Assembly: GCF_014218275.1 (NCBI RefSeq)
Contig: NZ_AP023213.1
Span: 1,776,001-1,840,000, forward strand
DNA length: 64,000 nt
Direction of reading: 5' to 3'
Source: Citrifermentans bremense
Lineage (GTDB): Bacteria > Desulfobacterota > Desulfuromonadia > Geobacterales > Geobacteraceae
Below the pieces are notes generated by a model that worked only from the letters and a program-made list of their open reading frames with translations, was not told where the DNA came from and searched no databases. A program made the position numbers and the translations under genes. Below, piece after piece: positions 1-64,000 of the stretch; the stretch's first letter is position 1; each line of letters begins with the position of its first letter.

Positions 1-893
1 ACTATTACTCGTCTGCAATCTGAAGCTGCTCCGTGTACCATGAGTTGCCCGATGGCAGAGTAGACATTTTGTCGCGCCGTACTTGTCTTCACCTCATAGA
101 CCTCGATGAGATCAGTTCCCTGTAGTATCCCAAAATCTATCAACACGTTTTTGACTGGTCTTGCAGTTTTCGGAAGAGAAAGAGAGCAACGCCAATCCTT
201 CACTGCGTCAACGACTTCCCCGTGTCGGGATAGGTAATCAATTTCCGATGAGCGCTTTCCTTTTCGCCGTCCTTTGGACTCTGAATAAAAATCTTCAAAA
301 GCCCTTTGTTTTTGCTGAAATTCAGGTGTATCTATTTCTTTATCACGTACTGCTTGCTTGAATGCTGCAATAGCGTCGATGTATTGCGTTGAGGATTTCG
401 TTGCTGCCGCTCCTTCAATGGGCATGACGATGACTCCGTCCCTAATGCGTCCAGAAGAGCAACCAACTTCAACAAGAAGCTGATTTGACCATGAGAGGAA
501 GGCGCTTTTCCCAACACCTTTCCTGCCCCCCCCTACACCACCAGAGTGCATTAGGTAGATTGTTCCGGTGTTGTTGTCACGCCCGAAAAATCCTTCGATC
601 TGTGCGTCTATTCCTTCGTAGGGGATGTTAATTTCAACCGAAATTTGCAAACCTGTTTTCTCTGCAAACAGACCAAACCAGTTCAATTTTCGAGGGTGTT
701 TCTCCTCCTTACCATTACAATCAGCGGACCAAAACCAATGGCTTCCGTTTGTGGTGACCTTTGCGTTTGGAATGTTCCCACCCGGATAGCCAATCGCTTT
801 TACTGCGACCCGAGTGAATTCTCGCCGCATGGTTCTTTCCAGAGTACGTTGTGCCTCTGCGATCTCTGTTTTTGATTCTAGCAGTGTGAACAT
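1..893 (-). CDS. Partial hypothetical protein, possible PD-(D/E)XK nuclease end
   Basis: An open frame runs from an ATG at 893 (minus strand, preceded by AAGGAG with 5-nt spacing) to the left edge without a stop, so about 297 residues are visible and the C-terminus is missing. Near the visible end it reads LIDFGILQGTDLIEVYEVKT, followed by YSAIGQLMVHG. An acidic residue, then E-V-K, then a 'xAIGQL' helix is the usual pattern of restriction-endonuclease-like PD-(D/E)XK folds; the nuclease call is inference from this. The N-terminal 200 residues match nothing I recognise. It lies 26 bp downstream of a second nuclease-like gene and is probably co-transcribed with it. Confidence 0.55.
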   Translation of the reverse strand, partial: MFTLLESKTEIAEAQRTLERTMRREFTRVAVKAIGYPGGNIPNAKVTTNGSHWFWSADCNGKEEKHPRKLNWFGLFAEKTGLQISVEINIPYEGIDAQIEGFFGRDNNTGTIYLMHSGGVGGGRKGVGKSAFLSWSNQLLVEVGCSSGRIRDGVIVMPIEGAAATKSSTQYIDAIAAFKQAVRDKEIDTPEFQQKQRAFEDFYSESKGRRKGKRSSEIDYLSRHGEVVDAVKDWRCSLSLPKTARPVKNVLIDFGILQGTDLIEVYEVKTSTARQNVYSAIGQLMVHGAASDCRRVI

Positions 894-919
894 AGCGCTC
901 CTTGCGAGTACAGGATTTT

Positions 920-1672
920 TTAGATGACGGCGATCACCTTTCCAACGAAACAGTCCACTCCACCAACCGAGAAATGGCCGTACAAACGATTCGGTGCTAC
1001 CGTGATTCCGTCAGAGCACAGCGTCTGAACAAATCTTTCGAAATCGCGGTGGTTTCGACTAAGATTTTCCATGAAAGTTAGATCGGTGTGAAACTCATGG
1101 ACCACAAAGGCGGCTAGAGATGAAGAGTCAAGTTTTGCTTGAAGCGCAGTCCCGCATATCGCGGCCAACAACTGGTATCGGACTGCGCCCCACCTCGATT
1201 CTGTTGGCACTCCAGTCTCTCCGACCATCTGAAGGAGAGCCTGAATCCTCTCGGGAGCCTTGGTGGAAATCCCAGACTCGCGTCGTTTCATCGCCCGTCG
1301 CCAGTATTCAGCTACGGTTTCATTTCCGAACGCTTCGTCTGCTTTGGCTTCAATGCACACCGTGAGCCGATGGACAGTTGCCTCACCTATCAGAGCGAGA
1401 TCATGATTTCGCCCTTCCCCACGCTGGGGGAGGCGGGTCACCTTCTCCGGTACTCCACTCAGCAGCTTCACCCCACGGAGCCACGACGTCGAGAGGAGTA
1501 GCGTTTGAAGCTCCGCCGGAACCGATAACGTATCTCCCCGGAACCATGCCTTTGCAAGCTCCATAGCACTACGGCCCTCCTTCCACTGGTACTCTCTCTT
1601 GGGGCGTGTCCAGTCCTCCCAGCGTAGGATCGACATTCCGTCCGGTCGATACAGTGTCAGCGTCTTTGTCAT
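920..1672 (-). CDS. Hypothetical protein, nuclease-like (possible DUF6946-type)
   Basis: A 250-residue soluble protein. The start ATG has a good ribosome site (AGGAG, 7-nt spacing). In the middle it has HDLALIGEATVHRLTVCIEAKADEAFG (split here as HDLALIG ... CIEAKADEAFG): an Asp, then Glu-Ala-Lys-Ala-Asp in a beta strand, typical of PD-(D/E)XK-type active sites in small phage and island proteins. Function is unknown; the DUF6946 suggestion is from memory. It precedes the partial gene at 1-893 by 26 bp on the same strand, suggesting a two-gene unit, perhaps in defence or DNA processing. Confidence 0.6.
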   Translation of the reverse strand: MTKTLTLYRPDGMSILRWEDWTRPKREYQWKEGRSAMELAKAWFRGDTLSVPAELQTLLLSTSWLRGVKLLSGVPEKVTRLPQRGEGRNHDLALIGEATVHRLTVCIEAKADEAFGNETVAEYWRRAMKRRESGISTKAPERIQALLQMVGETGVPTESRWGAVRYQLLAAICGTALQAKLDSSSLAAFVVHEFHTDLTFMENLSRNHRDFERFVQTLCSDGITVAPNRLYGHFSVGGVDCFVGKVIAVI

Positions 1673-1872
1673 CTTCTCGCTCCTGTGAGGTAGCTAGACC
1701 GCTATAACCTGATGTCAGCCACTGTATAGCACGGATCGACATTCAAACGTAGCACTTTCTAATCTCACCTAGAACTGAACCGCTACGGCGGTCAAGAACG
1801 TTCTGGGAACGGAGATTTTTCGGGAAATCCATGGCGGATAAATAGATGTGACTCCAGTCGAATGAGGAACTT

Positions 1873-2493
1873 ATGGCCACAAACTACGGATACATCGACG
1901 TCCCCGCCACCACGCCGGAGCACTATGCCCAGCATTACGGGATCCTTGCCTTTGCCACGAACAACGGACTTGGACCTGTCCACTTCGTCAACGAGTCCGC
2001 ATCGCCCCCGGTCCCCGGAACCAGCCCTGTCCTCGCCGGTATGGTTGCGGAACTGCTGCCGGAGGATACCATGTTCGTCATGACCTTCCCACCGCTCGGC
2101 AAAACGACGGTGGAGATCCTCAACGTTCTCTCCGACCTGTCTCGGCGCGGGGTTCGGGTGTACGTCGTCAACAGCGGTTTTCGGCTCGATGACAACGCGG
2201 AAGCGCATGTCGTCGGCACTGCATGTTCGTTGATCGCTCAGGTCGAAACTGAACTGGTGACTCGGCGTCCGGCTTTGAAATCGACTCAGGAGCCTCCTGC
2301 CGAAGGCCAGCCGACCCACTCCCTTCGCCGTACACGGAAGTCTCGCCTCGATGAGAAGGCCGGGGAAATTCAATCGCTCCTTGCCAGTGGAACCACGGTC
2401 GCCGAGGTGGCAAGGCTGCTGTCCGTCAATCGGCAAACCTTGAAGGACTGGTGTGAATCAAGACTTCTTTCCAAGGTACAGCCTTTAGGCTGA
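1873..2493 (+). CDS. Resolvase-like DNA-binding protein lacking catalytic residues
   Basis: 206 residues. Residues 1-120 follow the serine-recombinase fold pattern: the segment DTMFVMTFPPLGKTTVEIL, then LSDLSRRGVRVYVVNSG, aligns with the DTVICCKLDRIARST ... LEKKGVAFRVLN segment of the true resolvase at 7295-7888. The residues that do chemistry are absent: the usual Y-x-R-V-S start is YGYIDVP, and the D-R-x-x-R helix is F-P-P-L-G-K. The C-terminus (TTVAEVARLLSVNRQTLKDW) is a helix-turn-helix. I infer a DNA-binding or regulatory protein derived from a resolvase, not an active recombinase. ATG 1873 follows AGGAAC. Confidence 0.6.
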   Translation: MATNYGYIDVPATTPEHYAQHYGILAFATNNGLGPVHFVNESASPPVPGTSPVLAGMVAELLPEDTMFVMTFPPLGKTTVEILNVLSDLSRRGVRVYVVNSGFRLDDNAEAHVVGTACSLIAQVETELVTRRPALKSTQEPPAEGQPTHSLRRTRKSRLDEKAGEIQSLLASGTTVAEVARLLSVNRQTLKDWCESRLLSKVQPLG

Positions 2494-2525
2494 AAAAAGG
2501 GGCCAGCAGATCATCCACTGGCCCA
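2493..2525 (-). terminator. Rho-independent terminator (minus strand)
   Basis: On the minus strand GGGCCAG and CTGGCCC form a stem with an 11-nt loop, followed by a run of T. It lies just downstream of the two small genes at 2551-2996 and between convergent genes. Confidence 0.6.
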
Positions 2526-2550
2526 TCACATTTCAATTTTCCTTTCAGGC

Positions 2551-2763
2551 TTACCGTGCCTCTTTCGAAAATACTTCGTTCAGAGCTTGCTCATGCGCAC
2601 GGTTCACGTTCGCGAGCTGCTCGGAAACGTTGAGCAGTCTCATTTGGCGGTCCAGTTCGAATTTCTCCTTTAAGTACCGGAAGAGGAGTTGCGTTTTTTG
2701 TTCCCTGATCGCCCTGAGGGAACTATGAATGTCTTCAGGCGCTTCTGTCATTTCATCTCTCAT
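2551..2763 (-). CDS. Small hypothetical protein
   Basis: 70 residues, charged and mostly helical (repeated Glu/Arg/Leu pattern, likely coiled coil). ATG at 2763 has AGGAG with 5-nt spacing, and the ribosome site overlaps the end of the upstream gene at 2772, so the two are translated as a pair. A terminator hairpin follows. No family recognised. Confidence 0.55.
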   Translation of the reverse strand: MRDEMTEAPEDIHSSLRAIREQKTQLLFRYLKEKFELDRQMRLLNVSEQLANVNRAHEQALNEVFSKEAR

Positions 2764-2771
2764 GGTTTCTC

Positions 2772-2996
2772 CTATGACTCAGTCTCAAAGAACTGGTCGA
2801 GTTGTCGCTCATTTTGCTCATTGATCCGCGCTTCGACCTCGTCGTCCTTCATCTTGGCAATCAGTTCGTTCAGCGCCATGTCGTCCTCCATGAATTCTGC
2901 GAGGAGGTGCGTTTTCAGGAGCATTGCTTCTTGAATCGTTTTGGGCGAGTACCGAAGTCTTGCTGCCAGCGTCGTCAGGTATTCAGTGTTGGTCAT
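2772..2996 (-). CDS. Small hypothetical protein
   Basis: 74 residues, helical and acidic. It starts MTNTEYLTTLAARLRYSPKT and has a ribosome site GAGGTG 7 nt before ATG 2996. First gene of a two-gene unit with 2551-2763; the protein sizes and spacing resemble small paired genes of mobile elements. The segment 'LAARLRYSPKTIQEAMLL' could be a helix-turn-helix, but this is weak. No function assigned. Confidence 0.5.
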   Translation of the reverse strand: MTNTEYLTTLAARLRYSPKTIQEAMLLKTHLLAEFMEDDMALNELIAKMKDDEVEARINEQNERQLDQFFETES

Positions 2997-3002
2997 GTTG
3001 GT

Positions 3003-3182
3003 TCACCTCTTTTCAACTTTGATTAACTTCCACTCGTATTTATATTGTCGTGAGAGGCCGCTGCTGACCTCGGCTCCGTTGGTCCCGCTGGTACAAATCT
3101 TCATCCCCTCACCTTCTAAAACTTTGTTAAATGTGGTATATTCTCGCCCCCCTGAACCGGGGCATTGCTCTGGTTCAGTCAT
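3003..3182 (-). CDS. Possible small Cys-containing protein
   Basis: An open frame of 59 residues beginning MTEPEQCPGSGGREY with a second Cys in MKICTSGTNG, spaced as in small zinc-ribbon proteins. It ends 7 bp before the gene at 2996 on the same strand and is divergent from the phosphatase at 3222. The ribosome site is weak, so the gene is uncertain. Confidence 0.3.
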   Translation of the reverse strand: MTEPEQCPGSGGREYTTFNKVLEGEGMKICTSGTNGAEVSSGLSRQYKYEWKLIKVEKR

Positions 3183-3221
3183 GTCAGAGGAAACTTTTGA
3201 CGGTAACGAATGAGGCGGTGT

Positions 3222-3953
3222 ATGACTAATCGACGCACCATAGTCATTGGCGACTGCCATGGGAATCGGAAGACTGCACTGGAGATTCTGGTGTCGCTTC
3301 GTCTGGAGAGGGGGCGGGATACAGTCATTTTCCTCGGTGATGTCATCGATAGGGGGTGTGATTCGAAGGGTGTGCTGGACCTTATTATGTCAATGCAGAG
3401 AGAAGGTTTGGCAATGATGGTGCGCGGTAACCATGAGCAGATGCTGTTGGACGCAGCCAACAGTGGGATAGAGGAAGACTATCTTGAGTTCATCAACAAC
3501 GGGGGCGAAGCAACCCTACTGAGTTTCGGTGTTCCACACCCGAGCCAGATCCCCTCGGTTTATCTCAATTTCATCAGCAACACACCGCTCTTCTGGGAGA
3601 ATGCAACAAACATCTGCGTTCACGCTGGATTGCCATGTAAGTTGGTGGAGCCGATTTCGGCTGCCGACCGATGGGATATGTTGTGGACAAGGACGACTTG
3701 GACGGACCCTGCATTCCTAAATGGAAAACGGCTGGTCACCGGACATCAGATTAAATCCCTGAATGAGATCCGGGGGAGTCTGGCCACCGACCATGTCTTC
3801 ATTGACAACGGCTGCTACCTTGGTGCTGGGTGCAAGGGCGGAACCAAAGGAAATCTTGTGGCGCTGGTACTGGAGACGAACGAGCTTTATGTCCAGCCGA
3901 ACATAGACGGGGTCCCGCTACAGGAACTTCCGAGCAAAGGAGCTTCCAAATGA
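3222..3953 (+). CDS. PPP-family metallophosphatase
   Basis: 243 residues from ATG 3222 (GAGG 6 nt upstream; ATG 3210 is an alternative). All family motifs are visible near the start: GDCHG, then FLGDVIDRG, then VRGNHEQML, with later His in ICVHAGLPC and VTGHQIK. These bind the two metals of calcineurin-like phosphatases of the PP2A / lambda-phosphatase type. The family hydrolyses phosphoserine/threonine or symmetric dinucleotides; the substrate here cannot be told. It sits alone in accessory DNA next to decayed genes and may be mobile-element cargo. Confidence 0.8.
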   Translation: MTNRRTIVIGDCHGNRKTALEILVSLRLERGRDTVIFLGDVIDRGCDSKGVLDLIMSMQREGLAMMVRGNHEQMLLDAANSGIEEDYLEFINNGGEATLLSFGVPHPSQIPSVYLNFISNTPLFWENATNICVHAGLPCKLVEPISAADRWDMLWTRTTWTDPAFLNGKRLVTGHQIKSLNEIRGSLATDHVFIDNGCYLGAGCKGGTKGNLVALVLETNELYVQPNIDGVPLQELPSKGASK

Positions 3954-4803
3954 TCTCCATCGAGACACTTGAGTTCGCCCAAATCGTCGCCTCTCGATTC
4001 ACCGCCTATGACACCCGGATCTAGTCGATGCGTCAGGTCGCAGCACGGTACGCTAAATTGGCGACAGGAAACGAGGGCTGTCGGTTCTGGCTCAGGCTCG
4101 GGAATCTCTGGACCGGCTGGTCGATCAGCAGGACTACCACGCTGCGCTCGAAGTGCCGGGATTCGCTGCCGACTTACTCGCTCTTAACCGTGCTGATCTT
4201 GCTCATCAGGTGATCAATGCCTCAATTCAGATCTCCGGGGAGCTTCGACCGAAATTCGCGGCCTCGATGTTGGCCGTTACCGCAGAGGCAGCTTTTGGAA
4301 CCGGCGAGGTTGAGCTTTGCCGAGCGTTGATCGAGCAGGTGATGGAGTACGTCCATGGTCGGAGGCGATTTCGGTTCATTTACGACGACAGCTTAGACCA
4401 ACTGGTTCTGCTTCTCCTACGCCTCGCGACGAAGCGCTTGGGCTTGCCCAAAAGATAATCGGCTTCCAGAGAGCGAAAGCATTCGCGGAACAGGCAAGGT
4501 TCAGCAGGGGGGATGTTCGGGAAGCATATCTGGAAGAAGCTTTTCGAATTGCCAGATCGACGCGAGCCGAGTATTCGGTGGCAAAGGTCGCTGAGGTTCT
4601 TGGGGAAGGTGGCGAGTTCGACCATGCTCGGCAGATCGGTGCGGAGATAAACAGCAGCACGTTCAGTTCGAGGCGTTGCTGACTTTGGCTGTTCACCTTT
4701 GCAACGATATGGGGGGGTGGAAGAACGAGCGATAGAAGAAAAAGGTACGTCGCCGGATAGAGCGGCTGAACGAGCAGCCTGAAACCGAACCTGTTCAGCA
4801 CTG
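3951..4803 (+). pseudogene. Decayed gene, helical-repeat (TPR-like) remnant
   Basis: Immediately after the phosphatase an ATG (MISIETLEFAQIVASRF) opens a frame that stops after 24 residues. Further coherent protein-like stretches follow in other frames: ADLLALNRADLAHQVINASI near 4160-4330 and AYLEEAFRIARSTRAEYSVAKVAEVL near 4500-4640. These read as alpha-helical repeats of one original protein broken by frameshifts and stops. The overlap of the first ATG with the stop at 3951-3953 suggests it was once coupled to the phosphatase. The repeat call is inference. Confidence 0.4.
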
Positions 4804-4804
4804 A

Positions 4805-5171
4805 TCAGTTAGCTTTGTCTAACAGGCTCCTAAGGTACTGGTGGCCATCTCCGCTCAAAATGTCCAGCTCTCCCAAGCTCACCAGCTTCAGTTCCTCCCT
4901 CGCCCGGTTCAGGCGAGCCAGCATCGGCGGAACAATTGTGTTGGCATGTTCTACGAATTTAGCCGAATCCATCGAACAGACGGGGATCTTGTAGCCCTTC
5001 GTGCTGCTGAAAGAAACGAGCACGTACACATTCTACAGCAGTACGGGTCGATGGCACCGCACTGGTCGGCAGGAGAACTGCGGTAAGGATGTAGAAGTTG
5101 CTTACACCATCCTTCTCGGTGCTGATGCTGGTATCGCCGTATTCGTCGATGAAAACAGAAAGATCGCGCAC
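4805..5171 (-). pseudogene. Frameshifted DUF3800-like protein
   Basis: The first frame reads MRDLSVFIDEYGDTSISTEK ... FYILTAVLL, which matches the N-terminus of DUF3800 proteins (FIDESGD ... YFxLAAV, an RNase-H-like fold often found near defence genes). It ends after 70 residues, and the C-terminal part continues in another frame (SSTKGYKIPVCSMDSAKFVE, then LARLNRAREELKLVSLGEL) to 4805. The total is far shorter than the 200-300 residues usual for the family, so this is a truncated and frameshifted copy. Confidence 0.5.
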
Positions 5172-5195
5172 TACTGTGGCCCTCCTCGCTCACGA

Positions 5196-5594
5196 CTAAC
5201 TTTTCAACCCGCACCCGTTCCATTTCGGCTGTAGTTTACCAATGAGGCTGTCTTCCAGCCCGGCGGCAAGGTTGATGTGGAAATCCCCGAGGTGGAGAAG
5301 ACCATGATCCGGCAGCGCGTAGATTTCTACCGTGTCCCCAGATGTAATTAGGTCATTTAACAACCGATTCCCCTTGATGTTGGTGCTTTGGGTTGTACCG
5401 GGGTTCTGGTAGCCGTACATGCGCTTCTTCAGGGGCTGGGTGGTCTTCCCGACGTACAGAACCTCCCCACCCGATATGAACGCGTACAGCACGTTACGTG
5501 ATTCTCCTTCGCATTCCAATGCGCAGTCCAGTTTCCCTTGAGTCAGTTGCCACCGCCCGACAGGACGGAAACCAATTTTGGTCAGTCGCTCCAT
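5196..5594 (-). CDS. GIY-YIG nuclease-domain protein
   Basis: 132 residues. The segment VLYAFISGGEVLYVGKTTQP followed by LKKRMYGY is the GIY-YIG core (the first motif is LYAF, the second LYVG). The catalytic Glu is likely in AGLEDSLIGKLQPKWNG, where E-x7-P-x-W-N is the usual C-terminal pattern. A single domain without a DNA-binding module, as in restriction or homing-type GIY-YIG proteins. The ribosome site AAGGAAGG precedes ATG 5594. It stands alone between the DUF3800 remnant and an operon. Confidence 0.75.
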   Translation of the reverse strand: MERLTKIGFRPVGRWQLTQGKLDCALECEGESRNVLYAFISGGEVLYVGKTTQPLKKRMYGYQNPGTTQSTNIKGNRLLNDLITSGDTVEIYALPDHGLLHLGDFHINLAAGLEDSLIGKLQPKWNGCGLKS

Positions 5595-5697
5595 CGTTAC
5601 CTTCCTTTATATCTTAATTTTAACCGCTGCATCCTAGTTGTACTAATTGCATTGTTGGGAGATAGCTGCTAATGCAGCCGGGATCCCCCCCCCGGCC

Positions 5698-6255
5698 TTA
5701 ATGTACCCCACCCAGTATGATCGTTGATATCACAGTGAAGAAAAACGAGAACGTCACCACCAAAATTGCAGCAGCTACGATACCCACCGTGATCGCCCAG
5801 TTGTGGACGCCGCCAATCTGATGGAGTGCTGGAAACAAGTTTTGCGATGTCGAATTCCGCTTCAGGTCCGAGATTTTCCCCAACACATGCCTGTAGTATA
5901 GGTAGTTGCTGACGACTCCTACAGCGATGTGCAGGAGAATGTTGACGCCCGGAACACAGAAGACCAAGAAGGTGATTGCTGACTGCCAGTACATCTTTCG
6001 GTATAGCATCCAGACGAAGGTAAACGCGAATGCCGACCAGTTCCATGTCGGTAGGAACGTCTCAGTGCCGGTGACGTTAAACTTCCTGAAACTGCCGACG
6101 TAGTATTCGGAGTTCTTGCCAACGAATGCGCGGATTTCCTCGTCGTTCACCGTCCCTACGGCGTATCCAAACGGTGCCGAGTGCAGCATGGATCCGCAGT
6201 ACCGACACTTGATGGCTCCGTCCTGAATATTTTCCTTGCAATAGGGGCATATCAT
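5698..6255 (-). CDS. Zinc-ribbon DUF2628 membrane protein
   Basis: 185 residues. The N-terminus has two Cys pairs (CPYCKENIQDGAIKCRYCGS) forming a zinc ribbon. Then follow an aromatic-rich hydrophobic segment (WNWSAFAFTFVWMLYRKMYW) and two or three further membrane helices ending in a C-terminal TM segment. This is the layout of DUF2628 inner-membrane proteins, whose function is unknown. Its start overlaps the stop of the hydrolase gene by 4 bp (ATGA), so translation is coupled. Confidence 0.7.
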   Translation of the reverse strand: MICPYCKENIQDGAIKCRYCGSMLHSAPFGYAVGTVNDEEIRAFVGKNSEYYVGSFRKFNVTGTETFLPTWNWSAFAFTFVWMLYRKMYWQSAITFLVFCVPGVNILLHIAVGVVSNYLYYRHVLGKISDLKRNSTSQNLFPALHQIGGVHNWAITVGIVAAAILVVTFSFFFTVISTIILGGVH

Positions 6256-6764
6256 TTCAGCAACTCCTCAATAATATTATTGAGCATCTGGCCGAACAAT
6301 ATCGTCAACGTCGGAATCTGATCATTCAAGCGGTGATCGCTGTCCAGCAAATGGAGTTCCGCTCGAAACTTCCGAGCAAACCTGATCGAGTGTTCGACCG
6401 GCACGATGTCATCATTCCAGCCGTGGACAATGGTTGTCCTATCGGCGCACGGTGGCGGCTCTTGTGCTGCGTAGCCCGGAATAAAGAAAGCCGGTGCCAT
6501 CAGAAACAACCCTGCTGGCTTGATCACGGACGATGCAACCGCAGAAACATACCCACCCATGCTCGAACCAACCAGCACCGTCGTATCCTGTGATCCATTC
6601 CAGATCTCCAGCAGCCGCTTTACTCGCTCATCTGGATCAGCTAGATCGGAGTAGTCCGGGCTGACGACCTCGATCCCCTTGGATCTTGCGACATCTGCCA
6701 GTGCGAGGATCTTCGATCCCCACGGACCGGATTCCTTGCCGTGTGCGAAATATACTGTTGGCAT
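6252..6764 (-). CDS. Small alpha/beta hydrolase
   Basis: 170 residues from ATG 6764 (MPTVYFAHGKESGPWG; GGAGG 8 nt upstream, better than the upstream ATG). The nucleophile elbow GSSMGGY, the acid in GWNDDIVP and the base in DSDHRLN are all visible, so the Ser-Asp-His triad is complete. It resembles the small YqiA/YcfP-like esterase group. The substrate is unknown. The stop overlaps the start of the DUF2628 gene, with which it forms an operon. Confidence 0.75.
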   Translation of the reverse strand: MPTVYFAHGKESGPWGSKILALADVARSKGIEVVSPDYSDLADPDERVKRLLEIWNGSQDTTVLVGSSMGGYVSAVASSVIKPAGLFLMAPAFFIPGYAAQEPPPCADRTTIVHGWNDDIVPVEHSIRFARKFRAELHLLDSDHRLNDQIPTLTILFGQMLNNIIEELLK

Positions 6765-6797
6765 TGCTCCAACCTCCATTCTGACCCAGATAAATTC

Positions 6798-7253
6798 TTA
6801 GTCACTGCAATCTTCTCTGCCCCCAAACCCCATCTCTTTTTCCCAGAACCCCGGCTGGTCGTGGTGAACATACTTCATCGCATCCTGCAAACGCACGTAA
6901 TACCAGCGGACGTTTTCGTCTCGCATCGACCCATCCGGGTTTTCCAGATGCTCTCGTAGCAAACAATAATATGGATCAGCCTCATCAAATGGAACGTCAA
7001 CATAGATGTCCCCCGCATAGCCATGGTGGTAGAATCCACCAGACTCGGCGAATGGACCGCACATCGCCCATTGGATACCGTGTTGGTCCAGCCAGTCCCT
7101 GACCGCCCGACGTCTTGCGTCGGTTCCCCAGTTGTAGTCACATTTGGTTGATCGAGCGATGTCGTAAAAATCAAATGGATAGAATTGGATGTAAAGGACA
7201 TCTCGTTGTTTTTTCCTACATATAGCATCTATATGTTCGATGATTTCAGGCAT
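6798..7253 (-). CDS. Hypothetical protein
   Basis: 151 residues from ATG 7253 (AAGGAAT before it; longer starts overlap the resolvase end). Rich in Asp, Tyr and Trp, for example FYPFDFYDIARSTKCDYNWG and HHGYAGDIYVDVPFDEADP. No membrane segments and no family I recognise. It may be the first gene of the operon 7253-5698 and lies just downstream of the resolvase gene. Confidence 0.55.
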   Translation of the reverse strand: MPEIIEHIDAICRKKQRDVLYIQFYPFDFYDIARSTKCDYNWGTDARRRAVRDWLDQHGIQWAMCGPFAESGGFYHHGYAGDIYVDVPFDEADPYYCLLREHLENPDGSMRDENVRWYYVRLQDAMKYVHHDQPGFWEKEMGFGGREDCSD

Positions 7254-7294
7254 ATTAATTCCTTTACAGTCAAACATAATGACAATGCGCGTAA

Positions 7295-7888
7295 TTAACA
7301 TTTCGAATCATATTTTGCAATATCACCCACCACCGCCCGTCTCCCAGCCGCAATGATCCGATGCACCGAAGCGATCCCGATGCCAAGCTCGCGTGCCACG
7401 TCCACTTTTTTCTTCCCCTCGGCGACCAGAAGCAGGACATCTTCTGTTTTCATCCGAGCAGTCGGTTTCCGACCTTTGTACGCACCGCGCTCCTTCGCCT
7501 TGGCGATACCCTCCCGCTGACGCTCCAGCATCATGTCACGTTCAAAAGTGGCTATCCCAGCCAGCATGGTTAGCATGAGTTTCCCGGTTGGTGTCGAGGT
7601 GTCGAGGTTAATATTCAGCACCCGGAACGCAACCCCCTTCTTCTCAAGGCGATCCACGATCTCAAGAAGGTGCTGGGTACTCCGGGCGATCCTGTCCAAC
7701 TTGCAGCAGATGACGGTATCTCCTTCCCGAACCCAGTCCAACATCTTCGCCAGCTCTTCCCGGTTGGCATCGACTCCACTTGCTTTCTCTTCAAAGATCT
7801 TCTCGACACCAGCACCATGGAGCTGATCGAGCTGTGCATCCAGTTTCTGATTGTGTGTTGAAACCCTCGCGTATCCAACCACCGCCAT
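7295..7888 (-). CDS. Serine resolvase/invertase
   Basis: 197 residues. The N-terminus has the catalytic Y-A-R-V-S-T motif (YARVSTHNQKLDAQLDQL), then LDRIARS with the two conserved Arg, and the long E-helix segment ERDMMLERQREGIAKAKERG, followed by GRKPT and a helix-turn-helix (KKVDVARELGIGIASVHRII). This is a complete Tn3/Hin-type resolvase. It acts on a site usually found next to its gene; a perfect 16-bp palindrome lies 16 bp upstream. It belongs to the accessory region, next to the polymerase-like gene. Confidence 0.9.
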   Translation of the reverse strand: MAVVGYARVSTHNQKLDAQLDQLHGAGVEKIFEEKASGVDANREELAKMLDWVREGDTVICCKLDRIARSTQHLLEIVDRLEKKGVAFRVLNINLDTSTPTGKLMLTMLAGIATFERDMMLERQREGIAKAKERGAYKGRKPTARMKTEDVLLLVAEGKKKVDVARELGIGIASVHRIIAAGRRAVVGDIAKYDSKC

Positions 7889-7903
7889 ATCGCACCCCCT
7901 TCC

Positions 7904-7919
7904 ATGCTATCTTTAGCAT
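7904..7919. promoter_or_regulatory. Palindrome upstream of resolvase gene (possible res/operator)
   Basis: ATGCTA-TCTT-TAGCAT is a perfect inverted repeat 16 bp before the resolvase start. Resolvases usually bind and repress at their own recombination site, so it may be a res subsite. A looser one (TGATA-GTA-TCA) follows near 7931. Confidence 0.4.
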
Positions 7920-8080
7920 CTAAGACGTTGTGATAGTATCAAATCCAAACTTGGATTACAATCCTAGTGGTAGTTTTTTTTCCGATGTCACAGGATCTCA
8001 CTCGACCTCGGGCTATTGATACGGTGGTGGTTGGCTTCGAAGGTGTTGCTCTCGTATATCTATACACACCACTACAAATA

Positions 8081-8210
8081 AACCTTTCACATTACGCAAC
8101 TCGTTTTTGCAGGAGCATCGCCTTCTGAGATTGGCCTGATGTAATTGAGGTTGTCGGAATTACTGGCTGTTGCAGGGATCACGAAAACGAGATGCGTAAT
8201 GTGAAAGGTT
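8081..8210. repeat. 130-bp palindromic element with 27-bp arms
   Basis: The left arm (8081-8107) starts AACCTTTCACATTACGCA and the right arm (8184-8210) is its complement with a single mismatch in 27 bp. The arms are separated by 76 bp that contain the direct repeat TTGCAGG. It lies between the resolvase and the polymerase-like gene and is not coding. It could be a MITE, a structured RNA end or a recombination/replication site. Confidence 0.7.
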
Positions 8211-8238
8211 AGGTTTGTATTCTATGTATTGAATAACT

Positions 8239-9537
8239 TCATTCAACATCCTCAGATTGTTCGCAAACCATGTTCCACTTCGTGATCGGTTCCAGTCCGT
8301 ATGACGTTTCGACAACGTTCTTCATCACCTGATCGAGTTTATCGGCATGTCGTCTCTGGCAGATGAAGCTGTCGTGGACAGGGAGAATCGGAATTTCGGA
8401 AACGAGGAAGTGTTGAATCACCTGCGATGCGATGTGCGAATCGTAGAACTGGAGCATCTTACCGCAGTCGGAATTGAAGTAGTGATTGATAAGAGGATGC
8501 TTCTCGATGCACATATCAACCAGTTGGCTCGGCTTGTACTTCGGATGTCTTTTGATTTTCTTCTTGTTCTTCTTCCCCTCCTTCTCCTTCAGGTTCATGT
8601 CGCTGTTGATGCTGGCAGCAGCCTCCTTTCTGCTCTTGGCATTCAGGCATTTCAGAGTTACGGCTTTCGTTACCTTCCGCCATTCCATCCCGAGATCGGG
8701 GGCGTCGATAACATATGGATCTCCGTCGAAGAGCTTGAAACAGTCGATCCCCTCCATCAAGTAGGCGAGGAATACGTGAATCCCCTTGTAGTCGATCTCC
8801 ACCGTTGGCTCCCCGTTGATCAGGATGTGCTTGCGGTAGTTGCTTTCTATTCGTAGCCACCAGCCACCGTAGAACCGTCCTCCCAGCCGCAGACTCTCGT
8901 CGTTGAAGGTGCGGGTTACGATGCGTCGGTCGAAGTTCACCCTCTCGGGAATCGGGCAGGAAAGGGAAAGAGAACTTCTGGCAAGAAGGCGGTTGTAGTC
9001 GATTAACTGCTGGTTCCACGCGAGGGTGAACTCGTCGTGAACGAATGGTATCCGATTCTTTTCATGGTCTTTGAATTTGATGAACAATGAGTCGTCGGGG
9101 ATCCTGTGGTTGAGCGGTAATGCGATTGGCCGCTGTACGTCCTCGATCAAGGCGATCAGCGACGCATTGGCTCTCATGCGTGATGACTTATCTGCGTAGG
9201 TGAACCCTCTCCAGTCTTCAATGTAACCTGCGCTGTAAAGCGCATCTATGATGGCCGTAGTTACTCGGAAGCTCAACTGGAGTACATTCTTAGGGTTTTT
9301 GAGTCTGTAGCTCACCCCGTACCTTGAGTACCCGATACAGTCGTACCCGCTCATGTGGCAGGTGTACAATTTCGATAGAAGCAGCCTGATGTGGTTAGCC
9401 TGTTTGCTGTCCGGTCGGTACTTGTCGGCCCCGTAGACAACTGTCCAGATCGTGGAGATGATCTCTGGTGCATCGACTCTGTACCAGAATTCGCTGGTGT
9501 TCAGCGGGATCGAGTTGTCGAGTTCTTCTGGTGTCAT
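8239..9537 (-). CDS. Putative family-A DNA-polymerase-like palm protein
   Basis: 432 residues. The C-terminal half carries three motifs in the order of family-A polymerases: motif A TVEIDYKGIHVFLAYLM (compare D-Y-S-Q-I-E-x-R), motif B RKVTKAVTLKCLNA (compare R-x3-K-x3-F-G-x2-Y-G), and motif C ILPVHDSFI (compare V-H-D-E). The spacing is short, with a Lys-rich insert (KEKEGKKNKKKIKRHPKYK) between B and C. There is no 3'-5' exonuclease; the N-terminal 170 residues are unassigned. This is inference from motifs. It could replicate the element or act in repair. It is preceded and overlapped by a small gene (9534-9731). Confidence 0.55.
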   Translation of the reverse strand: MTPEELDNSIPLNTSEFWYRVDAPEIISTIWTVVYGADKYRPDSKQANHIRLLLSKLYTCHMSGYDCIGYSRYGVSYRLKNPKNVLQLSFRVTTAIIDALYSAGYIEDWRGFTYADKSSRMRANASLIALIEDVQRPIALPLNHRIPDDSLFIKFKDHEKNRIPFVHDEFTLAWNQQLIDYNRLLARSSLSLSCPIPERVNFDRRIVTRTFNDESLRLGGRFYGGWWLRIESNYRKHILINGEPTVEIDYKGIHVFLAYLMEGIDCFKLFDGDPYVIDAPDLGMEWRKVTKAVTLKCLNAKSRKEAAASINSDMNLKEKEGKKNKKKIKRHPKYKPSQLVDMCIEKHPLINHYFNSDCGKMLQFYDSHIASQVIQHFLVSEIPILPVHDSFICQRRHADKLDQVMKNVVETSYGLEPITKWNMVCEQSEDVE

Positions 9538-9731
9538 CTCGCCCCCCTGCTGTGGATGTTGCTGGATGGTTGGTTGGAGCCTGAGCCACAGAAACTTCCT
9601 AGCGTTCTTCGTGAGCTACTTTTCGACATGCTCTCCAGCATTGCACGTCTGGCATGTGCGTCGTTGCGTTCCCTTTGCGTTGCAATTTTTTCCCATTTGG
9701 AACTAATTCCAGACAGATGCTCTTCTTTCAT
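9534..9731 (-). CDS. Small hypothetical protein, operon leader
   Basis: 65 residues from ATG 9731, which has a strong ribosome site (AAGGAG, 7-nt spacing). Rich in Arg, Ser and Glu; the N-terminal half is helical (MKEEHLSGISSKWEKIATQR), the C-terminal half is Ser/Gly-rich. Its stop overlaps the start of the polymerase-like gene by 4 bp, so the two are translationally coupled. No family recognised. Confidence 0.55.
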   Translation of the reverse strand: MKEEHLSGISSKWEKIATQRERNDAHARRAMLESMSKSSSRRTLGSFCGSGSNQPSSNIHSRGAR

Positions 9732-9809
9732 TTGCGTATTCTCCTTTGATTTCCAGCGGTTACTCTGGATGCAGTTGTCCTGATCGGTTGACGGGAGCTG
9801 AAGACGCAC

Positions 9810-10596
9810 GTCCGCAACGACCGGAGAATGGCAAACCGGCCCAGATGTCCCGCATGGGGTTATGTGGTGAGGGGTAGTAACTGGAGCTACGAGAGGATCT
9901 ACTTGGTAGGGTACTCTGACCTGCGGTCAACCATCGACTGTAACCTTCATCACCAGTGACTGTTGCTCAACCTGATTTGACCGTATCACGGGTTCCGGTA
10001 ATCACCAATTAAATTATTGATTGCTGATACGGCTTCATATTGTTTTTTATGGAATCGAGATTGGATTGTTAATCCAAGATAGAATTGGAGATTTGGAAAT
10101 GAGTGGAGATGTAATGTGGCAGGAGTAAAGTTGTAGAATACAGAAAGATAAAACACACAGTCGTCACGGACGACAGAGTCATTTTAATCCAGATTCGGAC
10201 TGCTGTCTATTAAATTAGTCAGGTCGGTACAAGCGGAGTTCAGTTGCTGCTGGTGGATTGGTTGCTGGATGGTGTATCGGGAGGTAGACCAATAACAAAG
10301 GCTCCAGAGCGGGAATATGAGCGTCTGGTGCAGGTTTCGATGCAGGTTTGACGTGGCTCTGGGAGTGAAGTGTTACGGCGTGGGGGATGGACACCTGCTC
10401 CGATGCTCTGGTATATTGCCACATCAACTACCACACGACCGTGTCGTGTGAACATCAGGACGAAGCAGGGTGCTGGAAGAGGCTGTGGCTACTGTTGCAG
10501 GGGAAAGACTCGGGAAGTAGCTGGCTTACGAGTCGGTTGTGGTTTGGTGTGCTGGTTTGAAAGATGGTTGCTGAACCCCGATTTGAAGCCATCACA
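9810..10596. other. Non-coding stretch
   Basis: About 790 bp with no convincing gene. It contains short A/T-rich runs and a TTGGATT-GT-TAATCCAA near-palindrome around 10052-10068, but nothing I can name. It may hold the promoter for the operon starting at 9731. Confidence 0.4.
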
Positions 10597-10966
10597 GAAC
10601 CCAGTATCGCCCACCATGCAAAAAACCTCTGTAAAAAACAATAGCTTAAATAAGATGAGCCATGCTTGCACCCCCTTCTGTCACACAGGAGAATGCGATC
10701 ATGGCTTCTTTTTTGCGCATCAGAAACGGTAACTTCTACCTTCGAATGAGGGTTCCCGCCGACCTCCGAAAGACCTTCCCGGACACGGAGATCTTGAAGT
10801 CACTTCGCACGAAAGATCCCAAGACAGCACGGTTGTCCGCATCGTGTTTGCGCCCACGTTTCCTCGAAGTCTTCACCCTGACCCGTTGCGGGTTCATAAC
10901 TGATGATCAGGCCCGGAACCGAATCGCGGAGATGCTCAACCGGAAGCCGAAGGATGTTCTTTCAGC
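10597..10966 (+). repeat. Inverted repeat, left arm (tRNA-Val end plus integrase start)
   Basis: 370 bp that match the complement of 12052-12420 except for one extra A in a run near 10633. It begins with the last 19 bases of tRNA-Val including CCA (10597-10615), and continues through the integrase leader and its first 90 codons. Together the arms bracket the integrase gene. Confidence 0.9.
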
Positions 10967-10970
10967 TTGA
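10701..10970 (+). pseudogene. Truncated duplicate of the integrase N-terminus
   Basis: 89 codons identical to the start of the integrase at 12317, beginning MASFLRIRNGNFYLRM, with the same AGGAG ribosome site. The copy stops at TGA 10968 where the inverted repeat ends, so it lacks the catalytic domain. It could express only the DUF6538-like arm domain, which might bind att arm sites. Confidence 0.85.
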
Positions 10971-12317
10971 GGTCGTGCGATCAGAACTCGCCGATGGTTC
11001 AGTAGTTTCCCATCCTCCCCCAGCTTTCTCATCTCCCTCATAATCAAGCATGCTGATGACTTCCAGCAATAGCTTTGGTTGGTAACGCTTTCCGTATCTG
11101 CCAGATGTTATTGACGAATTTGCATGCCCTAGTATCTCTGAGATCATCACCTCTTGCACTCCGAGTTGTTTCAATCCATTGGCTACCGAATGACGAAAAC
11201 TATGAAAAGTTTTTAATTTATCATCGGTTACGTACTGGCGGTTGAACCGTGAATACCAATTTCCGAGTGCGGGGCAGAAACCATCTATGTCCCGCCGGAC
11301 GAGATCTGGCCAGAGTTTGATGTTCCCAGCGTTTCGCACTGTCTCCACAAATTCCAGAAGCCCTTTGTTGATCAGGCGAGGGTGGATCGGCACCAACCTC
11401 GTACTGGAGGCATTCTTCAGGCGCTTCTCGTCGAGTTCGTTGACGTCGAAACACCACACCCCGTCAACCTGTTTGATGTCGGCAACATGTAAGCCGCATA
11501 TCTCGCCAAGCCGCATGCCGCTGTATGCTCCGATCAGCGGTCCCCAGTAGCGTTCGGGTTTGGACGCAGGGGAGGGGAGGACCGAGATGATTTTCCTAAT
11601 GTCTTCCCTTGTGTAGGCTTTCCTCTCTTCGTCGGCCCTGCGGGTCTTTTGTATTTTCAATCCTTCAGTTGGGTTGTCGCGCCGGAAACCCTCCTTGATG
11701 CAGTGACGCATCAAGCTGCCGAGGATGGTGAGGAGCTTGTTCACAGTCGTGGTGCTCATCGGGGTGATGTTCGGTAGCGCGATCACTTGCTGGATGGTCA
11801 TGCCGGGATGCTTCTTGTAGACATGAGCTGGCAGCTTGGTCAGGGTATCTCTCACGTCTCGGACGACGTCTCGGGTGATCTTTGTAACGGATTGGTCGCC
11901 GATGATGTCGAGGAGGAGCTTGAAGTAGCTCTCATACTCCAGTGCGGTCTTCGGTGTCCATGCAGATTTGTGGTCAGAGGAGTATTGTTCGATAACTTTC
12001 TTCAAGTTTGGTGCGGACGGGGAGGGGGTAGGTTGTCCTTCAACAGCTTGGGCTGAAAGAACATCCTTCGGCTTCCGGTTGAGCATCTCCGCGATTCGGT
12101 TCCGGGCCTGATCATCAGTTATGAACCCGCAACGGGTCAGGGTGAAGACTTCGAGGAAACGTGGGCGCAAACACGATGCGGACAACCGTGCTGTCTTGGG
12201 ATCTTTCGTGCGAAGTGACTTCAAGATCTCCGTGTCCGGGAAGGTCTTTCGGAGGTCGGCGGGAACCCTCATTCGAAGGTAGAAGTTACCGTTTCTGATG
12301 CGCAAAAAAGAAGCCAT
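10962..12317 (-). CDS. Tyrosine integrase with DUF6538 N-terminus
   Basis: 451 residues from ATG 12317 (AGGAG 9 nt upstream). The N-terminus (YLRMRVPADLRKTFPDTEIL) is the DUF6538 arm domain. The catalytic domain shows Arg in SGMRLGEICGLH, the box HSFRHSVANGLKQ, His in EILGHANSSIT and the nucleophile in SGRYGKRY. It starts about 84 bp beyond the tRNA-Val 3' end, the typical place for an integrase that targets a tRNA end. Its stop codon is formed by the left inverted-repeat arm. It is presumably the integrase of the element covering 1-12.4 kb. Confidence 0.9.
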   Translation of the reverse strand: MASFLRIRNGNFYLRMRVPADLRKTFPDTEILKSLRTKDPKTARLSASCLRPRFLEVFTLTRCGFITDDQARNRIAEMLNRKPKDVLSAQAVEGQPTPSPSAPNLKKVIEQYSSDHKSAWTPKTALEYESYFKLLLDIIGDQSVTKITRDVVRDVRDTLTKLPAHVYKKHPGMTIQQVIALPNITPMSTTTVNKLLTILGSLMRHCIKEGFRRDNPTEGLKIQKTRRADEERKAYTREDIRKIISVLPSPASKPERYWGPLIGAYSGMRLGEICGLHVADIKQVDGVWCFDVNELDEKRLKNASSTRLVPIHPRLINKGLLEFVETVRNAGNIKLWPDLVRRDIDGFCPALGNWYSRFNRQYVTDDKLKTFHSFRHSVANGLKQLGVQEVMISEILGHANSSITSGRYGKRYQPKLLLEVISMLDYEGDEKAGGGWETTEPSASSDRTTSS

Positions 12318-12420
12318 GATCGCATTCTCCTGTGTGACAGAAGGGGGTGCAAGCATGGCTCATCTTATTTAAGCTATTGTTTTTACAGAGGTTTTTTGCA
12401 TGGTGGGCGATACTGGGTTC
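12052..12420 (-). repeat. Inverted repeat, right arm
   Basis: Complement of 10597-10966. It contains the true start of the integrase gene and the last 20 bases of the tRNA-Val 3' half. The 1.09 kb between the arms holds the rest of the integrase gene. Confidence 0.9.
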
Positions 12421-12450
12421 GAACCAGTGACCCCTGCCGTGTGAAGGCAG
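12401..12450 (-). tRNA. tRNA-Val(CAC), 3' half of a split gene
   Basis: On the minus strand it reads CTGCC TTCACAC GGCAG (anticodon arm), then GGGTC, ACTGG TTCGAAC CCAGT (T arm), ATCGCCC and ACCA. The D arm and 5' acceptor strand are missing here and are replaced by unrelated DNA. The missing half is at 17927-17963; joined through the shared 12 bp they make a perfect cloverleaf with a GGGCGAT/ATCGCCC acceptor stem. Confidence 0.9.
12439..12450. repeat. att core, distal copy
   Basis: GTGTGAAGGCAG, identical to 17927-17938; flanking bases differ on both sides, so the identity is exactly 12 bp. Confidence 0.8.
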
Positions 12451-12679
12451 CAAGCTTCCTCCGAGTTTAGAGGAAAATCGTCTATTTACAGGAAGTTAAG
12501 GGAGGTGTTTCGCACGAAATTGGCCCTCGGATGTGGAGAATTGGGGCGTTTGTGCCCTAATTTCTACTACGTTTCTACTACGTTCAGCTCCGAGTGGGTT
12601 TTCCACAGGCAGAGCGTAAGTGACTTCGCGAATTCCATTGTGATCCCAATTGTTTAGCCTTAGATTAAAAAAACAAACC

Positions 12680-12747
12680 AAAGAGCTGGGCGTAAAACTG
12701 CCAGCACAGCTTTTTAGGGCAGTCGGCGTCCAAGGACGTGGTTATGC
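12680..12747 (-). other. Degenerate attC-like site
   Basis: Downstream of the lipoprotein gene the minus strand has GCATAAC (as in the other attC sites) followed by ACTGCC ... GGCAGT inverted arms, but no clear GTTRRRY end box. Possibly a decayed last attC. Confidence 0.3.
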
Positions 12748-12755
12748 TTTCTATA

Positions 12756-13205
12756 TCAGTTAATGCGCTTATAACTAATTCGCCCACTCTTTACATCGAT
12801 GATTTCGAACTCATATTTTTGAAAAAAAACTGTCTTGGATTCTTTGAGATCGAACTCTAAGGCTTTGCCAAAGGCAGGCTTTTTCAGCCATGCACCATCT
12901 TTTCTGTATCCGCCGTAAGGACCTGCGACCGGCTTCATATATTCTGAATAATCTAGAACCAGCTTATCTTTAGTTGCTGATCTTACTACCAATTCAACCC
13001 GTTGGGCATCTCCATAAAATACTGAGCCGAAGTGATTATCCTCTCCAGTCATTACTTCTCTTTCGAAAAATATTTCGCCAATACTGGTGTTGAGTTGCAT
13101 GCCTGGGTTCTGCCCGACTCTATCGATATTTATTGGAGCGCCAGCACAGCCGAAAAGCATGAGTACAGCAAGTAAGACAAGACACAGTTTCGAGGTTGAT
13201 TTCAT
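12756..13205 (-). CDS. Small lipoprotein (integron cassette)
   Basis: 149 residues from ATG 13205 (GGAGG, 8-nt spacing; the longer open frame runs back through an attC site and is not credible). The signal peptide KLCLVLLAVLMLFGCAG has a lipobox L-F-G-C, so the mature protein is probably anchored to the membrane. The rest is soluble and beta-rich (NHFGSVFYGDAQRVELVVRS). No family recognised. It lies directly downstream of an attC-like site, as an integron gene cassette would. Confidence 0.65.
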   Translation of the reverse strand: MKSTSKLCLVLLAVLMLFGCAGAPINIDRVGQNPGMQLNTSIGEIFFEREVMTGEDNHFGSVFYGDAQRVELVVRSATKDKLVLDYSEYMKPVAGPYGGYRKDGAWLKKPAFGKALEFDLKESKTVFFQKYEFEIIDVKSGRISYKRIN

Positions 13206-13230
13206 TTTTGAGTCCTCCATGCAATTCCAT

Positions 13231-13284
13231 GCATAACGGCGTGGGCGGTGAGCGGGTTTCACCGCTCCACCGGCCTGGTTATGT
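13231..13284 (-). other. attC-like recombination site A
   Basis: On the minus strand it opens with ACATAAC and closes with GTTATGC, and the inner parts (GGTGGAGCGGTG / CACCGC-like) pair imperfectly with extrahelical bases, as attC sites do. The stop codon TAA of the HEPN-like gene lies inside its first box. Confidence 0.65.
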
Positions 13285-13800
13285 CCTGTTTTTCTCGTAA
13301 GCGGCAGTCCCTTCGTCAAGGAAATTCTCATAGAACCGCAAACCACCTTTTTGAGTGTCAGCGAAACAACCGCCAGTTTCTTCATTCTTCAAAAGGTAAT
13401 CATACAAGTACACGGTGCTGTTCACTGCGGTTTGAATGAGAGGAATGTGCATTACTTCTTCGGAATCGAGATGAGCAATAAATTTGTCGCGGTAGGTCCG
13501 CATCTGATTTACATAGTCATCAAATTCTGTCTCCGTCAGTCCGAGTTCCACCAATAAGTCTCTCTCAAAAGTCACATCATCTGAGATGACCTTACGCCAA
13601 AAATGCTTCCCACGGGTATCAGCGAACAACTTGCACCACTCAAGAACGGCGATGTCAATGAAATTGCCATTTGCGTTCACCCAAAACTGGCCTTTAAATT
13701 TGGATTTCCCGTTATCCCATCCAGCTTTGTAAAAAGCTAAATTTCGAAGACAGTGACAGCAGAGAATCGCTACTCGTCGAAGATGCTGGCTTCGTGTCAT
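13279..13800 (-). CDS. HEPN-like protein (AbiU2-type), integron cassette
   Basis: 173 residues, all helical. The segment MRTYRDKFIAHLDSEE has R-x5-H (RDKFIAH), the catalytic pattern of HEPN ribonucleases, and resembles the AbiU2-like group seen in abortive infection. The assignment is inference. ATG 13800 has GAGG with 5-nt spacing. The stop codon TAA is part of the following attC site and the gene begins about 50 bp after the previous one, so this is a compact single-gene cassette. Possible role: RNA cleavage in phage defence. Confidence 0.6.
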   Translation of the reverse strand: MTRSQHLRRVAILCCHCLRNLAFYKAGWDNGKSKFKGQFWVNANGNFIDIAVLEWCKLFADTRGKHFWRKVISDDVTFERDLLVELGLTETEFDDYVNQMRTYRDKFIAHLDSEEVMHIPLIQTAVNSTVYLYDYLLKNEETGGCFADTQKGGLRFYENFLDEGTAAYEKNRT

Positions 13801-13852
13801 ACATACCTCACACCATCAGAAAAGTCAGACTCCAAATAGTTCAGGTTTCCGT

Positions 13853-13906
13853 GACATAACGGTTATGAGGCGCAGCGGGTTCACCGCTGCCGCCGATGGT
13901 TAGATC
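13853..13906 (-). other. attC-like recombination site B
   Basis: Minus strand: ATCTAAC box, then GGCGGCAGCGG / CCGCTGCGCC inner arms, then GTTATGT box. The stop codon of the caspase-like gene directly abuts the first box. Strongest attC match of the three. Confidence 0.7.
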
Positions 13907-15401
13907 ACTGACTTACATCAAATGTTGATGACAGTTCAGATATAATACTCTCGCTTATATTATTCATAATTGAAACGACGGCAGCTTTCACATTGACAGT
14001 ATTCTTCAGATTACAATGAATTGTTTTCCATTGTTGCCCGTCGAGAGTTTCTCTTTGGTTCCAACTAACCTCATTTTCTTTTTCATACTTATAGAATATT
14101 GCCAATTTTGATTTCGAAAATACAAAAACAATAAACGCCTTATACCATGATATATTTTGTTCTTTTGGCACGAGATTTATTTCTATTGCGTTGCATGGAG
14201 CAGGTGCCGTTAATTGGAGACCATCAACAACATCTCTGTACTTTGTAACCGTTTTGTACTCATATTTCTTTTGTCTCCCGAACATTCTTGATACAGAAAT
14301 TGCTGCGTATATATCAGAATAATCATCTTGTATTTCAACCCTTTCCTTTGCTTCGTACTCCTCCTCTGTATATGTCACTTTTGCAAAGTATGGCTCTTTC
14401 TCTTCAGACAGCCAACTGCCGATTGCTTTTATACCAGTAATGTCATTATAGCTTTTCTTTATTTCAATATTGACATCATATAACTGCTTTAATAGGTCAC
14501 CAAAATCGTGAGCTGTGACAGTATCAACCATACCTGATAAGGACATTTGAGCTTCTTGCTCGCTGCAAAACTCAATTGCTTTTGTTTTAATTGTTTCTAC
14601 TAACCTAGTTTCAAATGATTGAGCTGGCAACTGGCCAGCCTCATTGTTTTGTTGCTTTGTTTCTTGATTCTCATCTGAACCTTTTATTGCCTTTATCAAA
14701 TCATCAGAAACTTCACAAAAAACCTCTATGTTATGTGCTTGTTGAATAAACAGTGGAGTTTGTCGGGATGTGACTGCCTTGTCATCGGATATGAAGGCCA
14801 TTAAATCACGATATCGAACCGTCTTCCCAGAATAGGAAACAATTGCGTCTGCAAAGCTTTTTGTAAATAGGCTGTAATCTTTTACAGCAACGGAGTTTTC
14901 TGACGACGTGCATGAGAAGAAAAAATATGTCTTATCAAAATTTGATGTAGCAGATTTCTTAAATATATCCTCTAAGTCTCCAACAGACTTAATATATTCT
15001 GTTCCTGCCTGACAAGCGTCTACTACTTTAATGGCTAGAGCTGGTGATAATGATTTGAGCATTGAATCTAACTCACTGTTCCGCAGAGAGGTCTGTTCAA
15101 TTTTGTCTTTAACGAAATCAGAAAATACGAAAAGAAAATCACCGGAATATCTCGTTCCGTGTCCTGTATAATAAAAAAATACCTCTTCAATTTTTTGACT
15201 TTGATATTTCCTAATAAAGGTAGCTATGTCACTTTTAGCATCGCTACCTTTTGGGCTATTCCCAATCACGATATAATCATCGTATTTACTGGCGCCTTTG
15301 ATAATATCCGTAACCATTCGGAGATCATTTTCACAAGGTGGCAATGCGACCTCATGGTCATACTTGGACACCCCTATCAAAATCGCAATTTTTTTGCCCA
15401 T
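13905..15401 (-). CDS. Caspase-like (peptidase C14) protein, integron cassette
   Basis: 498 residues from ATG 15401 (GAGGTGG, good spacing). Residues 1-230 are a caspase-type domain: strand MGKKIAILIGVSKYD, catalytic His81 in FFYYTGHGT, catalytic Cys130 in VVDACQAG, and FFSCTSSENS after it. Residues 260-498 form a soluble domain I do not recognise, perhaps a sensor or effector part. Bacterial caspase-like proteases are often effectors of abortive-infection systems. The gene is AT-rich compared with the core. It is a cassette: the stop touches attC-B, and attC-C lies about 35 bp upstream. Confidence 0.85.
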   Translation of the reverse strand: MGKKIAILIGVSKYDHEVALPPCENDLRMVTDIIKGASKYDDYIVIGNSPKGSDAKSDIATFIRKYQSQKIEEVFFYYTGHGTRYSGDFLFVFSDFVKDKIEQTSLRNSELDSMLKSLSPALAIKVVDACQAGTEYIKSVGDLEDIFKKSATSNFDKTYFFFSCTSSENSVAVKDYSLFTKSFADAIVSYSGKTVRYRDLMAFISDDKAVTSRQTPLFIQQAHNIEVFCEVSDDLIKAIKGSDENQETKQQNNEAGQLPAQSFETRLVETIKTKAIEFCSEQEAQMSLSGMVDTVTAHDFGDLLKQLYDVNIEIKKSYNDITGIKAIGSWLSEEKEPYFAKVTYTEEEYEAKERVEIQDDYSDIYAAISVSRMFGRQKKYEYKTVTKYRDVVDGLQLTAPAPCNAIEINLVPKEQNISWYKAFIVFVFSKSKLAIFYKYEKENEVSWNQRETLDGQQWKTIHCNLKNTVNVKAAVVSIMNNISESIISELSSTFDVSQ

Positions 15402-15435
15402 AAAATCCACCTCAATTTTGATTATTTATTTCATG

Positions 15436-15499
15436 ATCTAACTACTTATTGAGCGGTTCACGCGCGCGTGAACCGCTGATCGTCCTAAATCGGTTATTC
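15436..15499 (-). other. attC-like recombination site C
   Basis: Minus strand: AATAACC box, a strong inner stem AGCGGTTCACG / CGTGAACCGCT, and a closing GTTAGAT box. It belongs to a cassette that would lie upstream, where no gene is visible. Confidence 0.55.
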
Positions 15500-16230
15500 T
15501 ACCGGATCCTTACAAGTTCGACAAAATCCCGTTCTGCAAAGATGACCCAAACGAAGTCATTTGGATAGATTATCGTATTGAAAGGCTTATTTATCGGGAT
15601 AAATGTTCCAACTGGCTTGTTGGGCGGTTTTCTGTACAACATCCCGTGACATCCTCAGCAAGCTGAATTTATAACGGTTTTAGGCAGTGGTCAATGAAAA
15701 ATAGCTTATCATTATCCCGATCACTTTACGCCTCTAAAAATTGGAAACCACTTCGGGTGATGTCTTTACAGGACTAGATCGTATCGTCCGAATCGCGTTG
15801 ATGTGCTGGGTAGGATACGGACTGATTTCAACATCCTAGGCGGGGTCGAGTGGGTAGGCCTTGTTGAAGTTCGTGAATGATACGGCTGATCGAGAAGGTG
15901 TCGTGGAAGATGACGCAGTTGGCGACAAGATGATTGAGCGAGGATCAAGGATAGGATGTCAGTGATCGCAAAAAAATCCACACTATATTTTTGTTTGGAT
16001 GATTTTGTCACCCATTGAGTTTCCACACCGAAATTCGAAGAGCCGAATTTTTTAGTGAGTCATTCTAGCAACAAAGGTAGGCGATATGAGGCAGAGAGGT
16101 GTGGCTGGAGACAGGACTCTATTTAGATAGCTGAATCGAAATGGTCCAAGTATCCTCAGGGAAATGGTCATTCAGCGGTTGGTCAGGGGAAGTGAGAGTG
16201 TGGGCGATGGAAAGATGGCATTGAATTGAA
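15500..16230. other. Non-coding stretch in the element
   Basis: About 730 bp between the attC array and the tRNA terminator. No convincing gene on either strand; it may hold the array promoter and the remains of a cassette. No integron integrase or attI can be recognised. Confidence 0.4.
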
Positions 16231-16260
16231 AAAGGCTAAGACGTATGTCTTAGCCTTTTT
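16231..16260 (-). terminator. Rho-independent terminator after tRNA-Val
   Basis: AAGGCTAAGAC and GTCTTAGCCTT form a near-perfect stem with T runs on both sides. It follows the tRNA on the minus strand. Confidence 0.85.
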
Positions 16261-16271
16261 AGTGGTGTTGG

Positions 16272-16343
16272 TGGGCGCGGCAGGGATTGAACCTGCGACC
16301 CTTGCCGTGTGAAGGCAATGCTCTCCCACTGAGCTACGCGCCC
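16272..16343 (-). tRNA. tRNA-Val(CAC), complete, carried by the element
   Basis: Full cloverleaf: acceptor GGGCGCG / CGCGCCC, D arm GCTC/GAGC, anticodon arm TTGCC-TTCACAC-GGCAA with anticodon CAC, and T arm GCAGG-TTCAATC-CCTGC; CCA follows at 16269-16271. It reads GUG codons. Several stems differ from the split host gene, so it is a diverged copy and not a simple duplication. It sits between the element integrase and the cassette array. Confidence 0.95.
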
Positions 16344-16456
16344 TAACAAACTCGTAGCAGACTACCAGAAGTAATAGAACCGAGTCAAGCATAAATCCAT
16401 TTTGCAAGTTGAACGGTCCAAATGCATCGCGCTCTAGAGCCAGATTCTCCGAGATG

Positions 16457-17779
16457 TTACTCTTTAGTCTGGTCAACTTCGGTATCACCAGGTACCTCAT
16501 AATCAAGATATGGGATGTCAAAACTTCTCCTCATAGTAGCCTCCGATTTCCTTGTTTCCAGAGAAGGATCAACCTGAATTAACGCGTATGCAGGGACTTC
16601 TGGTCGTTCGGCCCGGTGGGGAAGTTCATGGCGGTTGAGATTTTTGAATTGTGAACCAAGCCAATCCACAGGGCCTCTCAGATTGTTTGGAGCGAGGTGA
16701 GCATACCTCATAGTCATTTTCATGTCAGCATGACCCAAAAGTTCGCGAACCCTATTGAGATCCACCCCGTGGATAACAAGTTGACTGGCGAAGGTGTGTC
16801 GAAGATCATGGAATCTGAAATCAACGAGTTTCGTTCGGGCCACCGCTGCGGTGAATGATCGGGGAACATTTTTGTAAGGAGCTCCCGTTAATCTATTGAA
16901 AAATAAGTATGGTATGCCTTCAACCTGGACCATGTTGCTGAGAATTCGCCACAGCTTTTCACTGATCGGGATTTGTCTCATTCGTTTATTCTTGGAGCTC
17001 TGGGTCTCAACAAAAATAAAGCCCTGTTCAAGGTCTACGTATGGCAGACGCTTCGTTTTACCATATTTCATGGTAATCATGTGTGGGGACCAGCAGAGGT
17101 TCAAAATCTCTCGCTTACGCATTCCCGTACATAGCGCTGTGATTACAATAGGTTGAAGGTGCAGATCGCAATTTTGGATCAACTTTTCGGCTTCAGCCAC
17201 TGAGATAAATCTAAGGCGAGCTGAGTCATCTTCATATCGATCGAGCTTTCTTAACTTGATAAGGGTGTTGTTGTCCAAAAACTCCCAATCAACGGCTTTT
17301 CGTAACATATGCATAAAAACATTGATTTTTTTTTCGATAGTTGAATTTTTCAGTCCCCTCTTTCGACAAGAACTCTGGAACATTTCTAGATCGGACAGTT
17401 TTATATCTTTTAACTTCTTTTCACCGAACGCTGCTTCAAGCTGCGTATATATATACTTACGTAATCGATCATAATCCTCGTACCGACCTTCAGCATACTC
17501 CTTGTATTTTGCGGTAAGTTCCTTGAAATATACGACCTCTGAGCGGTCCGTTTTCCTTAGACCAAATTTTTCTTCAAGGATTGCTTTTTGGGACGATTCG
17601 TAAACCTTAAGTGCGTCCTTTTTATTTGAGCATTTCGTAGAGAATTGGACGCGCTTGCCGTCCTCATTAGTTATGGTCATCCAGATATACCTGGAGTCTT
17701 TCCGCCAATAGAGGCCGGTTGGGAGTTTGGGCTTTTCAGCCAATTTGTTGTTTTTACGTTTTCCTCTGGCCGTGTCCAT
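16457..17779 (-). CDS. Tyrosine integrase of the tRNA-Val-splitting element
   Basis: 440 residues from ATG 17779 (GGAG, 8-nt spacing). The first 180 residues are arm and core-binding domains; the catalytic domain has Arg in CTGMRKREILNLCW, the box HDLRHTFASQLV, His in ELLGHADMKMT and nucleophile Tyr in MRYAHLAP. It lacks the extra helix patch of integron integrases and resembles phage-type enzymes. It starts 148 bp inside the tRNA 5' half, and transcripts from the tRNA promoter could read into it. It is presumed to recombine the 12-bp anticodon-arm core. Confidence 0.9.
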   Translation of the reverse strand: MDTARGKRKNNKLAEKPKLPTGLYWRKDSRYIWMTITNEDGKRVQFSTKCSNKKDALKVYESSQKAILEEKFGLRKTDRSEVVYFKELTAKYKEYAEGRYEDYDRLRKYIYTQLEAAFGEKKLKDIKLSDLEMFQSSCRKRGLKNSTIEKKINVFMHMLRKAVDWEFLDNNTLIKLRKLDRYEDDSARLRFISVAEAEKLIQNCDLHLQPIVITALCTGMRKREILNLCWSPHMITMKYGKTKRLPYVDLEQGFIFVETQSSKNKRMRQIPISEKLWRILSNMVQVEGIPYLFFNRLTGAPYKNVPRSFTAAVARTKLVDFRFHDLRHTFASQLVIHGVDLNRVRELLGHADMKMTMRYAHLAPNNLRGPVDWLGSQFKNLNRHELPHRAERPEVPAYALIQVDPSLETRKSEATMRRSFDIPYLDYEVPGDTEVDQTKE

Positions 17780-17926
17780 GTATTATCTCCCACAAAAGCA
17801 GCTACTTATATACAGTACGCTGTTGGCCATAGGAATTCAAGCTGCTTTTTACGTTACCAGCTACGTTTTAAGTAACAAAATGAAAAAGCCCGTAATAACT
17901 ATGTATTACAGGCGTTGTAGACAGTT

Positions 17927-17938
17927 GTGTGAAGGCAG
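17927..17938. repeat. att core, proximal copy
   Basis: GTGTGAAGGCAG, identical to 12439-12450. Confidence 0.8.
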
Positions 17939-17963
17939 TGCTCTCCCGCTGAGCTAATCGCCC
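17927..17963 (-). tRNA. tRNA-Val(CAC), 5' half of a split gene
   Basis: Minus strand: GGGCGAT TA GCTC AGCGGGA GAGC A CTGCC TTCACAC, and then the sequence turns into element DNA. Acceptor, D arm and the left anticodon strand are intact. Its other half lies 5.5 kb away at 12401-12450. Confidence 0.9.
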
Positions 17964-18402
17964 ATGTGTCCCGATTAAATATCAGATCGATTTCGCCGTG
18001 TCAAGCCTTCATTGTCCGTGTCCCGGAACTCTTAACTTGCCTCTACTAAGTTCGCTGCTCCGCCTGCACTGGTACAGTTTCTTCATCTCCCTGAACCAGA
18101 AAGATAAATAGCGACGAACGCTTCCCTTCTTTCATTCTGGACCATGTCCAGGAAAAGAGTGATCCTCTTTCCTTTGCTCTCATAGCACAAGAAGAAAGTC
18201 GCGCTCTCTCACGCTCTTTGTTTTACGATCCTTAAACATTGTTTTAATCAGGCTCTTTCGCCTTGACACGCTCCTTTTGCTGTTGCTATATTGCGGCAGT
18301 TCTGACCCCCGCTGCGGGGCGGCGTACGCGGCATCCGTGCCGTTGCCGTAAACTGAACCAATTTTCTGCCGGCGCCGTCCGTGGGCTATTTTTATCAAAG
18401 GT
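17964..18402. other. Intergenic region, island to core boundary
   Basis: About 440 bp with no supported gene. It carries the promoter of the split tRNA-Val (minus) and of cobO (plus). I looked for a cobalamin riboswitch before cobO and did not see its conserved boxes. Confidence 0.4.
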
Positions 18403-18939
18403 GTGCATGTGAAACTGGAACAGGGTCTTATTCAGGTGTATACCGGCAACGGCAAGGGGAAGACCACCGCTTCCCTGGGTCTTGCGCTGCGCGCTACCGG
18501 GCGCGAGCTTAAGGTCTGCATGATCCAGTTCATGAAGGGCGGGGGGCCTTACGGCGAGCAGATGGCTGCCGAGCGCCTGGCCCCCTTTCTCACCATTATC
18601 CAGACCGGGCGTCCCGGCTGGGTGAAAAAGGACAACCCCCACGAAGCTGACAAGCAGCTGGCGGCCGAGGCGCTTGAACTTGCCGCGAAGACCGTCCAGG
18701 GGGGCGAGTACGACCTGGTGATCCTCGACGAGATCAACGGCGCGGTTTCCATGGGGCTCGTCCCCGTCGAGGGGGTGCTCGATCTGATGCGCAAGAAGCC
18801 GCACCATGTCGAGTTGGTGCTGACCGGCAGAAACGCGCCCGAAAGCGTGATCGAGGCGGCCGACCTGGTCACCGAGATGCGGGAGATCAAGCACTACTAC
18901 AAGGCTGGGGTCCCGGCGCGGGTGGGAATAGAGAAATAG
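18403..18939 (+). CDS. cobO: Cob(I)alamin adenosyltransferase
   Basis: 178 residues (start GTG 18403 or GTG 18409). P-loop GNGKGKTTASLGLALRA, then MIQFMKGG, the VILDEINGAVSMGLV segment and GRNAPESVIEAADLVTEM are the CobO/BtuR pattern. The enzyme transfers the adenosyl group from ATP to cob(I)alamin (or cobyrinic acid diamide) to make adenosylcobalamin. Length is normal. It sits directly before a B12-binding mutase domain and meaB, which use or guard that cofactor, so the context fits supply of coenzyme B12 to methylmalonyl-CoA mutase. Confidence 0.92.
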   Translation: MHVKLEQGLIQVYTGNGKGKTTASLGLALRATGRELKVCMIQFMKGGGPYGEQMAAERLAPFLTIIQTGRPGWVKKDNPHEADKQLAAEALELAAKTVQGGEYDLVILDEINGAVSMGLVPVEGVLDLMRKKPHHVELVLTGRNAPESVIEAADLVTEMREIKHYYKAGVPARVGIEK

Positions 18940-18996
18940 CGACGCTTTAACGAGCTTGGTTGGTTTATATTTCAATTTGCTTTTTGGAGGTGTGCC

Positions 18997-19401
18997 ATGG
19001 CTGAAAGAAGAATACGTGTGCTGGTAGGCAAGCCGGGTCTGGACGGCCATGACAGGGGAGCCAAGATCATCGCCCGCGCTTTCCGCGACGCAGGTTTCGA
19101 GGTCATCTACACGGGGCTGCACCAGACCCCCGAGCAGATCGTTTCCGCCGCGATCCAGGAGGACGTCGACTGCGTTGCGCTCTCCATCCTTTCCGGCGCG
19201 CACAACACGCTCCTCCCAGCGGTGAAGGAGATCATGAAGGAGAAGGGTGCGGGCGACATCGTCCTTATGGCAGGCGGCGTCATCCCTGAAGACGACATCC
19301 CCGGCCTGAAAGCCGCCGGCATCGCAGAGGTCTTCACCCCCGGCACCTCGACCGAGACCATCGTGGCCTGGATGCGCGAGAACGTCACCCCGCACGCCTG
19401 A
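18997..19401 (+). CDS. Methylmalonyl-CoA mutase B12-binding (C-terminal) subunit
   Basis: 134 residues, only the cobalamin domain: [18 protein letters not shown] holds the D-x-H-x-x-G motif whose His ligates cobalt, followed by [17 protein letters not shown] and the MAGGVIP loop. In many bacteria this domain is fused to the mutase barrel; here it is a separate small protein, as in two-gene mutases, so a separate catalytic subunit must be encoded elsewhere. Ribosome site GGAGG before ATG 18997. Next gene is meaB. Confidence 0.9.
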
Positions 19402-19548
19402 GCCCGTCCCCCGTTTTTCCTTTCTGCGTCACCTGCGCCGCGTCCTTGCCTGCTGGCAGTTCGCGGCGCACCCGCGTAGAAGCCCGGAGAGCCCCTGCCG
19501 CGACTGCTACAGGTGCTCCCGAAATTCTTGATTTTCTGGAGTTGAAAC

Positions 19549-20493
19549 ATGAGCCTTGCCGAACGTGTGCTGGATGGCGAAATACGCGCCGCGGCGCGCC
19601 TGATGCGGGATATCGACGACCGCTTTAAAAGCGCCGTCGACGAGCTGAAGATCCTCTACCCCCATACCGGAAACGCCTACATCATCGGCATCACGGGCCC
19701 GCCGGGTGCAGGCAAGTCCACCCTGGTGGATCAGGTGGTGGCGGCCTACCGCAAGAAGGACCTCCTGGTGGGCGTGGTGGCGATCGACCCCACGAGCCCC
19801 TTTTCCGGCGGCGCCATTCTGGGCGACCGCATCAGGATGAACCGCCACGCGGACGACGCAGGGGTCTTCATCAGGAGTCTCGCCACCCGCGGCGCTCTTG
19901 GCGGGCTCTCCCGCTCGACCATGGACGTCCTCAATGTGATGGACGCGATGGGGCTCGACGTCATCGTGGTGGAAACGGTCGGGGTAGGGCAGGACGAGGT
20001 AGACATCGTTTCCACCGCGCATACCACGGTGGTGGTGATGGTCCCCGGCCTGGGAGACGACATCCAGGCGATCAAGGCGGGGATCCTGGAGATCGGCGAC
20101 GTCTTCGTGGTCAACAAGGCGGACCGGGACGGCGCCGATCGGACCGCGCGCGAGCTGACCGCGATGCTCGAGATGAAACACCCGGAGCCCGGGGACTGGA
20201 TGCCGCACGTGATCAAGACCGAAGCGGCGAAGGGGCTCGGCATCGACGAGCTGGTGGAAGAGTTCGAGGCGCACCGCACCTACCTGAAGGAGTCCGGCCA
20301 CCTGCAGCGCCTGATCGAGGAAAGAAACGCCAAGATCTTCGCGGACACGCTGCGCGAGGAGCTCTTCGAGTCGGTCTTCGGCGCGATAAAGGAGAACGGG
20401 AAGTACCAGCAGATCCTGGACGGCATGCGCGACAGGAGCACCGATCCCTACAGCGCCGTCGAAGAGGTCATGGCCGCTCGCTCTTTTTCTTGA
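19549..20493 (+). CDS. meaB: MeaB/ArgK GTPase, mutase chaperone
   Basis: 314 residues. P-loop GPPGAGKSTLVDQVV, switch segment DPTSPFSGGAILGDRIRM, Walker B VIVVETVGVGQDEVD and the base motif VVNKADRDGAD are all typical of the G3E GTPase MeaB. It loads and protects adenosylcobalamin in methylmalonyl-CoA mutase. It directly follows the B12-domain subunit with about 150 bp between, in line with a cobO-mutase-meaB functional group. GGAG 8 nt before ATG 19549. Confidence 0.93.
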   Translation: MSLAERVLDGEIRAAARLMRDIDDRFKSAVDELKILYPHTGNAYIIGITGPPGAGKSTLVDQVVAAYRKKDLLVGVVAIDPTSPFSGGAILGDRIRMNRHADDAGVFIRSLATRGALGGLSRSTMDVLNVMDAMGLDVIVVETVGVGQDEVDIVSTAHTTVVVMVPGLGDDIQAIKAGILEIGDVFVVNKADRDGADRTARELTAMLEMKHPEPGDWMPHVIKTEAAKGLGIDELVEEFEAHRTYLKESGHLQRLIEERNAKIFADTLREELFESVFGAIKENGKYQQILDGMRDRSTDPYSAVEEVMAARSFS

Positions 20494-20526
20494 CCCTGAG
20501 ACGCAATGATGTTAATTAGAAGGCGA

Positions 20527-20546
20527 AATGGGGCGTACGCCCCATT
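20527..20546. other. 20-bp perfect palindrome
   Basis: AATGGGGCGTACGCCCCATT between meaB and the next gene, with no T run after it. Possibly an operator or an mRNA end. Confidence 0.35.
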
Positions 20547-20573
20547 AGTCGTTTCTGGTCGGGAGTTTTCGAG

Positions 20574-21410
20574 ATGTTTCGTAAGATACTGTTTTTCCTT
20601 TTCGTAGCCGTAGCTTTTTCCATCGTAGTCTACAATCCCTTGGCTACCTCCGAACCCTCCGCCAACCCCGACGACCCGGCCAAGGAAGACTTAACCCGCG
20701 TAGAATACCCGAGCCTCGCCACGGTCCCCTGGACCGGACACTTCGTAAAGCCCAACGACACCCTTGAATCGCTCTTCGGTGCCGACTGGCCCACGGTCGC
20801 GCGCTTCAACAGGATCGACCGCCGCCACGTCTACCCCGGCATGACAATAAAGGTCCCCAAGGACTTGGCCGCCGCCAAAAACTACTGCCCGCTTCCCGCC
20901 GAATACCCGGAGGCCAAGCGCTACGGTAAATACATCCTCATTGACCTCACCGAGCAGTGGATGGGGGCCTACGAGAACGGGAAGTTAAAGTTCTCCGCTC
21001 CCGCCGCAACAGGCGCTGCCGGGCATGAGACCCCGGTGGGGCTCTACCGCATCGACGCCCGCGACAGGCAGCACACCTCCTCGCTCTACCAGACCGAAGA
21101 TGGCTCGGCGCAGTACCCGATGGACAACGCCATGCGCTTCCACATCGGTCCCGACAACGTCTCCTACTGGATCCATGCCAGGGACCTTCCCGGCAAGCCC
21201 GCCTCCCATGGCTGCGTCGGCCTCTTCGACGAGGGGATGCAGAACCGGGTCTACGGCATCCCGGAAAAGCCGGTGCTCATCGACTCGCAGAAGTTCTACG
21301 CCTGGGCCGTCGGCGAGAACGAGTACGAGGACGACAGCGGCCACCTGGAAGAGCTTGAGGACGGCCCTGCAGTCGAGGTGAGGGGAGCGAACCCGGTCTA
21401 CCGGAAGTGA
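20574..21410 (+). CDS. LysM / L,D-transpeptidase (YkuD) protein
   Basis: 278 residues. An N-terminal hydrophobic signal or anchor (KILFFLFVAVAFSIVVY), then a LysM-like segment (VKPNDTLESLFGADWPTVARFN ... YPGMTIKVP), then a YkuD domain with HETPVG and the catalytic HARDLPGKPASHGCVGLF (His then S-H-G-C). It would act in the periplasm, cross-linking peptidoglycan or attaching proteins to it. The acidic C-terminal tail is not part of the family. Single gene after a palindrome. Confidence 0.85.
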   Translation: MFRKILFFLFVAVAFSIVVYNPLATSEPSANPDDPAKEDLTRVEYPSLATVPWTGHFVKPNDTLESLFGADWPTVARFNRIDRRHVYPGMTIKVPKDLAAAKNYCPLPAEYPEAKRYGKYILIDLTEQWMGAYENGKLKFSAPAATGAAGHETPVGLYRIDARDRQHTSSLYQTEDGSAQYPMDNAMRFHIGPDNVSYWIHARDLPGKPASHGCVGLFDEGMQNRVYGIPEKPVLIDSQKFYAWAVGENEYEDDSGHLEELEDGPAVEVRGANPVYRK

Positions 21411-21513
21411 GATATTCGAAAGGGAGCGACTGACCCGGGCGCTGGTTTTGCTTACTCTGAAACTGCGCCTTTGGTGCGGGCTGCTTTCATCTCACTGTGA
21501 CACCGGAGCGGCG

Positions 21514-22134
21514 GTGCAGGAATTTTTCAAGGAATACCTGCAGGTGCATGGGTACTGGGTGCTGTTTCTGGGGACCTTTCTCGAAGGAGAGGCGATCCTC
21601 ATCTTCGCCGGGTTCCTCGCCTTCGGGGGGTACCTGAACATCTACCTGGTCATGCTATCTGCTTTGGCGGGTTCTTTCCTGGGCGATCAGTTCTACTTCC
21701 ATGTCGGACGTCGCAAGGGCCCCTTCCTCCTCAAGTTCTTTACCTCCATAGCCAGGAAGTTCAGAAAGGCCCTGAAGCTGATCGAGCGCTACGGCGCCTT
21801 CGTTGCCTTCATCTCCCGCTACACCTACGGCTTCAGGATCGTGCTTCCCATCATACTCGGCATGACGCCGTTTCCCTCACGTTACTTTCTGTACTTGAAC
21901 CTGGCATCCGCCCTCAGTTGGTCCGTCGTCTTCTCCATGGCCGGGTACCTTTTCGGCAAAGGCGCTGCGCTCTTCATCGAAGACGTGGGGCGCTACGAGC
22001 CGTACCTGCTTCTTGCCCTGGGTTCCATCGTCTTTTGCTTCTGGATCAGCCATTTCGTGATCCACTGGTGGCGCAAGCGCCCGGCCAGGGCCAGGCTGAG
22101 AAGGATGAAGGCACGGCATAACCTATCCCCATAG
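21514..22134 (+). CDS. DedA-family inner membrane protein
   Basis: About 206 residues from GTG 21514 (GGAG 5 nt upstream). Signature pieces: FLEGEAILIFAGFLAFGGY, GSFLGDQFYFHVGRRKG, FISRYTYGFRIVLPIILGM and the C-terminal TM helices. DedA proteins are polyprenyl-phosphate or lipid flippases/transporters that support membrane energetics. The conserved Glu near the start and the R in the FISRY/GxR segment are present. Transcribed with the gene before it or separately; no overlap. Confidence 0.85.
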   Translation: MQEFFKEYLQVHGYWVLFLGTFLEGEAILIFAGFLAFGGYLNIYLVMLSALAGSFLGDQFYFHVGRRKGPFLLKFFTSIARKFRKALKLIERYGAFVAFISRYTYGFRIVLPIILGMTPFPSRYFLYLNLASALSWSVVFSMAGYLFGKGAALFIEDVGRYEPYLLLALGSIVFCFWISHFVIHWWRKRPARARLRRMKARHNLSP

Positions 22135-22291
22135 CCGCGAAGCGCACGGCCGGGTACGACAGGAAGCGTTGAAGTTCTAGCATTTTCTCCGTTGCCAATG
22201 GTTTAGTGCTTCCGACTCAGCAGTTGAAAACCCTGCCCTGTTGTGGTCTAATGCCCCAGTTCCGATAATTTCCCGAAGATAAAGGTAGTGC

Positions 22292-23029
22292 ATGGATTTG
22301 AAGCAAAGAGTATCCGTCGTTTTGGTAGGGACCCAGAGTCCTGGCAACATAGGTATGGTCTGCAGGGCGATGAAGAACATGGGGCTCTCGGACCTGCGCC
22401 TGGTAAACCCGTGCCAGGTAGATCACCTGGACGCAATCAAGTTCGCCGTGTCCGCCCGGAACATACTCGATTCCGCCCGGATCTTCACCTCGCTGGAAGA
22501 CGCCATCGCCGACTGCGAGTTCTCGGTCGCCACCACCAGGCGCCATGGCAAATACCGGAACGAGATCTCCACCCCGGCCGAGATCGTGGAGCGCTTCTCC
22601 ACTTGCGCCCCTTCAAGCCGTCTGGCGCTCGTTTTCGGGCGCGAGGACAGCGGCCTTACCACCGACGAGGTCGCCCTTTGCCGCTGGCAATCGACCATAG
22701 AGACCGCAGACGAATTCGGCTCCTTGAATCTTTCCCAGGCCGTCCTCATCTTCTGCTACGAGTTTCTCAAGGGCGTGGCCCTTGCGCCGGTCAAGCAGGC
22801 CCGTGAAGTTGCGGGTTCGGCCTCGCTTGAGCCTTTGTACCAGCACATGGAGCGCTCCTTTTTGCGGATAGGCTATCTCAACCCGCAAAACCCAGACCAC
22901 ATGATGCGGACCTTGCGGCGCGTTTTCTCCCGGGCCGAGCTCGACGAGCGTGAGGTCTCATCGCTGCGCGGGCTCCTCTCCCAGATCGACTGGGCCTGCG
23001 CCGAGTTCAAGGGGAAGAAGGGCGAATGA
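22292..23029 (+). CDS. trmJ: tRNA (cytidine/uridine-2'-O-)-methyltransferase TrmJ
   Basis: 245 residues of the SPOUT fold: VGTQSPGNIGMVCRAMKNMG at the start, LVFGREDSGLTTDEVALC, then SLNLSQAVLIFCYE in the knot. These are the SpoU/TrmJ motifs; the enzyme methylates the ribose at position 32 of tRNAs using SAM. The C-terminal extension (FLRIGYLNPQNPDHMMRTLR) is typical of TrmJ. Its stop overlaps the start of the small PQ-loop gene, so translation is coupled. Confidence 0.88.
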   Translation: MDLKQRVSVVLVGTQSPGNIGMVCRAMKNMGLSDLRLVNPCQVDHLDAIKFAVSARNILDSARIFTSLEDAIADCEFSVATTRRHGKYRNEISTPAEIVERFSTCAPSSRLALVFGREDSGLTTDEVALCRWQSTIETADEFGSLNLSQAVLIFCYEFLKGVALAPVKQAREVAGSASLEPLYQHMERSFLRIGYLNPQNPDHMMRTLRRVFSRAELDEREVSSLRGLLSQIDWACAEFKGKKGE

Positions 23030-23298
23030 CTCTCGTCGGCGCCCTCGGCCTTTGCGCCGGGCTTCTCACCAGCGGGGCGGCCGTTCCCCAGGTCTACAAG
23101 ACCTACCGGACCAGGCATGCGCGCGACATCTCCATGTGGCAGCTGGTCATGTTGAGCCTGGGCATGCTGCTCTGGCTCATCTACGGCACTTTTATCGGCG
23201 ATCTTCCCCTGATCCTTGCCAACACCTTTTCCATCGGCTGCTACATCTCGCTGATAGCGATGAAGCTCCGCTATGACAGAAAGGATCGAGGCCGCTAA
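23026..23298 (+). CDS. SemiSWEET-like PQ-loop membrane protein
   Basis: 90 residues with three membrane helices. The motif AAVPQVYKTYRTRHARDIS contains the P-Q of the PQ-loop, followed by SLGMLLWLIYG and ANTFSIGCYISLIAM. Single-repeat SemiSWEETs work as dimers and transport sugars or related small molecules. It overlaps trmJ by 4 bp (ATGA). Confidence 0.8.
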   Translation: MTLVGALGLCAGLLTSGAAVPQVYKTYRTRHARDISMWQLVMLSLGMLLWLIYGTFIGDLPLILANTFSIGCYISLIAMKLRYDRKDRGR

Positions 23299-23553
23299 CG
23301 GCGTCGCACACGGATTTAACGGATGACGCGGATAACGGCGGATTAAGCTAGAGCAGGGTTTTCGTTTAATCTGAAGTTATCGGGCTTTTGATCCGCGTCA
23401 TCCGCGTGCGAGGGTTGATTTTAAATAAGCCCCTGCTGTATATTAAAATATGCTAAAATTCTTCTTCTCTCACCCAAAGAGGAAGCAGGCGAGCGGGACG
23501 CTGGGCCTTTTACTGATGTTTTGCAGCTTTTGACTTAGCGAGGGGGTTTCAAA
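23299..23553. repeat. Dispersed palindromic repeat in intergenic region
   Basis: 'cggatttaacggatgacgcggat' near 23311 and its complement 'atccgcgtcatccgcgtg' near 23391-23408 form an imperfect inverted repeat, a type common between genes of Geobacter. The surE promoter must lie downstream of it. Confidence 0.5.
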
Positions 23554-24300
23554 GTGAAGATTCTCCTTACCAACGACGACGGTGTGCATTCTCCAGGTCT
23601 CGCCGCGTTGATCAAGATGGTTTCCGAGGTGGCAGAAGTGGTGGTAGTGGCCCCGGACCGCGAACAAAGCGCCGTATCCCATGCGCTCACCCTGCATCGC
23701 CCGCTGAGAGCGGCCCGTATCGGCACCAACGTCTTCGCCGTCGAGGGAACCCCTACCGACTGCGTCAACCTTGGCATCCACAGCCTTTTGTCGTTCCGCC
23801 CGGACCTCGTCATCTCCGGGGTCAACCGCGGCGCCAACATAGCGGACGACGTCACCTATTCCGGCACCGTGGCGGCGGCGCTGGAGGCGACCTTGATGGG
23901 TATTCCCGCCATCGCCGTCTCCCTAGTGACCCGCTCGGGAGGGGAGCATTTCGAGGCCGCTGCCGCCTGCGCCGCAAGGCTTGCCCTGACGGTGCACGAA
24001 AAAGGGCTGCCGCGCGACACCTATCTCAACGTGAACGTGCCTGATCTCCCAGCGGAAAAACTCCTGCCGCCGCTCATCACCTGCCAGGGAAAGCGCAGTT
24101 ACGAGGGGACCATAGTAGACAAGGTCGATCCCCGCGGCAGGAACTACTACTGGATCGGCACCACCGATCTGAGCTTCGAGGATATTCCCGGCACCGATTA
24201 TCATGCCGTTTCCAGGGGGCATGTATCTATATCGCCCTTGCACATCGATCTCACGAACCATGCAACCATCGAGATGCTGAAGAGCTGGGAACTGCCGTGA
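23554..24300 (+). CDS. surE: 5'-nucleotidase SurE
   Basis: 248 residues. MKILLTNDDGVHSPGLAALI carries the D-D metal site; SAVSHALTLHRPLR, VEGTPTDCVNLG and the SGVNRGANIADDVTYSGTV stretch are diagnostic. SurE dephosphorylates nucleoside 5'- and 3'-monophosphates and short polyphosphate under stress. It is the first gene of the conserved surE-pcm-rpoS cluster. Confidence 0.95.
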   Translation: MKILLTNDDGVHSPGLAALIKMVSEVAEVVVVAPDREQSAVSHALTLHRPLRAARIGTNVFAVEGTPTDCVNLGIHSLLSFRPDLVISGVNRGANIADDVTYSGTVAAALEATLMGIPAIAVSLVTRSGGEHFEAAAACAARLALTVHEKGLPRDTYLNVNVPDLPAEKLLPPLITCQGKRSYEGTIVDKVDPRGRNYYWIGTTDLSFEDIPGTDYHAVSRGHVSISPLHIDLTNHATIEMLKSWELP

Positions 24301-24359
24301 TGCTGGACTTTTAGAGCTCCTTTTGTTATATTTCCCCGCTGCTTGAGATCGGGGGGGAA

Positions 24360-25007
24360 ATGAATTCTGCTGTTGCACGCAAGAGAATGGTGGCCGAGCT
24401 GGTGAAGCGCGGCATCACCGACCAGCGGGTGCTGGGCGCCATGCTGGAGATTCCGAGACACATATTCGTTGAAGAGGCCATGTCTGCTCAGGCCTACAGC
24501 GACGGCTCGCTGCCCATCGGAGAAAAACAGACCATCTCGCAGCCGTACATAGTGGCGAAGATGACGCAGCTCTTGGAGCTTTCCGGGCGCGAAAAGGTGC
24601 TGGAGTTAGGGACCGGTTCCGGCTACCAGGCCGCGGTACTCGCGACACTCGCCGACCGGGTCTGCACGGTGGAGCGCATCCGCCCGCTGGCCCTCAAGGC
24701 GCGCAAAGCGCTCGACAGCCTCAGGCTTTTGAACGTAAATCTGAAGATAGGGGACGGAACCGAGGGGTGGCCCGAGGAGGCACCTTTCGACGCCATCCTG
24801 GTCACCGCCGGCGCTCCGCATCTCCCCGACTGCCTGGTTCAGCAGCTTGCCCCGGGCGGCAGGCTGGTGATCCCTGTGGGCGACAGGATCGACCAGAGGC
24901 TCTTGCTGGTGACAAAGGGAATGGACGGCAGCGTGGCCACGGAAGAGTGCGACGACTGCCGCTTCGTAAGGCTTATCGGAAAAAACGGTTGGAATGACGA
25001 GCAGTAG
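24360..25007 (+). CDS. pcm: Protein-L-isoaspartate O-methyltransferase
   Basis: 215 residues. [12 protein letters not shown], then [19 protein letters not shown] and the SAM-binding motif [40 protein letters not shown] match PCMT. The enzyme methylates abnormal L-isoaspartyl residues so that damaged proteins can be repaired, mainly in stationary phase. It lies between surE and rpoS. Start ATG 24360. Confidence 0.95.
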
Positions 25008-25055
25008 CAAAGGTTGCCGACACACCATCTCAAAGCTTTGCTAAAGGAGTCTTGC

Positions 25056-26057
25056 ATGGAAAACGACGAGCTTTTAGAGGAGAAGGAACCTCTTTTCATG
25101 GACGCCGAGCAGGACCCGGATGCACTCGAACTGGAGGAAGTCGAGGCTGAAGTCGACGAGCCTGCCGAGGTCGAGGAAGAGGAAATCAAGGCCGCGGTGG
25201 TGGAGCATTTCGACGACGCCATCAAGCTCTACCTGCGGGAAATCCAGAAGACCAAGCTTCTCACCGCCGACGAAGAGAAGGAGCTTGCGGCGCGCATCGA
25301 CCTGGGCGACAAGGCCGCCCGGGACCGGATGATCGTCTCCAACCTCCGCCTGGTGGTGAAGATCGCCAAGCGATACATAAACCGCGGGCTCCCCTTCCTG
25401 GATCTGATCGAAGAAGGGAACATGGGGCTCATCAAGGCGGTGGAGCGCTTCAAGCTCTCCAAAGAGTGCCGCTTCTCGACCTACGCCACATGGTGGATCA
25501 GGCAGTCCATCGAGCGCGCGCTGGTGAACCAGTCCCGCACCATCCGCCTCCCGGTGCACGTCTCCGACGACATCAACAAGATGCTCAGGGTGACGCGCGA
25601 ACTGGTGCAGAAGATGAACCGCGAGCCGACCATCAAGGAAGTCGCCGACACGCTGGATGTGAACGTCACCTACGTGCGCAGACTCATGGTCCTCTTGAAG
25701 AAGACCTATTCCATCGAGCGCCCCATGGGTGAGAACAACGATTACTTCTTGATCGACACCATAGAGGACACCTCAACCATATCGCCGGCCGTGCTTTTGG
25801 AAGACCTCAACAAGTACGAGCTGGTCTCCAAGTGGTTCGAGACCCTCTCCGACGCGGAGAAGAAGATCCTTACGCTTCGTTTCGGTCTCGACGACAAGGA
25901 TCCCCAGACCCTCGACACCATAGGGCGCAGCTTCGGCGTGACCCGCGAGAGGATCCGGCAGATCGAGGCGAAATCTCTGGAGAAGCTGAGAAAGATAGTG
26001 GAAGCTACCGACATCATGGGACGCGCGGCTGTCCCCCCGACAACTACAGGCACATAA
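25056..26057 (+). CDS. rpoS: RNA polymerase sigma factor RpoS
   Basis: 333 residues from ATG 25056 (AAAGGAG, 7-nt spacing). The N-terminus is very acidic (MENDELLEEKEPLFMDAEQD). Region 1.2-2 reads DDAIKLYLREIQKTKLL and FLDLIEEGNMGLIKAVERF; 2.3/2.4 YATWWIRQSIERALVNQSRT; region 4.2 TLDTIGRSFGVTRERIRQIE. This is a sigma-70 family factor of RpoS type, for stationary-phase and stress genes. The neighbourhood surE-pcm-rpoS supports RpoS over RpoD. Confidence 0.93.
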   Translation: MENDELLEEKEPLFMDAEQDPDALELEEVEAEVDEPAEVEEEEIKAAVVEHFDDAIKLYLREIQKTKLLTADEEKELAARIDLGDKAARDRMIVSNLRLVVKIAKRYINRGLPFLDLIEEGNMGLIKAVERFKLSKECRFSTYATWWIRQSIERALVNQSRTIRLPVHVSDDINKMLRVTRELVQKMNREPTIKEVADTLDVNVTYVRRLMVLLKKTYSIERPMGENNDYFLIDTIEDTSTISPAVLLEDLNKYELVSKWFETLSDAEKKILTLRFGLDDKDPQTLDTIGRSFGVTRERIRQIEAKSLEKLRKIVEATDIMGRAAVPPTTTGT

Positions 26058-26072
26058 GGAGCGGCAGGATAA

Positions 26073-26588
26073 ATGGAAGATCTGAAAAGCATCATCAGGA
26101 ACATCCCGGACTTCCCCAAGAAGGGGATACTTTTCAAGGACATCACCACGCTCTTAGGCGATGCCCAATCGTTCCAGCGCATGGTCGACCTCCTGTCGCA
26201 CCGGTACGTGGGGCAGAAGATAGACAAGGTGGTGGGCGTCGAGGCGCGCGGTTTCATCATCGGCGCGGCGCTCGCGTACAAGCTCGGCGCCGGGATCGTA
26301 CTGGTGCGCAAGCCCGGGAAGCTTCCGTCCAAGACCATCAGCAAGACGTATGCCCTCGAATACGGTACCGACACCCTGGAGATCCATACCGACGCCTTCA
26401 ACAAGGGCGATCGCGTGTTGATCGCTGACGACCTATTGGCCACCGGCGGCACCATGGCTGCGGTCGTAGATTTGATCAACAGCATGGACGTCGAGTTGGT
26501 CGAGTGCTGCTTCATGGCAGAGCTCGAATTCCTGGAGGGGGCGAAGAAGCTTCCTGAAGGTAAAGTGTTCTCCCTGCTCAAGTTCTAA
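26073..26588 (+). CDS. apt: Adenine phosphoribosyltransferase
   Basis: 171 residues, usual length. [17 protein letters not shown] at the start, [19 protein letters not shown], and the PRPP loop [18 protein letters not shown]. It converts adenine plus PRPP to AMP in purine salvage. ATG 26073 has GGAG upstream; it starts 15 bp after rpoS, likely in the same transcript. Confidence 0.95.
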
Positions 26589-26640
26589 TAAAACTTCTTG
26601 CCAAACAGACGGCGGTATTGTATATAGGTCGTCTGACCTT

Positions 26641-26717
26641 GTCCCCGTAGCTCAGCAGGATAGAGCACTTCCCTCCTAAGGAAGGGGTCGGACGTTCGAA
26701 TCGTCTCGGGGACGCCA
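26641..26717 (+). tRNA. tRNA-Arg(CCT)
   Basis: Acceptor GTCCCCG / CGGGGAC, anticodon arm CTTCC-CTCCTAA-GGAAG with anticodon CCT, T arm with GTTCGAATC; CCA is encoded at 26715-26717. Its 3' 41 bases are repeated at 34779-34819, so the gene is the insertion site of the island and was restored by the integration. Confidence 0.96.
26677..26717 (+). repeat. attL, 41-bp direct repeat
   Basis: TAAGGAAGGGGTCGGACGTT and on to GACGCCA, identical to 34779-34819; covers the tRNA-Arg anticodon loop to CCA. Confidence 0.95.
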
Positions 26718-26722
26718 AAGAA

Positions 26723-26765
26723 ATCAAAGGGTTGCAGCTTTTGCTGTGACCCTTTTCTTTTTGCA
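26723..26765 (+). terminator. Terminator at island edge
   Basis: AAAGGGTTGCAGC-TTTT-GCTGTGACCCTTT stem followed by a T-rich run, right after the tRNA-Arg. The host version (34827-34862) is a different hairpin. Confidence 0.7.
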
Positions 26766-27010
26766 AAGTGCAATTTGTTGCCGTTTCGTTGCCGTTTGTA
26801 GTTTTGCTTAGGGCATTGCATATCCTTGTTTAGTGTCTCCGCTACCCATCACCGCCCCTTTTCCAAATCTCTGCGGTGACAGTCACAATTCATAACTACA
26901 ACCTAAGTGGGGAACTGTGGTCAGTTGTGGGCATGCTTTTTAAAGCTCTTTAGTGTATCGTCCCTCATCAGTGATACATCATTTCTTTAAAGTACTTAAA
27001 AGGAGGAATC
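26766..27010. other. Non-coding stretch
   Basis: AT-rich; likely promoter region of the small secreted protein gene. AAGGAGG lies 8 nt before the start. Confidence 0.4.
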
Positions 27011-27723
<713 letters not shown>

Positions 27724-27759
27724 ACCCTCTCTATTGCAACAACTGTTTTTCGATATAAG

Positions 27760-27792
27760 AAAAAGCGTCCCCAAAATTGGAGGCGCTTTTTT
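27760..27792 (+). terminator. Rho-independent terminator
   Basis: AAAAGCGTCCCCAA / TTGGAGGCGCTTTTTT stem, ending in a run of T. Confidence 0.85.
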
Positions 27793-27875
27793 ATATGTCG
27801 GAAAATAGGGCTGATCTTCGGCTTTCTTTAACTGTTTACCTCGTACCCCATAACGCCCGCGCACGCCTGCGCGTA

Positions 27876-28085
27876 CTATGCTGATAATTCAGCTTTCTTC
27901 AGATTGGCAAGCGCCCTCAACTTCCCTCCCGCCGTCTTTGGCCCCGTTGATAACCCGCCGTGGTTCTTACAGCGTCCGTTCTTGTAAATGCGTGTGTTTC
28001 TGCACGGCATCCCCTGCCTCGTCATCGCTCCGCATGTTGCTTTCACCTTCTCTTTTCTATCCATTGGGAACCCCATGACGCGCAC
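27876..28085 (-). CDS. HGG-STGP motif phage-type protein
   Basis: 69 residues with four Cys/His ligands and the motif KNGRCKNHGGLSTGPKT, widespread in small phage and satellite proteins (HGGxxTGPKT). CGAMTRQGMPCRN gives the first Cys pair. Possibly zinc binding; function unknown. The start may be the internal Met four residues later. Confidence 0.7.
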   Translation of the reverse strand: MRVMGFPMDRKEKVKATCGAMTRQGMPCRNTRIYKNGRCKNHGGLSTGPKTAGGKLRALANLKKAELSA

Positions 28086-28118
28086 CTGCGCATTACTGGT
28101 TGCGAAATTCAGGTTTAT

Positions 28119-29351
28119 TCAGGTTCTTGTACCTGTGCGCTCTTGCCCTAAATTGCTGTTGCTGCCGTAGGGACAGAAGTTTAGACCAGCTTGGGCCTTA
28201 CTGCGCCACCGACGCGCTATCTTTTTCACTAGCTTTTGTGCTCTGTCCTGTGATTCGGGACCTTGCCCTGGCGCACCGACGATGAAAGTAAGCTCGGTAA
28301 ATACACCATGCTTGTGAAATTCCCGTATGGAGTCGAAAAGCTGCCTATCTGTCACCTGTTTGTTAAATACCGTGTTCCGGTATTCCTCGTCTGCGTCTTC
28401 AACTCCAATCAGCACCCTATTTGCACCTCGTCTACACAACCAGCGCACTAGATCCGGTTCGATATCCCCTCTTACACAGGCTGTGAATGGAAAGGTAATA
28501 TCACCCCAAGACTCACGCCATTCTTGGTTGTAATAAGGCAGGAGATCACCGTGGAAATGCACCCCTGTAATTTGGCGGGGAAAAACATTACCGTAAAGGT
28601 ATTCAATGTCCTCCTTCACCCTCGCCCTAATACGTGGCTTCTTTCGCGGGTGGATACTCTCAGCGCAGAAAGAGCACGACCAAGGGCAATCACGGCTAGA
28701 AAGGTAAGGCAGGGTAAACGTTTCTGCCATAGATAGATGGAAAAAAGGACGCATTGCCTCGTAATCCATGAGGGGCAAGGTATCGATATCCTCTGTCAGC
28801 AAAGCGCGGTCAAACAGCCCCGTATCCCCATGTAAAATGAATTCCGGCAGTGTTTCGCCGTCACCTCTGCAGGTGTAATGGGCTGGGGTGTCGGGGACCT
28901 CGTTAAAGAACCGCAGATAAGACCCGCCCAGGATAACCACGCGCCCCATATTCCGCGCCGACTCCATGAAAGGCAGGGTCGATTCAAACGTGTCCTCACT
29001 TACGACGGAGAAACAGACGAAATCGATATGCTCATCCTCGATAACCCGCCGCAAGCGTTGCAGTTCAACATCGGTCCAATCTTGGATGAAGTGCAAACGG
29101 GCCATTATGCCGCGCTGCTTCAAGATCGCGCTCAACTGTGCCGCCCCCAAGTGATACCTAGTCCGTGGAACGTCGCTCCACAAATTGCTCGCACTATATG
29201 GGGTGCCATAAACCAGAAGGACTTTATGGCAACGACTAAACGGACCGGCGGAAATGTTAACCTTTGCAAAGTCCAAATTGTTACCCTCTGTGAGTTTGTG
29301 GTTAAAGGTTGCCGTACATTTCGCGCCAATCAGACAACCGCACGCAAACAA
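28119..29351 (-). CDS. B12-binding-domain radical SAM protein
   Basis: 410 residues as drawn (a start at TTG near 29276, with GAGG before it, is also likely and avoids most of the overlap with the next gene). A Rossmann-like segment (YHLGAAQLSAILKQRGIMAR ... VCFSVVSEDTFES ... VVILGGSYLRFF) resembles the B12-binding domain; the radical SAM cluster is CPWSCSFC (C-x3-C-x2-C). Then VHFHGDLLPYYN and IGVEDADEEYRN. Such proteins modify lipids, peptides or RNA; the substrate is unknown. It is the likely cargo of the island. Confidence 0.8.
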   Translation of the reverse strand: MFACGCLIGAKCTATFNHKLTEGNNLDFAKVNISAGPFSRCHKVLLVYGTPYSASNLWSDVPRTRYHLGAAQLSAILKQRGIMARLHFIQDWTDVELQRLRRVIEDEHIDFVCFSVVSEDTFESTLPFMESARNMGRVVILGGSYLRFFNEVPDTPAHYTCRGDGETLPEFILHGDTGLFDRALLTEDIDTLPLMDYEAMRPFFHLSMAETFTLPYLSSRDCPWSCSFCAESIHPRKKPRIRARVKEDIEYLYGNVFPRQITGVHFHGDLLPYYNQEWRESWGDITFPFTACVRGDIEPDLVRWLCRRGANRVLIGVEDADEEYRNTVFNKQVTDRQLFDSIREFHKHGVFTELTFIVGAPGQGPESQDRAQKLVKKIARRWRSKAQAGLNFCPYGSNSNLGQERTGTRT

Positions 29352-29601
29352 GGTCGTTATCTCTGCGGCTGTTGTGGAGGTGGATTATCACCATAGGCGC
29401 TTTTCCGTTGGGGCAGTTCCTTACGGCCTGGCTCATGAAGGTGTGAGCTGTGGATTTAACGCGGCTTTTAGCCTCTATGCTCCAAGGCCCCGCCGATATA
29501 TCCTCCCCACCCAAAAGCCCTTTGCGGTCGCCGTTCATTATCTTCGCTAGAACCTTCTCGTTCTCCTTGCCGCGCTGCCGATTCCTTTTTGCTGTTGTCA
29601 T
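29302..29601 (-). CDS. PD-(D/E)XK-like small protein
   Basis: 99 residues: a basic start (TTAKRNRQRGKENEKVLAK), then DISAGPWSIEAKSRVKSTAH, with E-A-K as the catalytic strand, then APMVIIHLHN. This is the compact layout of phage Holliday-junction or nicking-type PD-(D/E)XK proteins (VRR-NUC/RusA-like). ATG 29601 lies on the minus strand; the stop overlaps the start of the radical SAM ORF. Confidence 0.65.
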   Translation of the reverse strand: MTTAKRNRQRGKENEKVLAKIMNGDRKGLLGGEDISAGPWSIEAKSRVKSTAHTFMSQAVRNCPNGKAPMVIIHLHNSRRDNDLVCVRLSDWREMYGNL

Positions 29602-29829
29602 TCGCCCCCCTGCTTGGCTTGCCGCCGTCCCATCCGGTAGGGGTGAAGGGCGCAGTGTTTGATGTTACATTCCCGCACATCTTTTATTTGGTCGCAGCAA
29701 CAGTCGAGGCATTTCTGGCGAATGGATTTGATAGGCGTCAATCTCATGTACTCTCCTTTGAATAAAGCCGTAGCTATCTCACGTTTTTGGTGTCAACTGC
29801 ATTAAGGGCAGAGTTCCCCCTGTACGCCC
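29602..29829. other. Short region without a supported gene
   Basis: About 230 bp between two minus-strand genes. One Cys-rich run (CGRCYCCDQIKDVRECNIK-like on the minus strand near 29660-29740) hints at a tiny zinc-finger gene, too short and uncertain to call. Confidence 0.3.
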
Positions 29830-30039
29830 TTAGGCGGTGGGTTGTTCGCAGTTCTTTTCGTTTTTAGGGAAGGTCGCCTCTGCCGGTTCGAGGACGCGCC
29901 AGCGAAGATCAAGCAGGGCATCTTCAAGCAGCAAAGCAAGGCTGCTGTCTGAGACTCCCTCTGCTGCCATGACCTGCACAGCAGGATTGCCGTGGATCTT
30001 CACTACAACTCGTATTTGCATGGCCGTACCGCCGCTCAC
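29830..30039 (-). CDS. Small hypothetical protein
   Basis: 69 residues from ATG 30039 or the Met at 30021 (MQIRVVVKIHGNPAVQVMAA). It looks like a single alpha/beta unit. No recognised family. Part of the minus-strand block of the island. Confidence 0.4.
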   Translation of the reverse strand: MSGGTAMQIRVVVKIHGNPAVQVMAAEGVSDSSLALLLEDALLDLRWRVLEPAEATFPKNEKNCEQPTA

Positions 30040-30119
30040 AGTTCATTCCTTGACATATGTTCTTTCTTCCCTCCTGCGTGACATCTTAGGCTTGGCGGCA
30101 TTTCGCCGTATTATTCCCA

Positions 30120-30250
30120 AGTTCATTTTTGGCTACGGTAAAAGGTTCTACAGGTTCACTTTTGACTATGGTAAGGGGGTAGCAGTGGGCCATTTTTGAA
30201 CTTGTAGGGGCTAAATCAGCACCTTCGACAGTAGCCAAAAATGAACTGTA
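30120..30250. repeat. Direct and inverted repeats, possible origin or operator
   Basis: Two related direct units (TTCATTTTTGGCTACGGTAA and TTCACTTTTGACTATGGTAA) lie 34 bp apart, and GTTCATTTTTGGCTAC is repeated in inverted form as GTAGCCAAAAATGAAC near 30229. The block lies upstream of the minus gene at 30039 and downstream of 30281. It resembles iterons or operators. Confidence 0.5.
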
Positions 30251-30280
30251 CATATATATGCCATCTTTACTGCAGTTCTT

Positions 30281-30715
30281 TTAGCTGCTCCACGGTACTG
30301 CTGCCGGTGGTTCGGTGGGGTGCCTTCGCCATTCACCCTTAGGCTTTGGTTGCACCTCGTACAGCAACCACCTCTTCGACAGCTTGTACTTGGAGTTGGA
30401 CCGCCCTGCGCCTCTAAGACCGCCAACGGATACAATTTCCACAAAGCCGCTCTTGCCCAGTTCCTCTATTGCGCGGGAGAATGTACGCCTTGCGAATCCT
30501 CGCCGCTCGGCTTCCGTATAGGTGAAGTCAAACACGCCGCTGTAACCTAGGGCATCCAGCCGCCTTAACTTCCCGTCTGTGCGCTTGAACCACATCAAGA
30601 CCTTGACGGCGCTACCTGAAAGCTCGGAAAAGGCTTTAGAGTCCATCTCTTCGTTTAGTAGAGGGGTAAACGGTGGTAGTTTGAATCTGTTGCCATCTCT
30701 TGATTTCTTCCCCAC
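30281..30715 (-). CDS. HTH replication-type protein (phage O-like)
   Basis: 144 residues from GTG 30715. Residues 30-110 are a winged helix: FSELSGSAVKVLMWFKRTDG, FTYTEAERRGFARRTFSRAI and ELGKSGFVEIVSVGG, similar to helix-turn-helix domains of phage replication proteins. Basic, with a Ser/Arg/Lys-rich tail. It starts 8 bp after the Rha gene on the same strand and lies beside the repeats at 30120-30250. Confidence 0.65.
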   Translation of the reverse strand: MGKKSRDGNRFKLPPFTPLLNEEMDSKAFSELSGSAVKVLMWFKRTDGKLRRLDALGYSGVFDFTYTEAERRGFARRTFSRAIEELGKSGFVEIVSVGGLRGAGRSNSKYKLSKRWLLYEVQPKPKGEWRRHPTEPPAAVPWSS

Positions 30716-30723
30716 GCCGCCCC

Positions 30724-31416
30724 CTATGCCCTTAGAAGGCGCTGCCCTGGCAAGGTAGCGGCATAAGCGGTTACGGCGTCTTTTGCCTGCTGGAAAATGT
30801 CTCTGTACTGTATCCCCGCCGCCATCCCTGTTTGCATGACATCGCGAATCAGATATTCAGCAGAGGTCAAGAAGGAAAGCTGCATTGTATCGATTGAATC
30901 CCTCAGGCTCTGAGGCCCCGACTGCTTAACGAGGTTTAGCGCCTTGTACGTCATGTTTGTTACGTTGGCATAGTAGAACCGCGCCGATTGGCTACCTTGA
31001 GCGGTGGCGTAGTCCACGAACTCGGCAAGCGCGTCTGTTTCTGCCCTGCGTCCGATCTTGTTGCCATCTCGCTGCTCCTGCCATGAGAGGTTTTGCTGGT
31101 TCAGTAGCAACCGCTCCATGTGGTTGAAGGCGTCGATGTATTTTAGTTTGAATCCCAGCGCCTTCTTCCCAGTGAACCCCATTGCTAGAAGGCTGAAGCC
31201 ATCGCGATTCATTTCGTACATTGGCCACGTCTTTCCGCGCTCGTCGGTGTATTCTCGTGGCGCAAAATTGCGCTGCGAAATCCCCTCGTTCTCAAGATCC
31301 GCAACTAAATTGTCAATGGCGCGTATCACGTCCTTGTGTTGCTTTCGGAATACATTGGCTACCGTCAGGCTGCTGGTTACTGCCTGCCGGTGCTGCAAGG
31401 TCACGATCTCATTCAT
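30724..31416 (-). CDS. Rha-family phage regulatory protein
   Basis: 230 residues. The N-terminal domain is the Rha signature: VANVFRKQHKDVIRAIDNL, then NFAPREYTDERGKTWPMYEM and NRDGFSLLAMGFTGKKALGF. Rha interferes with infection in strains lacking IHF. The C-terminal 110 residues are helical and of unknown role. Its start overlaps the stop of the upstream gene by 4 bp (ATGA). Confidence 0.85.
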   Translation of the reverse strand: MNEIVTLQHRQAVTSSLTVANVFRKQHKDVIRAIDNLVADLENEGISQRNFAPREYTDERGKTWPMYEMNRDGFSLLAMGFTGKKALGFKLKYIDAFNHMERLLLNQQNLSWQEQRDGNKIGRRAETDALAEFVDYATAQGSQSARFYYANVTNMTYKALNLVKQSGPQSLRDSIDTMQLSFLTSAEYLIRDVMQTGMAAGIQYRDIFQQAKDAVTAYAATLPGQRLLRA

Positions 31417-31673
31417 TGCCGTCCCCCCTTTGCCTGCCGGTGTTCATAGATCAACTTGTCTATGGTGCGGCTTGCCGCGATAAAGGAGAGAACGGGACAG
31501 GGTTGATTGAGGGAGTATGCGCGGCGGGCTTCAAATAGATCCTCTGTCGCTTCAAACTCAAAATTTAGCGTGCAGGAGTCTTGTGGGGCAGGAGTCCACG
31601 GAAAGCCTAAGGCAAGGAGGAATTTGGCTTCATTGCGGTCAGTTATTGTGATTGTCTTTGTCGATGTCGGCAT
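31413..31673 (-). CDS. Hypothetical protein
   Basis: 86 residues from ATG 31673 (GGAGGG, 8-nt spacing). ITDRNEAKFLLALGFPWTPA and the C-terminal IAASRTIDKLIYEHRQ are seen. No family recognised. It overlaps the Rha gene by 4 bp and starts 3 bp after the alpA stop, so it is in the alpA-rha operon. Confidence 0.5.
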   Translation of the reverse strand: MPTSTKTITITDRNEAKFLLALGFPWTPAPQDSCTLNFEFEATEDLFEARRAYSLNQPCPVLSFIAASRTIDKLIYEHRQAKGGRQ

Positions 31674-31676
31674 GTT

Positions 31677-31877
31677 CTAGCCCTCCGTCACGGTCTGACG
31701 GCTAGCGAGCCATTCATCAACTTCGTGACGGTGGTAACCAACAGCCCCAGCGGACAGGCGTATGCGTTTAGGGAAGGATCCAGACCTTTCGAGCCGCCAG
31801 ATTGACGTCCTCGACAAACCAACTACAGCGGGGAGATGCTTGGGCCGAATGATTTCCGGTGCAATGCTGGTAGGCAT
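31677..31877 (-). CDS. AlpA-family regulator / excisionase
   Basis: 66 residues: EIIRPKHLPAVVGLSRTSIW, RLERSGSFPKRIRLSAGAVG and YHRHEVDEWLASR are the AlpA/MerR-like winged HTH pattern. AlpA proteins control excision of P4-like elements. It leads the operon. Its ATG lies inside a long hairpin (31881-31945) that covers its ribosome site, so expression may be gated. Confidence 0.85.
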   Translation of the reverse strand: MPTSIAPEIIRPKHLPAVVGLSRTSIWRLERSGSFPKRIRLSAGAVGYHRHEVDEWLASRQTVTEG

Positions 31878-31880
31878 AAA

Positions 31881-31945
31881 AAAACCTCCAAAAGAGAGTT
31901 GTTTCGGTTGCGCAACCGTTGGTTCAACTCTACACAGGAGGTTTT
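31881..31945 (-). promoter_or_regulatory. Hairpin sequestering the alpA ribosome site
   Basis: The mRNA would read AAAACCTCC, then AGAGTTG, then the self-complementary CGGTTGCGCAACCG, then CAACTCT and GGAGGTTTT, i.e. three nested stems closed by pairing of the ribosome site GGAGG to an upstream CCTCC. The T run before ATG could also make it a terminator. Seen directly in the sequence. Confidence 0.75.
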
Positions 31946-32011
31946 CTTTGCGATAGCTGCTATTTCAACAGCTTGCATAAATATCATGATAATTTAAAGG
32001 TTCTTCATTTA

Positions 32012-32854
32012 TCATCCTTTTACGCTCGGCTGTTTCGTTCCACTAAGAATCTTTGGCGGGAATTTGTTACTCTTTAAAAGATCAATTAGATCATTTACCT
32101 CAGACAACATATCTGAAACCAGCTTTTGCCTTGCTCTTAAGGTGCCACTTGAACTGGTGCTGAAGTTAAATTCTTTTGCTATTCGTTCATTGCTGTGATT
32201 GTGGAAGAATTTTTTCATCCAAACTTCAACGCAGTCACGCCAGTATTCGAATGGGTAAAGAATTTTACCATTTTTATCTCTTATGAAGTCCTTAACTAAG
32301 CTTAGTAGAGGAGGTTTTTCACCATTAAGTTCGTTGCTATAATCAAACAAAACGCGCATAACTTTTCCGTGGGCTATTATCTCCTGTTTAACAACTTCAG
32401 CTTGGCGTGTCAAAGTGTCAATGTCACCCATTAGGTCTACATGTTTTAGACTTTTTAAGACTCCCGGTGTCAACGTACTAAGATTATCCGGCACAAATGG
32501 AGTGTCTTCTAAAGCAGTGTCTGGATCGTTGTTTGTCCTATATATTTCCAAATAGGTTGCAACTGACAATTCGACGTGGGGCAAATAATCACTTTCTTGA
32601 GGAGAAGAGCACCACTGCCTTAGAAGAGGCACGAATTCCTGAACCAGCCTTTTCTTCTGTAGATCGCTTAAAGGATAGTTATTCTCCTGAATCATCCACA
32701 AGAACATTAAAATTCGGTGAAAACCCACTATTCTGGCTTTGTATTCTGGGAAGTCCACTAAAACGCCTCCTGCAGCGCCCTGATAGATGATCGCGGGAAA
32801 CCGCCCCAGGAAAGGCGGCTTGTCGGCCCGTCGGCCTATCCCGCGAAACCGCAA
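32012..32854 (-). CDS. Hypothetical island protein
   Basis: 280 residues as drawn. Mainly helical, mid part DLMGDIDTLTRQAEVVKQEI, no recognised domain. The region NHSNERIAKEFNFSTSSSGT could be a helix-turn-helix. The N-terminus (RADKPPFLGRFPAIIYQGAA) might be untranslated, with the true start further in. It lies upstream of the alpA operon on the same strand. Confidence 0.5.
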   Translation of the reverse strand: MRFRGIGRRADKPPFLGRFPAIIYQGAAGGVLVDFPEYKARIVGFHRILMFLWMIQENNYPLSDLQKKRLVQEFVPLLRQWCSSPQESDYLPHVELSVATYLEIYRTNNDPDTALEDTPFVPDNLSTLTPGVLKSLKHVDLMGDIDTLTRQAEVVKQEIIAHGKVMRVLFDYSNELNGEKPPLLSLVKDFIRDKNGKILYPFEYWRDCVEVWMKKFFHNHSNERIAKEFNFSTSSSGTLRARQKLVSDMLSEVNDLIDLLKSNKFPPKILSGTKQPSVKG

Positions 32855-33109
32855 TTACACTGCTTGCAGTTTTCTTTTTTCTGAAGCAAGGGCTTCATCG
32901 CCACGATATTCATCTACTGCAACGTCTAAGGAGTGTTGCAATCCCTCAAGAATAGCCTCAAGACCGGCGAACTCTGCGTTATCAAGCTCACGGCGTGGAT
33001 TGTCCGCTAGCAGGCTTTGCAGGAACCATACACCATTCGAAACCCGCTGCGTGCGTGTAACCAAGTTGTGACCAGTGCTTTCAAAAAAACTTTTGCTGTC
33101 GATACTCAT
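32855..33109 (-). CDS. Hypothetical protein
   Basis: 84 residues from ATG 33109 (GGAGG, 6-nt spacing). Helical and acidic (LDNAEFAGLEAILEGLQHSL). No family recognised. Likely co-transcribed with 33131-33256 and 32012-32854. Confidence 0.5.
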   Translation of the reverse strand: MSIDSKSFFESTGHNLVTRTQRVSNGVWFLQSLLADNPRRELDNAEFAGLEAILEGLQHSLDVAVDEYRGDEALASEKRKLQAV

Positions 33110-33130
33110 TTCCACCCTCCTGTGAAATAG

Positions 33131-33256
33131 TCAGTCTCTGTATCCCTGCTTGATGTCAAAAAGCAGATCGATAATTTTCTCCAGTCGTTTGTCAATGGCA
33201 TACAGACTGTAAACTACACAAGCGATAAATGGACCCCATAGCCAGTTTCCTTCCAT
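33131..33256 (-). CDS. Small single-TM protein
   Basis: 41 residues from ATG 33256: MEGNWLWGPFIACVVYSLYA, then a charged tail (IDKRLEKIIDLLFDIKQGYR). One membrane helix. The G-rich run before the ATG is a fair ribosome site. Similar tiny proteins occur in temperate phages. Confidence 0.45.
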   Translation of the reverse strand: MEGNWLWGPFIACVVYSLYAIDKRLEKIIDLLFDIKQGYRD

Positions 33257-33270
33257 AGCCCCCCCCTTTT

Positions 33271-34596
33271 TTAGTTTCGTACTTTCCGCTTCATCGGTAT
33301 CACATTGCTCTCTTTGCTGGCGGTGATCGCTTTTAGTTTGCGCTCCCAAGACTCTAGCGCCTGTTGCTTTTCCCGGTCGTATTTATGGCGGTTGTAGGTT
33401 TTTATGATGCCCTGCTTTTTGTGGCTTAACACTGCATCAATAACCTCGTCCATAAAGCCCATAGAGGCCATGAAAGTGGCAGCGGTCCGCCTAAGGTCGT
33501 GCGGGGTGAACTGGTCGACTCCTAGCCGGTTTTCTGTGGCGTGGTTCCCCTCTTTGTCATAAAGGGGTTTCCCGCCCTTGTCGAGCAATGGCCAGTTGAG
33601 ATTGCGACGGACGGCGACAGCTAGGGCGTGGGCTTCAATGGGCTTGTTTTTCTTCTTATGAGGGCAGGGGAAGATATTCCCCTTCGCCACTTCTTCTCCG
33701 GTTTCCTCGTCAATTGCTGTAAGCGGTCCGATTAGTTCAAGAGCGCTGGCGGTAAGGTAAACCCGATGCTCCATGCCATTCTTGGCTCTCCCGGCAGGGA
33801 TCGTCCACCATTGGCCTTCAATCTCGGCGCTGTGCATGCCTGCTATCTCGCCAGGGCGCTGTCCTGTCACCAACACCAGTTTGATCGCCCGCCTGATATC
33901 GTCGCTTATGGCGGCATTATCTATGGTAGCCCAAAGCGTCTTTATCTCAGCTTCAGTAAGCGCCCGCTCCCGGCTCTTGTTTGGTGCTAGGGCCTTTACG
34001 CCAGCAAAAGGGGAGTGGGGGAGGATGTCCCGCTCAACTGCGAAGTTGAACATCTTGCGGGTGATCTTCAGCACTTGATTGCTCATGGCAGGCGCACCAC
34101 GCTCAATGATGCTTTCAAGCAAAAGTATGATGTCTCGCTTCTTGATGTCCTCTGCCTTCCGGTGCCCCCATTCGGGAACAATCTCAACATTCAACAGCCG
34201 TTCATCGGCCTTCCCTGACCGCTTGTTGACTGCGTGCTTTTCTAGGTACTCCTTGACGAGCTCCTTAACAGTGTGGGCGGCTCGTCTCTCTTCCCGTTCG
34301 GCGGCTTTCGTTTTCCTGACCTCTAAGGGATCAACAATATCATTCCTTCCAGCCTTTATCGCCTTTATTTTGGCACGAGCCTCTTCGTACTCCATACGTG
34401 CGGCTTTTAGGCTAGTGGCAGGATAGTCGCCCAAGTTCAAGAAACGGCGGTGGCCGTCTACGCGGTAGAGATAGAAGAACGTCTTGCGACCGCCAGGATG
34501 GACACGGACGCCGAAACCGCCCTTTTCCCGCCTCGTGTATTCCTTCTCTCCCGGCTTCAGTCCCTTAACGAAAAGATCTGTCAGCATGTCAGCCAT
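33271..34596 (-). CDS. P4-type tyrosine integrase
   Basis: 441 residues. The N-terminus (FVKGLKPGEKEYTRREKGGF ... FFYLYRVDG) is the DUF4102 arm domain. Catalytic residues: Arg in TGQRPGEIAGMHS, box HDLRRTAATFMASMG, His in AVLSHKKQGI and Tyr in KTYNRH. Its gene is adjacent to attR and reads inward to the island, as in other tRNA islands. It presumably catalyses integration at the tRNA-Arg 3' end. Confidence 0.93.
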   Translation of the reverse strand: MADMLTDLFVKGLKPGEKEYTRREKGGFGVRVHPGGRKTFFYLYRVDGHRRFLNLGDYPATSLKAARMEYEEARAKIKAIKAGRNDIVDPLEVRKTKAAEREERRAAHTVKELVKEYLEKHAVNKRSGKADERLLNVEIVPEWGHRKAEDIKKRDIILLLESIIERGAPAMSNQVLKITRKMFNFAVERDILPHSPFAGVKALAPNKSRERALTEAEIKTLWATIDNAAISDDIRRAIKLVLVTGQRPGEIAGMHSAEIEGQWWTIPAGRAKNGMEHRVYLTASALELIGPLTAIDEETGEEVAKGNIFPCPHKKKNKPIEAHALAVAVRRNLNWPLLDKGGKPLYDKEGNHATENRLGVDQFTPHDLRRTAATFMASMGFMDEVIDAVLSHKKQGIIKTYNRHKYDREKQQALESWERKLKAITASKESNVIPMKRKVRN

Positions 34597-34778
34597 GTTG
34601 TTGCCTCTTTCTGTTGCCGTTTTGTTGCCGTTTTTGATGGGGCTTGGGTGAGTTTCTATGAAACAGGCTGAATATACATTTACAGCTAAACATCTGTTGT
34701 GTCAAGCTATTAAGAAAGAATTGTGGTAATGATAGGGGAGGGCTGAAACCGTTTGAATGGATAGTATATGTTTACTCT

Positions 34779-34819
34779 TAAGGAAGGGGTCGGACGTTCG
34801 AATCGTCTCGGGGACGCCA
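34779..34819 (+). repeat. attR, 41-bp direct repeat
   Basis: Identical to the tRNA-Arg 3' end at 26677-26717. Upstream of it there is no tRNA 5' half, so only 26641-26717 is a functional gene. Confidence 0.95.
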
Positions 34820-34826
34820 ATAAAAA

Positions 34827-34862
34827 TCAATGGGTCACGGCAAGTATGCCGTGACCCATTTT
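34827..34862 (+). terminator. Original tRNA-Arg terminator
   Basis: ATGGGTCACGGCA and TGCCGTGACCCAT form a stem followed by a T run, right after attR; before the island inserted it followed the tRNA gene. Confidence 0.85.
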
Positions 34863-34935
34863 TCGTTTTAGAAATATAACTGTCTTTACTGAATCACAGT
34901 CTTAGCATATGCTTTTCGTTGACAATGGGGGGACT

Positions 34936-35334
34936 ATGGACATCGAACGATTGGGCGAAAGGATCTCCGACTACCTTAAGGCCCTTGGTCAACTTGAAAA
35001 GGCTACAGGCCAGCCCAAAGATGAATTCGTAAGGGACTCAGTGATCCAGCGTTTTGAGTTCACCCATGAACTGGCCTGGAAAATGCTGAAGCTGCGATTG
35101 GAGCAGGAAGATATCTTTGCAAAGACTCCCCGTGAAACCATGCAGGCATCACTTGAAGCTGGCTTTATTGAGGATGGCAATGCCTGGACTGACCTACAGA
35201 AAATACGCAACATGACCAGTCATACCTATAACGAAGAGTTAGCCGAAGAGGTCTATGCCTTTGTTGTCGGGGAGGGCGTGTATCTGTTTCAGCAGTTGGC
35301 GCAAAAGGCACTTTTATGGAAGACGAACGATTGA
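34936..35334 (+). CDS. HepT-like toxin (HEPN, nucleotidyltransferase substrate-binding)
   Basis: 132 residues from ATG 34936. The C-terminal RNMTSHTY has R-x4-H-x-Y, the catalytic motif of HepT RNases; the upstream segment RFEFTHELAWKMLKLRLEQE is typical of the HI0074-like fold. HepT cleaves tRNA or mRNA and is neutralised by AMPylation by its partner. The gene overlaps the next by 19 bp, as usual for HepT/MntA pairs. Confidence 0.85.
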   Translation: MDIERLGERISDYLKALGQLEKATGQPKDEFVRDSVIQRFEFTHELAWKMLKLRLEQEDIFAKTPRETMQASLEAGFIEDGNAWTDLQKIRNMTSHTYNEELAEEVYAFVVGEGVYLFQQLAQKALLWKTND

Positions 35335-35633
35335 TCTTCGGCCTGGCACGGCGGCACTATCTGGACCTTGCCCGGGTATTTGACAAGTATCCGAAGATCG
35401 AGCGCGTGCTCATTTTCGGCTCACGGGCTAAGGGCGTCGAAAAACCCTACTCCGATATCGATCTTGCCGTAATCGCGCCTAACATGGAAGATACCGAATT
35501 TGCCAGGGTTCTGAGCGATCTGGATGAGTTGGAACTGGTCTTCAAGCTTGATGTTTTGCATCTTGACAGGTTGACTCAGCAAAAACTCAAAGAAACGGTT
35601 CTAGCACACGGCAAGGCGTTCTATCCCCTATGA
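35316..35633 (+). CDS. MntA-like minimal nucleotidyltransferase antitoxin
   Basis: 105 residues. Motif FGSRAKGVEKPYSDIDLAV is the G-S-x10-D-x-D pattern of minimal nucleotidyltransferases, with a possible third acidic residue in FKLDVLHLDR. Such enzymes AMPylate the Tyr of HepT to disarm it. Overlaps the HepT gene by 19 bp; both form a type VII toxin-antitoxin unit just outside the tRNA-Arg island. Confidence 0.85.
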   Translation: MEDERLIFGLARRHYLDLARVFDKYPKIERVLIFGSRAKGVEKPYSDIDLAVIAPNMEDTEFARVLSDLDELELVFKLDVLHLDRLTQQKLKETVLAHGKAFYPL

Positions 35634-35837
35634 TATGATGCTTCCACCGTGACCGGTTCGGCATATTATTAGAAAGTACAAGCACGTAGTGCCTCGCTTT
35701 GGCTCTTCTGTCTAACCACTTCCATTCAAACTGAGCTGTCCCTCCCGACTTGCCCCCCACGTCTTTCCTGCTAGCATTGGAATCTGTAAATAATTCCGCT
35801 TCTTGGGAATCCCGTACGATGTTGCTCTGGAGGACCC

Positions 35838-36074
35838 ATGAACCACGCAATTTTCTTTGTTTATATAAACGGCCAATCCACCAAGCCCTTGGTGCACAGC
35901 ATCGAGGAGGCAAAGCGCCATGCCACGCGCCATATCGCATACAAGCCATCCCTGCGAATAGAGTGCTACTCCATGCCGTACCTGATCAGCCAGTGGATCT
36001 ACGACTACCAGGCGGGGGAATGGGTAGAACAAGTCGTCAACAGTGATGCAAAGATTTATAAACTGATGAAATGA
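35838..36074 (+). CDS. Small hypothetical protein
   Basis: 78 residues. ATG 35838 has GGAGG, 4-nt spacing. No recognised domain; aromatic-rich (YSMPYLISQWIYDYQAGEW). Stands between the toxin pair and the repeat array. Confidence 0.5.
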   Translation: MNHAIFFVYINGQSTKPLVHSIEEAKRHATRHIAYKPSLRIECYSMPYLISQWIYDYQAGEWVEQVVNSDAKIYKLMK

Positions 36075-36129
36075 AGCCGAAACCACTGGCGCGCCGTTCA
36101 GCAATATCAGAGGTCCCATCGCAAAAAAA

Positions 36130-36930
36130 CAGAGCGCCATCTAACTGAACCGGTACTCCATTTGATCTATGCGGTGCTCCGATATACTAAACCGGTGGTC
36201 CGATCAAGCTAAGCGGCGCACCGTTTAAAGTTGTTTATACTCCGACTATGTTTAATGGAGCGCCGTTTAACAACTTTGATGGTCCCGTGGAAACAACACG
36301 ATTGTCCCTTGGAAGGAAATGGGTATCCGCCTGGGTGGTAAGGTAGCACCGGTTTCACTTCTACGGTGGGCCGTGAGTTGTACCGACAGCCAGGTTTTCT
36401 GGCTATATAGCATGGCTTAGCGAAAATGGAGGGCTGTCTCGCTCACGAGGGAACACCGGATAATCCAACTGGTGCTCCGTTTTGTCTGATTGTACTGCCG
36501 AGTCTCCGAACCGGTGATCCAAGTTGCTTGTCGGGTACGACGTTCAACTAAAACTGCGACCACCAGTTAGAAAATAGGGAGTACCACATTGCAGTCACGG
36601 CAATGCCGTCTATGTTGGACGGAGCTACGAAGATGGTATGCGGAGCGCCATCTGGACTTTTCGGATATACACCTTTTTTCAGCGGCACTCCAACTTTCTT
36701 AAACAACGCTCCATCCTCTTTAAACGGCAACCCATCCTCCTTTAACCGACGCTCCGTATTCCTTAAACGGCACTCCATCTTTCTTAACAGACGCTCCACC
36801 ATGGTTTGCACCGCATTTCAACCTTGGATAAACGATAGTCCATCGGTGCTAAACGGAGAATCCGAATAGCGGTAAGCGGAGCACCGAGGATGATAGATCG
36901 ATATCGGGTCAACGAAGGTGGGAGTCCGGA
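36130..36930. repeat. Degenerate 21-22-nt tandem repeat array
   Basis: Units such as ACGGCACTCCATCTTTCTTAA (36765-36785; split as ACGGCACTCC ATCTTTCTTAA), AACAACGCTCCATCCTCTTTA and CCGTATTCCTTAAACGG recur with a spacing of about 21-22 nt. The pattern (C/G)GG(C/T)(G/A)CTCC then a short T/A block and TAA is clearest at 36680-36800 and looser at 36140-36300 and 36860-36930. Neither strand codes a credible protein; the apparent peptides are repeats of the same units. Confidence 0.7.
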
Positions 36931-37041
36931 TAGTACGGGGGGCTTCCGGAGAAAGGAAAAACGCCTTCATGAACCGGACAAACTATCCGATTCCCTAAGG
37001 CGCTGTGGTGAAAAGTGGTCAATTGAATGTACTGGTTAGCC

Positions 37042-37407
37042 TTACGCCGGTGCGACAACGGTCTTTTTCTTAGGAGCCCGCCCCTTTACTTCGATCCCAG
37101 CCTGCATAAGAACAGGTATGTCTTCTTCCGTCGCAACCATCTGCAGGTAGGCGATGACTTTCTTGAACAGGTCGGTGAGCTGTTTCCTCGCGTCGTCACG
37201 CAACTTGATCTGAAGTCGATCGTAGTTAATGGAGCTTTCCATTTTCTGCTCGTAAAGATCTAGCCCCTCTTTCAGTCGCGCTAGAGAAACTGCCTGCTCG
37301 GGAGGGTTGCGGTAAATCGACAGGCTGCTCAAGCCGTTGTAGTAGCGGAGGGAGTTGCTCAGGAACACGCTCGGCTTACCTGTCAGGTCGTAAGATAGGC
37401 GTAGCAT
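37042..37407 (-). CDS. Small hypothetical protein, Geobacter-type
   Basis: 121 residues from ATG 37407 (GGAGG, 4-nt spacing). Sequence MLRLSYDLTGKPSVFLSNSL, then helical QIKLRDDARKQLTDLFKKVI and a basic Ala/Lys tail. I recognise no domain. It abuts the degenerate repeat array; similar small genes near such arrays may occur in Geobacteraceae (from memory, unverified). Confidence 0.6.
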   Translation of the reverse strand: MLRLSYDLTGKPSVFLSNSLRYYNGLSSLSIYRNPPEQAVSLARLKEGLDLYEQKMESSINYDRLQIKLRDDARKQLTDLFKKVIAYLQMVATEEDIPVLMQAGIEVKGRAPKKKTVVAPA

Positions 37408-38250
37408 AGGTCCTCCTTCTGTTGTTGGTGGTCACCTGGCACGCCTCAATGTTATATTGGATTATTTTAATCGCAAGGGGCGTAAGAAAAAAATATGACA
37501 ACCTTTCAGCCTAGGTGTTACCCCTTACCCATTGGCTGGCAACAGCAATTACTTGCTGTCCCTAGATTCAGGTGCGTCGTCAACTCCTTGCAGATAAGGA
37601 AGAGGCGGGGGATTGCGAAAACGCCATATTCTCAAAAGCCGGCAGGGCAGTCATTCAGCACTTTCTCATAACCAACCACTCGAATATAAACCCACAACTT
37701 TCTTTAAATTTTAGGCACAAGCTACAAGGGTTCCTTCTGGACTTCCGCCACAGGTCCACGAAACTGCTCGCATCCTTACAACCTTACATTCTCCATTTAC
37801 GAAGTCTATCATCTTTAAACCTTGCATTACAGAGCCCCTTGGTTTTGCAAGAGAAGCTACTTCATGACCTTTATCGCTCTAATTCCTTCCCTCTGATTTT
37901 TGCGATTTGATCCGCCTGTCAGCCAACATGATTTAAACGCAAAAAAGACGGAAGCCAAATATTTTTGATATTTCGGCAGCCCGGCTGTCTCGTGGAATTG
38001 TGAATTTGTAGTGATGCCTGGACGTAAGCTTGCAGTCATACTTAAGTTGCACTGCGACAAAAGGGGGGAGTTCTTTAGTGCTAAGGATCGAGTGGTTCGG
38101 TCACCTGCCTTCACAGAAGGTGCCATCAACGGGGCGGGTTTTAAGGTTCGCTCGTGCAAAGAAAAAGCCACGACTGAGCAGAGCTTTTTCTTGCCTGACA
38201 CAGTATGCTTGAGGCAAGGGCTAAGGCTGGTGGTGGCCTGTGTCGGATAT
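37408..38250. other. Non-coding stretch
   Basis: About 840 bp with no supported gene on either strand; open frames seen here are short and have no good start or ribosome site. Confidence 0.4.
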
Positions 38251-38251
38251 C

Positions 38252-38301
38252 AATGTGCTGCACAAAAAGATCTGTCTGATGATCTTTTTGTGCAGCACAT
38301 T
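38252..38301 (-). terminator. Long perfect inverted repeat (terminator)
   Basis: AATGTGCTGCACAAAAAGATC and its exact complement (21-bp arms, 8-nt loop) directly follow the PEP-CTERM gene on the minus strand. Long for a terminator, but its position fits that role. Confidence 0.7.
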
Positions 38302-38311
38302 ATTGCTAGCT

Positions 38312-39004
38312 TTACACGGTTTTCTTTCTTCTACAGAAGGCAAGTCCGGCAAGACCGGCACCTAGGAGGAGGATGGTGGATGGTTCGGGAACAGCACCAA
38401 CAGCAATGTTGTCGGCCTCAAAGGCTCTACCATAGCTGGTGAGCGAAAATGCATCGAATTCAGGAAGATCTAAAAGGTTTACATAACGGTTGTTGTCAGA
38501 GTTGGTCCAGCTACCTGAAGCTATTAACGGCTGAATTACTTCATCCCCGGTGACGGTTTGTACTAGATTGCCGTCTTTATAAAAGCTGAGCACATTGTTA
38601 ATCCCAAGACCGCCGCCAACCCCATCAATAGAGCCCCACCATAATCCGAAATAATTAAAAGTGTCGCCAAGCACTGCTAGTGTTTGGGTCGCCGTAGCAG
38701 TACCGGTCGCGTTCCGATAGGGTACGGCGATATATTTGGTGGCGTCTGCGGTAGACAACGGATTCATGAATGCCGGAGCAGCAGCTACCCCACTTGTCGA
38801 ACCTGTACGAATAGAATAGTCCCCCGTCCAATTCCAAAGCAAAGGAGAGTCAAAAGTTTCTACTTGGACGCCACTGTAGGGGGAACTATAACCACCATTT
38901 ACAGGCAATGGTGTTGCGAAGTTGTAGTTAATGGTATAAGCACTGGCCCCTACTGCCGTCAGCATTAACATTGACCCTGCAAGTAGCGCGGTAATCTTTT
39001 TCAT
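38312..39004 (-). CDS. PEP-CTERM sorted exported protein
   Basis: 230 residues. Signal peptide MKKITALLAGSMLMLTAVGASA; the C-terminus AVPEPSTILLLGAGLAGLAF then CRRKKTV is a textbook PEP-CTERM sorting signal (Pro-Glu-Pro, a TM helix, basic end), cut by exosortase. Mature part Asn/Gly/Ser-rich. Probably an extracellular polysaccharide-associated protein. GAGG precedes ATG 39004. Confidence 0.9.
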   Translation of the reverse strand: MKKITALLAGSMLMLTAVGASAYTINYNFATPLPVNGGYSSPYSGVQVETFDSPLLWNWTGDYSIRTGSTSGVAAAPAFMNPLSTADATKYIAVPYRNATGTATATQTLAVLGDTFNYFGLWWGSIDGVGGGLGINNVLSFYKDGNLVQTVTGDEVIQPLIASGSWTNSDNNRYVNLLDLPEFDAFSLTSYGRAFEADNIAVGAVPEPSTILLLGAGLAGLAFCRRKKTV

Positions 39005-39430
39005 GCCTGTACTCCTCCTTATCTAGGGTTATCAGCGGTTCACGCAGCGAACAATAACAGCAAATTCTTAGCCAAATAAAAAAGTGTAATTAAAATGATC
39101 CATTGAGAGCGTTGGCCACCTTTTCGATGCCTGAATATGTAAAGGTCTCCGACATACATGGACATCACATGTAAAAAAACCTGACACCGCTTGTCCAGCG
39201 AGGAGTGAAGCCACTAGACGAGATCACGGGGGCATTCCCTTTACGAACAATTGCACTTGAAGAAAGGATTGATGTCCGCCGTGACATCTGACAAAATGTC
39301 TGGTCCCACTTGCGGGCGTCCCATCCGATTTGAGCTCTGCTCTGGCCGATGTGCTATCGAAAAGAGCCGTAACAGTCGCAGGTAGAGGATGCCCCTATGG
39401 GTAGATATTTTTATCGCTGGCGGAGATTTG
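39005..39430. other. Intergenic region between divergent genes
   Basis: About 425 bp that must hold the promoters of the PEP-CTERM gene (minus) and the helicase gene (plus). No other feature recognised. Confidence 0.4.
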
Positions 39431-41320
39431 ATGGAAATTGTTGAGCAGGAAGTGACGCGACTTGATGGGATTCACGAGGCGATTGAGCGGTACGCGGTCG
39501 ACCGCCTGCGGACGATAGCGAAACACGAAGCATACACGAAGGAACTTGAGCAGGAGCGCCTCAACGCCGTCGGGTGGCACGAGAAGAACGACCTCACCGA
39601 GAAGCTGGTCGAACACGGGCACCACTCTCCGCGCAAATACCTGCACGAATTCACCCAGCAGGCCTCTCCCTACTTCGGCATTCTCGGCATCCATGACAAT
39701 GACAAGAGGATCGGCAAAAAGGAATACCTGATCGGCAACCAGACGCTCATGGACGGTCAGCGGGTCGCCATCGTCGACTGGAGGAAGGCCGAGATCACGG
39801 GCCCTTTCTACGAGGGGTACGATATCGGCGAGGAGTACGAACTCACCATCAGGGGGGTGGAGAGGGAAGGGGTGATCACCCGCAGGGACAAGGTGGCCAT
39901 CAGCCGAAAGGCCCTCACCCGGATCGAGACACCTTCCGAGGTGTACGAGCTGCGCGGCGGGGAGTGGCACAAGAACGGATCGGCCTGCGAGTCGACCGCG
40001 GACACCAAGGAGCGCACCGAGGACCACCGGATGGTGGATTCGATAGCCGCCCTGATCTCACCGGAGCAGTTCCGCGCCATCACCAAGCAAAGGGAAGGGG
40101 TGGTGGTGATAAACGGCGCGGCGGGCGCGGGGAAGACGACGGTGGCGCTCCACAGGCTCTCTTTCCTCATGTTCGACGCGCCGGAGAAGTACCGCCCGGA
40201 GCGCTGCATCGTTCTCATGTTCAACCGGGTGTTGCGCGACTACGTGAAGCAGAGCAGCGACACGCTGCTTGGTCCGGTGCGGGTCGATACCTACAGCGCC
40301 TGGTCGCTGACGGCGCTTGCCGCTCTTGGTGTGCACTCGCTGAAAACGAGCTTCGATGACCCCTTCGGCGCGCAGAAAAAAAGCAGCCTGATGCCGGCCC
40401 TTCTTGCCAAGTACGTGAAGGAGACCTCCAAGATCGAACCGGTGACCGATCTCTGGCGTTTCCTGATGCAGGAGTACGTGGTTTCCACCTTATTCCAGGA
40501 TTCAGGGGAGACGTTCCGGCGGGAGGCGGAGAGGAAGTTCGAAGCCAAGGAGAGGGTGCTTTCCTTCTCCGATATCAGCATCCTTTTGCGGCTGGCTCAA
40601 CTGCGGCGTCCTGCCGGCACCGTCGTTTTGGGGGCGCTGAACGCCTACGACCACATCGTGGTCGATGAGGCTCAGGACCTCTCGTCGCTTGAACTGCGGA
40701 CCATAGTGGCCGCTACTTCCCCGGCGCGAAGCCTCACCATATGCGCCGACGAAAAACAGCAGATCCTAAGCTTCCTCGACTCTCAAGGGTTTTCCAGCGT
40801 CATGGCCCAGCTCCACTCGCAGGGGCTCGAAAAGGAGAACCTGACGGTTTCCTACCGCTGCCCAAAGGAGATCGTCGACTTGGCCGCTCAGGTCAGCGGT
40901 CGCAAGGTCGATGCTTCAAGGGCGCATGCCGGCGTGGTCGAATTCCACGCTACCAAGACCTCCACGGAGTCGATGGCAAAGATGCGGCAGCTCGTCGAAG
41001 CGCTGGTGCAGGCCGCACCCGGTTCTCTTACCGGTGTCATCTGCAAAAAGAAAGCGGACATAAAAGCCCTCCATGCCGCGCTTGCCGGGGTCCGCGGGCT
41101 GCATCCGGAGGGGGAGATTTCCTTCTCGCCCGGCGTCCAGGTCATTCACGCCCATGCCATAAAGGGGGTGGAGTTCTCCCACGTCATCCTCTACAACCCA
41201 AGCTCGTACGACTATCGTCAGACGGATCCTGACCGTAATCTGCTTTACGTGGCGATCACCAGGGCCTGCAAGAGCCTGCACATCGTCCATCATCAGCCGC
41301 TGGCGAAGGGGCTTGTGTAA
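39431..41320 (+). CDS. UvrD/HelD-like superfamily 1 helicase
   Basis: 629 residues from ATG 39431 (an in-frame start 42 bp upstream is also possible). Walker A INGAAGAGKTTVALHRLS, Walker B HIVVDEAQDLSSLEL, and motif VI LLYVAITRACKSLHIV mark an SF1 helicase of UvrD/HelD type. The first 200 residues are long helices (HelD-like arm). Either a DNA helicase or a HelD-like RNA polymerase recycling factor. Single gene. Confidence 0.85.
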   Translation: MEIVEQEVTRLDGIHEAIERYAVDRLRTIAKHEAYTKELEQERLNAVGWHEKNDLTEKLVEHGHHSPRKYLHEFTQQASPYFGILGIHDNDKRIGKKEYLIGNQTLMDGQRVAIVDWRKAEITGPFYEGYDIGEEYELTIRGVEREGVITRRDKVAISRKALTRIETPSEVYELRGGEWHKNGSACESTADTKERTEDHRMVDSIAALISPEQFRAITKQREGVVVINGAAGAGKTTVALHRLSFLMFDAPEKYRPERCIVLMFNRVLRDYVKQSSDTLLGPVRVDTYSAWSLTALAALGVHSLKTSFDDPFGAQKKSSLMPALLAKYVKETSKIEPVTDLWRFLMQEYVVSTLFQDSGETFRREAERKFEAKERVLSFSDISILLRLAQLRRPAGTVVLGALNAYDHIVVDEAQDLSSLELRTIVAATSPARSLTICADEKQQILSFLDSQGFSSVMAQLHSQGLEKENLTVSYRCPKEIVDLAAQVSGRKVDASRAHAGVVEFHATKTSTESMAKMRQLVEALVQAAPGSLTGVICKKKADIKALHAALAGVRGLHPEGEISFSPGVQVIHAHAIKGVEFSHVILYNPSSYDYRQTDPDRNLLYVAITRACKSLHIVHHQPLAKGLV

Positions 41321-41439
41321 GAGCAAATCCCAAAGGGGGAGACGGTTGGCCCGTGCAGCCCTTTGTGGTTTAATTACGTCACCTGGAATTCTTTGATGAC
41401 CCTTCCCAAGACTCGGAGGTGCACATGGAAATGCCTTGG

Positions 41440-41600
41440 TTCTCAGGCAAATCCCCCCTGTCCCCCCTTCGCAAAGGGGGGAACGTCAGGTCTGGTGCAG
41501 CGCTTCCTGGGCAAATCGCCTCGGATCCCCGGAATTGTTCGAAGAACCTTCTCAAAAGGGGGAACCTTCGGTCCCATGTACCGCTTCGAGGCAAATGTAC
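41440..41600. repeat. Dispersed palindromic 'CCCCTTCGCAAAGGGG' type repeats
   Basis: 'ccccccttcgcaaaggggggaac' (41461-41483) and 'cttctcaaaagggggaac' (41549-41566), separated by 'tccccggaattgttcgaaga', belong to a dispersed repeat type seen between genes in many bacteria. They lie upstream of the start of the next gene, which therefore is not likely to begin before 41692. Confidence 0.5.
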
Positions 41601-41691
41601 TCAGTCCAATGAATTCTCGAAAAATAGCGTGATCGTTAGTTCTCGCGCTAACGTGCCTGCTTTGGAGAGCCTGCTGCCGCGACAAGCGCGG

Positions 41692-42408
41692 ATGTTGCTG
41701 ATATTTTCCCTGATGCTGTTGCTGATGCTGGCCGGATGCGCCGCCGGGAAAAAATGGAAATATCTGCCAGCCTCGAAAGCTGAGGAGCGGTCGGTGTACG
41801 TGGTGACCCACGGCTGGCACACCGGTATTGTATTGTCGAAAGGGGATCTGGGGCCGGAACTGGGATTCGTCCAGGATTTCCTCATTCCCGGCCAGTACTA
41901 CGAGTTCGGCTGGGGAGAAGCGGAGTTCTACCAGGCGGATAAGGTCACGGCGCCCATCTTTTTGAAGGCAGTATTGTGGAGAAACCCGAGCGTCATGCAT
42001 GTCGTATCCCTTCCGGCGCCTCCGGCAACATTCTACAGCGGCAAAGGGGTTATCGAGCTCAACCTGTCACAAGAGGGACTGCAGCACTTGAAAGACAGGC
42101 TGCGGGCGAGCTTCGAGTTCGACCAGCAAAACCACCCTTATCCTTTGAAGGGACGACCTACAGGGGATAACAGGTTCTTCAAGGGGGAGGACTATTACCT
42201 CATCACCAATACCTGCAACAGATGGACAGCGAAGATGCTGGAGAGCGGAGGCGTGCCGATAGATACCGTCTTCACCTTGCGCGCTGCAAGTGTAGTAAGG
42301 CAAGTCAATGAAGCGAAAAAGGAGTACTTGAGGCTACGGCGGTCAGGTGGGGTAACTGGGGCAGCACTGCACAAAAAAAGCCCCCCTGCCATCACTGGCA
42401 GGGGGTAA
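41692..42408 (+). CDS. DUF2459 (TIGR02117-type) lipoprotein
   Basis: 238 residues from ATG 41692 (earlier starts run through the repeats). Lipoprotein signal MLLIFSLMLLLMLAGCAAG with Cys after L-A-G. The mature part has VYVVTHGWHTGIVLSKGDLG, GWGEAEFYQ and ITNTCNRWTAKMLESGG, the pattern of DUF2459 proteins (conserved His and Cys suggest a papain-like fold). The function is unknown; it would sit at a membrane facing the periplasm. Confidence 0.75.
   Translation: MLLIFSLMLLLMLAGCAAGKKWKYLPASKAEERSVYVVTHGWHTGIVLSKGDLGPELGFVQDFLIPGQYYEFGWGEAEFYQADKVTAPIFLKAVLWRNPSVMHVVSLPAPPATFYSGKGVIELNLSQEGLQHLKDRLRASFEFDQQNHPYPLKGRPTGDNRFFKGEDYYLITNTCNRWTAKMLESGGVPIDTVFTLRAASVVRQVNEAKKEYLRLRRSGGVTGAALHKKSPPAITGRG
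42372..42404 (-). terminator. Rho-independent terminator (minus)
   Basis: CCCCCTGCC-AGTGAT-GGCAGGGGG followed by TTTTTTT on the minus strand; it ends the sugar dehydrogenase gene and overlaps the end of the DUF2459 gene. Confidence 0.8.
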
Positions 42409-42506
42409 GAACTACATTTTTAACCAACCGAGTTTGGTTTGCTTTTTATCATGATCCGTAACTTACGTAAAGCTTAATCTGAATTTTTTTAACTGACGCA
42501 CCTCGT

Positions 42507-43673
42507 TCAAGGTACGCCTATGCGGTAGATGGTCCCGCCGCCGTAGTCCGCCAGGTAAACTTCGCCTTGTTCATCCTCGCCGAAGGTGGAAATCCGGTAT
42601 GGAGTTTCGAGCAGCAATTGGCTGACCCATTTACCGCCACTTTGGCGCAGCCCCCAGATACGGCCGCTGCAGTAGTCTCCGTACAAATAGATGCCTTTAA
42701 GCTGCTCGATCTTGCCGCGGTAGACATAGCCGCCGGTCACCGAGCAGTCCCCCTTGCCGTGGAAATATTCCGCTACCGGCGCGACCATGCCGCTTCGGTC
42801 GCACTTCTGCTTTTTGAAGCAGCGGTTTCCCTCCATCACGTTCCAGCCGAAGTTCGCCCCTTTGCCGGTCCCCGCAGCGAGGTAGTCGATTTCCTCAACC
42901 TCGTTTTGCCCAACGTCGGCAATGTAGAGGTCGCCGTTGGCGCGGTCGAAGGAGAAGCGCCATGGGTTGCGCAAACCGTAGGCCCAGATCTCGTTGCCAA
43001 ATGGGTTACCCTTGGGGATCACGTAGGGAGTTCCGCCTGCCCCTACCTGTATCCTCAAAAGCTTCCCAAGGAGCGTGTCCCGCTTCTGGCCGTTGCCGTG
43101 GGGGTCTCCGCCGCTCCCCCCGTCGCCGGTCCCGATGTAGAGAAAACCGTCCGGTCCGAATGCCAACTGGCCGCCGTTGTGGTTGGCATAGGGTTGAACT
43201 ATCCCCAGTATCTCCTTGCGGGTAGAGTTGTCGGCATGGTCGGTAGCGCGGTCCGTCCGGAAGCTCGCTATCACGGTGTTCCCCACACCGACCCTGTTGG
43301 TGTAGTTCACGTAGAAGGTTTTGGACGACCGGAAATCCTTCGGGAAGGCAAGGCCCAAAAGGCCTTGTTCGCCTCCGGCTTTTACCAGCCGCCGGATATC
43401 GAGGAAAGGGTCGCTGCCTGGCATGCCATTGCGCAGTACCTGCACCGTCCCTCGTTGTTCCACTATGAATAGGCGGTTGCTCCCGTCTCCTGCGTGGGCG
43501 ATGGCCGTCGGCTGCTTCAACCCCTTCGCTATCGGGGTCAGGGTGATGGTGGGGGGGGACTCCTTTGCCGGAGTCGGCGGCGTGCTCTCCCTGCTGCCGG
43601 CGACGGATGAGAAGCTGAGCACCAGGGTCCAGACTGCCACGAGCCTCATAGAATGTTCCCGAAAGCTTGACAT
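42507..43673 (-). CDS. PQQ-dependent aldose sugar dehydrogenase
   Basis: 388 residues (start 43673 or Met 43649). LFIVEQRGTVQVLRNG, SKTFYVNYTNRVG, NHNGGQLAFGPDGFLYIGTG, NPFGNEIWAYGLRNPWRFSF and YIADVGQNEVEEIDY are the GSDH/YliI six-bladed propeller motifs. The family oxidises aldoses or amino sugars with PQQ in the periplasm. It has a signal peptide (VAVWTLVLSFSSVAG). Single gene, terminator downstream. Confidence 0.88.
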   Translation of the reverse strand: MSSFREHSMRLVAVWTLVLSFSSVAGSRESTPPTPAKESPPTITLTPIAKGLKQPTAIAHAGDGSNRLFIVEQRGTVQVLRNGMPGSDPFLDIRRLVKAGGEQGLLGLAFPKDFRSSKTFYVNYTNRVGVGNTVIASFRTDRATDHADNSTRKEILGIVQPYANHNGGQLAFGPDGFLYIGTGDGGSGGDPHGNGQKRDTLLGKLLRIQVGAGGTPYVIPKGNPFGNEIWAYGLRNPWRFSFDRANGDLYIADVGQNEVEEIDYLAAGTGKGANFGWNVMEGNRCFKKQKCDRSGMVAPVAEYFHGKGDCSVTGGYVYRGKIEQLKGIYLYGDYCSGRIWGLRQSGGKWVSQLLLETPYRISTFGEDEQGEVYLADYGGGTIYRIGVP

Positions 43674-43912
43674 GCTCCCACCCCCTCTTGTGCACCTGAT
43701 TTCGTCAAAGCGCTGATTATACCACGCCTTAGGGGAAGAGCGTGGAGGGCATCTGCCGGGTATCCGGCACGGCTGTCAAGGCATGGATGTATCACGGTAA
43801 CGATCCCGTATCAAGCGCATTAGCAAATTTTCATGGCAATGAGGTTAATTGTCTACAGTATTTTTAAGTAAGTTCTGATATAAAGTATCACCAAATATTG
43901 GGAGGCTTGTTT
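43674..43912. other. Intergenic region between divergent genes
   Basis: Promoters of the sugar dehydrogenase (minus) and the XRE-REC gene (plus) lie here; GGGAGG precedes GTG 43913. Nothing else recognised. Confidence 0.4.
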
Positions 43913-44614
43913 GTGACGATTGAAGAGGCGTTCGGCATTGTTATCAGAAGACTTAGAAGGGAGCGCAACCTCTCTCAGGAAAAGCTTTCCACAGCCAGTT
44001 CCTTGGACCGCAAATTCATTTCGAACCTTGAGGGTGGGAAACAACAGCCAAGCCTAGTGTCCGTTTTCGCTCTCGCGGGTGCGCTGAATGCCACTGCGTC
44101 CAGTCTTCTCTATGAAGCAGAGTTTATCCTCAAGATAAACACGCCTGAAAAACTGAGAATTGATGGCGGTTGCGGCAAGATCGACTGGATCAGCAGTATG
44201 GAGATCATGATGAACAACGGGCATAACTGCTATCAAGGAAACGAAACCATCCTAATTGTGGACGACGAAAAGCAGCTTAGGGACATGCTGTCGGACTTCC
44301 TTGCCAGTTACGGGTACAACGTGATCCTCGCAGAAGACGGGCAGGATGCCCTGGACAAGTTCCAGCAGAATCATCAGGAAATCAATCTGGTGGTAATGGA
44401 CGTGGTCATGCCGCGCAAGGACGGTATTACCTGTTTCAGGGAGATAAAGGAACTGCACCCAGGGACCAAGGTCCTCTTCATGAGCGGGTATCGTCCGGAC
44501 CACCTGCATGCCAACGACGATTTCAGGATGATCCAGAAGCCGTTCTCCCCTGTGGAGATGATAAAGGCGATCAGGAAGGTGCTCGAAGAACCCGCTCCCT
44601 CCGGCGAGAAATAA
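43913..44614 (+). CDS. XRE HTH - response regulator receiver fusion
   Basis: 233 residues from GTG 43913 (GGGAGG, 7-nt spacing). Residues 1-70 are an XRE-type helix-turn-helix (IRRLRRERNLSQEKLSTASS ... FISNLEGGKQQPS). Residues 110-230 are a receiver domain: ILIVDDEKQLRDMLSDFL with the acid pocket, phospho-Asp in LVVMDVVMPRKDG, then VLFMSGYRPD and the Lys in IQKPFSP. This order (DNA-binding first, receiver last) is the reverse of ordinary response regulators. No kinase is adjacent. Confidence 0.8.
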   Translation: MTIEEAFGIVIRRLRRERNLSQEKLSTASSLDRKFISNLEGGKQQPSLVSVFALAGALNATASSLLYEAEFILKINTPEKLRIDGGCGKIDWISSMEIMMNNGHNCYQGNETILIVDDEKQLRDMLSDFLASYGYNVILAEDGQDALDKFQQNHQEINLVVMDVVMPRKDGITCFREIKELHPGTKVLFMSGYRPDHLHANDDFRMIQKPFSPVEMIKAIRKVLEEPAPSGEK

Positions 44615-44663
44615 GGAAGGGGCAAGCGCGGTTCAAAATTGATTTCAGACGATGGAAAGTGAA

Positions 44664-44694
44664 GGGGCGGTCCGTAAAGGACGGCCCCTTTTTT
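44664..44694 (+). terminator. Rho-independent terminator
   Basis: GGGGC-GGTCC-GTAAA-GGAC-GGCCCC with a T run. It lies between two convergent genes. Confidence 0.85.
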
Positions 44695-44701
44695 GATGTC
44701 G

Positions 44702-45013
44702 TCATCCCTTCTCGAACCAGCGACTCAGGGCCCAGGCGGTGGCGAGTGTGGAAGAAAACCAGATCAGGGCACGGGGGGTGATGTCCTTGGGGATGTCGAT
44801 GTAGGGGCGCTCGCCACGCAGCGACTGGATCTTATACTCGATGGTCTGCTTGCCGTGGACGAACACGGCTATGGAGACAGGGAACCAGATGGCGCCGGTT
44901 ATGCTGAAGAGCGCGCTCACCGGACCGGTTAGGTGCTCTCCTGTGGAGAGCATTACGGCGAGGCTCATACCGGACATCATGGCAGTGGTCTTCGTGGCAT
45001 AGGGCAGTTTCAT
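44702..45013 (-). CDS. Small membrane protein
   Basis: 103 residues from ATG 45013 (MKLPYATKTTAMMSGMSLAV). Two or three hydrophobic helices and a cytoplasmic loop (HGKQTIEYKIQSLRGERPYI). No recognised family. Confidence 0.5.
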   Translation of the reverse strand: MKLPYATKTTAMMSGMSLAVMLSTGEHLTGPVSALFSITGAIWFPVSIAVFVHGKQTIEYKIQSLRGERPYIDIPKDITPRALIWFSSTLATAWALSRWFEKG

Positions 45014-45246
45014 GGCAGGTCCCGTTCGTCTTTGGATTGGCGCCACTTAATAAAAAAGATCACACAAAGCCACATTAGCAACTTAACTGGAACCGCTGGC
45101 AGGAAGAAAATGTGGGGACGTCTGAGCAACGCACCAGGAGAGACGCATACCTGAATCTTTCTGCGTGGGGGTTGACATAGGGGGCTGCATTATGGTAGCA
45201 AGGAGGAACGTTGTTGAGATAAGTATCCGTTTTTGAGGGGATTTAT

Positions 45247-45816
45247 TTGAAAGATACAATGCTTTGCCGCAGGATGTTTCTCAAGTCGTCGGCCTTTGTC
45301 GCCGCGACGCTCTTGGGCGCTAAGTCCGCCTTCGCCAGGGTCCTCGACGGGAACGAAGCGGGCGGTCTTCCGGAAGGTAAGCTTTCCCTGTACAACCTGA
45401 ACCTTAACGAGCGCCTCACCGTGACCTACCGAAACGCCATGGGTGAATACTGCCAGGAGGCACTGCAGGCGATCAACTGGCTCTTGCGCTGCCATTACAC
45501 CAACGAGATGACCACGATGGACCTGAGGGTGATCGAGTACCTGAACCGGCTCGACAACACGCTCGGTGGGAACAACGAGATCCATGTCATCTCCGGGTAC
45601 CGCTCCCCCTCCTACAACGCGAAGCTGCGCAGCAAATCCAGTGGCGTCGCGAAGAACAGCCTGCACATGAAAGGTATGGCGATCGACCTTGCCATACCGA
45701 GTTTCGGGCTGGCCCAGATCCGCCGCTCGGCCCTGGCCCTCGCCGCCGGCGGTGTCGGCTACTACCCGCAGCCGGGCTTCGTCCACATAGATTCGGGCCA
45801 TTTCCGGACCTGGTAG
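45247..45816 (+). CDS. YcbK-like DUF882 (M15 peptidase-like) protein
   Basis: 189 residues from TTG 45247 (GAGGGG, 8-nt spacing; ATG 45259 is possible). The N-terminus has a Tat-like signal (CRRMFLKSSAFVAATLLGAK). The domain shows VISGYRSPSYNAKLRSKSSG, NSLHMKGMAIDLAI and PGFVHIDSGHFRTW, with the His-x6-Asp and terminal His metal ligands of M15/VanX-like peptidases. It probably acts on peptidoglycan in the periplasm. Confidence 0.85.
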   Translation: MKDTMLCRRMFLKSSAFVAATLLGAKSAFARVLDGNEAGGLPEGKLSLYNLNLNERLTVTYRNAMGEYCQEALQAINWLLRCHYTNEMTTMDLRVIEYLNRLDNTLGGNNEIHVISGYRSPSYNAKLRSKSSGVAKNSLHMKGMAIDLAIPSFGLAQIRRSALALAAGGVGYYPQPGFVHIDSGHFRTW

Positions 45817-45876
45817 CCTGAATCCCTTACCGTAAATCCCCACCAGATCGTCAGCAGGAGCCATAACTGGAAGGCT

Positions 45877-47025
45877 TCAGCTGATGCGCCGCACCTTCGC
45901 GATCCTCCCTGCCGCTATGGCGATCACGCCGCAAGCGGCGCTGAACAAGGCTCCCATCTTGGCAGCACCCTGGACCGTGGGGTCCGTGAACGCCTCCCCC
46001 GCAACGAAGAGGGCCACAGTCAGGCCGGTTCCGGCAACAAGGCCAACCAACACCAACTCTTTGGTGCCGATGTGTTCAGGTAAGGGGTAGCCGAGCAGAT
46101 GCCCGATCCGCGCCATGATGAATATGCCGGCGGTCTTTCCAATGCCCAATGAGGCGAAGACGAGCCAGGTAGCCGTGCCGATGCTGGCGAACTCGACGCC
46201 GGCGTTGGCCAGGCCGAAGGTGAATAGGCCGAAGTCGACCAGCACCTTCCAGTGGTGTTCGAAGGTCGAAAGCGGTGACCTGTCCTTCGGGTCCTCCTCG
46301 AAGAGGTGCATCTTTTCGCGGGAAGCGTGGGGCAGAAACGGCACGACGAACACTAGCGCCAGGGCCGGGTGCAGATGGGCGTTGTAAAGACCGATCCAGG
46401 CGAGCCCCCCCCCGACAAGGAGATAGTGCCAGTAGTTCCTGGTGTTGAACCTGCGCAATATGGCCGCCCCCGCCATGCCGCATACGACCAGAATGAGCCA
46501 TTGCGGAGCGGCCGGGAAATTGGGGTCAGGGTAGAATACGGCGATGATTGCCAATCCGATGGCGTCGTCGGCGATGGCCAGCAGCAGCAGGAAGGATATT
46601 GCCGGATGCTGGCGGCCGAAAACGATGCTTGCGATGAGCCACGCCAAGGCTATGTCCGTCGCGGTCGGTATCCCCCAGCCACGTTGGAACCCGGGCCCTC
46701 CTATGATGGCGTTCAGGCAGAGGTATACCAGTATAGGACCGATCACACCTCCTGCCGTTGCCAGAAGCGGGTTGACCGCCTTGCGCAGCGGATGGAGGTC
46801 GCCTCCGGGAAGACAGCTCTGGGTTATCTCGGCGGTGGCGATCCCGAAGAAGAACACCATGAAGATGTCGTTGACGAGGAAGTGGAAACTGAGCGGGCCG
46901 AACAACGGCTCGTGGGTGAAGTGGTGGTAGCTTTGCGGTGACAGGTTGACCCAGCAAAGCGCGACGATCACCCCCGCGAGAAGGGGCACCGAAAATTCCC
47001 GCAGCATGTTGATGTGTTTTTTCAT
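45877..47025 (-). CDS. nhaA: Na+/H+ antiporter NhaA
   Basis: 382 residues with 11-12 membrane helices. GWGIPTATDIALAWLIASI and LLLLAIADDAIGLAIIAVFY include the paired Asp that bind Na+ or H+, and the PTATDIA motif. It exports Na+ at the expense of the proton gradient. The length is normal. The single gene reads toward the YcbK-like gene; nothing in the DNA indicates Na+-responsive control. Confidence 0.93.
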   Translation of the reverse strand: MKKHINMLREFSVPLLAGVIVALCWVNLSPQSYHHFTHEPLFGPLSFHFLVNDIFMVFFFGIATAEITQSCLPGGDLHPLRKAVNPLLATAGGVIGPILVYLCLNAIIGGPGFQRGWGIPTATDIALAWLIASIVFGRQHPAISFLLLLAIADDAIGLAIIAVFYPDPNFPAAPQWLILVVCGMAGAAILRRFNTRNYWHYLLVGGGLAWIGLYNAHLHPALALVFVVPFLPHASREKMHLFEEDPKDRSPLSTFEHHWKVLVDFGLFTFGLANAGVEFASIGTATWLVFASLGIGKTAGIFIMARIGHLLGYPLPEHIGTKELVLVGLVAGTGLTVALFVAGEAFTDPTVQGAAKMGALFSAACGVIAIAAGRIAKVRRIS

Positions 47026-47104
47026 TCCCCATCCTTTCCCTGCAAAATCAAGCGCACTATAACATCTGCCGGACGGTCGAGGCTACCCGTTTTGGAAGGG
47101 CGTT

Positions 47105-47138
47105 AAAAAAGGCCTGTCGTTGTGACAGGCCTTTTTTA
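47105..47138 (-). terminator. Rho-independent terminator (bidirectional)
   Basis: AAAAAAGGCCTGTC-GTTGT-GACAGGCCTTTTTT; ends the dctM transcript on the minus strand. Confidence 0.9.
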
Positions 47139-47156
47139 TTGCCAAGCTGATAAGTC

Positions 47157-48536
47157 TCAATACCCCAGGGCCTTGGGAAGCCAGAGCGAGATGGAGGGGA
47201 CGTAGGTGACGAGCAGCATGAACCCCAACATCGCCATGAGCCAGGGCCACACGGCCACCGTGAGCTCGGAGATCCCCATCTTTGTGATGCCGCTGGCGAC
47301 GTAGAGGTTGAGCCCCACCGGCGGGTGGCACATCCCTACCTCCATGTTCACCGTGATCAGCACGCCGAAGTGGATCGGATCGATCCCCAACTGCATCGCC
47401 ACCGGGAACAGTATCGGCGCGAGGATCAGGATGATGGAGGAGGGCTCCATCACGTTCCCGGCCAGAAGCAGCAGCACGTTGGTGACCAGCAGGAAGGAGA
47501 CCACCCCCAGGTTGTGCGCGAGGATCCAGTCCGCCATGAGCTGCGGTATCTGCTCGTGGGTCATCAGGAAGGAAAAGAGCACCGCGTTGGTGATGATGTA
47601 AAGGAGCATGGCCGACATGCTCGCCGAGTCGAGGAGCACCTTCGGGATCTTCTTGAAGGGGACGTCGCGGTAGACGAAGACGGCGATGATGAAGGCATAG
47701 ACGGCGCTCATGGCCGCCGCTTCGGTCGGTGTGAAGAGGCCGCTGTAGATCCCCCCGAGGACGATGACGATCAGCAAAAGGCCCCAGATGCTCTCCCTAA
47801 ACGCCTTGAAGCGCTCGCCCCAGGTTGCTTTCTGCATGCGCGGGTAGTTCGCCTTCTTTGCCTTCCACCAGGAAACGAGCCCCAAAAGGGTTGCCAGCAT
47901 CAGGCCGGGGATGACGCCCCCCATGAACATCGCCCCGACCGAGGAGTTGGTGGCGACGCAGTAGATGACCATCGGGATGGAGGGGGGGATCAGGATACCC
48001 AGCGACCCCGAGGTGGTGATTACCCCCGCTCCGAAGCGCTTGGGGAAGCCGGCGCGCACCATGGCGGGGAGCATCACGGAGCCTATGGCGACCACCGTCG
48101 CGGGGCTCGAGCCGGAAACGGCGGCGAAGAGGGCGCAGGCCATGACGCCGGCGAGAGCCAGGCCGCCGTGCCAGTGTCCCACCATCGAGGTGGCGAACTT
48201 GATCATCCTCTTCGCCACGCCGCCGTGGGTCAGGAAGTTCCCTGCCAGGATGAAGAAGGGGATCGCCATGATCTCGAACTTCTCAATTCCGGTGAAGAGC
48301 TTCATCGCCACCGCTTCGGTCGGCACTTCCGAGAAGAAGAAGAGGAAGGTAAGGACGGTGAGGCCGAGCGCGATGGAAATCGGCATCCCGGTCAGCATCA
48401 GCGCGAGCAGCAGGGCGAAGACGATCCCGGTGCTGCCAAGGGTCGCTATCAACCCGAGGACCACGGCGATACCCGCAAGCCAGGTGGCCGCCTTTTTCTT
48501 GGAGAACTGCTCCCAGCCAGCAACTGCAGAACTCAT
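47157..48536 (-). CDS. dctM: TRAP transporter large permease
   Basis: 459 residues, about 12 TM helices. IGSVMLPAMVRAGFPKRFGA, ITTSGSLGILIPPSIPMVIY and LLLAGNVMEPSSIILILAPI are typical of DctM. It is the channel-forming subunit of a Na+-driven C4-dicarboxylate TRAP transporter, with DctP as binding protein and DctQ as small subunit. It overlaps dctQ by 4 bp; the last gene of the operon dctPQM. Confidence 0.92.
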   Translation of the reverse strand: MSSAVAGWEQFSKKKAATWLAGIAVVLGLIATLGSTGIVFALLLALMLTGMPISIALGLTVLTFLFFFSEVPTEAVAMKLFTGIEKFEIMAIPFFILAGNFLTHGGVAKRMIKFATSMVGHWHGGLALAGVMACALFAAVSGSSPATVVAIGSVMLPAMVRAGFPKRFGAGVITTSGSLGILIPPSIPMVIYCVATNSSVGAMFMGGVIPGLMLATLLGLVSWWKAKKANYPRMQKATWGERFKAFRESIWGLLLIVIVLGGIYSGLFTPTEAAAMSAVYAFIIAVFVYRDVPFKKIPKVLLDSASMSAMLLYIITNAVLFSFLMTHEQIPQLMADWILAHNLGVVSFLLVTNVLLLLAGNVMEPSSIILILAPILFPVAMQLGIDPIHFGVLITVNMEVGMCHPPVGLNLYVASGITKMGISELTVAVWPWLMAMLGFMLLVTYVPSISLWLPKALGY

Positions 48537-49201
48537 TTCGCACCCCCATCCTTGCCGTTGAACTTGTGTACTTCGTACTCCTCGAGCGCCTGCGTCGAGT
48601 CCATCGCAGGTATCTCTTCGATACCGTCGACGTGAGTGTGGTCATGGTGCGGCAGTTCTCCAGTGTGCAGAAACGCCCAGCCGACCTGCAGGAACCTGAA
48701 GCACATGAGATACGAGCCCAAGGGAACGGCGGAGTAGACGATCCAAGTGGGCCACTCGAGGTCGGGGGTGATCGGCCCTTCGAAGAGTTCGGTTACGTCC
48801 ATGCCCAGCTTGTTTAAGAGCGCGTAATGTAAACCGTTTTCCCAGACGAATTTGGCGCCCAGGGTGCCGATGAGCCCGGTGAAGAGGGCGCCGCCCATGA
48901 TGGCGATGATCACGGTGGTCTTGCGCCAGGAGTCCGGGAGTCGGGTCACCAGCACGTCGACCCCGACGTGGATCCCGGAACGGACGCCGTAGGCTGCTCC
49001 GAACTTGGCCATCCAGACGAACATGTAGATGCAGAGCTCCTGGGCCCAGCTCAGGTTTATGCCGAGCAGCCAGTCCTGCAGGCCGGGGATCGGCAACCCC
49101 GAAAGGTAACGATGGACGACCGCGACCGCGATGATGGCGGTCGCCGCGCCGATGAGGAAGGTGATGATGATTTCCTCTAAATGGTCAAGATACTTCATCA
49201 T
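48533..49201 (-). CDS. dctQ: TRAP transporter small permease
   Basis: 222 residues with four TM helices (DHLEEIIITFLIGAATAIIA ... SWAQELCIYMFVWMAKFGAA). The motif of aromatic residues near the second helix matches DctQ. Its stop overlaps the dctM start, so the two permeases are coupled. A hairpin (49231-49255) separates it from dctP. Confidence 0.9.
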   Translation of the reverse strand: MMKYLDHLEEIIITFLIGAATAIIAVAVVHRYLSGLPIPGLQDWLLGINLSWAQELCIYMFVWMAKFGAAYGVRSGIHVGVDVLVTRLPDSWRKTTVIIAIMGGALFTGLIGTLGAKFVWENGLHYALLNKLGMDVTELFEGPITPDLEWPTWIVYSAVPLGSYLMCFRFLQVGWAFLHTGELPHHDHTHVDGIEEIPAMDSTQALEEYEVHKFNGKDGGAK

Positions 49202-49230
49202 GATGGGCGTCTCCTGGAAAAACTCGATAA

Positions 49231-49255
49231 AAGGCCGCTGCGGCAGCCGCAGCGG
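49231..49255 (-). other. Intercistronic hairpin between dctP and dctQ
   Basis: GGCCGCTGCGG-CAG-CCGCAGCGGCC, very GC-rich, no T run. Such hairpins in TRAP operons usually lower downstream expression so that the binding protein outnumbers the permease; the role here is inferred. Confidence 0.6.
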
Positions 49256-49282
49256 CCCTGGTGTCGCGGTGAAACGGTCAAG

Positions 49283-50293
49283 CTAGCTCGGGTTGTAGCC
49301 GGTGGCAGCGTACACTTCCTTGACTATGTCGGCGCCGATGCGCCCCATGTTGTCCTTGTGCGCCTTGTCCATCGCCTTCTTCCAGGCGGCGCGCTCCTGC
49401 GGGGTGAGGCTGATCAACTGGCTGCGGCCGGATTTCTTGACGGCGGCCAGCGCCTCCTCGTTGTCCTTCTTGGCGATGTCGTTTGCGTACTTGGTCGCGT
49501 CCTTCATGCACCCTTCGAGGATGGTGCGGACGTCGGCCGGCAGCCCCTGCCAGAACTTCTTGTTGACGATGACGGCGTAGCCCAGGTAGCCGTGGTCGGA
49601 GAGGGTTACGTATTTCTGCACTTCGTGCATCTTCTGGGTGTAGAGGTTGGACGGGGGGTTCTCGGTGCCGTTCACGACGCCGGTCTGCAGGGCCTGGTAC
49701 ACCTCGGAGAAGGCGAGCACCTGCGGCATGGCACCTACCGCGCGCATCTGGGAGTCGAGCACCTTGGAGGACTGGATGCGCATCTTCTGCCCGCGGAAGT
49801 CGCTGACAGCCTTAAGCGGCTTGTTGGCGCTCATCACCTTGAAGCCGTTGTCCCAGTAGGCGAGGCCTAAGATACCCTTGGGCTCGAGCTTTTTCAGGAG
49901 CTTCGCGCCGACCGGTCCCTGGGTCACCTTGTGGAGTTCCTGGTAGTTGTCGAAGATGAAGGGGAGGTCGAATACCTCGAACTCCTTGACGCCCAGCGGC
50001 GCGAACTTGGCGAGGGAGGGGGCCAGCATCTGCACCGCGCCTAGCTGCAGCGCCTCCATCTCTTCCTTGTCTTTGTAGAGCTGGCTGTTGGGGTATACCT
50101 CGACCTTGACCCTTCCCTTGGTCCGCTCTTCAGCCAGTTTCTTGAAGTAGTCGGCCGCCTGCCCCTTCGGGGTGTGCTGCGCCACGACGTGGCTGAACTT
50201 GATCACGATCGGCGCCGGTGCTGCGACTGCGTTCAGCGGCAGGGCGAGCGCTGCTGCCATGGCCAGTGCTTTCAGACATGCTTTGAGACTCAT
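49283..50293 (-). CDS. dctP: TRAP C4-dicarboxylate binding protein
   Basis: 336 residues with a signal peptide (MSLKACLKALAMAAALALPLN ends before AVAAPAP). The motifs IKFSHVVAQHTPKGQAADYF, VEVYPNSQLYKDKEEMEALQ and DFRGQKMRIQSSKVLDSQMR (the Arg that binds the carboxylate) are DctP. It binds malate, fumarate or succinate in the periplasm. First gene of the operon, with a sigma-54 promoter about 125 bp upstream. Confidence 0.93.
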   Translation of the reverse strand: MSLKACLKALAMAAALALPLNAVAAPAPIVIKFSHVVAQHTPKGQAADYFKKLAEERTKGRVKVEVYPNSQLYKDKEEMEALQLGAVQMLAPSLAKFAPLGVKEFEVFDLPFIFDNYQELHKVTQGPVGAKLLKKLEPKGILGLAYWDNGFKVMSANKPLKAVSDFRGQKMRIQSSKVLDSQMRAVGAMPQVLAFSEVYQALQTGVVNGTENPPSNLYTQKMHEVQKYVTLSDHGYLGYAVIVNKKFWQGLPADVRTILEGCMKDATKYANDIAKKDNEEALAAVKKSGRSQLISLTPQERAAWKKAMDKAHKDNMGRIGADIVKEVYAATGYNPS

Positions 50294-50416
50294 AGGTGTT
50301 CCTCCTTGGGGTTTGTGCTGCCTTATCTATTCCCAGGCGACTGCCGCCTTGAAAAAATCTCGATGCGCAGGCGGTGAGGGAGAACCCGCCTTTTCGTATA
50401 CGACACATCGTTTTAA

Positions 50417-50432
50417 TGCAACAGCGATGCCA
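50417..50432 (-). promoter_or_regulatory. Sigma-54 promoter of dctPQM
   Basis: TGGCAT-CGCTG-TTGCA on the minus strand, with GG-N10-GC spacing, a near-exact match to the -24/-12 consensus (TGGCAC-N5-TTGCA). The adjacent DctD-like activator supports this. It predicts a 5' leader of about 110 nt. Confidence 0.85.
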
Positions 50433-50514
50433 TTAATGAACCATTGTAAGTGTCTGAATTAATGCATGGGTCTGAAGTGAAATATCGGTTTACTAAAGGG
50501 CGGTGGCTGAAATC

Positions 50515-50530
50515 CGCCACATAAGTGGCG
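50515..50530. promoter_or_regulatory. Candidate activator site (UAS)
   Basis: CGCCAC-ATAA-GTGGCG is a perfect palindrome about 85 bp upstream of the -24 box. A related half-site pair, GGTGGC ... GCCACC-like, lies next to it (50500-50520). A place for DctD-type binding, inferred. Confidence 0.5.
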
Positions 50531-50564
50531 AATTGTTGCCAGGGGGGATGGTGCGGCAGGCGGG

Positions 50565-51941
50565 TTATTGCATCAGGCCGTACTTCTCCATCTTGTAGCG
50601 CAGGGTGCCGCGGGGGATCTTCAGGTTGACAGCAGTCTGCAAGACGTTCCACCCCGTCTTCTGGAGGGCCTGCTGGATGAGCGACTTCTCGATGGCGCTC
50701 ACAGCCTCCTCCAGTCCGAGGTCGGCGGCGACGGTTACGGGCATCTCGGCCGGCAGGGGGGGCACGGCCACGCAGCTTTTGATCTCCTGGGGCAGATGTT
50801 CCGGGAGAAGGGTCGGGCCGCTGCGCATGATGCAGATGCGTTCGATGACGTTCCTAAGCTCCCTGATGTTGCCGGGCCACGCGTATTGGGCCATCAGTAG
50901 CTCAGCCTCGGCAGAGACGTCGCGGAAGTCGCGGCCGAAGGAGCGGCTGAAGCTGTCCAGGAAGTAGGCGGAGAGGGCGGCAATGTCTGCGGGGCGCTCC
51001 CGAAGCGGCGGGATGTTGATGGGAAAGACGTTGAGGCGGTAGAAGAGGTCTTCGCGGAAACTCTTCTCTTCGATCCGCTTGGCGAGGTCCCGGTTGGTGG
51101 CGGCGATCACGCGCGCGTCTATCTCGATGTCCTTGACGGCGCCCACGCGCCTGATGCTTCTCTCCTGCAAGACGCGCAAGAGCTTAACCTGCATCGCCAT
51201 GTCCATCTCGCCTATCTCGTCCAGGAAGATGGTGCCGCGGTGCGCCTCCTCGAAGAGCCCTTTCTTGCGCCCGCTGGCGCCGGTGAAGGCCCCCTTTTCG
51301 TGCCCGAAGAGCTCGCTTTCCAAAAGTGGCGCGGGAATGGAGGCGCAGTTGATGGCGATGAAGGGGTGCTCCCTGCGGTCGGATAGGTCGTGGATGGCGC
51401 GCGCCACGACCTCCTTGCCGGTTCCCGATTCGCCGGTGATGAGCACCGTGGAGGGGATGCGGGCGATCTCGCGCACCTGGGCCGCCATCTCCTGGAACGC
51501 CTCGCTCTTGCCGATTATCGGCGAGCGCCCCGGGAGGGGGGAGTTGTTGCGCTTTAGCTTTCGGACCTCGCGCTTCAAGGTCTGGGTCTTCAGGGCGAGC
51601 TTGACTATCAGCCTGAGCGCATCAGCCTTGAACGGCTTCTTCATGTAGTGGAAGGCGCCGAGCTGCAGGGACTCTACGGCGCTTTCCACCGACCCGTACC
51701 CGGTGATGATGATCACCAGCAGTTCCGGGTCCGTCTCCTTGAGCGACTTCAGCACCTCGATGCCGTCCTCGGAGCCTAGGTTCAGGTCGAGCAGGGCCAG
51801 GTCGATCTCTTCGCCGGCCACGATGTCGCGCGCCTCTTTTCCCGAGCCGGCGGCGCGGACCTCGAACCCCTCGCCGGACAGGATGCGTTGCACGTTCTCG
51901 CAGATGAAGGCTTCGTCGTCTATGATCAGGATCTTTTCCAT
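50565..51941 (-). CDS. dctD: Sigma-54 response regulator, DctD type
   Basis: 458 residues: receiver (ILIIDDEAFICENVQRILSG, phospho-Asp in LALLDLNLGS), AAA+ domain with GESGTGKEVVARAIHDLSDR, the sigma-54 contact loop FGHEKGAFTGASGRKKG and GTIFLDEIGEMDMAMQ, and a Fis-type HTH (LIQQALQKTGWNVLQTAVNL). It activates the sigma-54 promoter of dctPQM when phosphorylated by the kinase at 51996. Neighbouring position and the fit of partners support dctD. Confidence 0.93.
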   Translation of the reverse strand: MEKILIIDDEAFICENVQRILSGEGFEVRAAGSGKEARDIVAGEEIDLALLDLNLGSEDGIEVLKSLKETDPELLVIIITGYGSVESAVESLQLGAFHYMKKPFKADALRLIVKLALKTQTLKREVRKLKRNNSPLPGRSPIIGKSEAFQEMAAQVREIARIPSTVLITGESGTGKEVVARAIHDLSDRREHPFIAINCASIPAPLLESELFGHEKGAFTGASGRKKGLFEEAHRGTIFLDEIGEMDMAMQVKLLRVLQERSIRRVGAVKDIEIDARVIAATNRDLAKRIEEKSFREDLFYRLNVFPINIPPLRERPADIAALSAYFLDSFSRSFGRDFRDVSAEAELLMAQYAWPGNIRELRNVIERICIMRSGPTLLPEHLPQEIKSCVAVPPLPAEMPVTVAADLGLEEAVSAIEKSLIQQALQKTGWNVLQTAVNLKIPRGTLRYKMEKYGLMQ

Positions 51942-51995
51942 GGCTTTTGTTCCCGCTTGCGCTGATTTCTGTACCCTGGTTTCACTGCCCGACCC

Positions 51996-54509
51996 CTAAG
52001 GGGGGCATAACGGCAGTTCTACGGTGAAACGAGTCCCTTTTCCCGGCGCGCTTTCAACGCGCACCTTCCCCTGGTGTTCTTCAACTATCCTCTGCGTGAT
52101 GGAAAGCCCAAGGCCTGTGCCGGCCCCCTTCCTGGTGAAGAAAGGCTCGAAGATGAGCGGCAGGTCCTTCGATGCTATGCCCGGTCCGTCATCGCAGATG
52201 CTGATCACGGCGTACCCGTCCTTCGCCGAGGTGACGACGTCGATACGCCCCCCCTCCGGGAGGGCTTCCTGTGCGTTCTTGATGATGTTGAGCACGGCCT
52301 GCTTTATCTTTTCCGGGTCCAGCCGCAGCGGGGGAACATCCCCCTCGGTCAGGTTCAACTGCACCTTCTGCCGTTCGCACTGGCGCCGCATCAAAAGGAC
52401 CGTGTCGCAGACCAGCCGGTTCAGGTCGCACTCCCTGAACTCGGCGCGCACCGGCGAGGAGTAGTTCAAGAGCGCGCTGACCAGCTTTTCCACCCGCTCG
52501 ATCTCGATCAGGGCCCTTTTGATCAGGTCACGGTCCTGCGGGTTGGCGCTCGCCTGGTCGTGCAGATCGTCAAGCAGCAGCGAGATCCCGGTGAGCGGGT
52601 TCCTCACCTCGTGGGCTATGCCGGCGGAGAGCTTTCCCAGCGAGGCGAGCCGGTCCAGGCGCATCATCTCCTCGTGTAGGTTCTCCCGCTGGGTCTCGTT
52701 TCTCAGCGTTACGGTGAGCCCCTGTTCGGCGTCGGCGCCTATGGGGAAGAACCCTACGTCGAAGTGGGTCTTGCCATGACCGTGATCGAAGCGGAAGGTC
52801 TCGCGCCCGTACCCGGACTTTTGGGAGAGGGCCTGCGAGATCCTTTCGTTCATGACGCCCCATCCCTTGAACACCGCCGTGTAGTGGGTCTCTGCAGGGA
52901 GATCCTCGCCCAGAAAGAGCCGGCCGGTCCGGTTTATTGAGGTGATGCGCCCATCCGGGGAGAAGGTGACGATGCCGCTGGAGATACTTTCCAGCACGCT
53001 CTCCTTAAAGTTGCGCTCGTCCAGTATCTCGAGCCGCGACTTGCGCAATTGTTCCAGCGTGGAGAGAATGCTCTGTTTCCTCAGGTCGAGCTCGTCCGCC
53101 ATGTAGTTGAAGGTGGATGCCAGCACCCCGATTTCGTCGTTGGAATTCACCGCCACCCTTACGTGGCTGTCGCCAGCGGCGAGTTTGCCCGCGCTTTCGG
53201 TGAGTTGCCTCAGCGGGACGCTGATGCCGCGCGACAGAAGCCAGGCCGAGAGCGCCGAGACCAGGGCCGTGGCGAGGATGATCAGGGCGCTGGTCCTGCG
53301 GTGCTCCCCAAGCTGCCTGTTGATCAGGCGGCTTCCCTTTCGTGAGGCCTCGTGGAACTGGTCCACCTGGAAGCCGATGGTCACCCCGCCGAAGACGCCG
53401 TGCTTAGCGTAGTCGCCTGTGTCGTAGAAGATGGGGGCGTAGGCCATGATCTTCTTGGCGCCCCCCACGTTGGTGATGTCGACGTACCCCTCCTCCCGGT
53501 TCCTGACCGCGGCGGAGACCATGGGGTAGCTTTTGTGGATGAAGCCGGCGTGGTCCAGGTTGAAGGGGATGCGGCCTCGCTCGACATCGTCCTCTTTCGA
53601 CTGCGCCGTGTACGGGGGGACCTGCCTGCCGCTTTGGTCCACGCCCCGGATGTCCCAGAACTTCGGGTGGGTGATGATCCATCCCTCGTCGTCGAAAAGA
53701 AAGGCGTAGTTGCCGCTTTGGTAGGAGGGGAAGAGGGTGGCGAAGCCCTTGCCGGGGTCTATGTGCTGGGTGAACTCCATCAGGTGCTGGTGGTCGAGGG
53801 TCAGCAGCACAATTCCGGCGAAGTTCCCCCCGGCGTCGCAGATGGGAGAGCCGAACCGGATTCCCCCCTGGTAGTTCTTGCCGTCGTAGGCGCTTTCCGG
53901 GTCCTTGGCCCCGGCCAGTTGCTCCTGCTTCGAGACGTGGAAGCCGGCGAGATGCGAGACGTAGATCTCGCCGGGTTTCAGCGCCCGCACGCGGCGGAAG
54001 TAATCTTCGCTCCTGAACTCGGTGTTGGCCGGGTCCGCCACGTTGCGCAGCTTTTCTTTGGGGACGAACTGGCCGTTCCGGATAACCGCCTGTTCCATCC
54101 CGTCGCGGTCGATGATGGCGATGGAGCGGTAGATGGGGCGGAACTCGTGGGTCCCCTGGGCCGCGGTTGCGCTCCCTCCGCGCTGCCACACCTCGCTCAG
54201 TCGGGTCTGGTAAAAGCCGAGCAGCGTCGGGCGGTCCAGGCGGGAGCGGGAGAGGTAGAGCAGGTCGCTTTCGCACTGGTGCAGGAAGTCGCGGATGTTT
54301 TCGGCCAGGTCCCGCGCCCTCATCTGCAGCGACTGCGTCGCCTGCCGGTCGTCTGAGCGTGCTATCTCCTCGGTTAGCTTGCTGCTGATCGACTGCAGGT
54401 TCACCAGGAGGATGGCAGAGGAGACGAACAGCGGCAGCAGGGAAAGCAGCAGCGTGATGACCAGGATCTTTTTGAAAAGCGTGAGGCGTGGCAAGGGGAC
54501 TCCACTCAT
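51996..54509 (-). CDS. Cache-HAMP-PAS sensor histidine kinase
   Basis: 837 residues: an N-terminal TM helix (LFKKILVITLLLSLLPLFVS), a periplasmic dCache domain (about 60-380), a second TM (TSALIILATALVSALSAWLL), HAMP (PLRQLTESAGKLAAGD), a PAS-like region (LESISSGIVTFSPDGRITSI), then HisKA with SAGIAHEVRNPLTGI (His) and HATPase motifs (NIIKNAQEAL, DDGPGIASKDLPLIFEPFFT, GTGLGLSI). The kinase partner of the DctD-type regulator 54 bp downstream on the same strand; likely a dicarboxylate sensor. Confidence 0.9.
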   Translation of the reverse strand: MSGVPLPRLTLFKKILVITLLLSLLPLFVSSAILLVNLQSISSKLTEEIARSDDRQATQSLQMRARDLAENIRDFLHQCESDLLYLSRSRLDRPTLLGFYQTRLSEVWQRGGSATAAQGTHEFRPIYRSIAIIDRDGMEQAVIRNGQFVPKEKLRNVADPANTEFRSEDYFRRVRALKPGEIYVSHLAGFHVSKQEQLAGAKDPESAYDGKNYQGGIRFGSPICDAGGNFAGIVLLTLDHQHLMEFTQHIDPGKGFATLFPSYQSGNYAFLFDDEGWIITHPKFWDIRGVDQSGRQVPPYTAQSKEDDVERGRIPFNLDHAGFIHKSYPMVSAAVRNREEGYVDITNVGGAKKIMAYAPIFYDTGDYAKHGVFGGVTIGFQVDQFHEASRKGSRLINRQLGEHRRTSALIILATALVSALSAWLLSRGISVPLRQLTESAGKLAAGDSHVRVAVNSNDEIGVLASTFNYMADELDLRKQSILSTLEQLRKSRLEILDERNFKESVLESISSGIVTFSPDGRITSINRTGRLFLGEDLPAETHYTAVFKGWGVMNERISQALSQKSGYGRETFRFDHGHGKTHFDVGFFPIGADAEQGLTVTLRNETQRENLHEEMMRLDRLASLGKLSAGIAHEVRNPLTGISLLLDDLHDQASANPQDRDLIKRALIEIERVEKLVSALLNYSSPVRAEFRECDLNRLVCDTVLLMRRQCERQKVQLNLTEGDVPPLRLDPEKIKQAVLNIIKNAQEALPEGGRIDVVTSAKDGYAVISICDDGPGIASKDLPLIFEPFFTRKGAGTGLGLSITQRIVEEHQGKVRVESAPGKGTRFTVELPLCPP

Positions 54510-54559
54510 GCTGCCGCGGGACTGGCTTTCAGGACGGCTGGCAGGTTAGCACAAAACGC

Positions 54560-54850
54560 CATTTCAGAACAGTTTTTCGTTTTAATGATTGATATGAGCT
54601 TCCCCCCTCCCTGTCCCCCCCCCCCCTCCAGGGGAGGGGACAAATAGGAACCCCATCCCCAGGGGGCTGTGGCAGTTGCTGATTGCAAGTGGGAGCCGGC
54701 CCATGAGCATCCCCCCTCCCTCCAACTCCAGGAGAGGGGGCAAAAAGGAACTCCCTCCCCCAGCGGGGGAGGGGCGGGGTGGGGTAGAGGAAACTCCATA
54801 GCTCTCTCGGTGCGAATGGTTTAAGGCCGGTGACTCCGCAGTCTGAAGGG
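54560..54850. repeat. Dispersed GC-rich palindromic repeats
   Basis: Several 'cccctccctgtccccccc' and 'ggggaggggac' tracts (54600-54780) lie between the kinase and the UbiD gene, with arms that could pair. No gene here. The repeat type recalls other intergenic repeats of the genome. Confidence 0.5.
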
Positions 54851-54930
54851 GGCGTTTTGTGTTGACTTGGGTGCGGGGGTGCTTTAAAAATAAACCGGCT
54901 AATTTTCAGGCAACATCGCGGAGGCGTTGG

Positions 54931-56772
54931 TTGGGATACAAGAATCTGGCAGCGTGCGTGGCGGACCTGGAGCGGACCGGCGCGCTGGTGAGGATAAACG
55001 AGGAACTCTCTTCGGAGCTGGAGATAGGCTCCATCCAGCGCAGGGTGTACCAGGCGCAAGGCCCGGCGCTTCTCTTCACCCGGGTGAAGGGGTGCTCGTT
55101 CCCGATGCTCGGAAACCTGTTCGGGACCCTGGAGCGGACCAGGTACATCTTCAGGGACACCCTCAAAGCTGTGGAGTGCCTGGTGCAGTTGAAGATCGAT
55201 CCCAAATCGGCCTTGAAAAACCCAGCTTCCTTACTCGGTGCGGTCCCGGCAGCATGGCACCTGCTCCCCAAGGAGGTAGGTGACGGCCCCATCATGGCCA
55301 ACCGCACCACGATCGATCAGCTGCCGCAGCTCAAATCCTGGCCCGACGACGGCGGCGCCTTCATCACGCTGCCGCAGGTCTACTCGGAGAGCGCGGCCCA
55401 GCCCGGCGTGCGCCACTCGAACCTCGGCATGTATCGGGTGCAGATCTCCGGCGGGGAGTACCGGCAAAACGCCGAGGTGGGAGTGCACTACCAGATCCAT
55501 CGCGGCATCGGCTTCCACCACGCCGAGGCGATCGAACGGGGAGAGCCTCTGCGGGTGAACATCTTCGTAGGGGGCGCGCCCGCCATGACCGTCGCCGCCG
55601 TGATGCCCCTCCCCGAGGGGATGCCGGAGCTCTCCTTTGCCGGCCTTCTGGCCGGTCACCGGATCGAGATGGTGCAGCGCCCCGGACAGCTCCCGATACC
55701 CGCTCAGGCCGACTTCTGCATCACCGGCGTCATTGATCCGGACAAGACCCTTCCCGAAGGCCCGTTCGGCGACCATTTCGGCTATTACAGCCTGGCCCAC
55801 CATTTCCCCGTGCTGAAGGTGGAGGAGGTCTTCCACCGCGACGGGGCCATCTGGCCCTTCACCACTGTGGGACGACCTCCGCAGGAGGACACATCCTTCG
55901 GCGCCTTCATTCACGAACTGACCGGTCCGCTGATCCCGACGGTTATACCTGGTGTCAAGGCGGTGCACGCGGTCGACGCGGCCGGTGTACACCCGCTGCT
56001 TCTGGCCGTGGGAAGCGAGCGCTACGTCCCCTACGGCGAGCGCCGGACCCCGCAGGAACTCCTCACCATCGCGAACGCCGTGCTGGGACAGGGGCAGCTC
56101 TCCCTGGCCAAGTACCTGATGATCGCCTGCCACGAGGATGCTCCGCAGCTCGACATCCACGACATCCCGGCCTTCCTGCGCCACGTGCTGGAGCGGATCG
56201 ACCTGAAGCGCGACCTGCATTTCCAGACCGCGACCACCATGGATACGCTCGACTACTCCGGCTCGGGGCTGAACAGCGGCTCCAAGGTGGTCTTCGCAGC
56301 GGTAGGGGAAAAGCGCCGCAATCTCGGCGTAGAGCTTCCTTCCGCGCTGAGGCTTGCCGAGGGCTTTAGCGAACCGGCTATATGCCTTCCCGGCGTCATC
56401 GCCGTCAAGGGGCCGGCCTGCACCGTCCCGAAAGGGGAGGCGGACTCGCAGATGGAGGCGCTTTGCGCCGCCCTTGAGGGAGTGGATGGGCTGGAGAGCT
56501 TCCCGCTGATCGTCGTCTGCGACGACAGCGGATTCGCCGCGAAGCACCTGGACAATTTCCTCTGGGTGACCTTCACCCGTTCCGATCCCGCAGCCGACAT
56601 CTACGGGGTCGGGGCAGGGATGGTCTGCAAGCAGTGGGGGTGCAAAGGTCCCCTGGTGATCGACGCCAGGGTCAAGCCCCACCACGCACCGCCGCTCATC
56701 GAGGACCCGGCAGTCGAGAGGAAAGTGGACCAGCTTGCCGCCCCATGCGGGCCGCTGCACGGGTTGTATTAG
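54931..56772 (+). CDS. UbiD family decarboxylase
   Basis: 613 residues from TTG 54931 (GGAGG, 6-nt spacing). Motifs: LRINEELSSELEIGSIQ-like start, TTIDQLPQLKSWPDDGGAFI, SNLGMYRVQISGGEYRQNAE, VGVHYQIHRGIG, EGPFGDHFGYYS (E-G-P-F-G, prenyl-FMN pocket) and GRPPQEDTSF. UbiD enzymes use prenylated FMN to decarboxylate aromatic acids, in ubiquinone or menaquinone synthesis or aromatic degradation. No ubiX is adjacent. The substrate cannot be told. Confidence 0.88.
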   Translation: MGYKNLAACVADLERTGALVRINEELSSELEIGSIQRRVYQAQGPALLFTRVKGCSFPMLGNLFGTLERTRYIFRDTLKAVECLVQLKIDPKSALKNPASLLGAVPAAWHLLPKEVGDGPIMANRTTIDQLPQLKSWPDDGGAFITLPQVYSESAAQPGVRHSNLGMYRVQISGGEYRQNAEVGVHYQIHRGIGFHHAEAIERGEPLRVNIFVGGAPAMTVAAVMPLPEGMPELSFAGLLAGHRIEMVQRPGQLPIPAQADFCITGVIDPDKTLPEGPFGDHFGYYSLAHHFPVLKVEEVFHRDGAIWPFTTVGRPPQEDTSFGAFIHELTGPLIPTVIPGVKAVHAVDAAGVHPLLLAVGSERYVPYGERRTPQELLTIANAVLGQGQLSLAKYLMIACHEDAPQLDIHDIPAFLRHVLERIDLKRDLHFQTATTMDTLDYSGSGLNSGSKVVFAAVGEKRRNLGVELPSALRLAEGFSEPAICLPGVIAVKGPACTVPKGEADSQMEALCAALEGVDGLESFPLIVVCDDSGFAAKHLDNFLWVTFTRSDPAADIYGVGAGMVCKQWGCKGPLVIDARVKPHHAPPLIEDPAVERKVDQLAAPCGPLHGLY

Positions 56773-56784
56773 CTGTTAAAAGCA

Positions 56785-56940
56785 AAGGCACTCACCACAG
56801 AGGAACACAGAGGAACCACAGAGGAAAAGCAAAAGACTGAAGATTTTGATTTTACCCAAACAGTTTGTGGTTCTCCTCGTCTCTGTTTTTCCTCTGTGAA
56901 CCTCTGTGCCCTCTGTGGTGAATGCTTTTGTTTGAGCTTT
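56785..56940. repeat. 'CACAGAGG' dispersed repeat
   Basis: ACCACAGAGGAACACAGAGG and its complement CCTCTGTGAACCTCTGTGCC form a long imperfect inverted repeat between the UbiD and tlyA genes. Similar 'cacagagg' units appear at 57720-57765. Common dispersed intergenic repeat. Confidence 0.6.
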
Positions 56941-56963
56941 AAGTTATTTTATTTGAGGTTTTT

Positions 56964-57743
56964 TTGAGCAAGGAAAGACTCGACAAGCTGGTGCTGGAGC
57001 GGGGGCTCGCCCCCTCCAGGGAAAGGGCCAAGGCGCTCATCATGGCCGGGCAGGTGGTGGTTGACGACCACCTCGCCGACAAGGCTGGGCTCATGGTCCC
57101 GATAGAGGCCGAGATCCGTCTCAAGGGGGAGCCGCTTCCCTACGTGAGCCGCGGCGGACTGAAGCTCGCCGAGGGGCTGGAGCGCTTCGGCATCGACGTC
57201 GCCGGGCTCTGCGCCATCGACGTCGGCGCCTCGACCGGAGGCTTCACCGACTGCCTTCTGCAAAGGGGCGCTACCCGCGTCTATGCGGTGGACGTGGGCT
57301 ACGGCCAGCTTGCCTGGAAGCTGCGCGAGGACCCGCGCGTGGTGAGCATGGAGAAGACCAACATCCGCCACCTGGAGCCGGAGATGCTCCCGGAATCCCC
57401 GGACCTGGCGGTGATCGATGCTTCGTTCATCTCGCTGGACAAGGTGCTGCCGCCGACCTTGAGGCTGATCAGGCCGTTCGGCGAGGTCGTGGCGCTGATC
57501 AAGCCGCAGTTCGAGGTGGGGCGCGGCCAGGTGGGGAAGGGCGGCGTGGTCCGGGACGAGAAGAAGCACCAGGAGGTGGTGGAGAGCATCGGGGAGCTGG
57601 CCCGGGGACTGGGGCTTCTGGTGCTGGGGGTGTGCGACTCCCCCATCCTGGGACCCAAAGGGAACAAGGAGTTCCTGATCCATTTGAAGAAGCAGGGGGA
57701 ACCGCAACCCGAACCCCGGAACACAGAGGTCACCGAGGAATAG
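56964..57743 (+). CDS. tlyA: TlyA family 23S/16S rRNA 2'-O-methyltransferase
   Basis: 259 residues from TTG 56964 (GAGG, 7-nt spacing). N-terminal S4 domain ([20 protein letters not shown] ... [10 protein letters not shown]), then an FtsJ-like methyltransferase: [20 protein letters not shown] (SAM loop), [17 protein letters not shown] and [11 protein letters not shown]. It methylates cytidines of both ribosomal RNAs; the hemolysin name is historical. The last residues lie in a dispersed repeat. Confidence 0.9.
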
Positions 57744-57822
57744 CCACGGCGGTCACAGAGGAAAGACGGAAACCCCTGAAAATTTTCAAGGCTTTTGATT
57801 GAAATCTTAGTGGAGGTGTTAC

Positions 57823-58167
57823 ATGAACGACTGCCTGTTCTGCAAGATGGCGAGCGGCGCGATTCCGGTCAAGAAGGTATACGAGGACGACGAGCTTTTC
57901 GCCATCGAGGACATCAACCCCGTGGCGCCTTTACACATGCTCATCATCCCCAAGAAGCACTTAGCGAACGTGCTGGCGCTAGCCCCTGAGGACGACCGGA
58001 TCATCGGCGCAGTCCACCGTGTGGCTGCCCAACTCGCGCGTGAGCGCGGCGTCGACCAGGAAGGGTTCCGCCTGGTGAACAACACCAACGCCGGAGCCGG
58101 CCAGTCCGTCTTCCATATCCATTTCCACCTGCTTGCCGGACGCAAGCTCGGGTGGCCTCCAGGGTAG
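57823..58167 (+). CDS. HIT family protein (HinT-like)
   Basis: 114 residues with the catalytic VFHIHFHLLAG (H-x-H-x-H) and the N-terminal DCLFCKMASGAIPVKKVYED metal-type motif. HinT hydrolyses adenosine phosphoramidates. GGAGG with 6-nt spacing before ATG 57823. Confidence 0.92.
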   Translation: MNDCLFCKMASGAIPVKKVYEDDELFAIEDINPVAPLHMLIIPKKHLANVLALAPEDDRIIGAVHRVAAQLARERGVDQEGFRLVNNTNAGAGQSVFHIHFHLLAGRKLGWPPG

Positions 58168-58211
58168 TCCGGACCGCATCCCGAAAAGGATCTGCACAAG
58201 GAGACCGATAT

Positions 58212-58712
58212 ATGAAGAAGCTGATCTTGCTTTTGCTCTTGATCTATCCGATGACTGCCGTGGCTGAGACCTACGAATGGGTCGACGAACGCGGCACGGT
58301 GAACTTCGCCGAGGATCTTGGGAAGGTCCCGAAAAAGTACCGCAAGAAGGCGAAAAGGCTGGGAAGCGACGAGCCTCCAGCCGAGATCGCCCCCCCCGCT
58401 GCCGTGCCGGATACGGCCAAGCCCAAGGGGGTGGAGGAGAAGGTGGAGAAGAAGAGCTACGGCGGCAAGGACGAGCTTGCCTGGCGCCGGGAGTTCCTGC
58501 AGGCGAACTCGAACCTGCAAAGTGCCCAGACGGAGCTGGATACGCTCAAGGCGCGGCTCTCCGACACTTCCAGCATGTCCCGTTCGGAATACCTGATCAT
58601 CCAGAACAGCATCAAGCACGCAGAGGCCAGGGTGCAGGCGCTGCAGAAAAAGCTGGACCAGCTGAATGCAAGCGCCGACCGCTACGAGGTCCCTGCGGAG
58701 TTCAGGAAGTAG
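58212..58712 (+). CDS. DUF4124 exported coiled-coil protein
   Basis: 166 residues from ATG 58212 (AAGGAG, 8-nt spacing). Signal peptide (MKKLILLLLLIYPMTAVAE), then DUF4124 (TYEWVDERGTVNFAEDLGKV), then a Pro/Ala/Lys linker and a C-terminal coiled coil (SIKHAEARVQALQKKLDQLN). It is probably periplasmic; function unknown. Confidence 0.8.
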   Translation: MKKLILLLLLIYPMTAVAETYEWVDERGTVNFAEDLGKVPKKYRKKAKRLGSDEPPAEIAPPAAVPDTAKPKGVEEKVEKKSYGGKDELAWRREFLQANSNLQSAQTELDTLKARLSDTSSMSRSEYLIIQNSIKHAEARVQALQKKLDQLNASADRYEVPAEFRK

Positions 58713-58815
58713 CCCGTGAGGGCGCGCCCGCCGGCACCCTCGAAGAGAAGCCGCGCCCGCTGCCGGTGACGGCTGGGCCGGTGTTCCCATAAGAATCAAG
58801 CTTTCGGAGCCTTAA

Positions 58816-59589
58816 ATGACCTTCCCCAATATCGACCCGGTGTTTCTGCGCGTGGGCCCCCTTGAGTTTCGCTGGTACGGGCTCATGTACATCATCGGAT
58901 TCATCTCTGCCTATTTCATCATCCTCTCCGGCGTCAAGAGAAAGAATCTCCCTTTGGCAAAGGACGACGTCGCGGACCTGATCTTCACCGTCGCGCTGGG
59001 AGTCATACTGGGGGGGCGCTTCGGGTACATCCTGTTCTACAACCTCGCCTACTACCTCGCCCACCCTCTGAAGCTCTTCGCGGTATGGGAGGGGGGGATG
59101 TCGTTTCACGGGGGGCTCATCGGGGCGCTCTTGGCAAGCCTCATCTACATCCGCAAGCACAAGCTCCGCTTCTATCCCCTGGCCGATATCGGCTTTCTCG
59201 CGGCGCCGGTCGGGCTTGGTTGCGGCAGGATCGGGAACTTCATAAACGGCGAGCTCTACGGGCGGGTGACCGACGTTCCCTGGGCGATTGTCTTTCCCGG
59301 TGGAGGGCCGCTGCCGCGCCACCCCTCGCAACTCTACGAGGCGTTCCTCGAGGGACCGGTCATGTTCCTGATCCTGTACCTGATCTCACGCAAGGTGAAG
59401 CGCGACGGGGTGGTGGTGTGGTCGTTCGTAGCCCTGTACGGGTTGTTCCGGTTTTTGTTGGAGAACTTCAGGGAACCCGACCAGCAGCTGGGTTTTCTCA
59501 TCGGGGGACTTTCGATGGGGCAGCTTTTGAGCCTGCCGATGCTGCTCATCGGAGGACTCATGGCGCTTTACCGCTTGAGAAAGGGTTGA
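58816..59589 (+). CDS. lgt: Prolipoprotein diacylglyceryl transferase
   Basis: 257 residues with seven TM helices. Motifs: VGPLEFRWYGLMYIIGF, GVILGGRFGYILFYNL, GGMSFHGGLIGALLASL, and GRIGNFINGELYGRVTD with the catalytic His/Arg set. It attaches diacylglycerol to lipoprotein Cys at the inner membrane. GGAG, 7-nt spacing before ATG 58816. Confidence 0.94.
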   Translation: MTFPNIDPVFLRVGPLEFRWYGLMYIIGFISAYFIILSGVKRKNLPLAKDDVADLIFTVALGVILGGRFGYILFYNLAYYLAHPLKLFAVWEGGMSFHGGLIGALLASLIYIRKHKLRFYPLADIGFLAAPVGLGCGRIGNFINGELYGRVTDVPWAIVFPGGGPLPRHPSQLYEAFLEGPVMFLILYLISRKVKRDGVVVWSFVALYGLFRFLLENFREPDQQLGFLIGGLSMGQLLSLPMLLIGGLMALYRLRKG

Positions 59590-59604
59590 CAGGGGAAATG
59601 GGGA

Positions 59605-60030
59605 TCAGGAGAGCTTTTTCTTCATCTCCAGGATGTTCTCCTTGCAGTTTTTCCGGTAGCAGACCGAGTCCATGAGGGAGCGGATCAGGAAGATGCCGCG
59701 CCCCCGGTCCTCTAGTTCCTCGAAGTTGGGGGCGGGGATCGAGTTGATGTCGAAGCCTTGCCCGTCGTCGTAGACCCTGATGGTCAGGTCGTCCAGGTGC
59801 AGGGTGATGACGATGCGCACCAGCTTCTCCGGCTCCTTGGGCCCCGCGTGCTTGATCGCATTCACCATCGCCTCGGTGAGCACCAGGTTCAGATGATAGG
59901 CGAGGACGTCCTTGTCGCCGCTGTAACGCTCCAGCTCTCGCGCTATGTCCTCCCCGATCTTACCGATAAGACTCAGGTAGCGGGTCTTGTTGGGGACCTT
60001 GATGTCGACCTCGATCGTGTTTCCTTCCAT
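59605..60030 (-). CDS. RsbW-like anti-sigma factor kinase
   Basis: 141 residues of an HATPase fold: NLVLTEAMVNAIKHAGPKEP (N box), RVYDDGQGFDINSIP and LEDRGRGIFLIRSLMDSV (G boxes). Such kinases phosphorylate a STAS antagonist and release or bind a target. It follows the STAS gene (60063) and the phosphatase (60487) in the same direction, so the three form a partner-switching unit. Convergent with lgt. Confidence 0.88.
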   Translation of the reverse strand: MEGNTIEVDIKVPNKTRYLSLIGKIGEDIARELERYSGDKDVLAYHLNLVLTEAMVNAIKHAGPKEPEKLVRIVITLHLDDLTIRVYDDGQGFDINSIPAPNFEELEDRGRGIFLIRSLMDSVCYRKNCKENILEMKKKLS

Positions 60031-60062
60031 CTCAATGCCTCGCTTTATGACATGCCTTCGCT

Positions 60063-60404
60063 CTAGGACTGGAAATTCTCGATTGCCTCCATGGTGGACG
60101 GGAAAATCTCGAAAACCCTGTGCAGGCGGGTCAGTTCGAACATCGACTTCACCTGCGACTGCAGCGACGACAGCTTCAGGTTTCCCTGATGCGAGATGGC
60201 GTTCTTGAATCCCGAAACCAACGCACCGAGGCCGGAACTGTCAATGAAGCGTACATCCTTAAGATCTACCAAGACGTTTTTCTTTCCGTCCTCGAAAAGT
60301 TTCTGCACTGCGCTCTTAAGTTCGGTGGAGTTGTGAGCGTCCAGCCTCTCTTCTTTGACGTATAAGATAACGATGTCCTTCCTCGTCTCGCTCGCTAGGT
60401 TCAT
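60063..60404 (-). CDS. STAS anti-anti-sigma protein
   Basis: 113 residues. VDLKDVRFIDSSGLGALVSG carries the phospho-acceptor Ser of SpoIIAA/RsbV proteins. It is the antagonist in the partner-switching pair with the kinase at 59605, and it would be dephosphorylated by the PP2C enzyme at 60487. Length is normal. Confidence 0.9.
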   Translation of the reverse strand: MNLASETRKDIVILYVKEERLDAHNSTELKSAVQKLFEDGKKNVLVDLKDVRFIDSSGLGALVSGFKNAISHQGNLKLSSLQSQVKSMFELTRLHRVFEIFPSTMEAIENFQS

Positions 60405-60486
60405 GGCGGTCTCCTTGTCTTGAGGTCAGGTCCGTATAGTGCCTGATTTATTGTGCGATAACTGCAGACATTTAGCAAGAGGCGGT

Positions 60487-63400
60487 CTATGCCCCGTTTT
60501 TTAACACCTTCATGACTACCATGGAAATGTCATCCTGTAAAGGATGGGGCCAAGAGTAGGTATTGACTTCGGAAAGGACACGATCGATCACCGTTTCCGG
60601 TTCCTGGTCCGCAAGTCCCGACACCAGTTCACACAGTCTCTCGACGCCGAAAAGTTCGCCCGTCTCGTGCTCCGCCTCGATGATCCCGTCGGTGTAGATG
60701 AGAAGCAGGTCCCCAGGCTCGAGCGCCATCCTTTTCTCCTCGAAGACGACCGATTGCTCGACCCCCAGGATCAGTCCCTCGGCGTCGAGTTCCTCCCAGC
60801 GGCCGGCGCGGAACAGGATGGGGCGGCTGTGCCCCGCGTTGGCGTAGGTGAGCGTGCGGGTGGTCCGGTCGTACTTGGCGCAGAACATGGTGATGAAGAG
60901 CTCGGCGCCGCTTAAGTCTTCGTAGAGGAGTTCGTTCAAAAGCCTCAAAATGTCCTTCGCCGAATGGGTTTCCTTCATCTGGGCCCTTAAAACGCTCCTG
61001 GTCTCCACCATGATCAAGGCCGCGCCCACGCTGTGCCCCGAGACATCCGCCATGATGATGTCGACCCGCCCGTCCCCCCGTTCGAAGAAATCGTAGTAGT
61101 CGCCACCCACGTGGGCCGCGGGGATGCAGCGGCTGGCGATGGTGAGCCCTTCGAGGCGCGGGGCGGATTCGGGGAGAAGCGAGAGCTGGATCTGCTTGGC
61201 GATCTCGAGGTCGCGGGTCACCCGCGCGTTCTCCAGGAGCGCCGCCTCCTTTTGCCGTCTTTCGCCCTCCCTCGCCTCGCGTTCCTCGACGATGTTCACC
61301 GCCTGGGCCAGCTGCCCGGCCAGGCTCTCCAAGAGTTCCACGAACTGCTCGGTGAAAAGGCCGACGATGGAACGGGAGAAGACCGAGAGGATACCAACCG
61401 GGGGGGCTCCGGCGCTGGCGATGGGGATGTGGGCGAAGGAGCGGATCCCTTCCCTTTTCGCGATCTCTCTGGCGATGGCCTTGGTGAGGAAGGCGGTGTC
61501 GTTGACGAATTCCGTCCTGCGACCCAGAAACGCCTCCCCTACGTGGGTGTCGATCTCGAGCGTCCTCCCCTCGCTGATGATGCGCTCACCTCCGGAACCG
61601 CGGTGGCAGCGCACCTCCAGCACCCCCTCGTCGTTCAGGAGCCTGATGACGCAGAGGTCGAGCTTGAATTCCCGCAGTATCAGCTCGAGGAGGTCCCCCA
61701 TGATGATGTCGAGCTCCAGGGAGCGGTTCATGATCTCCGATGCGCGCAGGCGCACCGAGAGCGCCTCGCGGCTTTGGTCCCTGGAAGTGCGCACGGTGGA
61801 AAAGATGTCGAAGACCGGCTCCATCCGCGAGCCGATGTCCGAAAGAAAGCTTTCCACCACGGCGCCTGCGGCGGCGCCCCCCAAGGAGCCTGCCAGAGTC
61901 TTTTCGACGAAGCGCTTCAGGTTGGGAAGCTCGAACTCGGAGACCCCACCCTTGCCGTCGATCTCGCGGTCCCCGAGGTAGTCGCTGATGGCGGCGTGCG
62001 CCTGCTGCTCGCCGATGAACTTGGACATGAGGTTCACGAACTGCACGATGGTGACCGGTTTGGAAAGGCGCTTGGTCTCCCACTGAGGCTCCAGGCTCTC
62101 CGGGGAGAAGACCCGTACGAAGCGGTTCATCTGCTCGCTTTCCTTGTCCCCCTGTCCCAGGAGGATCGACAGGGAGAGGTAGGCGAGGATGTTTATGAAC
62201 ATGCTCCAGAAAAGCGAATGGCTGTAGGGGTCAAGCCCGGTCAGCCAGAAAAGCGCCTGCGGCTTCAACAGCTCGATGCCGAAAGGACCGTGCAGAAGCA
62301 GGTTGTCCTGCCAGCCCCCCGCCTGTAAAAGGGAAGGGAGCAAAAGCGTGTAGAACCAGACGGCGAAGCCGCAGGTAAGCCCAGCGATGGCCCCGGCTTT
62401 GTTGCCCCTGGGCCAGTAGAGCCCTCCGATCAGGGCCGGGGCGAACTGGACCGCGGCGGAGAAGGATATGAGCCCCATGTTGGCGAGCATGTAGCTCTCC
62501 CCCACGACGCTTTGGTACAGGTACCCCAAGAGGATCACCAGCACGATGCCGAAGCGCTTGAGGTTGATGAGGAGCCGGGGGAACCACCACTGCGGCTTGA
62601 ACCTGATCACGACCGGCGTCAGCACGTGGTTCAGCAGCATGGTGGAGACCGCGATCGACTCGACCATCACCATCCCGGCCGAGGCGGAGAAGCCGCCGAG
62701 AAAGGCCAAAAGCGCGAGCCACGGGTAACCCTGCTGCATGGGGAGGGTGAGCACGAAGTAGTCGGCCCCGACGTTGGAGCCGGTCAGGAGGATCCCCGCC
62801 AGGGCGATGGGCATGACGAACAGGTTCATCAGGAACATGTAGGCGGGAAAGCGCCAGGAAGCGGCGTTCAGGTGCGATTCGTCCGCGTTCTCCAGCACCA
62901 TTACCTGGAACTGTCGCGGCAGCAGCATGACGGCGCTCATGGAGAGGGTAAGCAGGCTGAACATCGAGGAGTAGGAGTTCTCGCCGCTCCCCCCGAGCGT
63001 GACGAGCCTGGTGAGCAGTGCCGGGTCCTTGCGGTACATCCGGCTGAAGATGTCCCCCATGCCATCGAAGACGAAGTAGGTGATGGTGACGCCGACCACG
63101 AGCATCGCCAGGAGCTTCACCAGCGACTCAAGTGCTATCGCCGCCACCAGGCCGTCGTGGCGCTCGGTCGAGGCGAGGTGCCTCGCGCCGAAGACCACGC
63201 TGAACAGGGCCAAAAGCGCCGCCGTGAAGAGCCCGGGGTGGGGGGAGGGGATGTAGACCCGCTCCATGACGCCGACGTGGAAGTCGTGGTAGCCGGTGAT
63301 GATGGTGAAGGCGGTGGCGACCGCCTTCAGTTGCAGCGCTATGTAGGGCATGATCCCCATCATCGTGATCACCGTGATCATGGCTCCCAGCCACTGCGAA

Positions 63401-63735
63401 CTGCCGTAGCGGGAGCTGATGAAGTCGGCGATGGAGGTGATGTTGTTTTCCTTGGAGATCCGGACGATCTTCTTGAGCAGGAACCACCAGGTGAAGGCGG
63501 TGAGCGTGGGGCCCAGGTAGATGGGGAGAAAGTCGATGCCTGTGGTAGCGGCCTTGCCGACGCTGCCGTAGAAGGTCCAGGAGGTGGCGTAGACGGCGAT
63601 GGAGAGGGCGTAGACGGCGGGATTGGCCGTGATGCTCCTCCCTTCACGCTGTCTCTGGTCGGCGTAGTAGGCGACCGAGAAAAGGATGACGATATAGACG
63701 AGCGCCGTGCCCCAGACCCAGTTGACATCGAGCAT
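60487..63735 (-). CDS. SSS transporter - GAF - PP2C phosphatase fusion
   Basis: 1,082 residues. Residues 1-500 are a sodium:solute symporter-like unit with about 13 TM helices (KENNITSIADFISSRYGSSQ, SASAGMVMVESIAVSTMLLN). Residues 560-640 are a linker, about 690-830 a GAF domain, and 860-1080 a SpoIIE-type PP2C phosphatase with VGGDYYDFFERGDGRVDIIM, ADVSGHSVGAALIM and LLIYTDGIIEAEH. A transporter-like sensor may control dephosphorylation of the downstream STAS protein. It shares one base with the gene at 63735-63986. Confidence 0.85.
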   Translation of the reverse strand: MLDVNWVWGTALVYIVILFSVAYYADQRQREGRSITANPAVYALSIAVYATSWTFYGSVGKAATTGIDFLPIYLGPTLTAFTWWFLLKKIVRISKENNITSIADFISSRYGSSQWLGAMITVITMMGIMPYIALQLKAVATAFTIITGYHDFHVGVMERVYIPSPHPGLFTAALLALFSVVFGARHLASTERHDGLVAAIALESLVKLLAMLVVGVTITYFVFDGMGDIFSRMYRKDPALLTRLVTLGGSGENSYSSMFSLLTLSMSAVMLLPRQFQVMVLENADESHLNAASWRFPAYMFLMNLFVMPIALAGILLTGSNVGADYFVLTLPMQQGYPWLALLAFLGGFSASAGMVMVESIAVSTMLLNHVLTPVVIRFKPQWWFPRLLINLKRFGIVLVILLGYLYQSVVGESYMLANMGLISFSAAVQFAPALIGGLYWPRGNKAGAIAGLTCGFAVWFYTLLLPSLLQAGGWQDNLLLHGPFGIELLKPQALFWLTGLDPYSHSLFWSMFINILAYLSLSILLGQGDKESEQMNRFVRVFSPESLEPQWETKRLSKPVTIVQFVNLMSKFIGEQQAHAAISDYLGDREIDGKGGVSEFELPNLKRFVEKTLAGSLGGAAAGAVVESFLSDIGSRMEPVFDIFSTVRTSRDQSREALSVRLRASEIMNRSLELDIIMGDLLELILREFKLDLCVIRLLNDEGVLEVRCHRGSGGERIISEGRTLEIDTHVGEAFLGRRTEFVNDTAFLTKAIAREIAKREGIRSFAHIPIASAGAPPVGILSVFSRSIVGLFTEQFVELLESLAGQLAQAVNIVEEREAREGERRQKEAALLENARVTRDLEIAKQIQLSLLPESAPRLEGLTIASRCIPAAHVGGDYYDFFERGDGRVDIIMADVSGHSVGAALIMVETRSVLRAQMKETHSAKDILRLLNELLYEDLSGAELFITMFCAKYDRTTRTLTYANAGHSRPILFRAGRWEELDAEGLILGVEQSVVFEEKRMALEPGDLLLIYTDGIIEAEHETGELFGVERLCELVSGLADQEPETVIDRVLSEVNTYSWPHPLQDDISMVVMKVLKNGA

Positions 63736-63986
63736 CAGCTGCGCCCCCTGTCGTCAGTGTCCTTGCGAGCGGCGCGGCTGAAGAGGTAGACGATGAAGAT
63801 TGAGAACATCCAGCCCCAGAGCAGGTAAAGGTAAAGCAGCGGGATTCCGAAGGGGAAAGCGGGTTTGTTGAAGATGCTGATGAACGGGTAGTTCATCATG
63901 ATCATGCCGAGCACGAAGCAGATCACCCAGGTGTCCTTGAGCTCTAGCCTTTTGACCAGGAGTTCGCCGATGGCAGTCTTCATCAC
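63735..63986 (-). CDS. Small membrane protein of the SSS-PP2C unit
   Basis: 83 residues with two membrane helices (DTWVICFVLGMIMMNYPFIS and LLYLYLLWGWMFSIFIVYLF), ending in a basic tail. Small proteins like this accompany SSS transporters (DUF3311/DUF485 type, inferred). The start is near the right edge, so upstream genes and promoter are not visible. Confidence 0.6.
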   Translation of the reverse strand: MMKTAIGELLVKRLELKDTWVICFVLGMIMMNYPFISIFNKPAFPFGIPLLYLYLLWGWMFSIFIVYLFSRAARKDTDDRGRS

Positions 63987-64000
63987 AGTAACCCCATTGC

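What the first reader, a model, noticed from the sequence alone, without database searches (positions are those of the whole stretch)
12401..17963. A tRNA-Val(CAC) gene split in the anticodon arm by a 5.5-kb element that carries its own tRNA-Val(CAC)
The 5' half (17927-17963) and 3' half (12401-12450) share exactly 12 bp and rejoin to a perfect cloverleaf. Most tRNA-targeting integrases insert so that the gene is rebuilt from the element; here the halves stay apart and the host gene is broken. A complete, diverged tRNA-Val with the same anticodon lies inside at 16272-16343. The simplest reading is a rescue tRNA that lets the element disrupt a host tRNA. Read-through from the intact tRNA promoter may also drive the integrase 148 bp inside. 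Sequence shows the halves, core and second gene; the rescue role is inference.
Basis: partly seen in the sequence, partly recalled or inferred. Interest (0 to 1): 0.88.

Follow-up and report, generated by a model that had tools for sequence, protein, structure and literature searches.

The report
Mobile element replaces tRNA it breaks
A small piece of mobile DNA has cut a bacterium's native valine tRNA gene (anticodon CAC) in two and carries a complete substitute gene of its own, a trick demonstrated in some phages but seen here in an element with no recognisable phage structural genes.

Summary
A 5,488-bp element (E1) sits in the anticodon arm of the native tRNA-Val(CAC) gene. The halves share exactly 12 bp and rejoin to a 75-nt gene found letter for letter in 18 of 47 other family genomes; the empty site is intact in a same-genus genome. 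The only complete Val-CAC gene found in this genome is E1's own: 62/75 identical to the native one, its five changed stem pairs all compensatory, with a hairpin terminator behind it. Neither junction rebuilds a tRNA, whereas classical elements in sister genomes use the same anticodon loop and do rebuild it. E1 therefore fits 'tRNA-dependent lysogeny', demonstrated in mycobacteriophages (2024), but looks non-phage; its other cargo is three probable integron-type cassettes. No function was tested. Verdict: new variant of a known kind.

The parts
17927..17963 (-). 5' half of native tRNA-Val(CAC) with the 12-bp core (17927-17938): attL
   Evidence: identical to nt 1-37 of the intact gene in relatives
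12401..12450 (-). 3' half of native tRNA-Val(CAC) with the 12-bp core (12439-12450): attR
   Evidence: identical to nt 26-75 of the intact gene in relatives
17888..17913 (-). terminator-like hairpin (10 pairs) and T run just inside attL, insulating int1 from the native tRNA promoter
   Evidence: one of 7 found, 5.4 expected by chance; -13.2 kcal/mol stretch, z -3.57, 0 of 200 shuffles as good
17861..17867 (-). AACGTAG, possible arm-type integrase site in the left arm
   Evidence: no chance control made
12567..12584 (-). two AACGTAG copies 11 nt apart in the right arm (12567-12573, 12578-12584), possible arm-type sites
   Evidence: no chance control made
16457..17779 (-). int1, tyrosine recombinase, 440 aa; R221, H324, R327, H350, Y359 fit the catalytic set (motif recalled)
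   Evidence: (Phage_integrase 3.1e-25)
16269..16343 (-). element's own complete tRNA-Val(CAC), CCA encoded
   Evidence: (70.5 bits)
16359..16388 (-). weak promoter-like TTGACT-18-TAGTCT upstream of the element tRNA
   Evidence: read from the sequence; not reported by the consensus scan
16229..16260 (-). hairpin terminator after the element tRNA
   Evidence: -19.3 kcal/mol, z -9.43; not listed by the scan
13861..15442 (-). probable gene cassette 1 (GTTAGAT ... ATCTAAC): 501-aa caspase-like protein, ORF 13905-15410
13238..13860 (-). probable gene cassette 2 (GTTATGT ... ACATAAC): 173-aa protein of unknown function, ORF 13279-13800
12690..13237 (-). probable gene cassette 3 (GTTATGC ... GCATAAC); the ORF as listed, 12756-13385 (-), starts upstream of the cassette boundary; I took the 160-aa part 12756-13238, which would be lipoprotein-like (my reading). 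The last attC-like site is poor
   Evidence: (12690-12790 z -0.58 and -0.16)

Best explanation
E1 is a small integrative mobile element whose tyrosine integrase recombines a 12-bp core (anticodon stem strand plus 7-nt anticodon loop) of tRNA-Val(CAC). Its attP lacks the tRNA 3' half, so insertion destroys the host gene, and E1 supplies a complete, diverged tRNA-Val(CAC) with its own terminator that takes over reading of GUG codons. A terminator just inside attL isolates the element from the orphaned native promoter. Shown by sequence: disruption, 12-bp core, empty site in relatives, sole remaining Val-CAC gene, its intact fold. Inferred: that int1 made the insertion, that the element tRNA is expressed and charged, and that it compensates for the loss. 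A consequence, also inferred: E1 can be lost cleanly only by precise excision.
For: Exact halves and 12-bp overlap; intact gene in 46 of 47 other family genomes at full length, 18 identical; contiguous flanks at the empty site in G014. No other Val-CAC among 49 tRNA matches, by exact anticodon-arm pattern or by similarity. The element tRNA folds as a full cloverleaf; of its 13 differences from the native gene 10 form five pairs changed on both sides and still paired, 3 lie outside stems. Swapping halves between the two genes breaks 2-3 stem pairs, so the element gene evolved as a unit. int1 belongs to a family that sits beside tRNAs: 22 of 41 fetched homolog loci carry an ARAGORN tRNA, all 22 convergent with the integrase. 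Classical elements with a 47-49 nt 3'-half copy occupy the same anticodon loop in G011 and G028, and in G078. Precedent with genetics: PMC10865867, cores 8-17 bp against 12 here. GUG is 221 of 535 valine codons in 14 ORFs of the window (crude).
Against: A Val-UAC gene is present and could read GUG by wobble; 12 of 103 good-quality order genomes lack a Val-CAC pattern match, so the tRNA may be dispensable. No promoter above chance: 10 promoter-like sites in the region against 11.1 expected, none at the element tRNA. No second E1-like element was found: none of 41 homolog loci has the tRNA in E1's orientation; no close int1 relative in viral contigs or in 84,980 species genomes (6 loci, mostly 26-36% identity).
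Confidence: 0.82

Rival explanations
1. The internal tRNA is a passenger: E1 picked it up by chance and the cell lives on Val-UAC, so there is no rescue.
For: Val-UAC present; some order genomes have no Val-CAC pattern match; promoter not supported by the scan.
Against: Same isotype and same anticodon as the very gene that is broken; five compensatory stem pairs keep the fold; Val-CAC pattern in 46 of 48 family genomes; direct experimental precedent in phages.
Confidence: 0.12
2. Two classical half-replacing insertions one after the other: a 3.9-kb element gave the 3' half and a 1.6-kb int1 element gave the 5' half of the internal tRNA, so the tRNA was never lost.
For: Three copies of the anticodon-arm core in the same direction; classical elements do use this loop in sister genomes.
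Against: The intermediates would be chimeras with 2-3 broken stem pairs; the internal halves match neither native half (33 of 37 and 41 of 50 identical's 89.2% and 81.6%); the 3.9-kb part has no integrase gene.
Confidence: 0.04
3. A split tRNA rejoined in trans, or an assembly error.
For: Halves are undecayed.
Against: Both halves carry the 12-bp core, so they overlap; a terminator follows the 5' half; no tRNA-like hybrid at either junction; the genome is a single contig and the flanks are syntenic with G014. Raw reads not available.
Confidence: 0.02

Closest known systems
tRNA-dependent lysogeny of actinobacteriophages (Fionnbharth, cluster L, Gaia; PMC10865867, abstract, passages and section 10 read)
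   Same: Tyrosine integrase; attB in a tRNA gene; short core (8-17 bp in that table, 12 here); no reconstruction; element tRNA of the broken isotype; relatives of the integrase that do reconstruct. Gaia's tRNA lies downstream of int, as here.
   Different: Those are complete phages of Actinobacteria with tested tRNA requirement. E1 is 5.5 kb, has no recognised phage structural gene, is in an unrelated phylum-level group, targets Val-CAC, and is untested.
Sinorhizobium meliloti prophages like Lo5R7ANS in tRNA-Leu(UAG) (PMC11476347, passages read)
   Same: Central part of a tRNA gene disrupted; substitute tRNA diverged (80.6% to host there, 83% here).
   Different: Prophages; different isotype and host group.
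Classical tDNA islands (Islander, PMC4383910, passages read)
   Same: Tyrosine integrase, anticodon-centred site, directly repeated core.
   Different: Those carry a tRNA fragment that restores the target; E1 does not. E2 beside it does behave classically.
Integron gene cassettes without integron integrase (CALIN)
   Same: Three one-gene units in one direction with 7-nt complementary ends and hairpin joints.
   Different: attC activity untested; the third site is poor; no published attC model was run.

Membership tests
tRNA-dependent lysogeny / integration | tyrosine-family integrase | tested here: met
tRNA-dependent lysogeny / integration | short attP/attB core inside a host tRNA gene, tRNA not rebuilt at either junction | tested here: met
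   12-bp core; no tRNA at junctions
tRNA-dependent lysogeny / integration | element encodes a tRNA of the disrupted isotype | tested here: met
   Val-CAC at 16269-16343
tRNA-dependent lysogeny / integration | element is a temperate phage | tested here: not met
   Of four E1 proteins only int1 has a PHROG with known function; the caspase-like protein matches phrog_36966 (unknown function, 2.2e-83) and the 160-aa protein weakly phrog_1353; no E1-like phage by DNA apart from tRNA matches
tRNA-dependent lysogeny / integration | element tRNA is required for viable integrants | not testable with these tools
   needs genetics; Val-UAC may suffice
Classical tDNA-restoring genomic island | integration regenerates an intact target tRNA | tested here: not met
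Integron cassette array lacking integrase (CALIN) | consecutive attC-like sites bounding single genes | tested here: inconclusive
   Strict three-cassette chain in 1 of 1500 simulated sequences, but criteria set after seeing the sites; a looser test was unimpressive, 75 of 300
Integron cassette array lacking integrase (CALIN) | no integron integrase nearby | tested here: met
   TIGR02249: no match over cut-off in the genome; the weak matches ring in all 14 controls

The most novel reading that the evidence does not exclude
tRNA-dependent integration is not confined to phages: E1 is a minimal non-phage carrier of gene cassettes that destroys a host tRNA, replaces it with a foreign one and insulates itself from the orphaned promoter, so that the host is tied to the element by its decoding of GUG codons.
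Probability: 0.55. Interest if true: 0.7.

Novelty: new variant of a known kind. Interest (0 to 1): 0.6.

Why it matters
If the replacement works, a mobile element holds part of the host's decoding machinery hostage: it is protected against random deletion, and it swaps a conserved tRNA for a foreign one by horizontal transfer. It would extend tRNA-dependent integration beyond the phages in which it was shown, offer a simple signature to look for (orphan tRNA halves with a short shared core around an element carrying the same anticodon), and, through sister genomes with classical elements in the same anticodon loop, allow a direct comparison of the two strategies.

Tried and rejected
Considered and rejected: trans-spliced split tRNA; assembly error; two nested classical insertions; read-through from the native promoter into int1. 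A special immunity meaning for the changed outer pair of the element tRNA's anticodon stem (U-A instead of C-G) is only an idea: among 83 fetched tRNA copies, some genomes counted twice, three have it, one being E1's own, so it also occurs naturally.

Led nowhere: close relatives of int1 in viral contigs (5 pattern stretches, none a relative) and of the caspase-like protein there (11 stretches, none); int1 in plasmids (2 Vibrio records under 60% identity) and phages (146 records, all under 60%); E1 DNA in phages (2 records, tRNA only) and plasmids (14 records, 10 rows seen, tRNA region only); two viral contigs with a 32-nt match to the element tRNA are a different, classical arrangement; the caspase-like protein has no phage tblastn match, 5 plasmid records, and a Salinivibrio copy shows no clear cassette ends; an attC-like pattern hit only E1 among 48 family genomes. 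The source of the element tRNA was not found: best 91% matches lie in other families of the order and class.
Full report
Observation. The window is C1:1776001-1840000 of a 4,458,493-bp single-contig genome. On the minus strand the 5' half (17963-17927) and 3' half (12450-12401) of a tRNA-Val(CAC) gene overlap by exactly 12 nt and join to a 75-nt gene; the intervening element, E1, is 5,488 bp with one core. The joined gene matches 18 of 47 other family genomes at 100% and has full-length matches in 46 of 47. In the same-genus genome G014 the two flanks of the window's genome meet around the intact gene: the right flank aligns up to tRNA nt 37 at 85% identity, and the left flank, taken from beyond the neighbouring island E2, continues at 83-84%. 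The promoter-like TTGACA-17-TATTTA before the 5' half resembles that of G014 and G015, and the native terminator now lies 24.5 kb away, left of E2.

The remaining tRNA. Rfam gives 49 tRNA matches in the genome. ARAGORN on the fetched stretches and window assigns all 49: one Val-UAC, one Val-GAC and one Val-CAC, which is the element's. The element tRNA differs from the native one at 13 of 75 positions: 10 make five stem pairs changed on both sides, all still paired, and 3 lie outside stems. It folds as a full cloverleaf and scores 70.5 bits. A strong hairpin with a T run follows. A promoter is only weakly suggested from the sequence, and the scan shows no excess of promoter-like sites (10 found, 11.1 expected).

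Why this is not the usual island. In G011 and G028 (same genus) and G078 (same order) an intact tRNA-Val(CAC) is followed 5-11 kb downstream by copies of its 3' half (nt 27-75, 28-75, and 29-75 twice), the mark of classical anticodon-loop elements; in G015 a copy (30-75) lies on another contig. Integrases distantly like int1 lie beside the G011 and G028 remnants (30% identity). Among 41 fetched loci of int1 homologs in family, order and phylum, 22 have an ARAGORN tRNA, in all 22 convergent with the integrase; in the other 19 none was called, though several contain tRNA fragments. Six further loci from named genomes were not counted. E1 alone has the integrase leading away from the 5' half and a codirectional tRNA behind it. 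As summarised in PMC8371274 (passages), the 7-bp anticodon loop and its flanking stem match a tyrosine-recombinase overlap and core; E1's 12 bp are one stem strand plus the loop, with nothing of the 3' half.

Mechanism. Most likely int1 inserted E1 by recombining the 12-bp core, thereby destroying the host gene, and the element tRNA replaced it. AACGTAG occurs once in the left arm and twice in the right arm, as arm-type sites would, without a chance control. How badly the cell needs the tRNA is open: Val-UAC could read GUG; a Val-CAC pattern is found in 46 of 48 family genomes but in 91 of 103 good-quality order genomes; GUG is 221 of 535 valine codons in 14 window ORFs chosen by a crude GC3 filter. 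Charging, expression and rescue are inference.

Cargo. Besides int1 and the tRNA, E1 (42% G+C against 57% in window 18001-64000) holds a caspase-like protein (Peptidase_C14 1.4e-14), a 173-aa and a 160-aa protein without confident Pfam families. These three genes are bounded by 7-nt complementary ends, GTTAGAT/ATCTAAC, GTTATGT/ACATAAC and GTTATGC/GCATAAC, with hairpins at the joints, as in integron gene cassettes. A strict chain of three occurs in 1 of 1500 simulated sequences, but that criterion was set after a looser test that gave 75 of 300, and the third joint folds poorly. The ORF listed for the third unit starts upstream of its boundary. No integron integrase passes its cut-off in the genome. 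PHROGs gives the caspase-like protein a full-length match of unknown function (phrog_36966, 2.2e-83), so a viral relative exists, although tblastn found none in 50,697 phage records.

Comparison. PMC10865867 describes tRNA-dependent lysogeny: tyrosine integrase, 8-17 bp core, no reconstruction, cognate phage tRNA required, with related phages that do reconstruct (abstract, passages and section 10). It mentions Lj965 of Lactobacillus johnsonii as a likely case. PMC11476347 reports two S. meliloti prophages that inactivate tRNA-Leu(UAG) and bring a diverged substitute (passages). E1 meets the architectural criteria but not the phage criterion; the requirement for the tRNA is untested. I found no report of this in a non-phage element in searches; of the 18 papers I saw mainly the listing, and the library omits most subscription journals.

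Verdict. The finding is real and correctly read in its main point; its principle is published. It is a new variant: a 5.5-kb, apparently non-phage, cassette-bearing element that breaks and replaces tRNA-Val(CAC).

Noticed in passing
C1:1763861-1788420 (window 1-12420 and 12.1 kb to its left, in L038): A second island, E2 (24.5 kb), uses the 3' end of the same tRNA gene: 26-bp direct repeats including its last 20 nt, int2 at 10962-12356 (-), and HNH/type IV restriction-like genes among those scanned. Order of arrival of E1 and E2 is undetermined.
   Followed up: partly
window 7862-10966: Inverted copy inside E2 of its own two ends: 2,761 bp of the left end (100%) and 370 bp of the right end (99.7%), joined at the att core like a piece of the circular form (attP junction near 10597-10622), including the first ~100 codons of int2.
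   Followed up: partly
window 12690-15503: Three probable integron-type gene cassettes, with a fourth attC-like site upstream of the first (about 15436-15503), in an element without an integron integrase.
   Followed up: partly
L143 (G078): Intact tRNA-Val(CAC) followed by two successive 3'-half copies (6700-6746 and 8159-8205), suggesting tandem classical elements.
   Followed up: no
L050 (G007): Very small classical element: int1-like integrase between an intact tRNA-Thr(CGT) and a 3'-half copy about 2.6 kb away.
   Followed up: no
G000 tRNA list: No Ile-GAT or Ala-TGC tRNA among the 49 matches, perhaps because ribosomal operons are withheld or missed.
   Followed up: no
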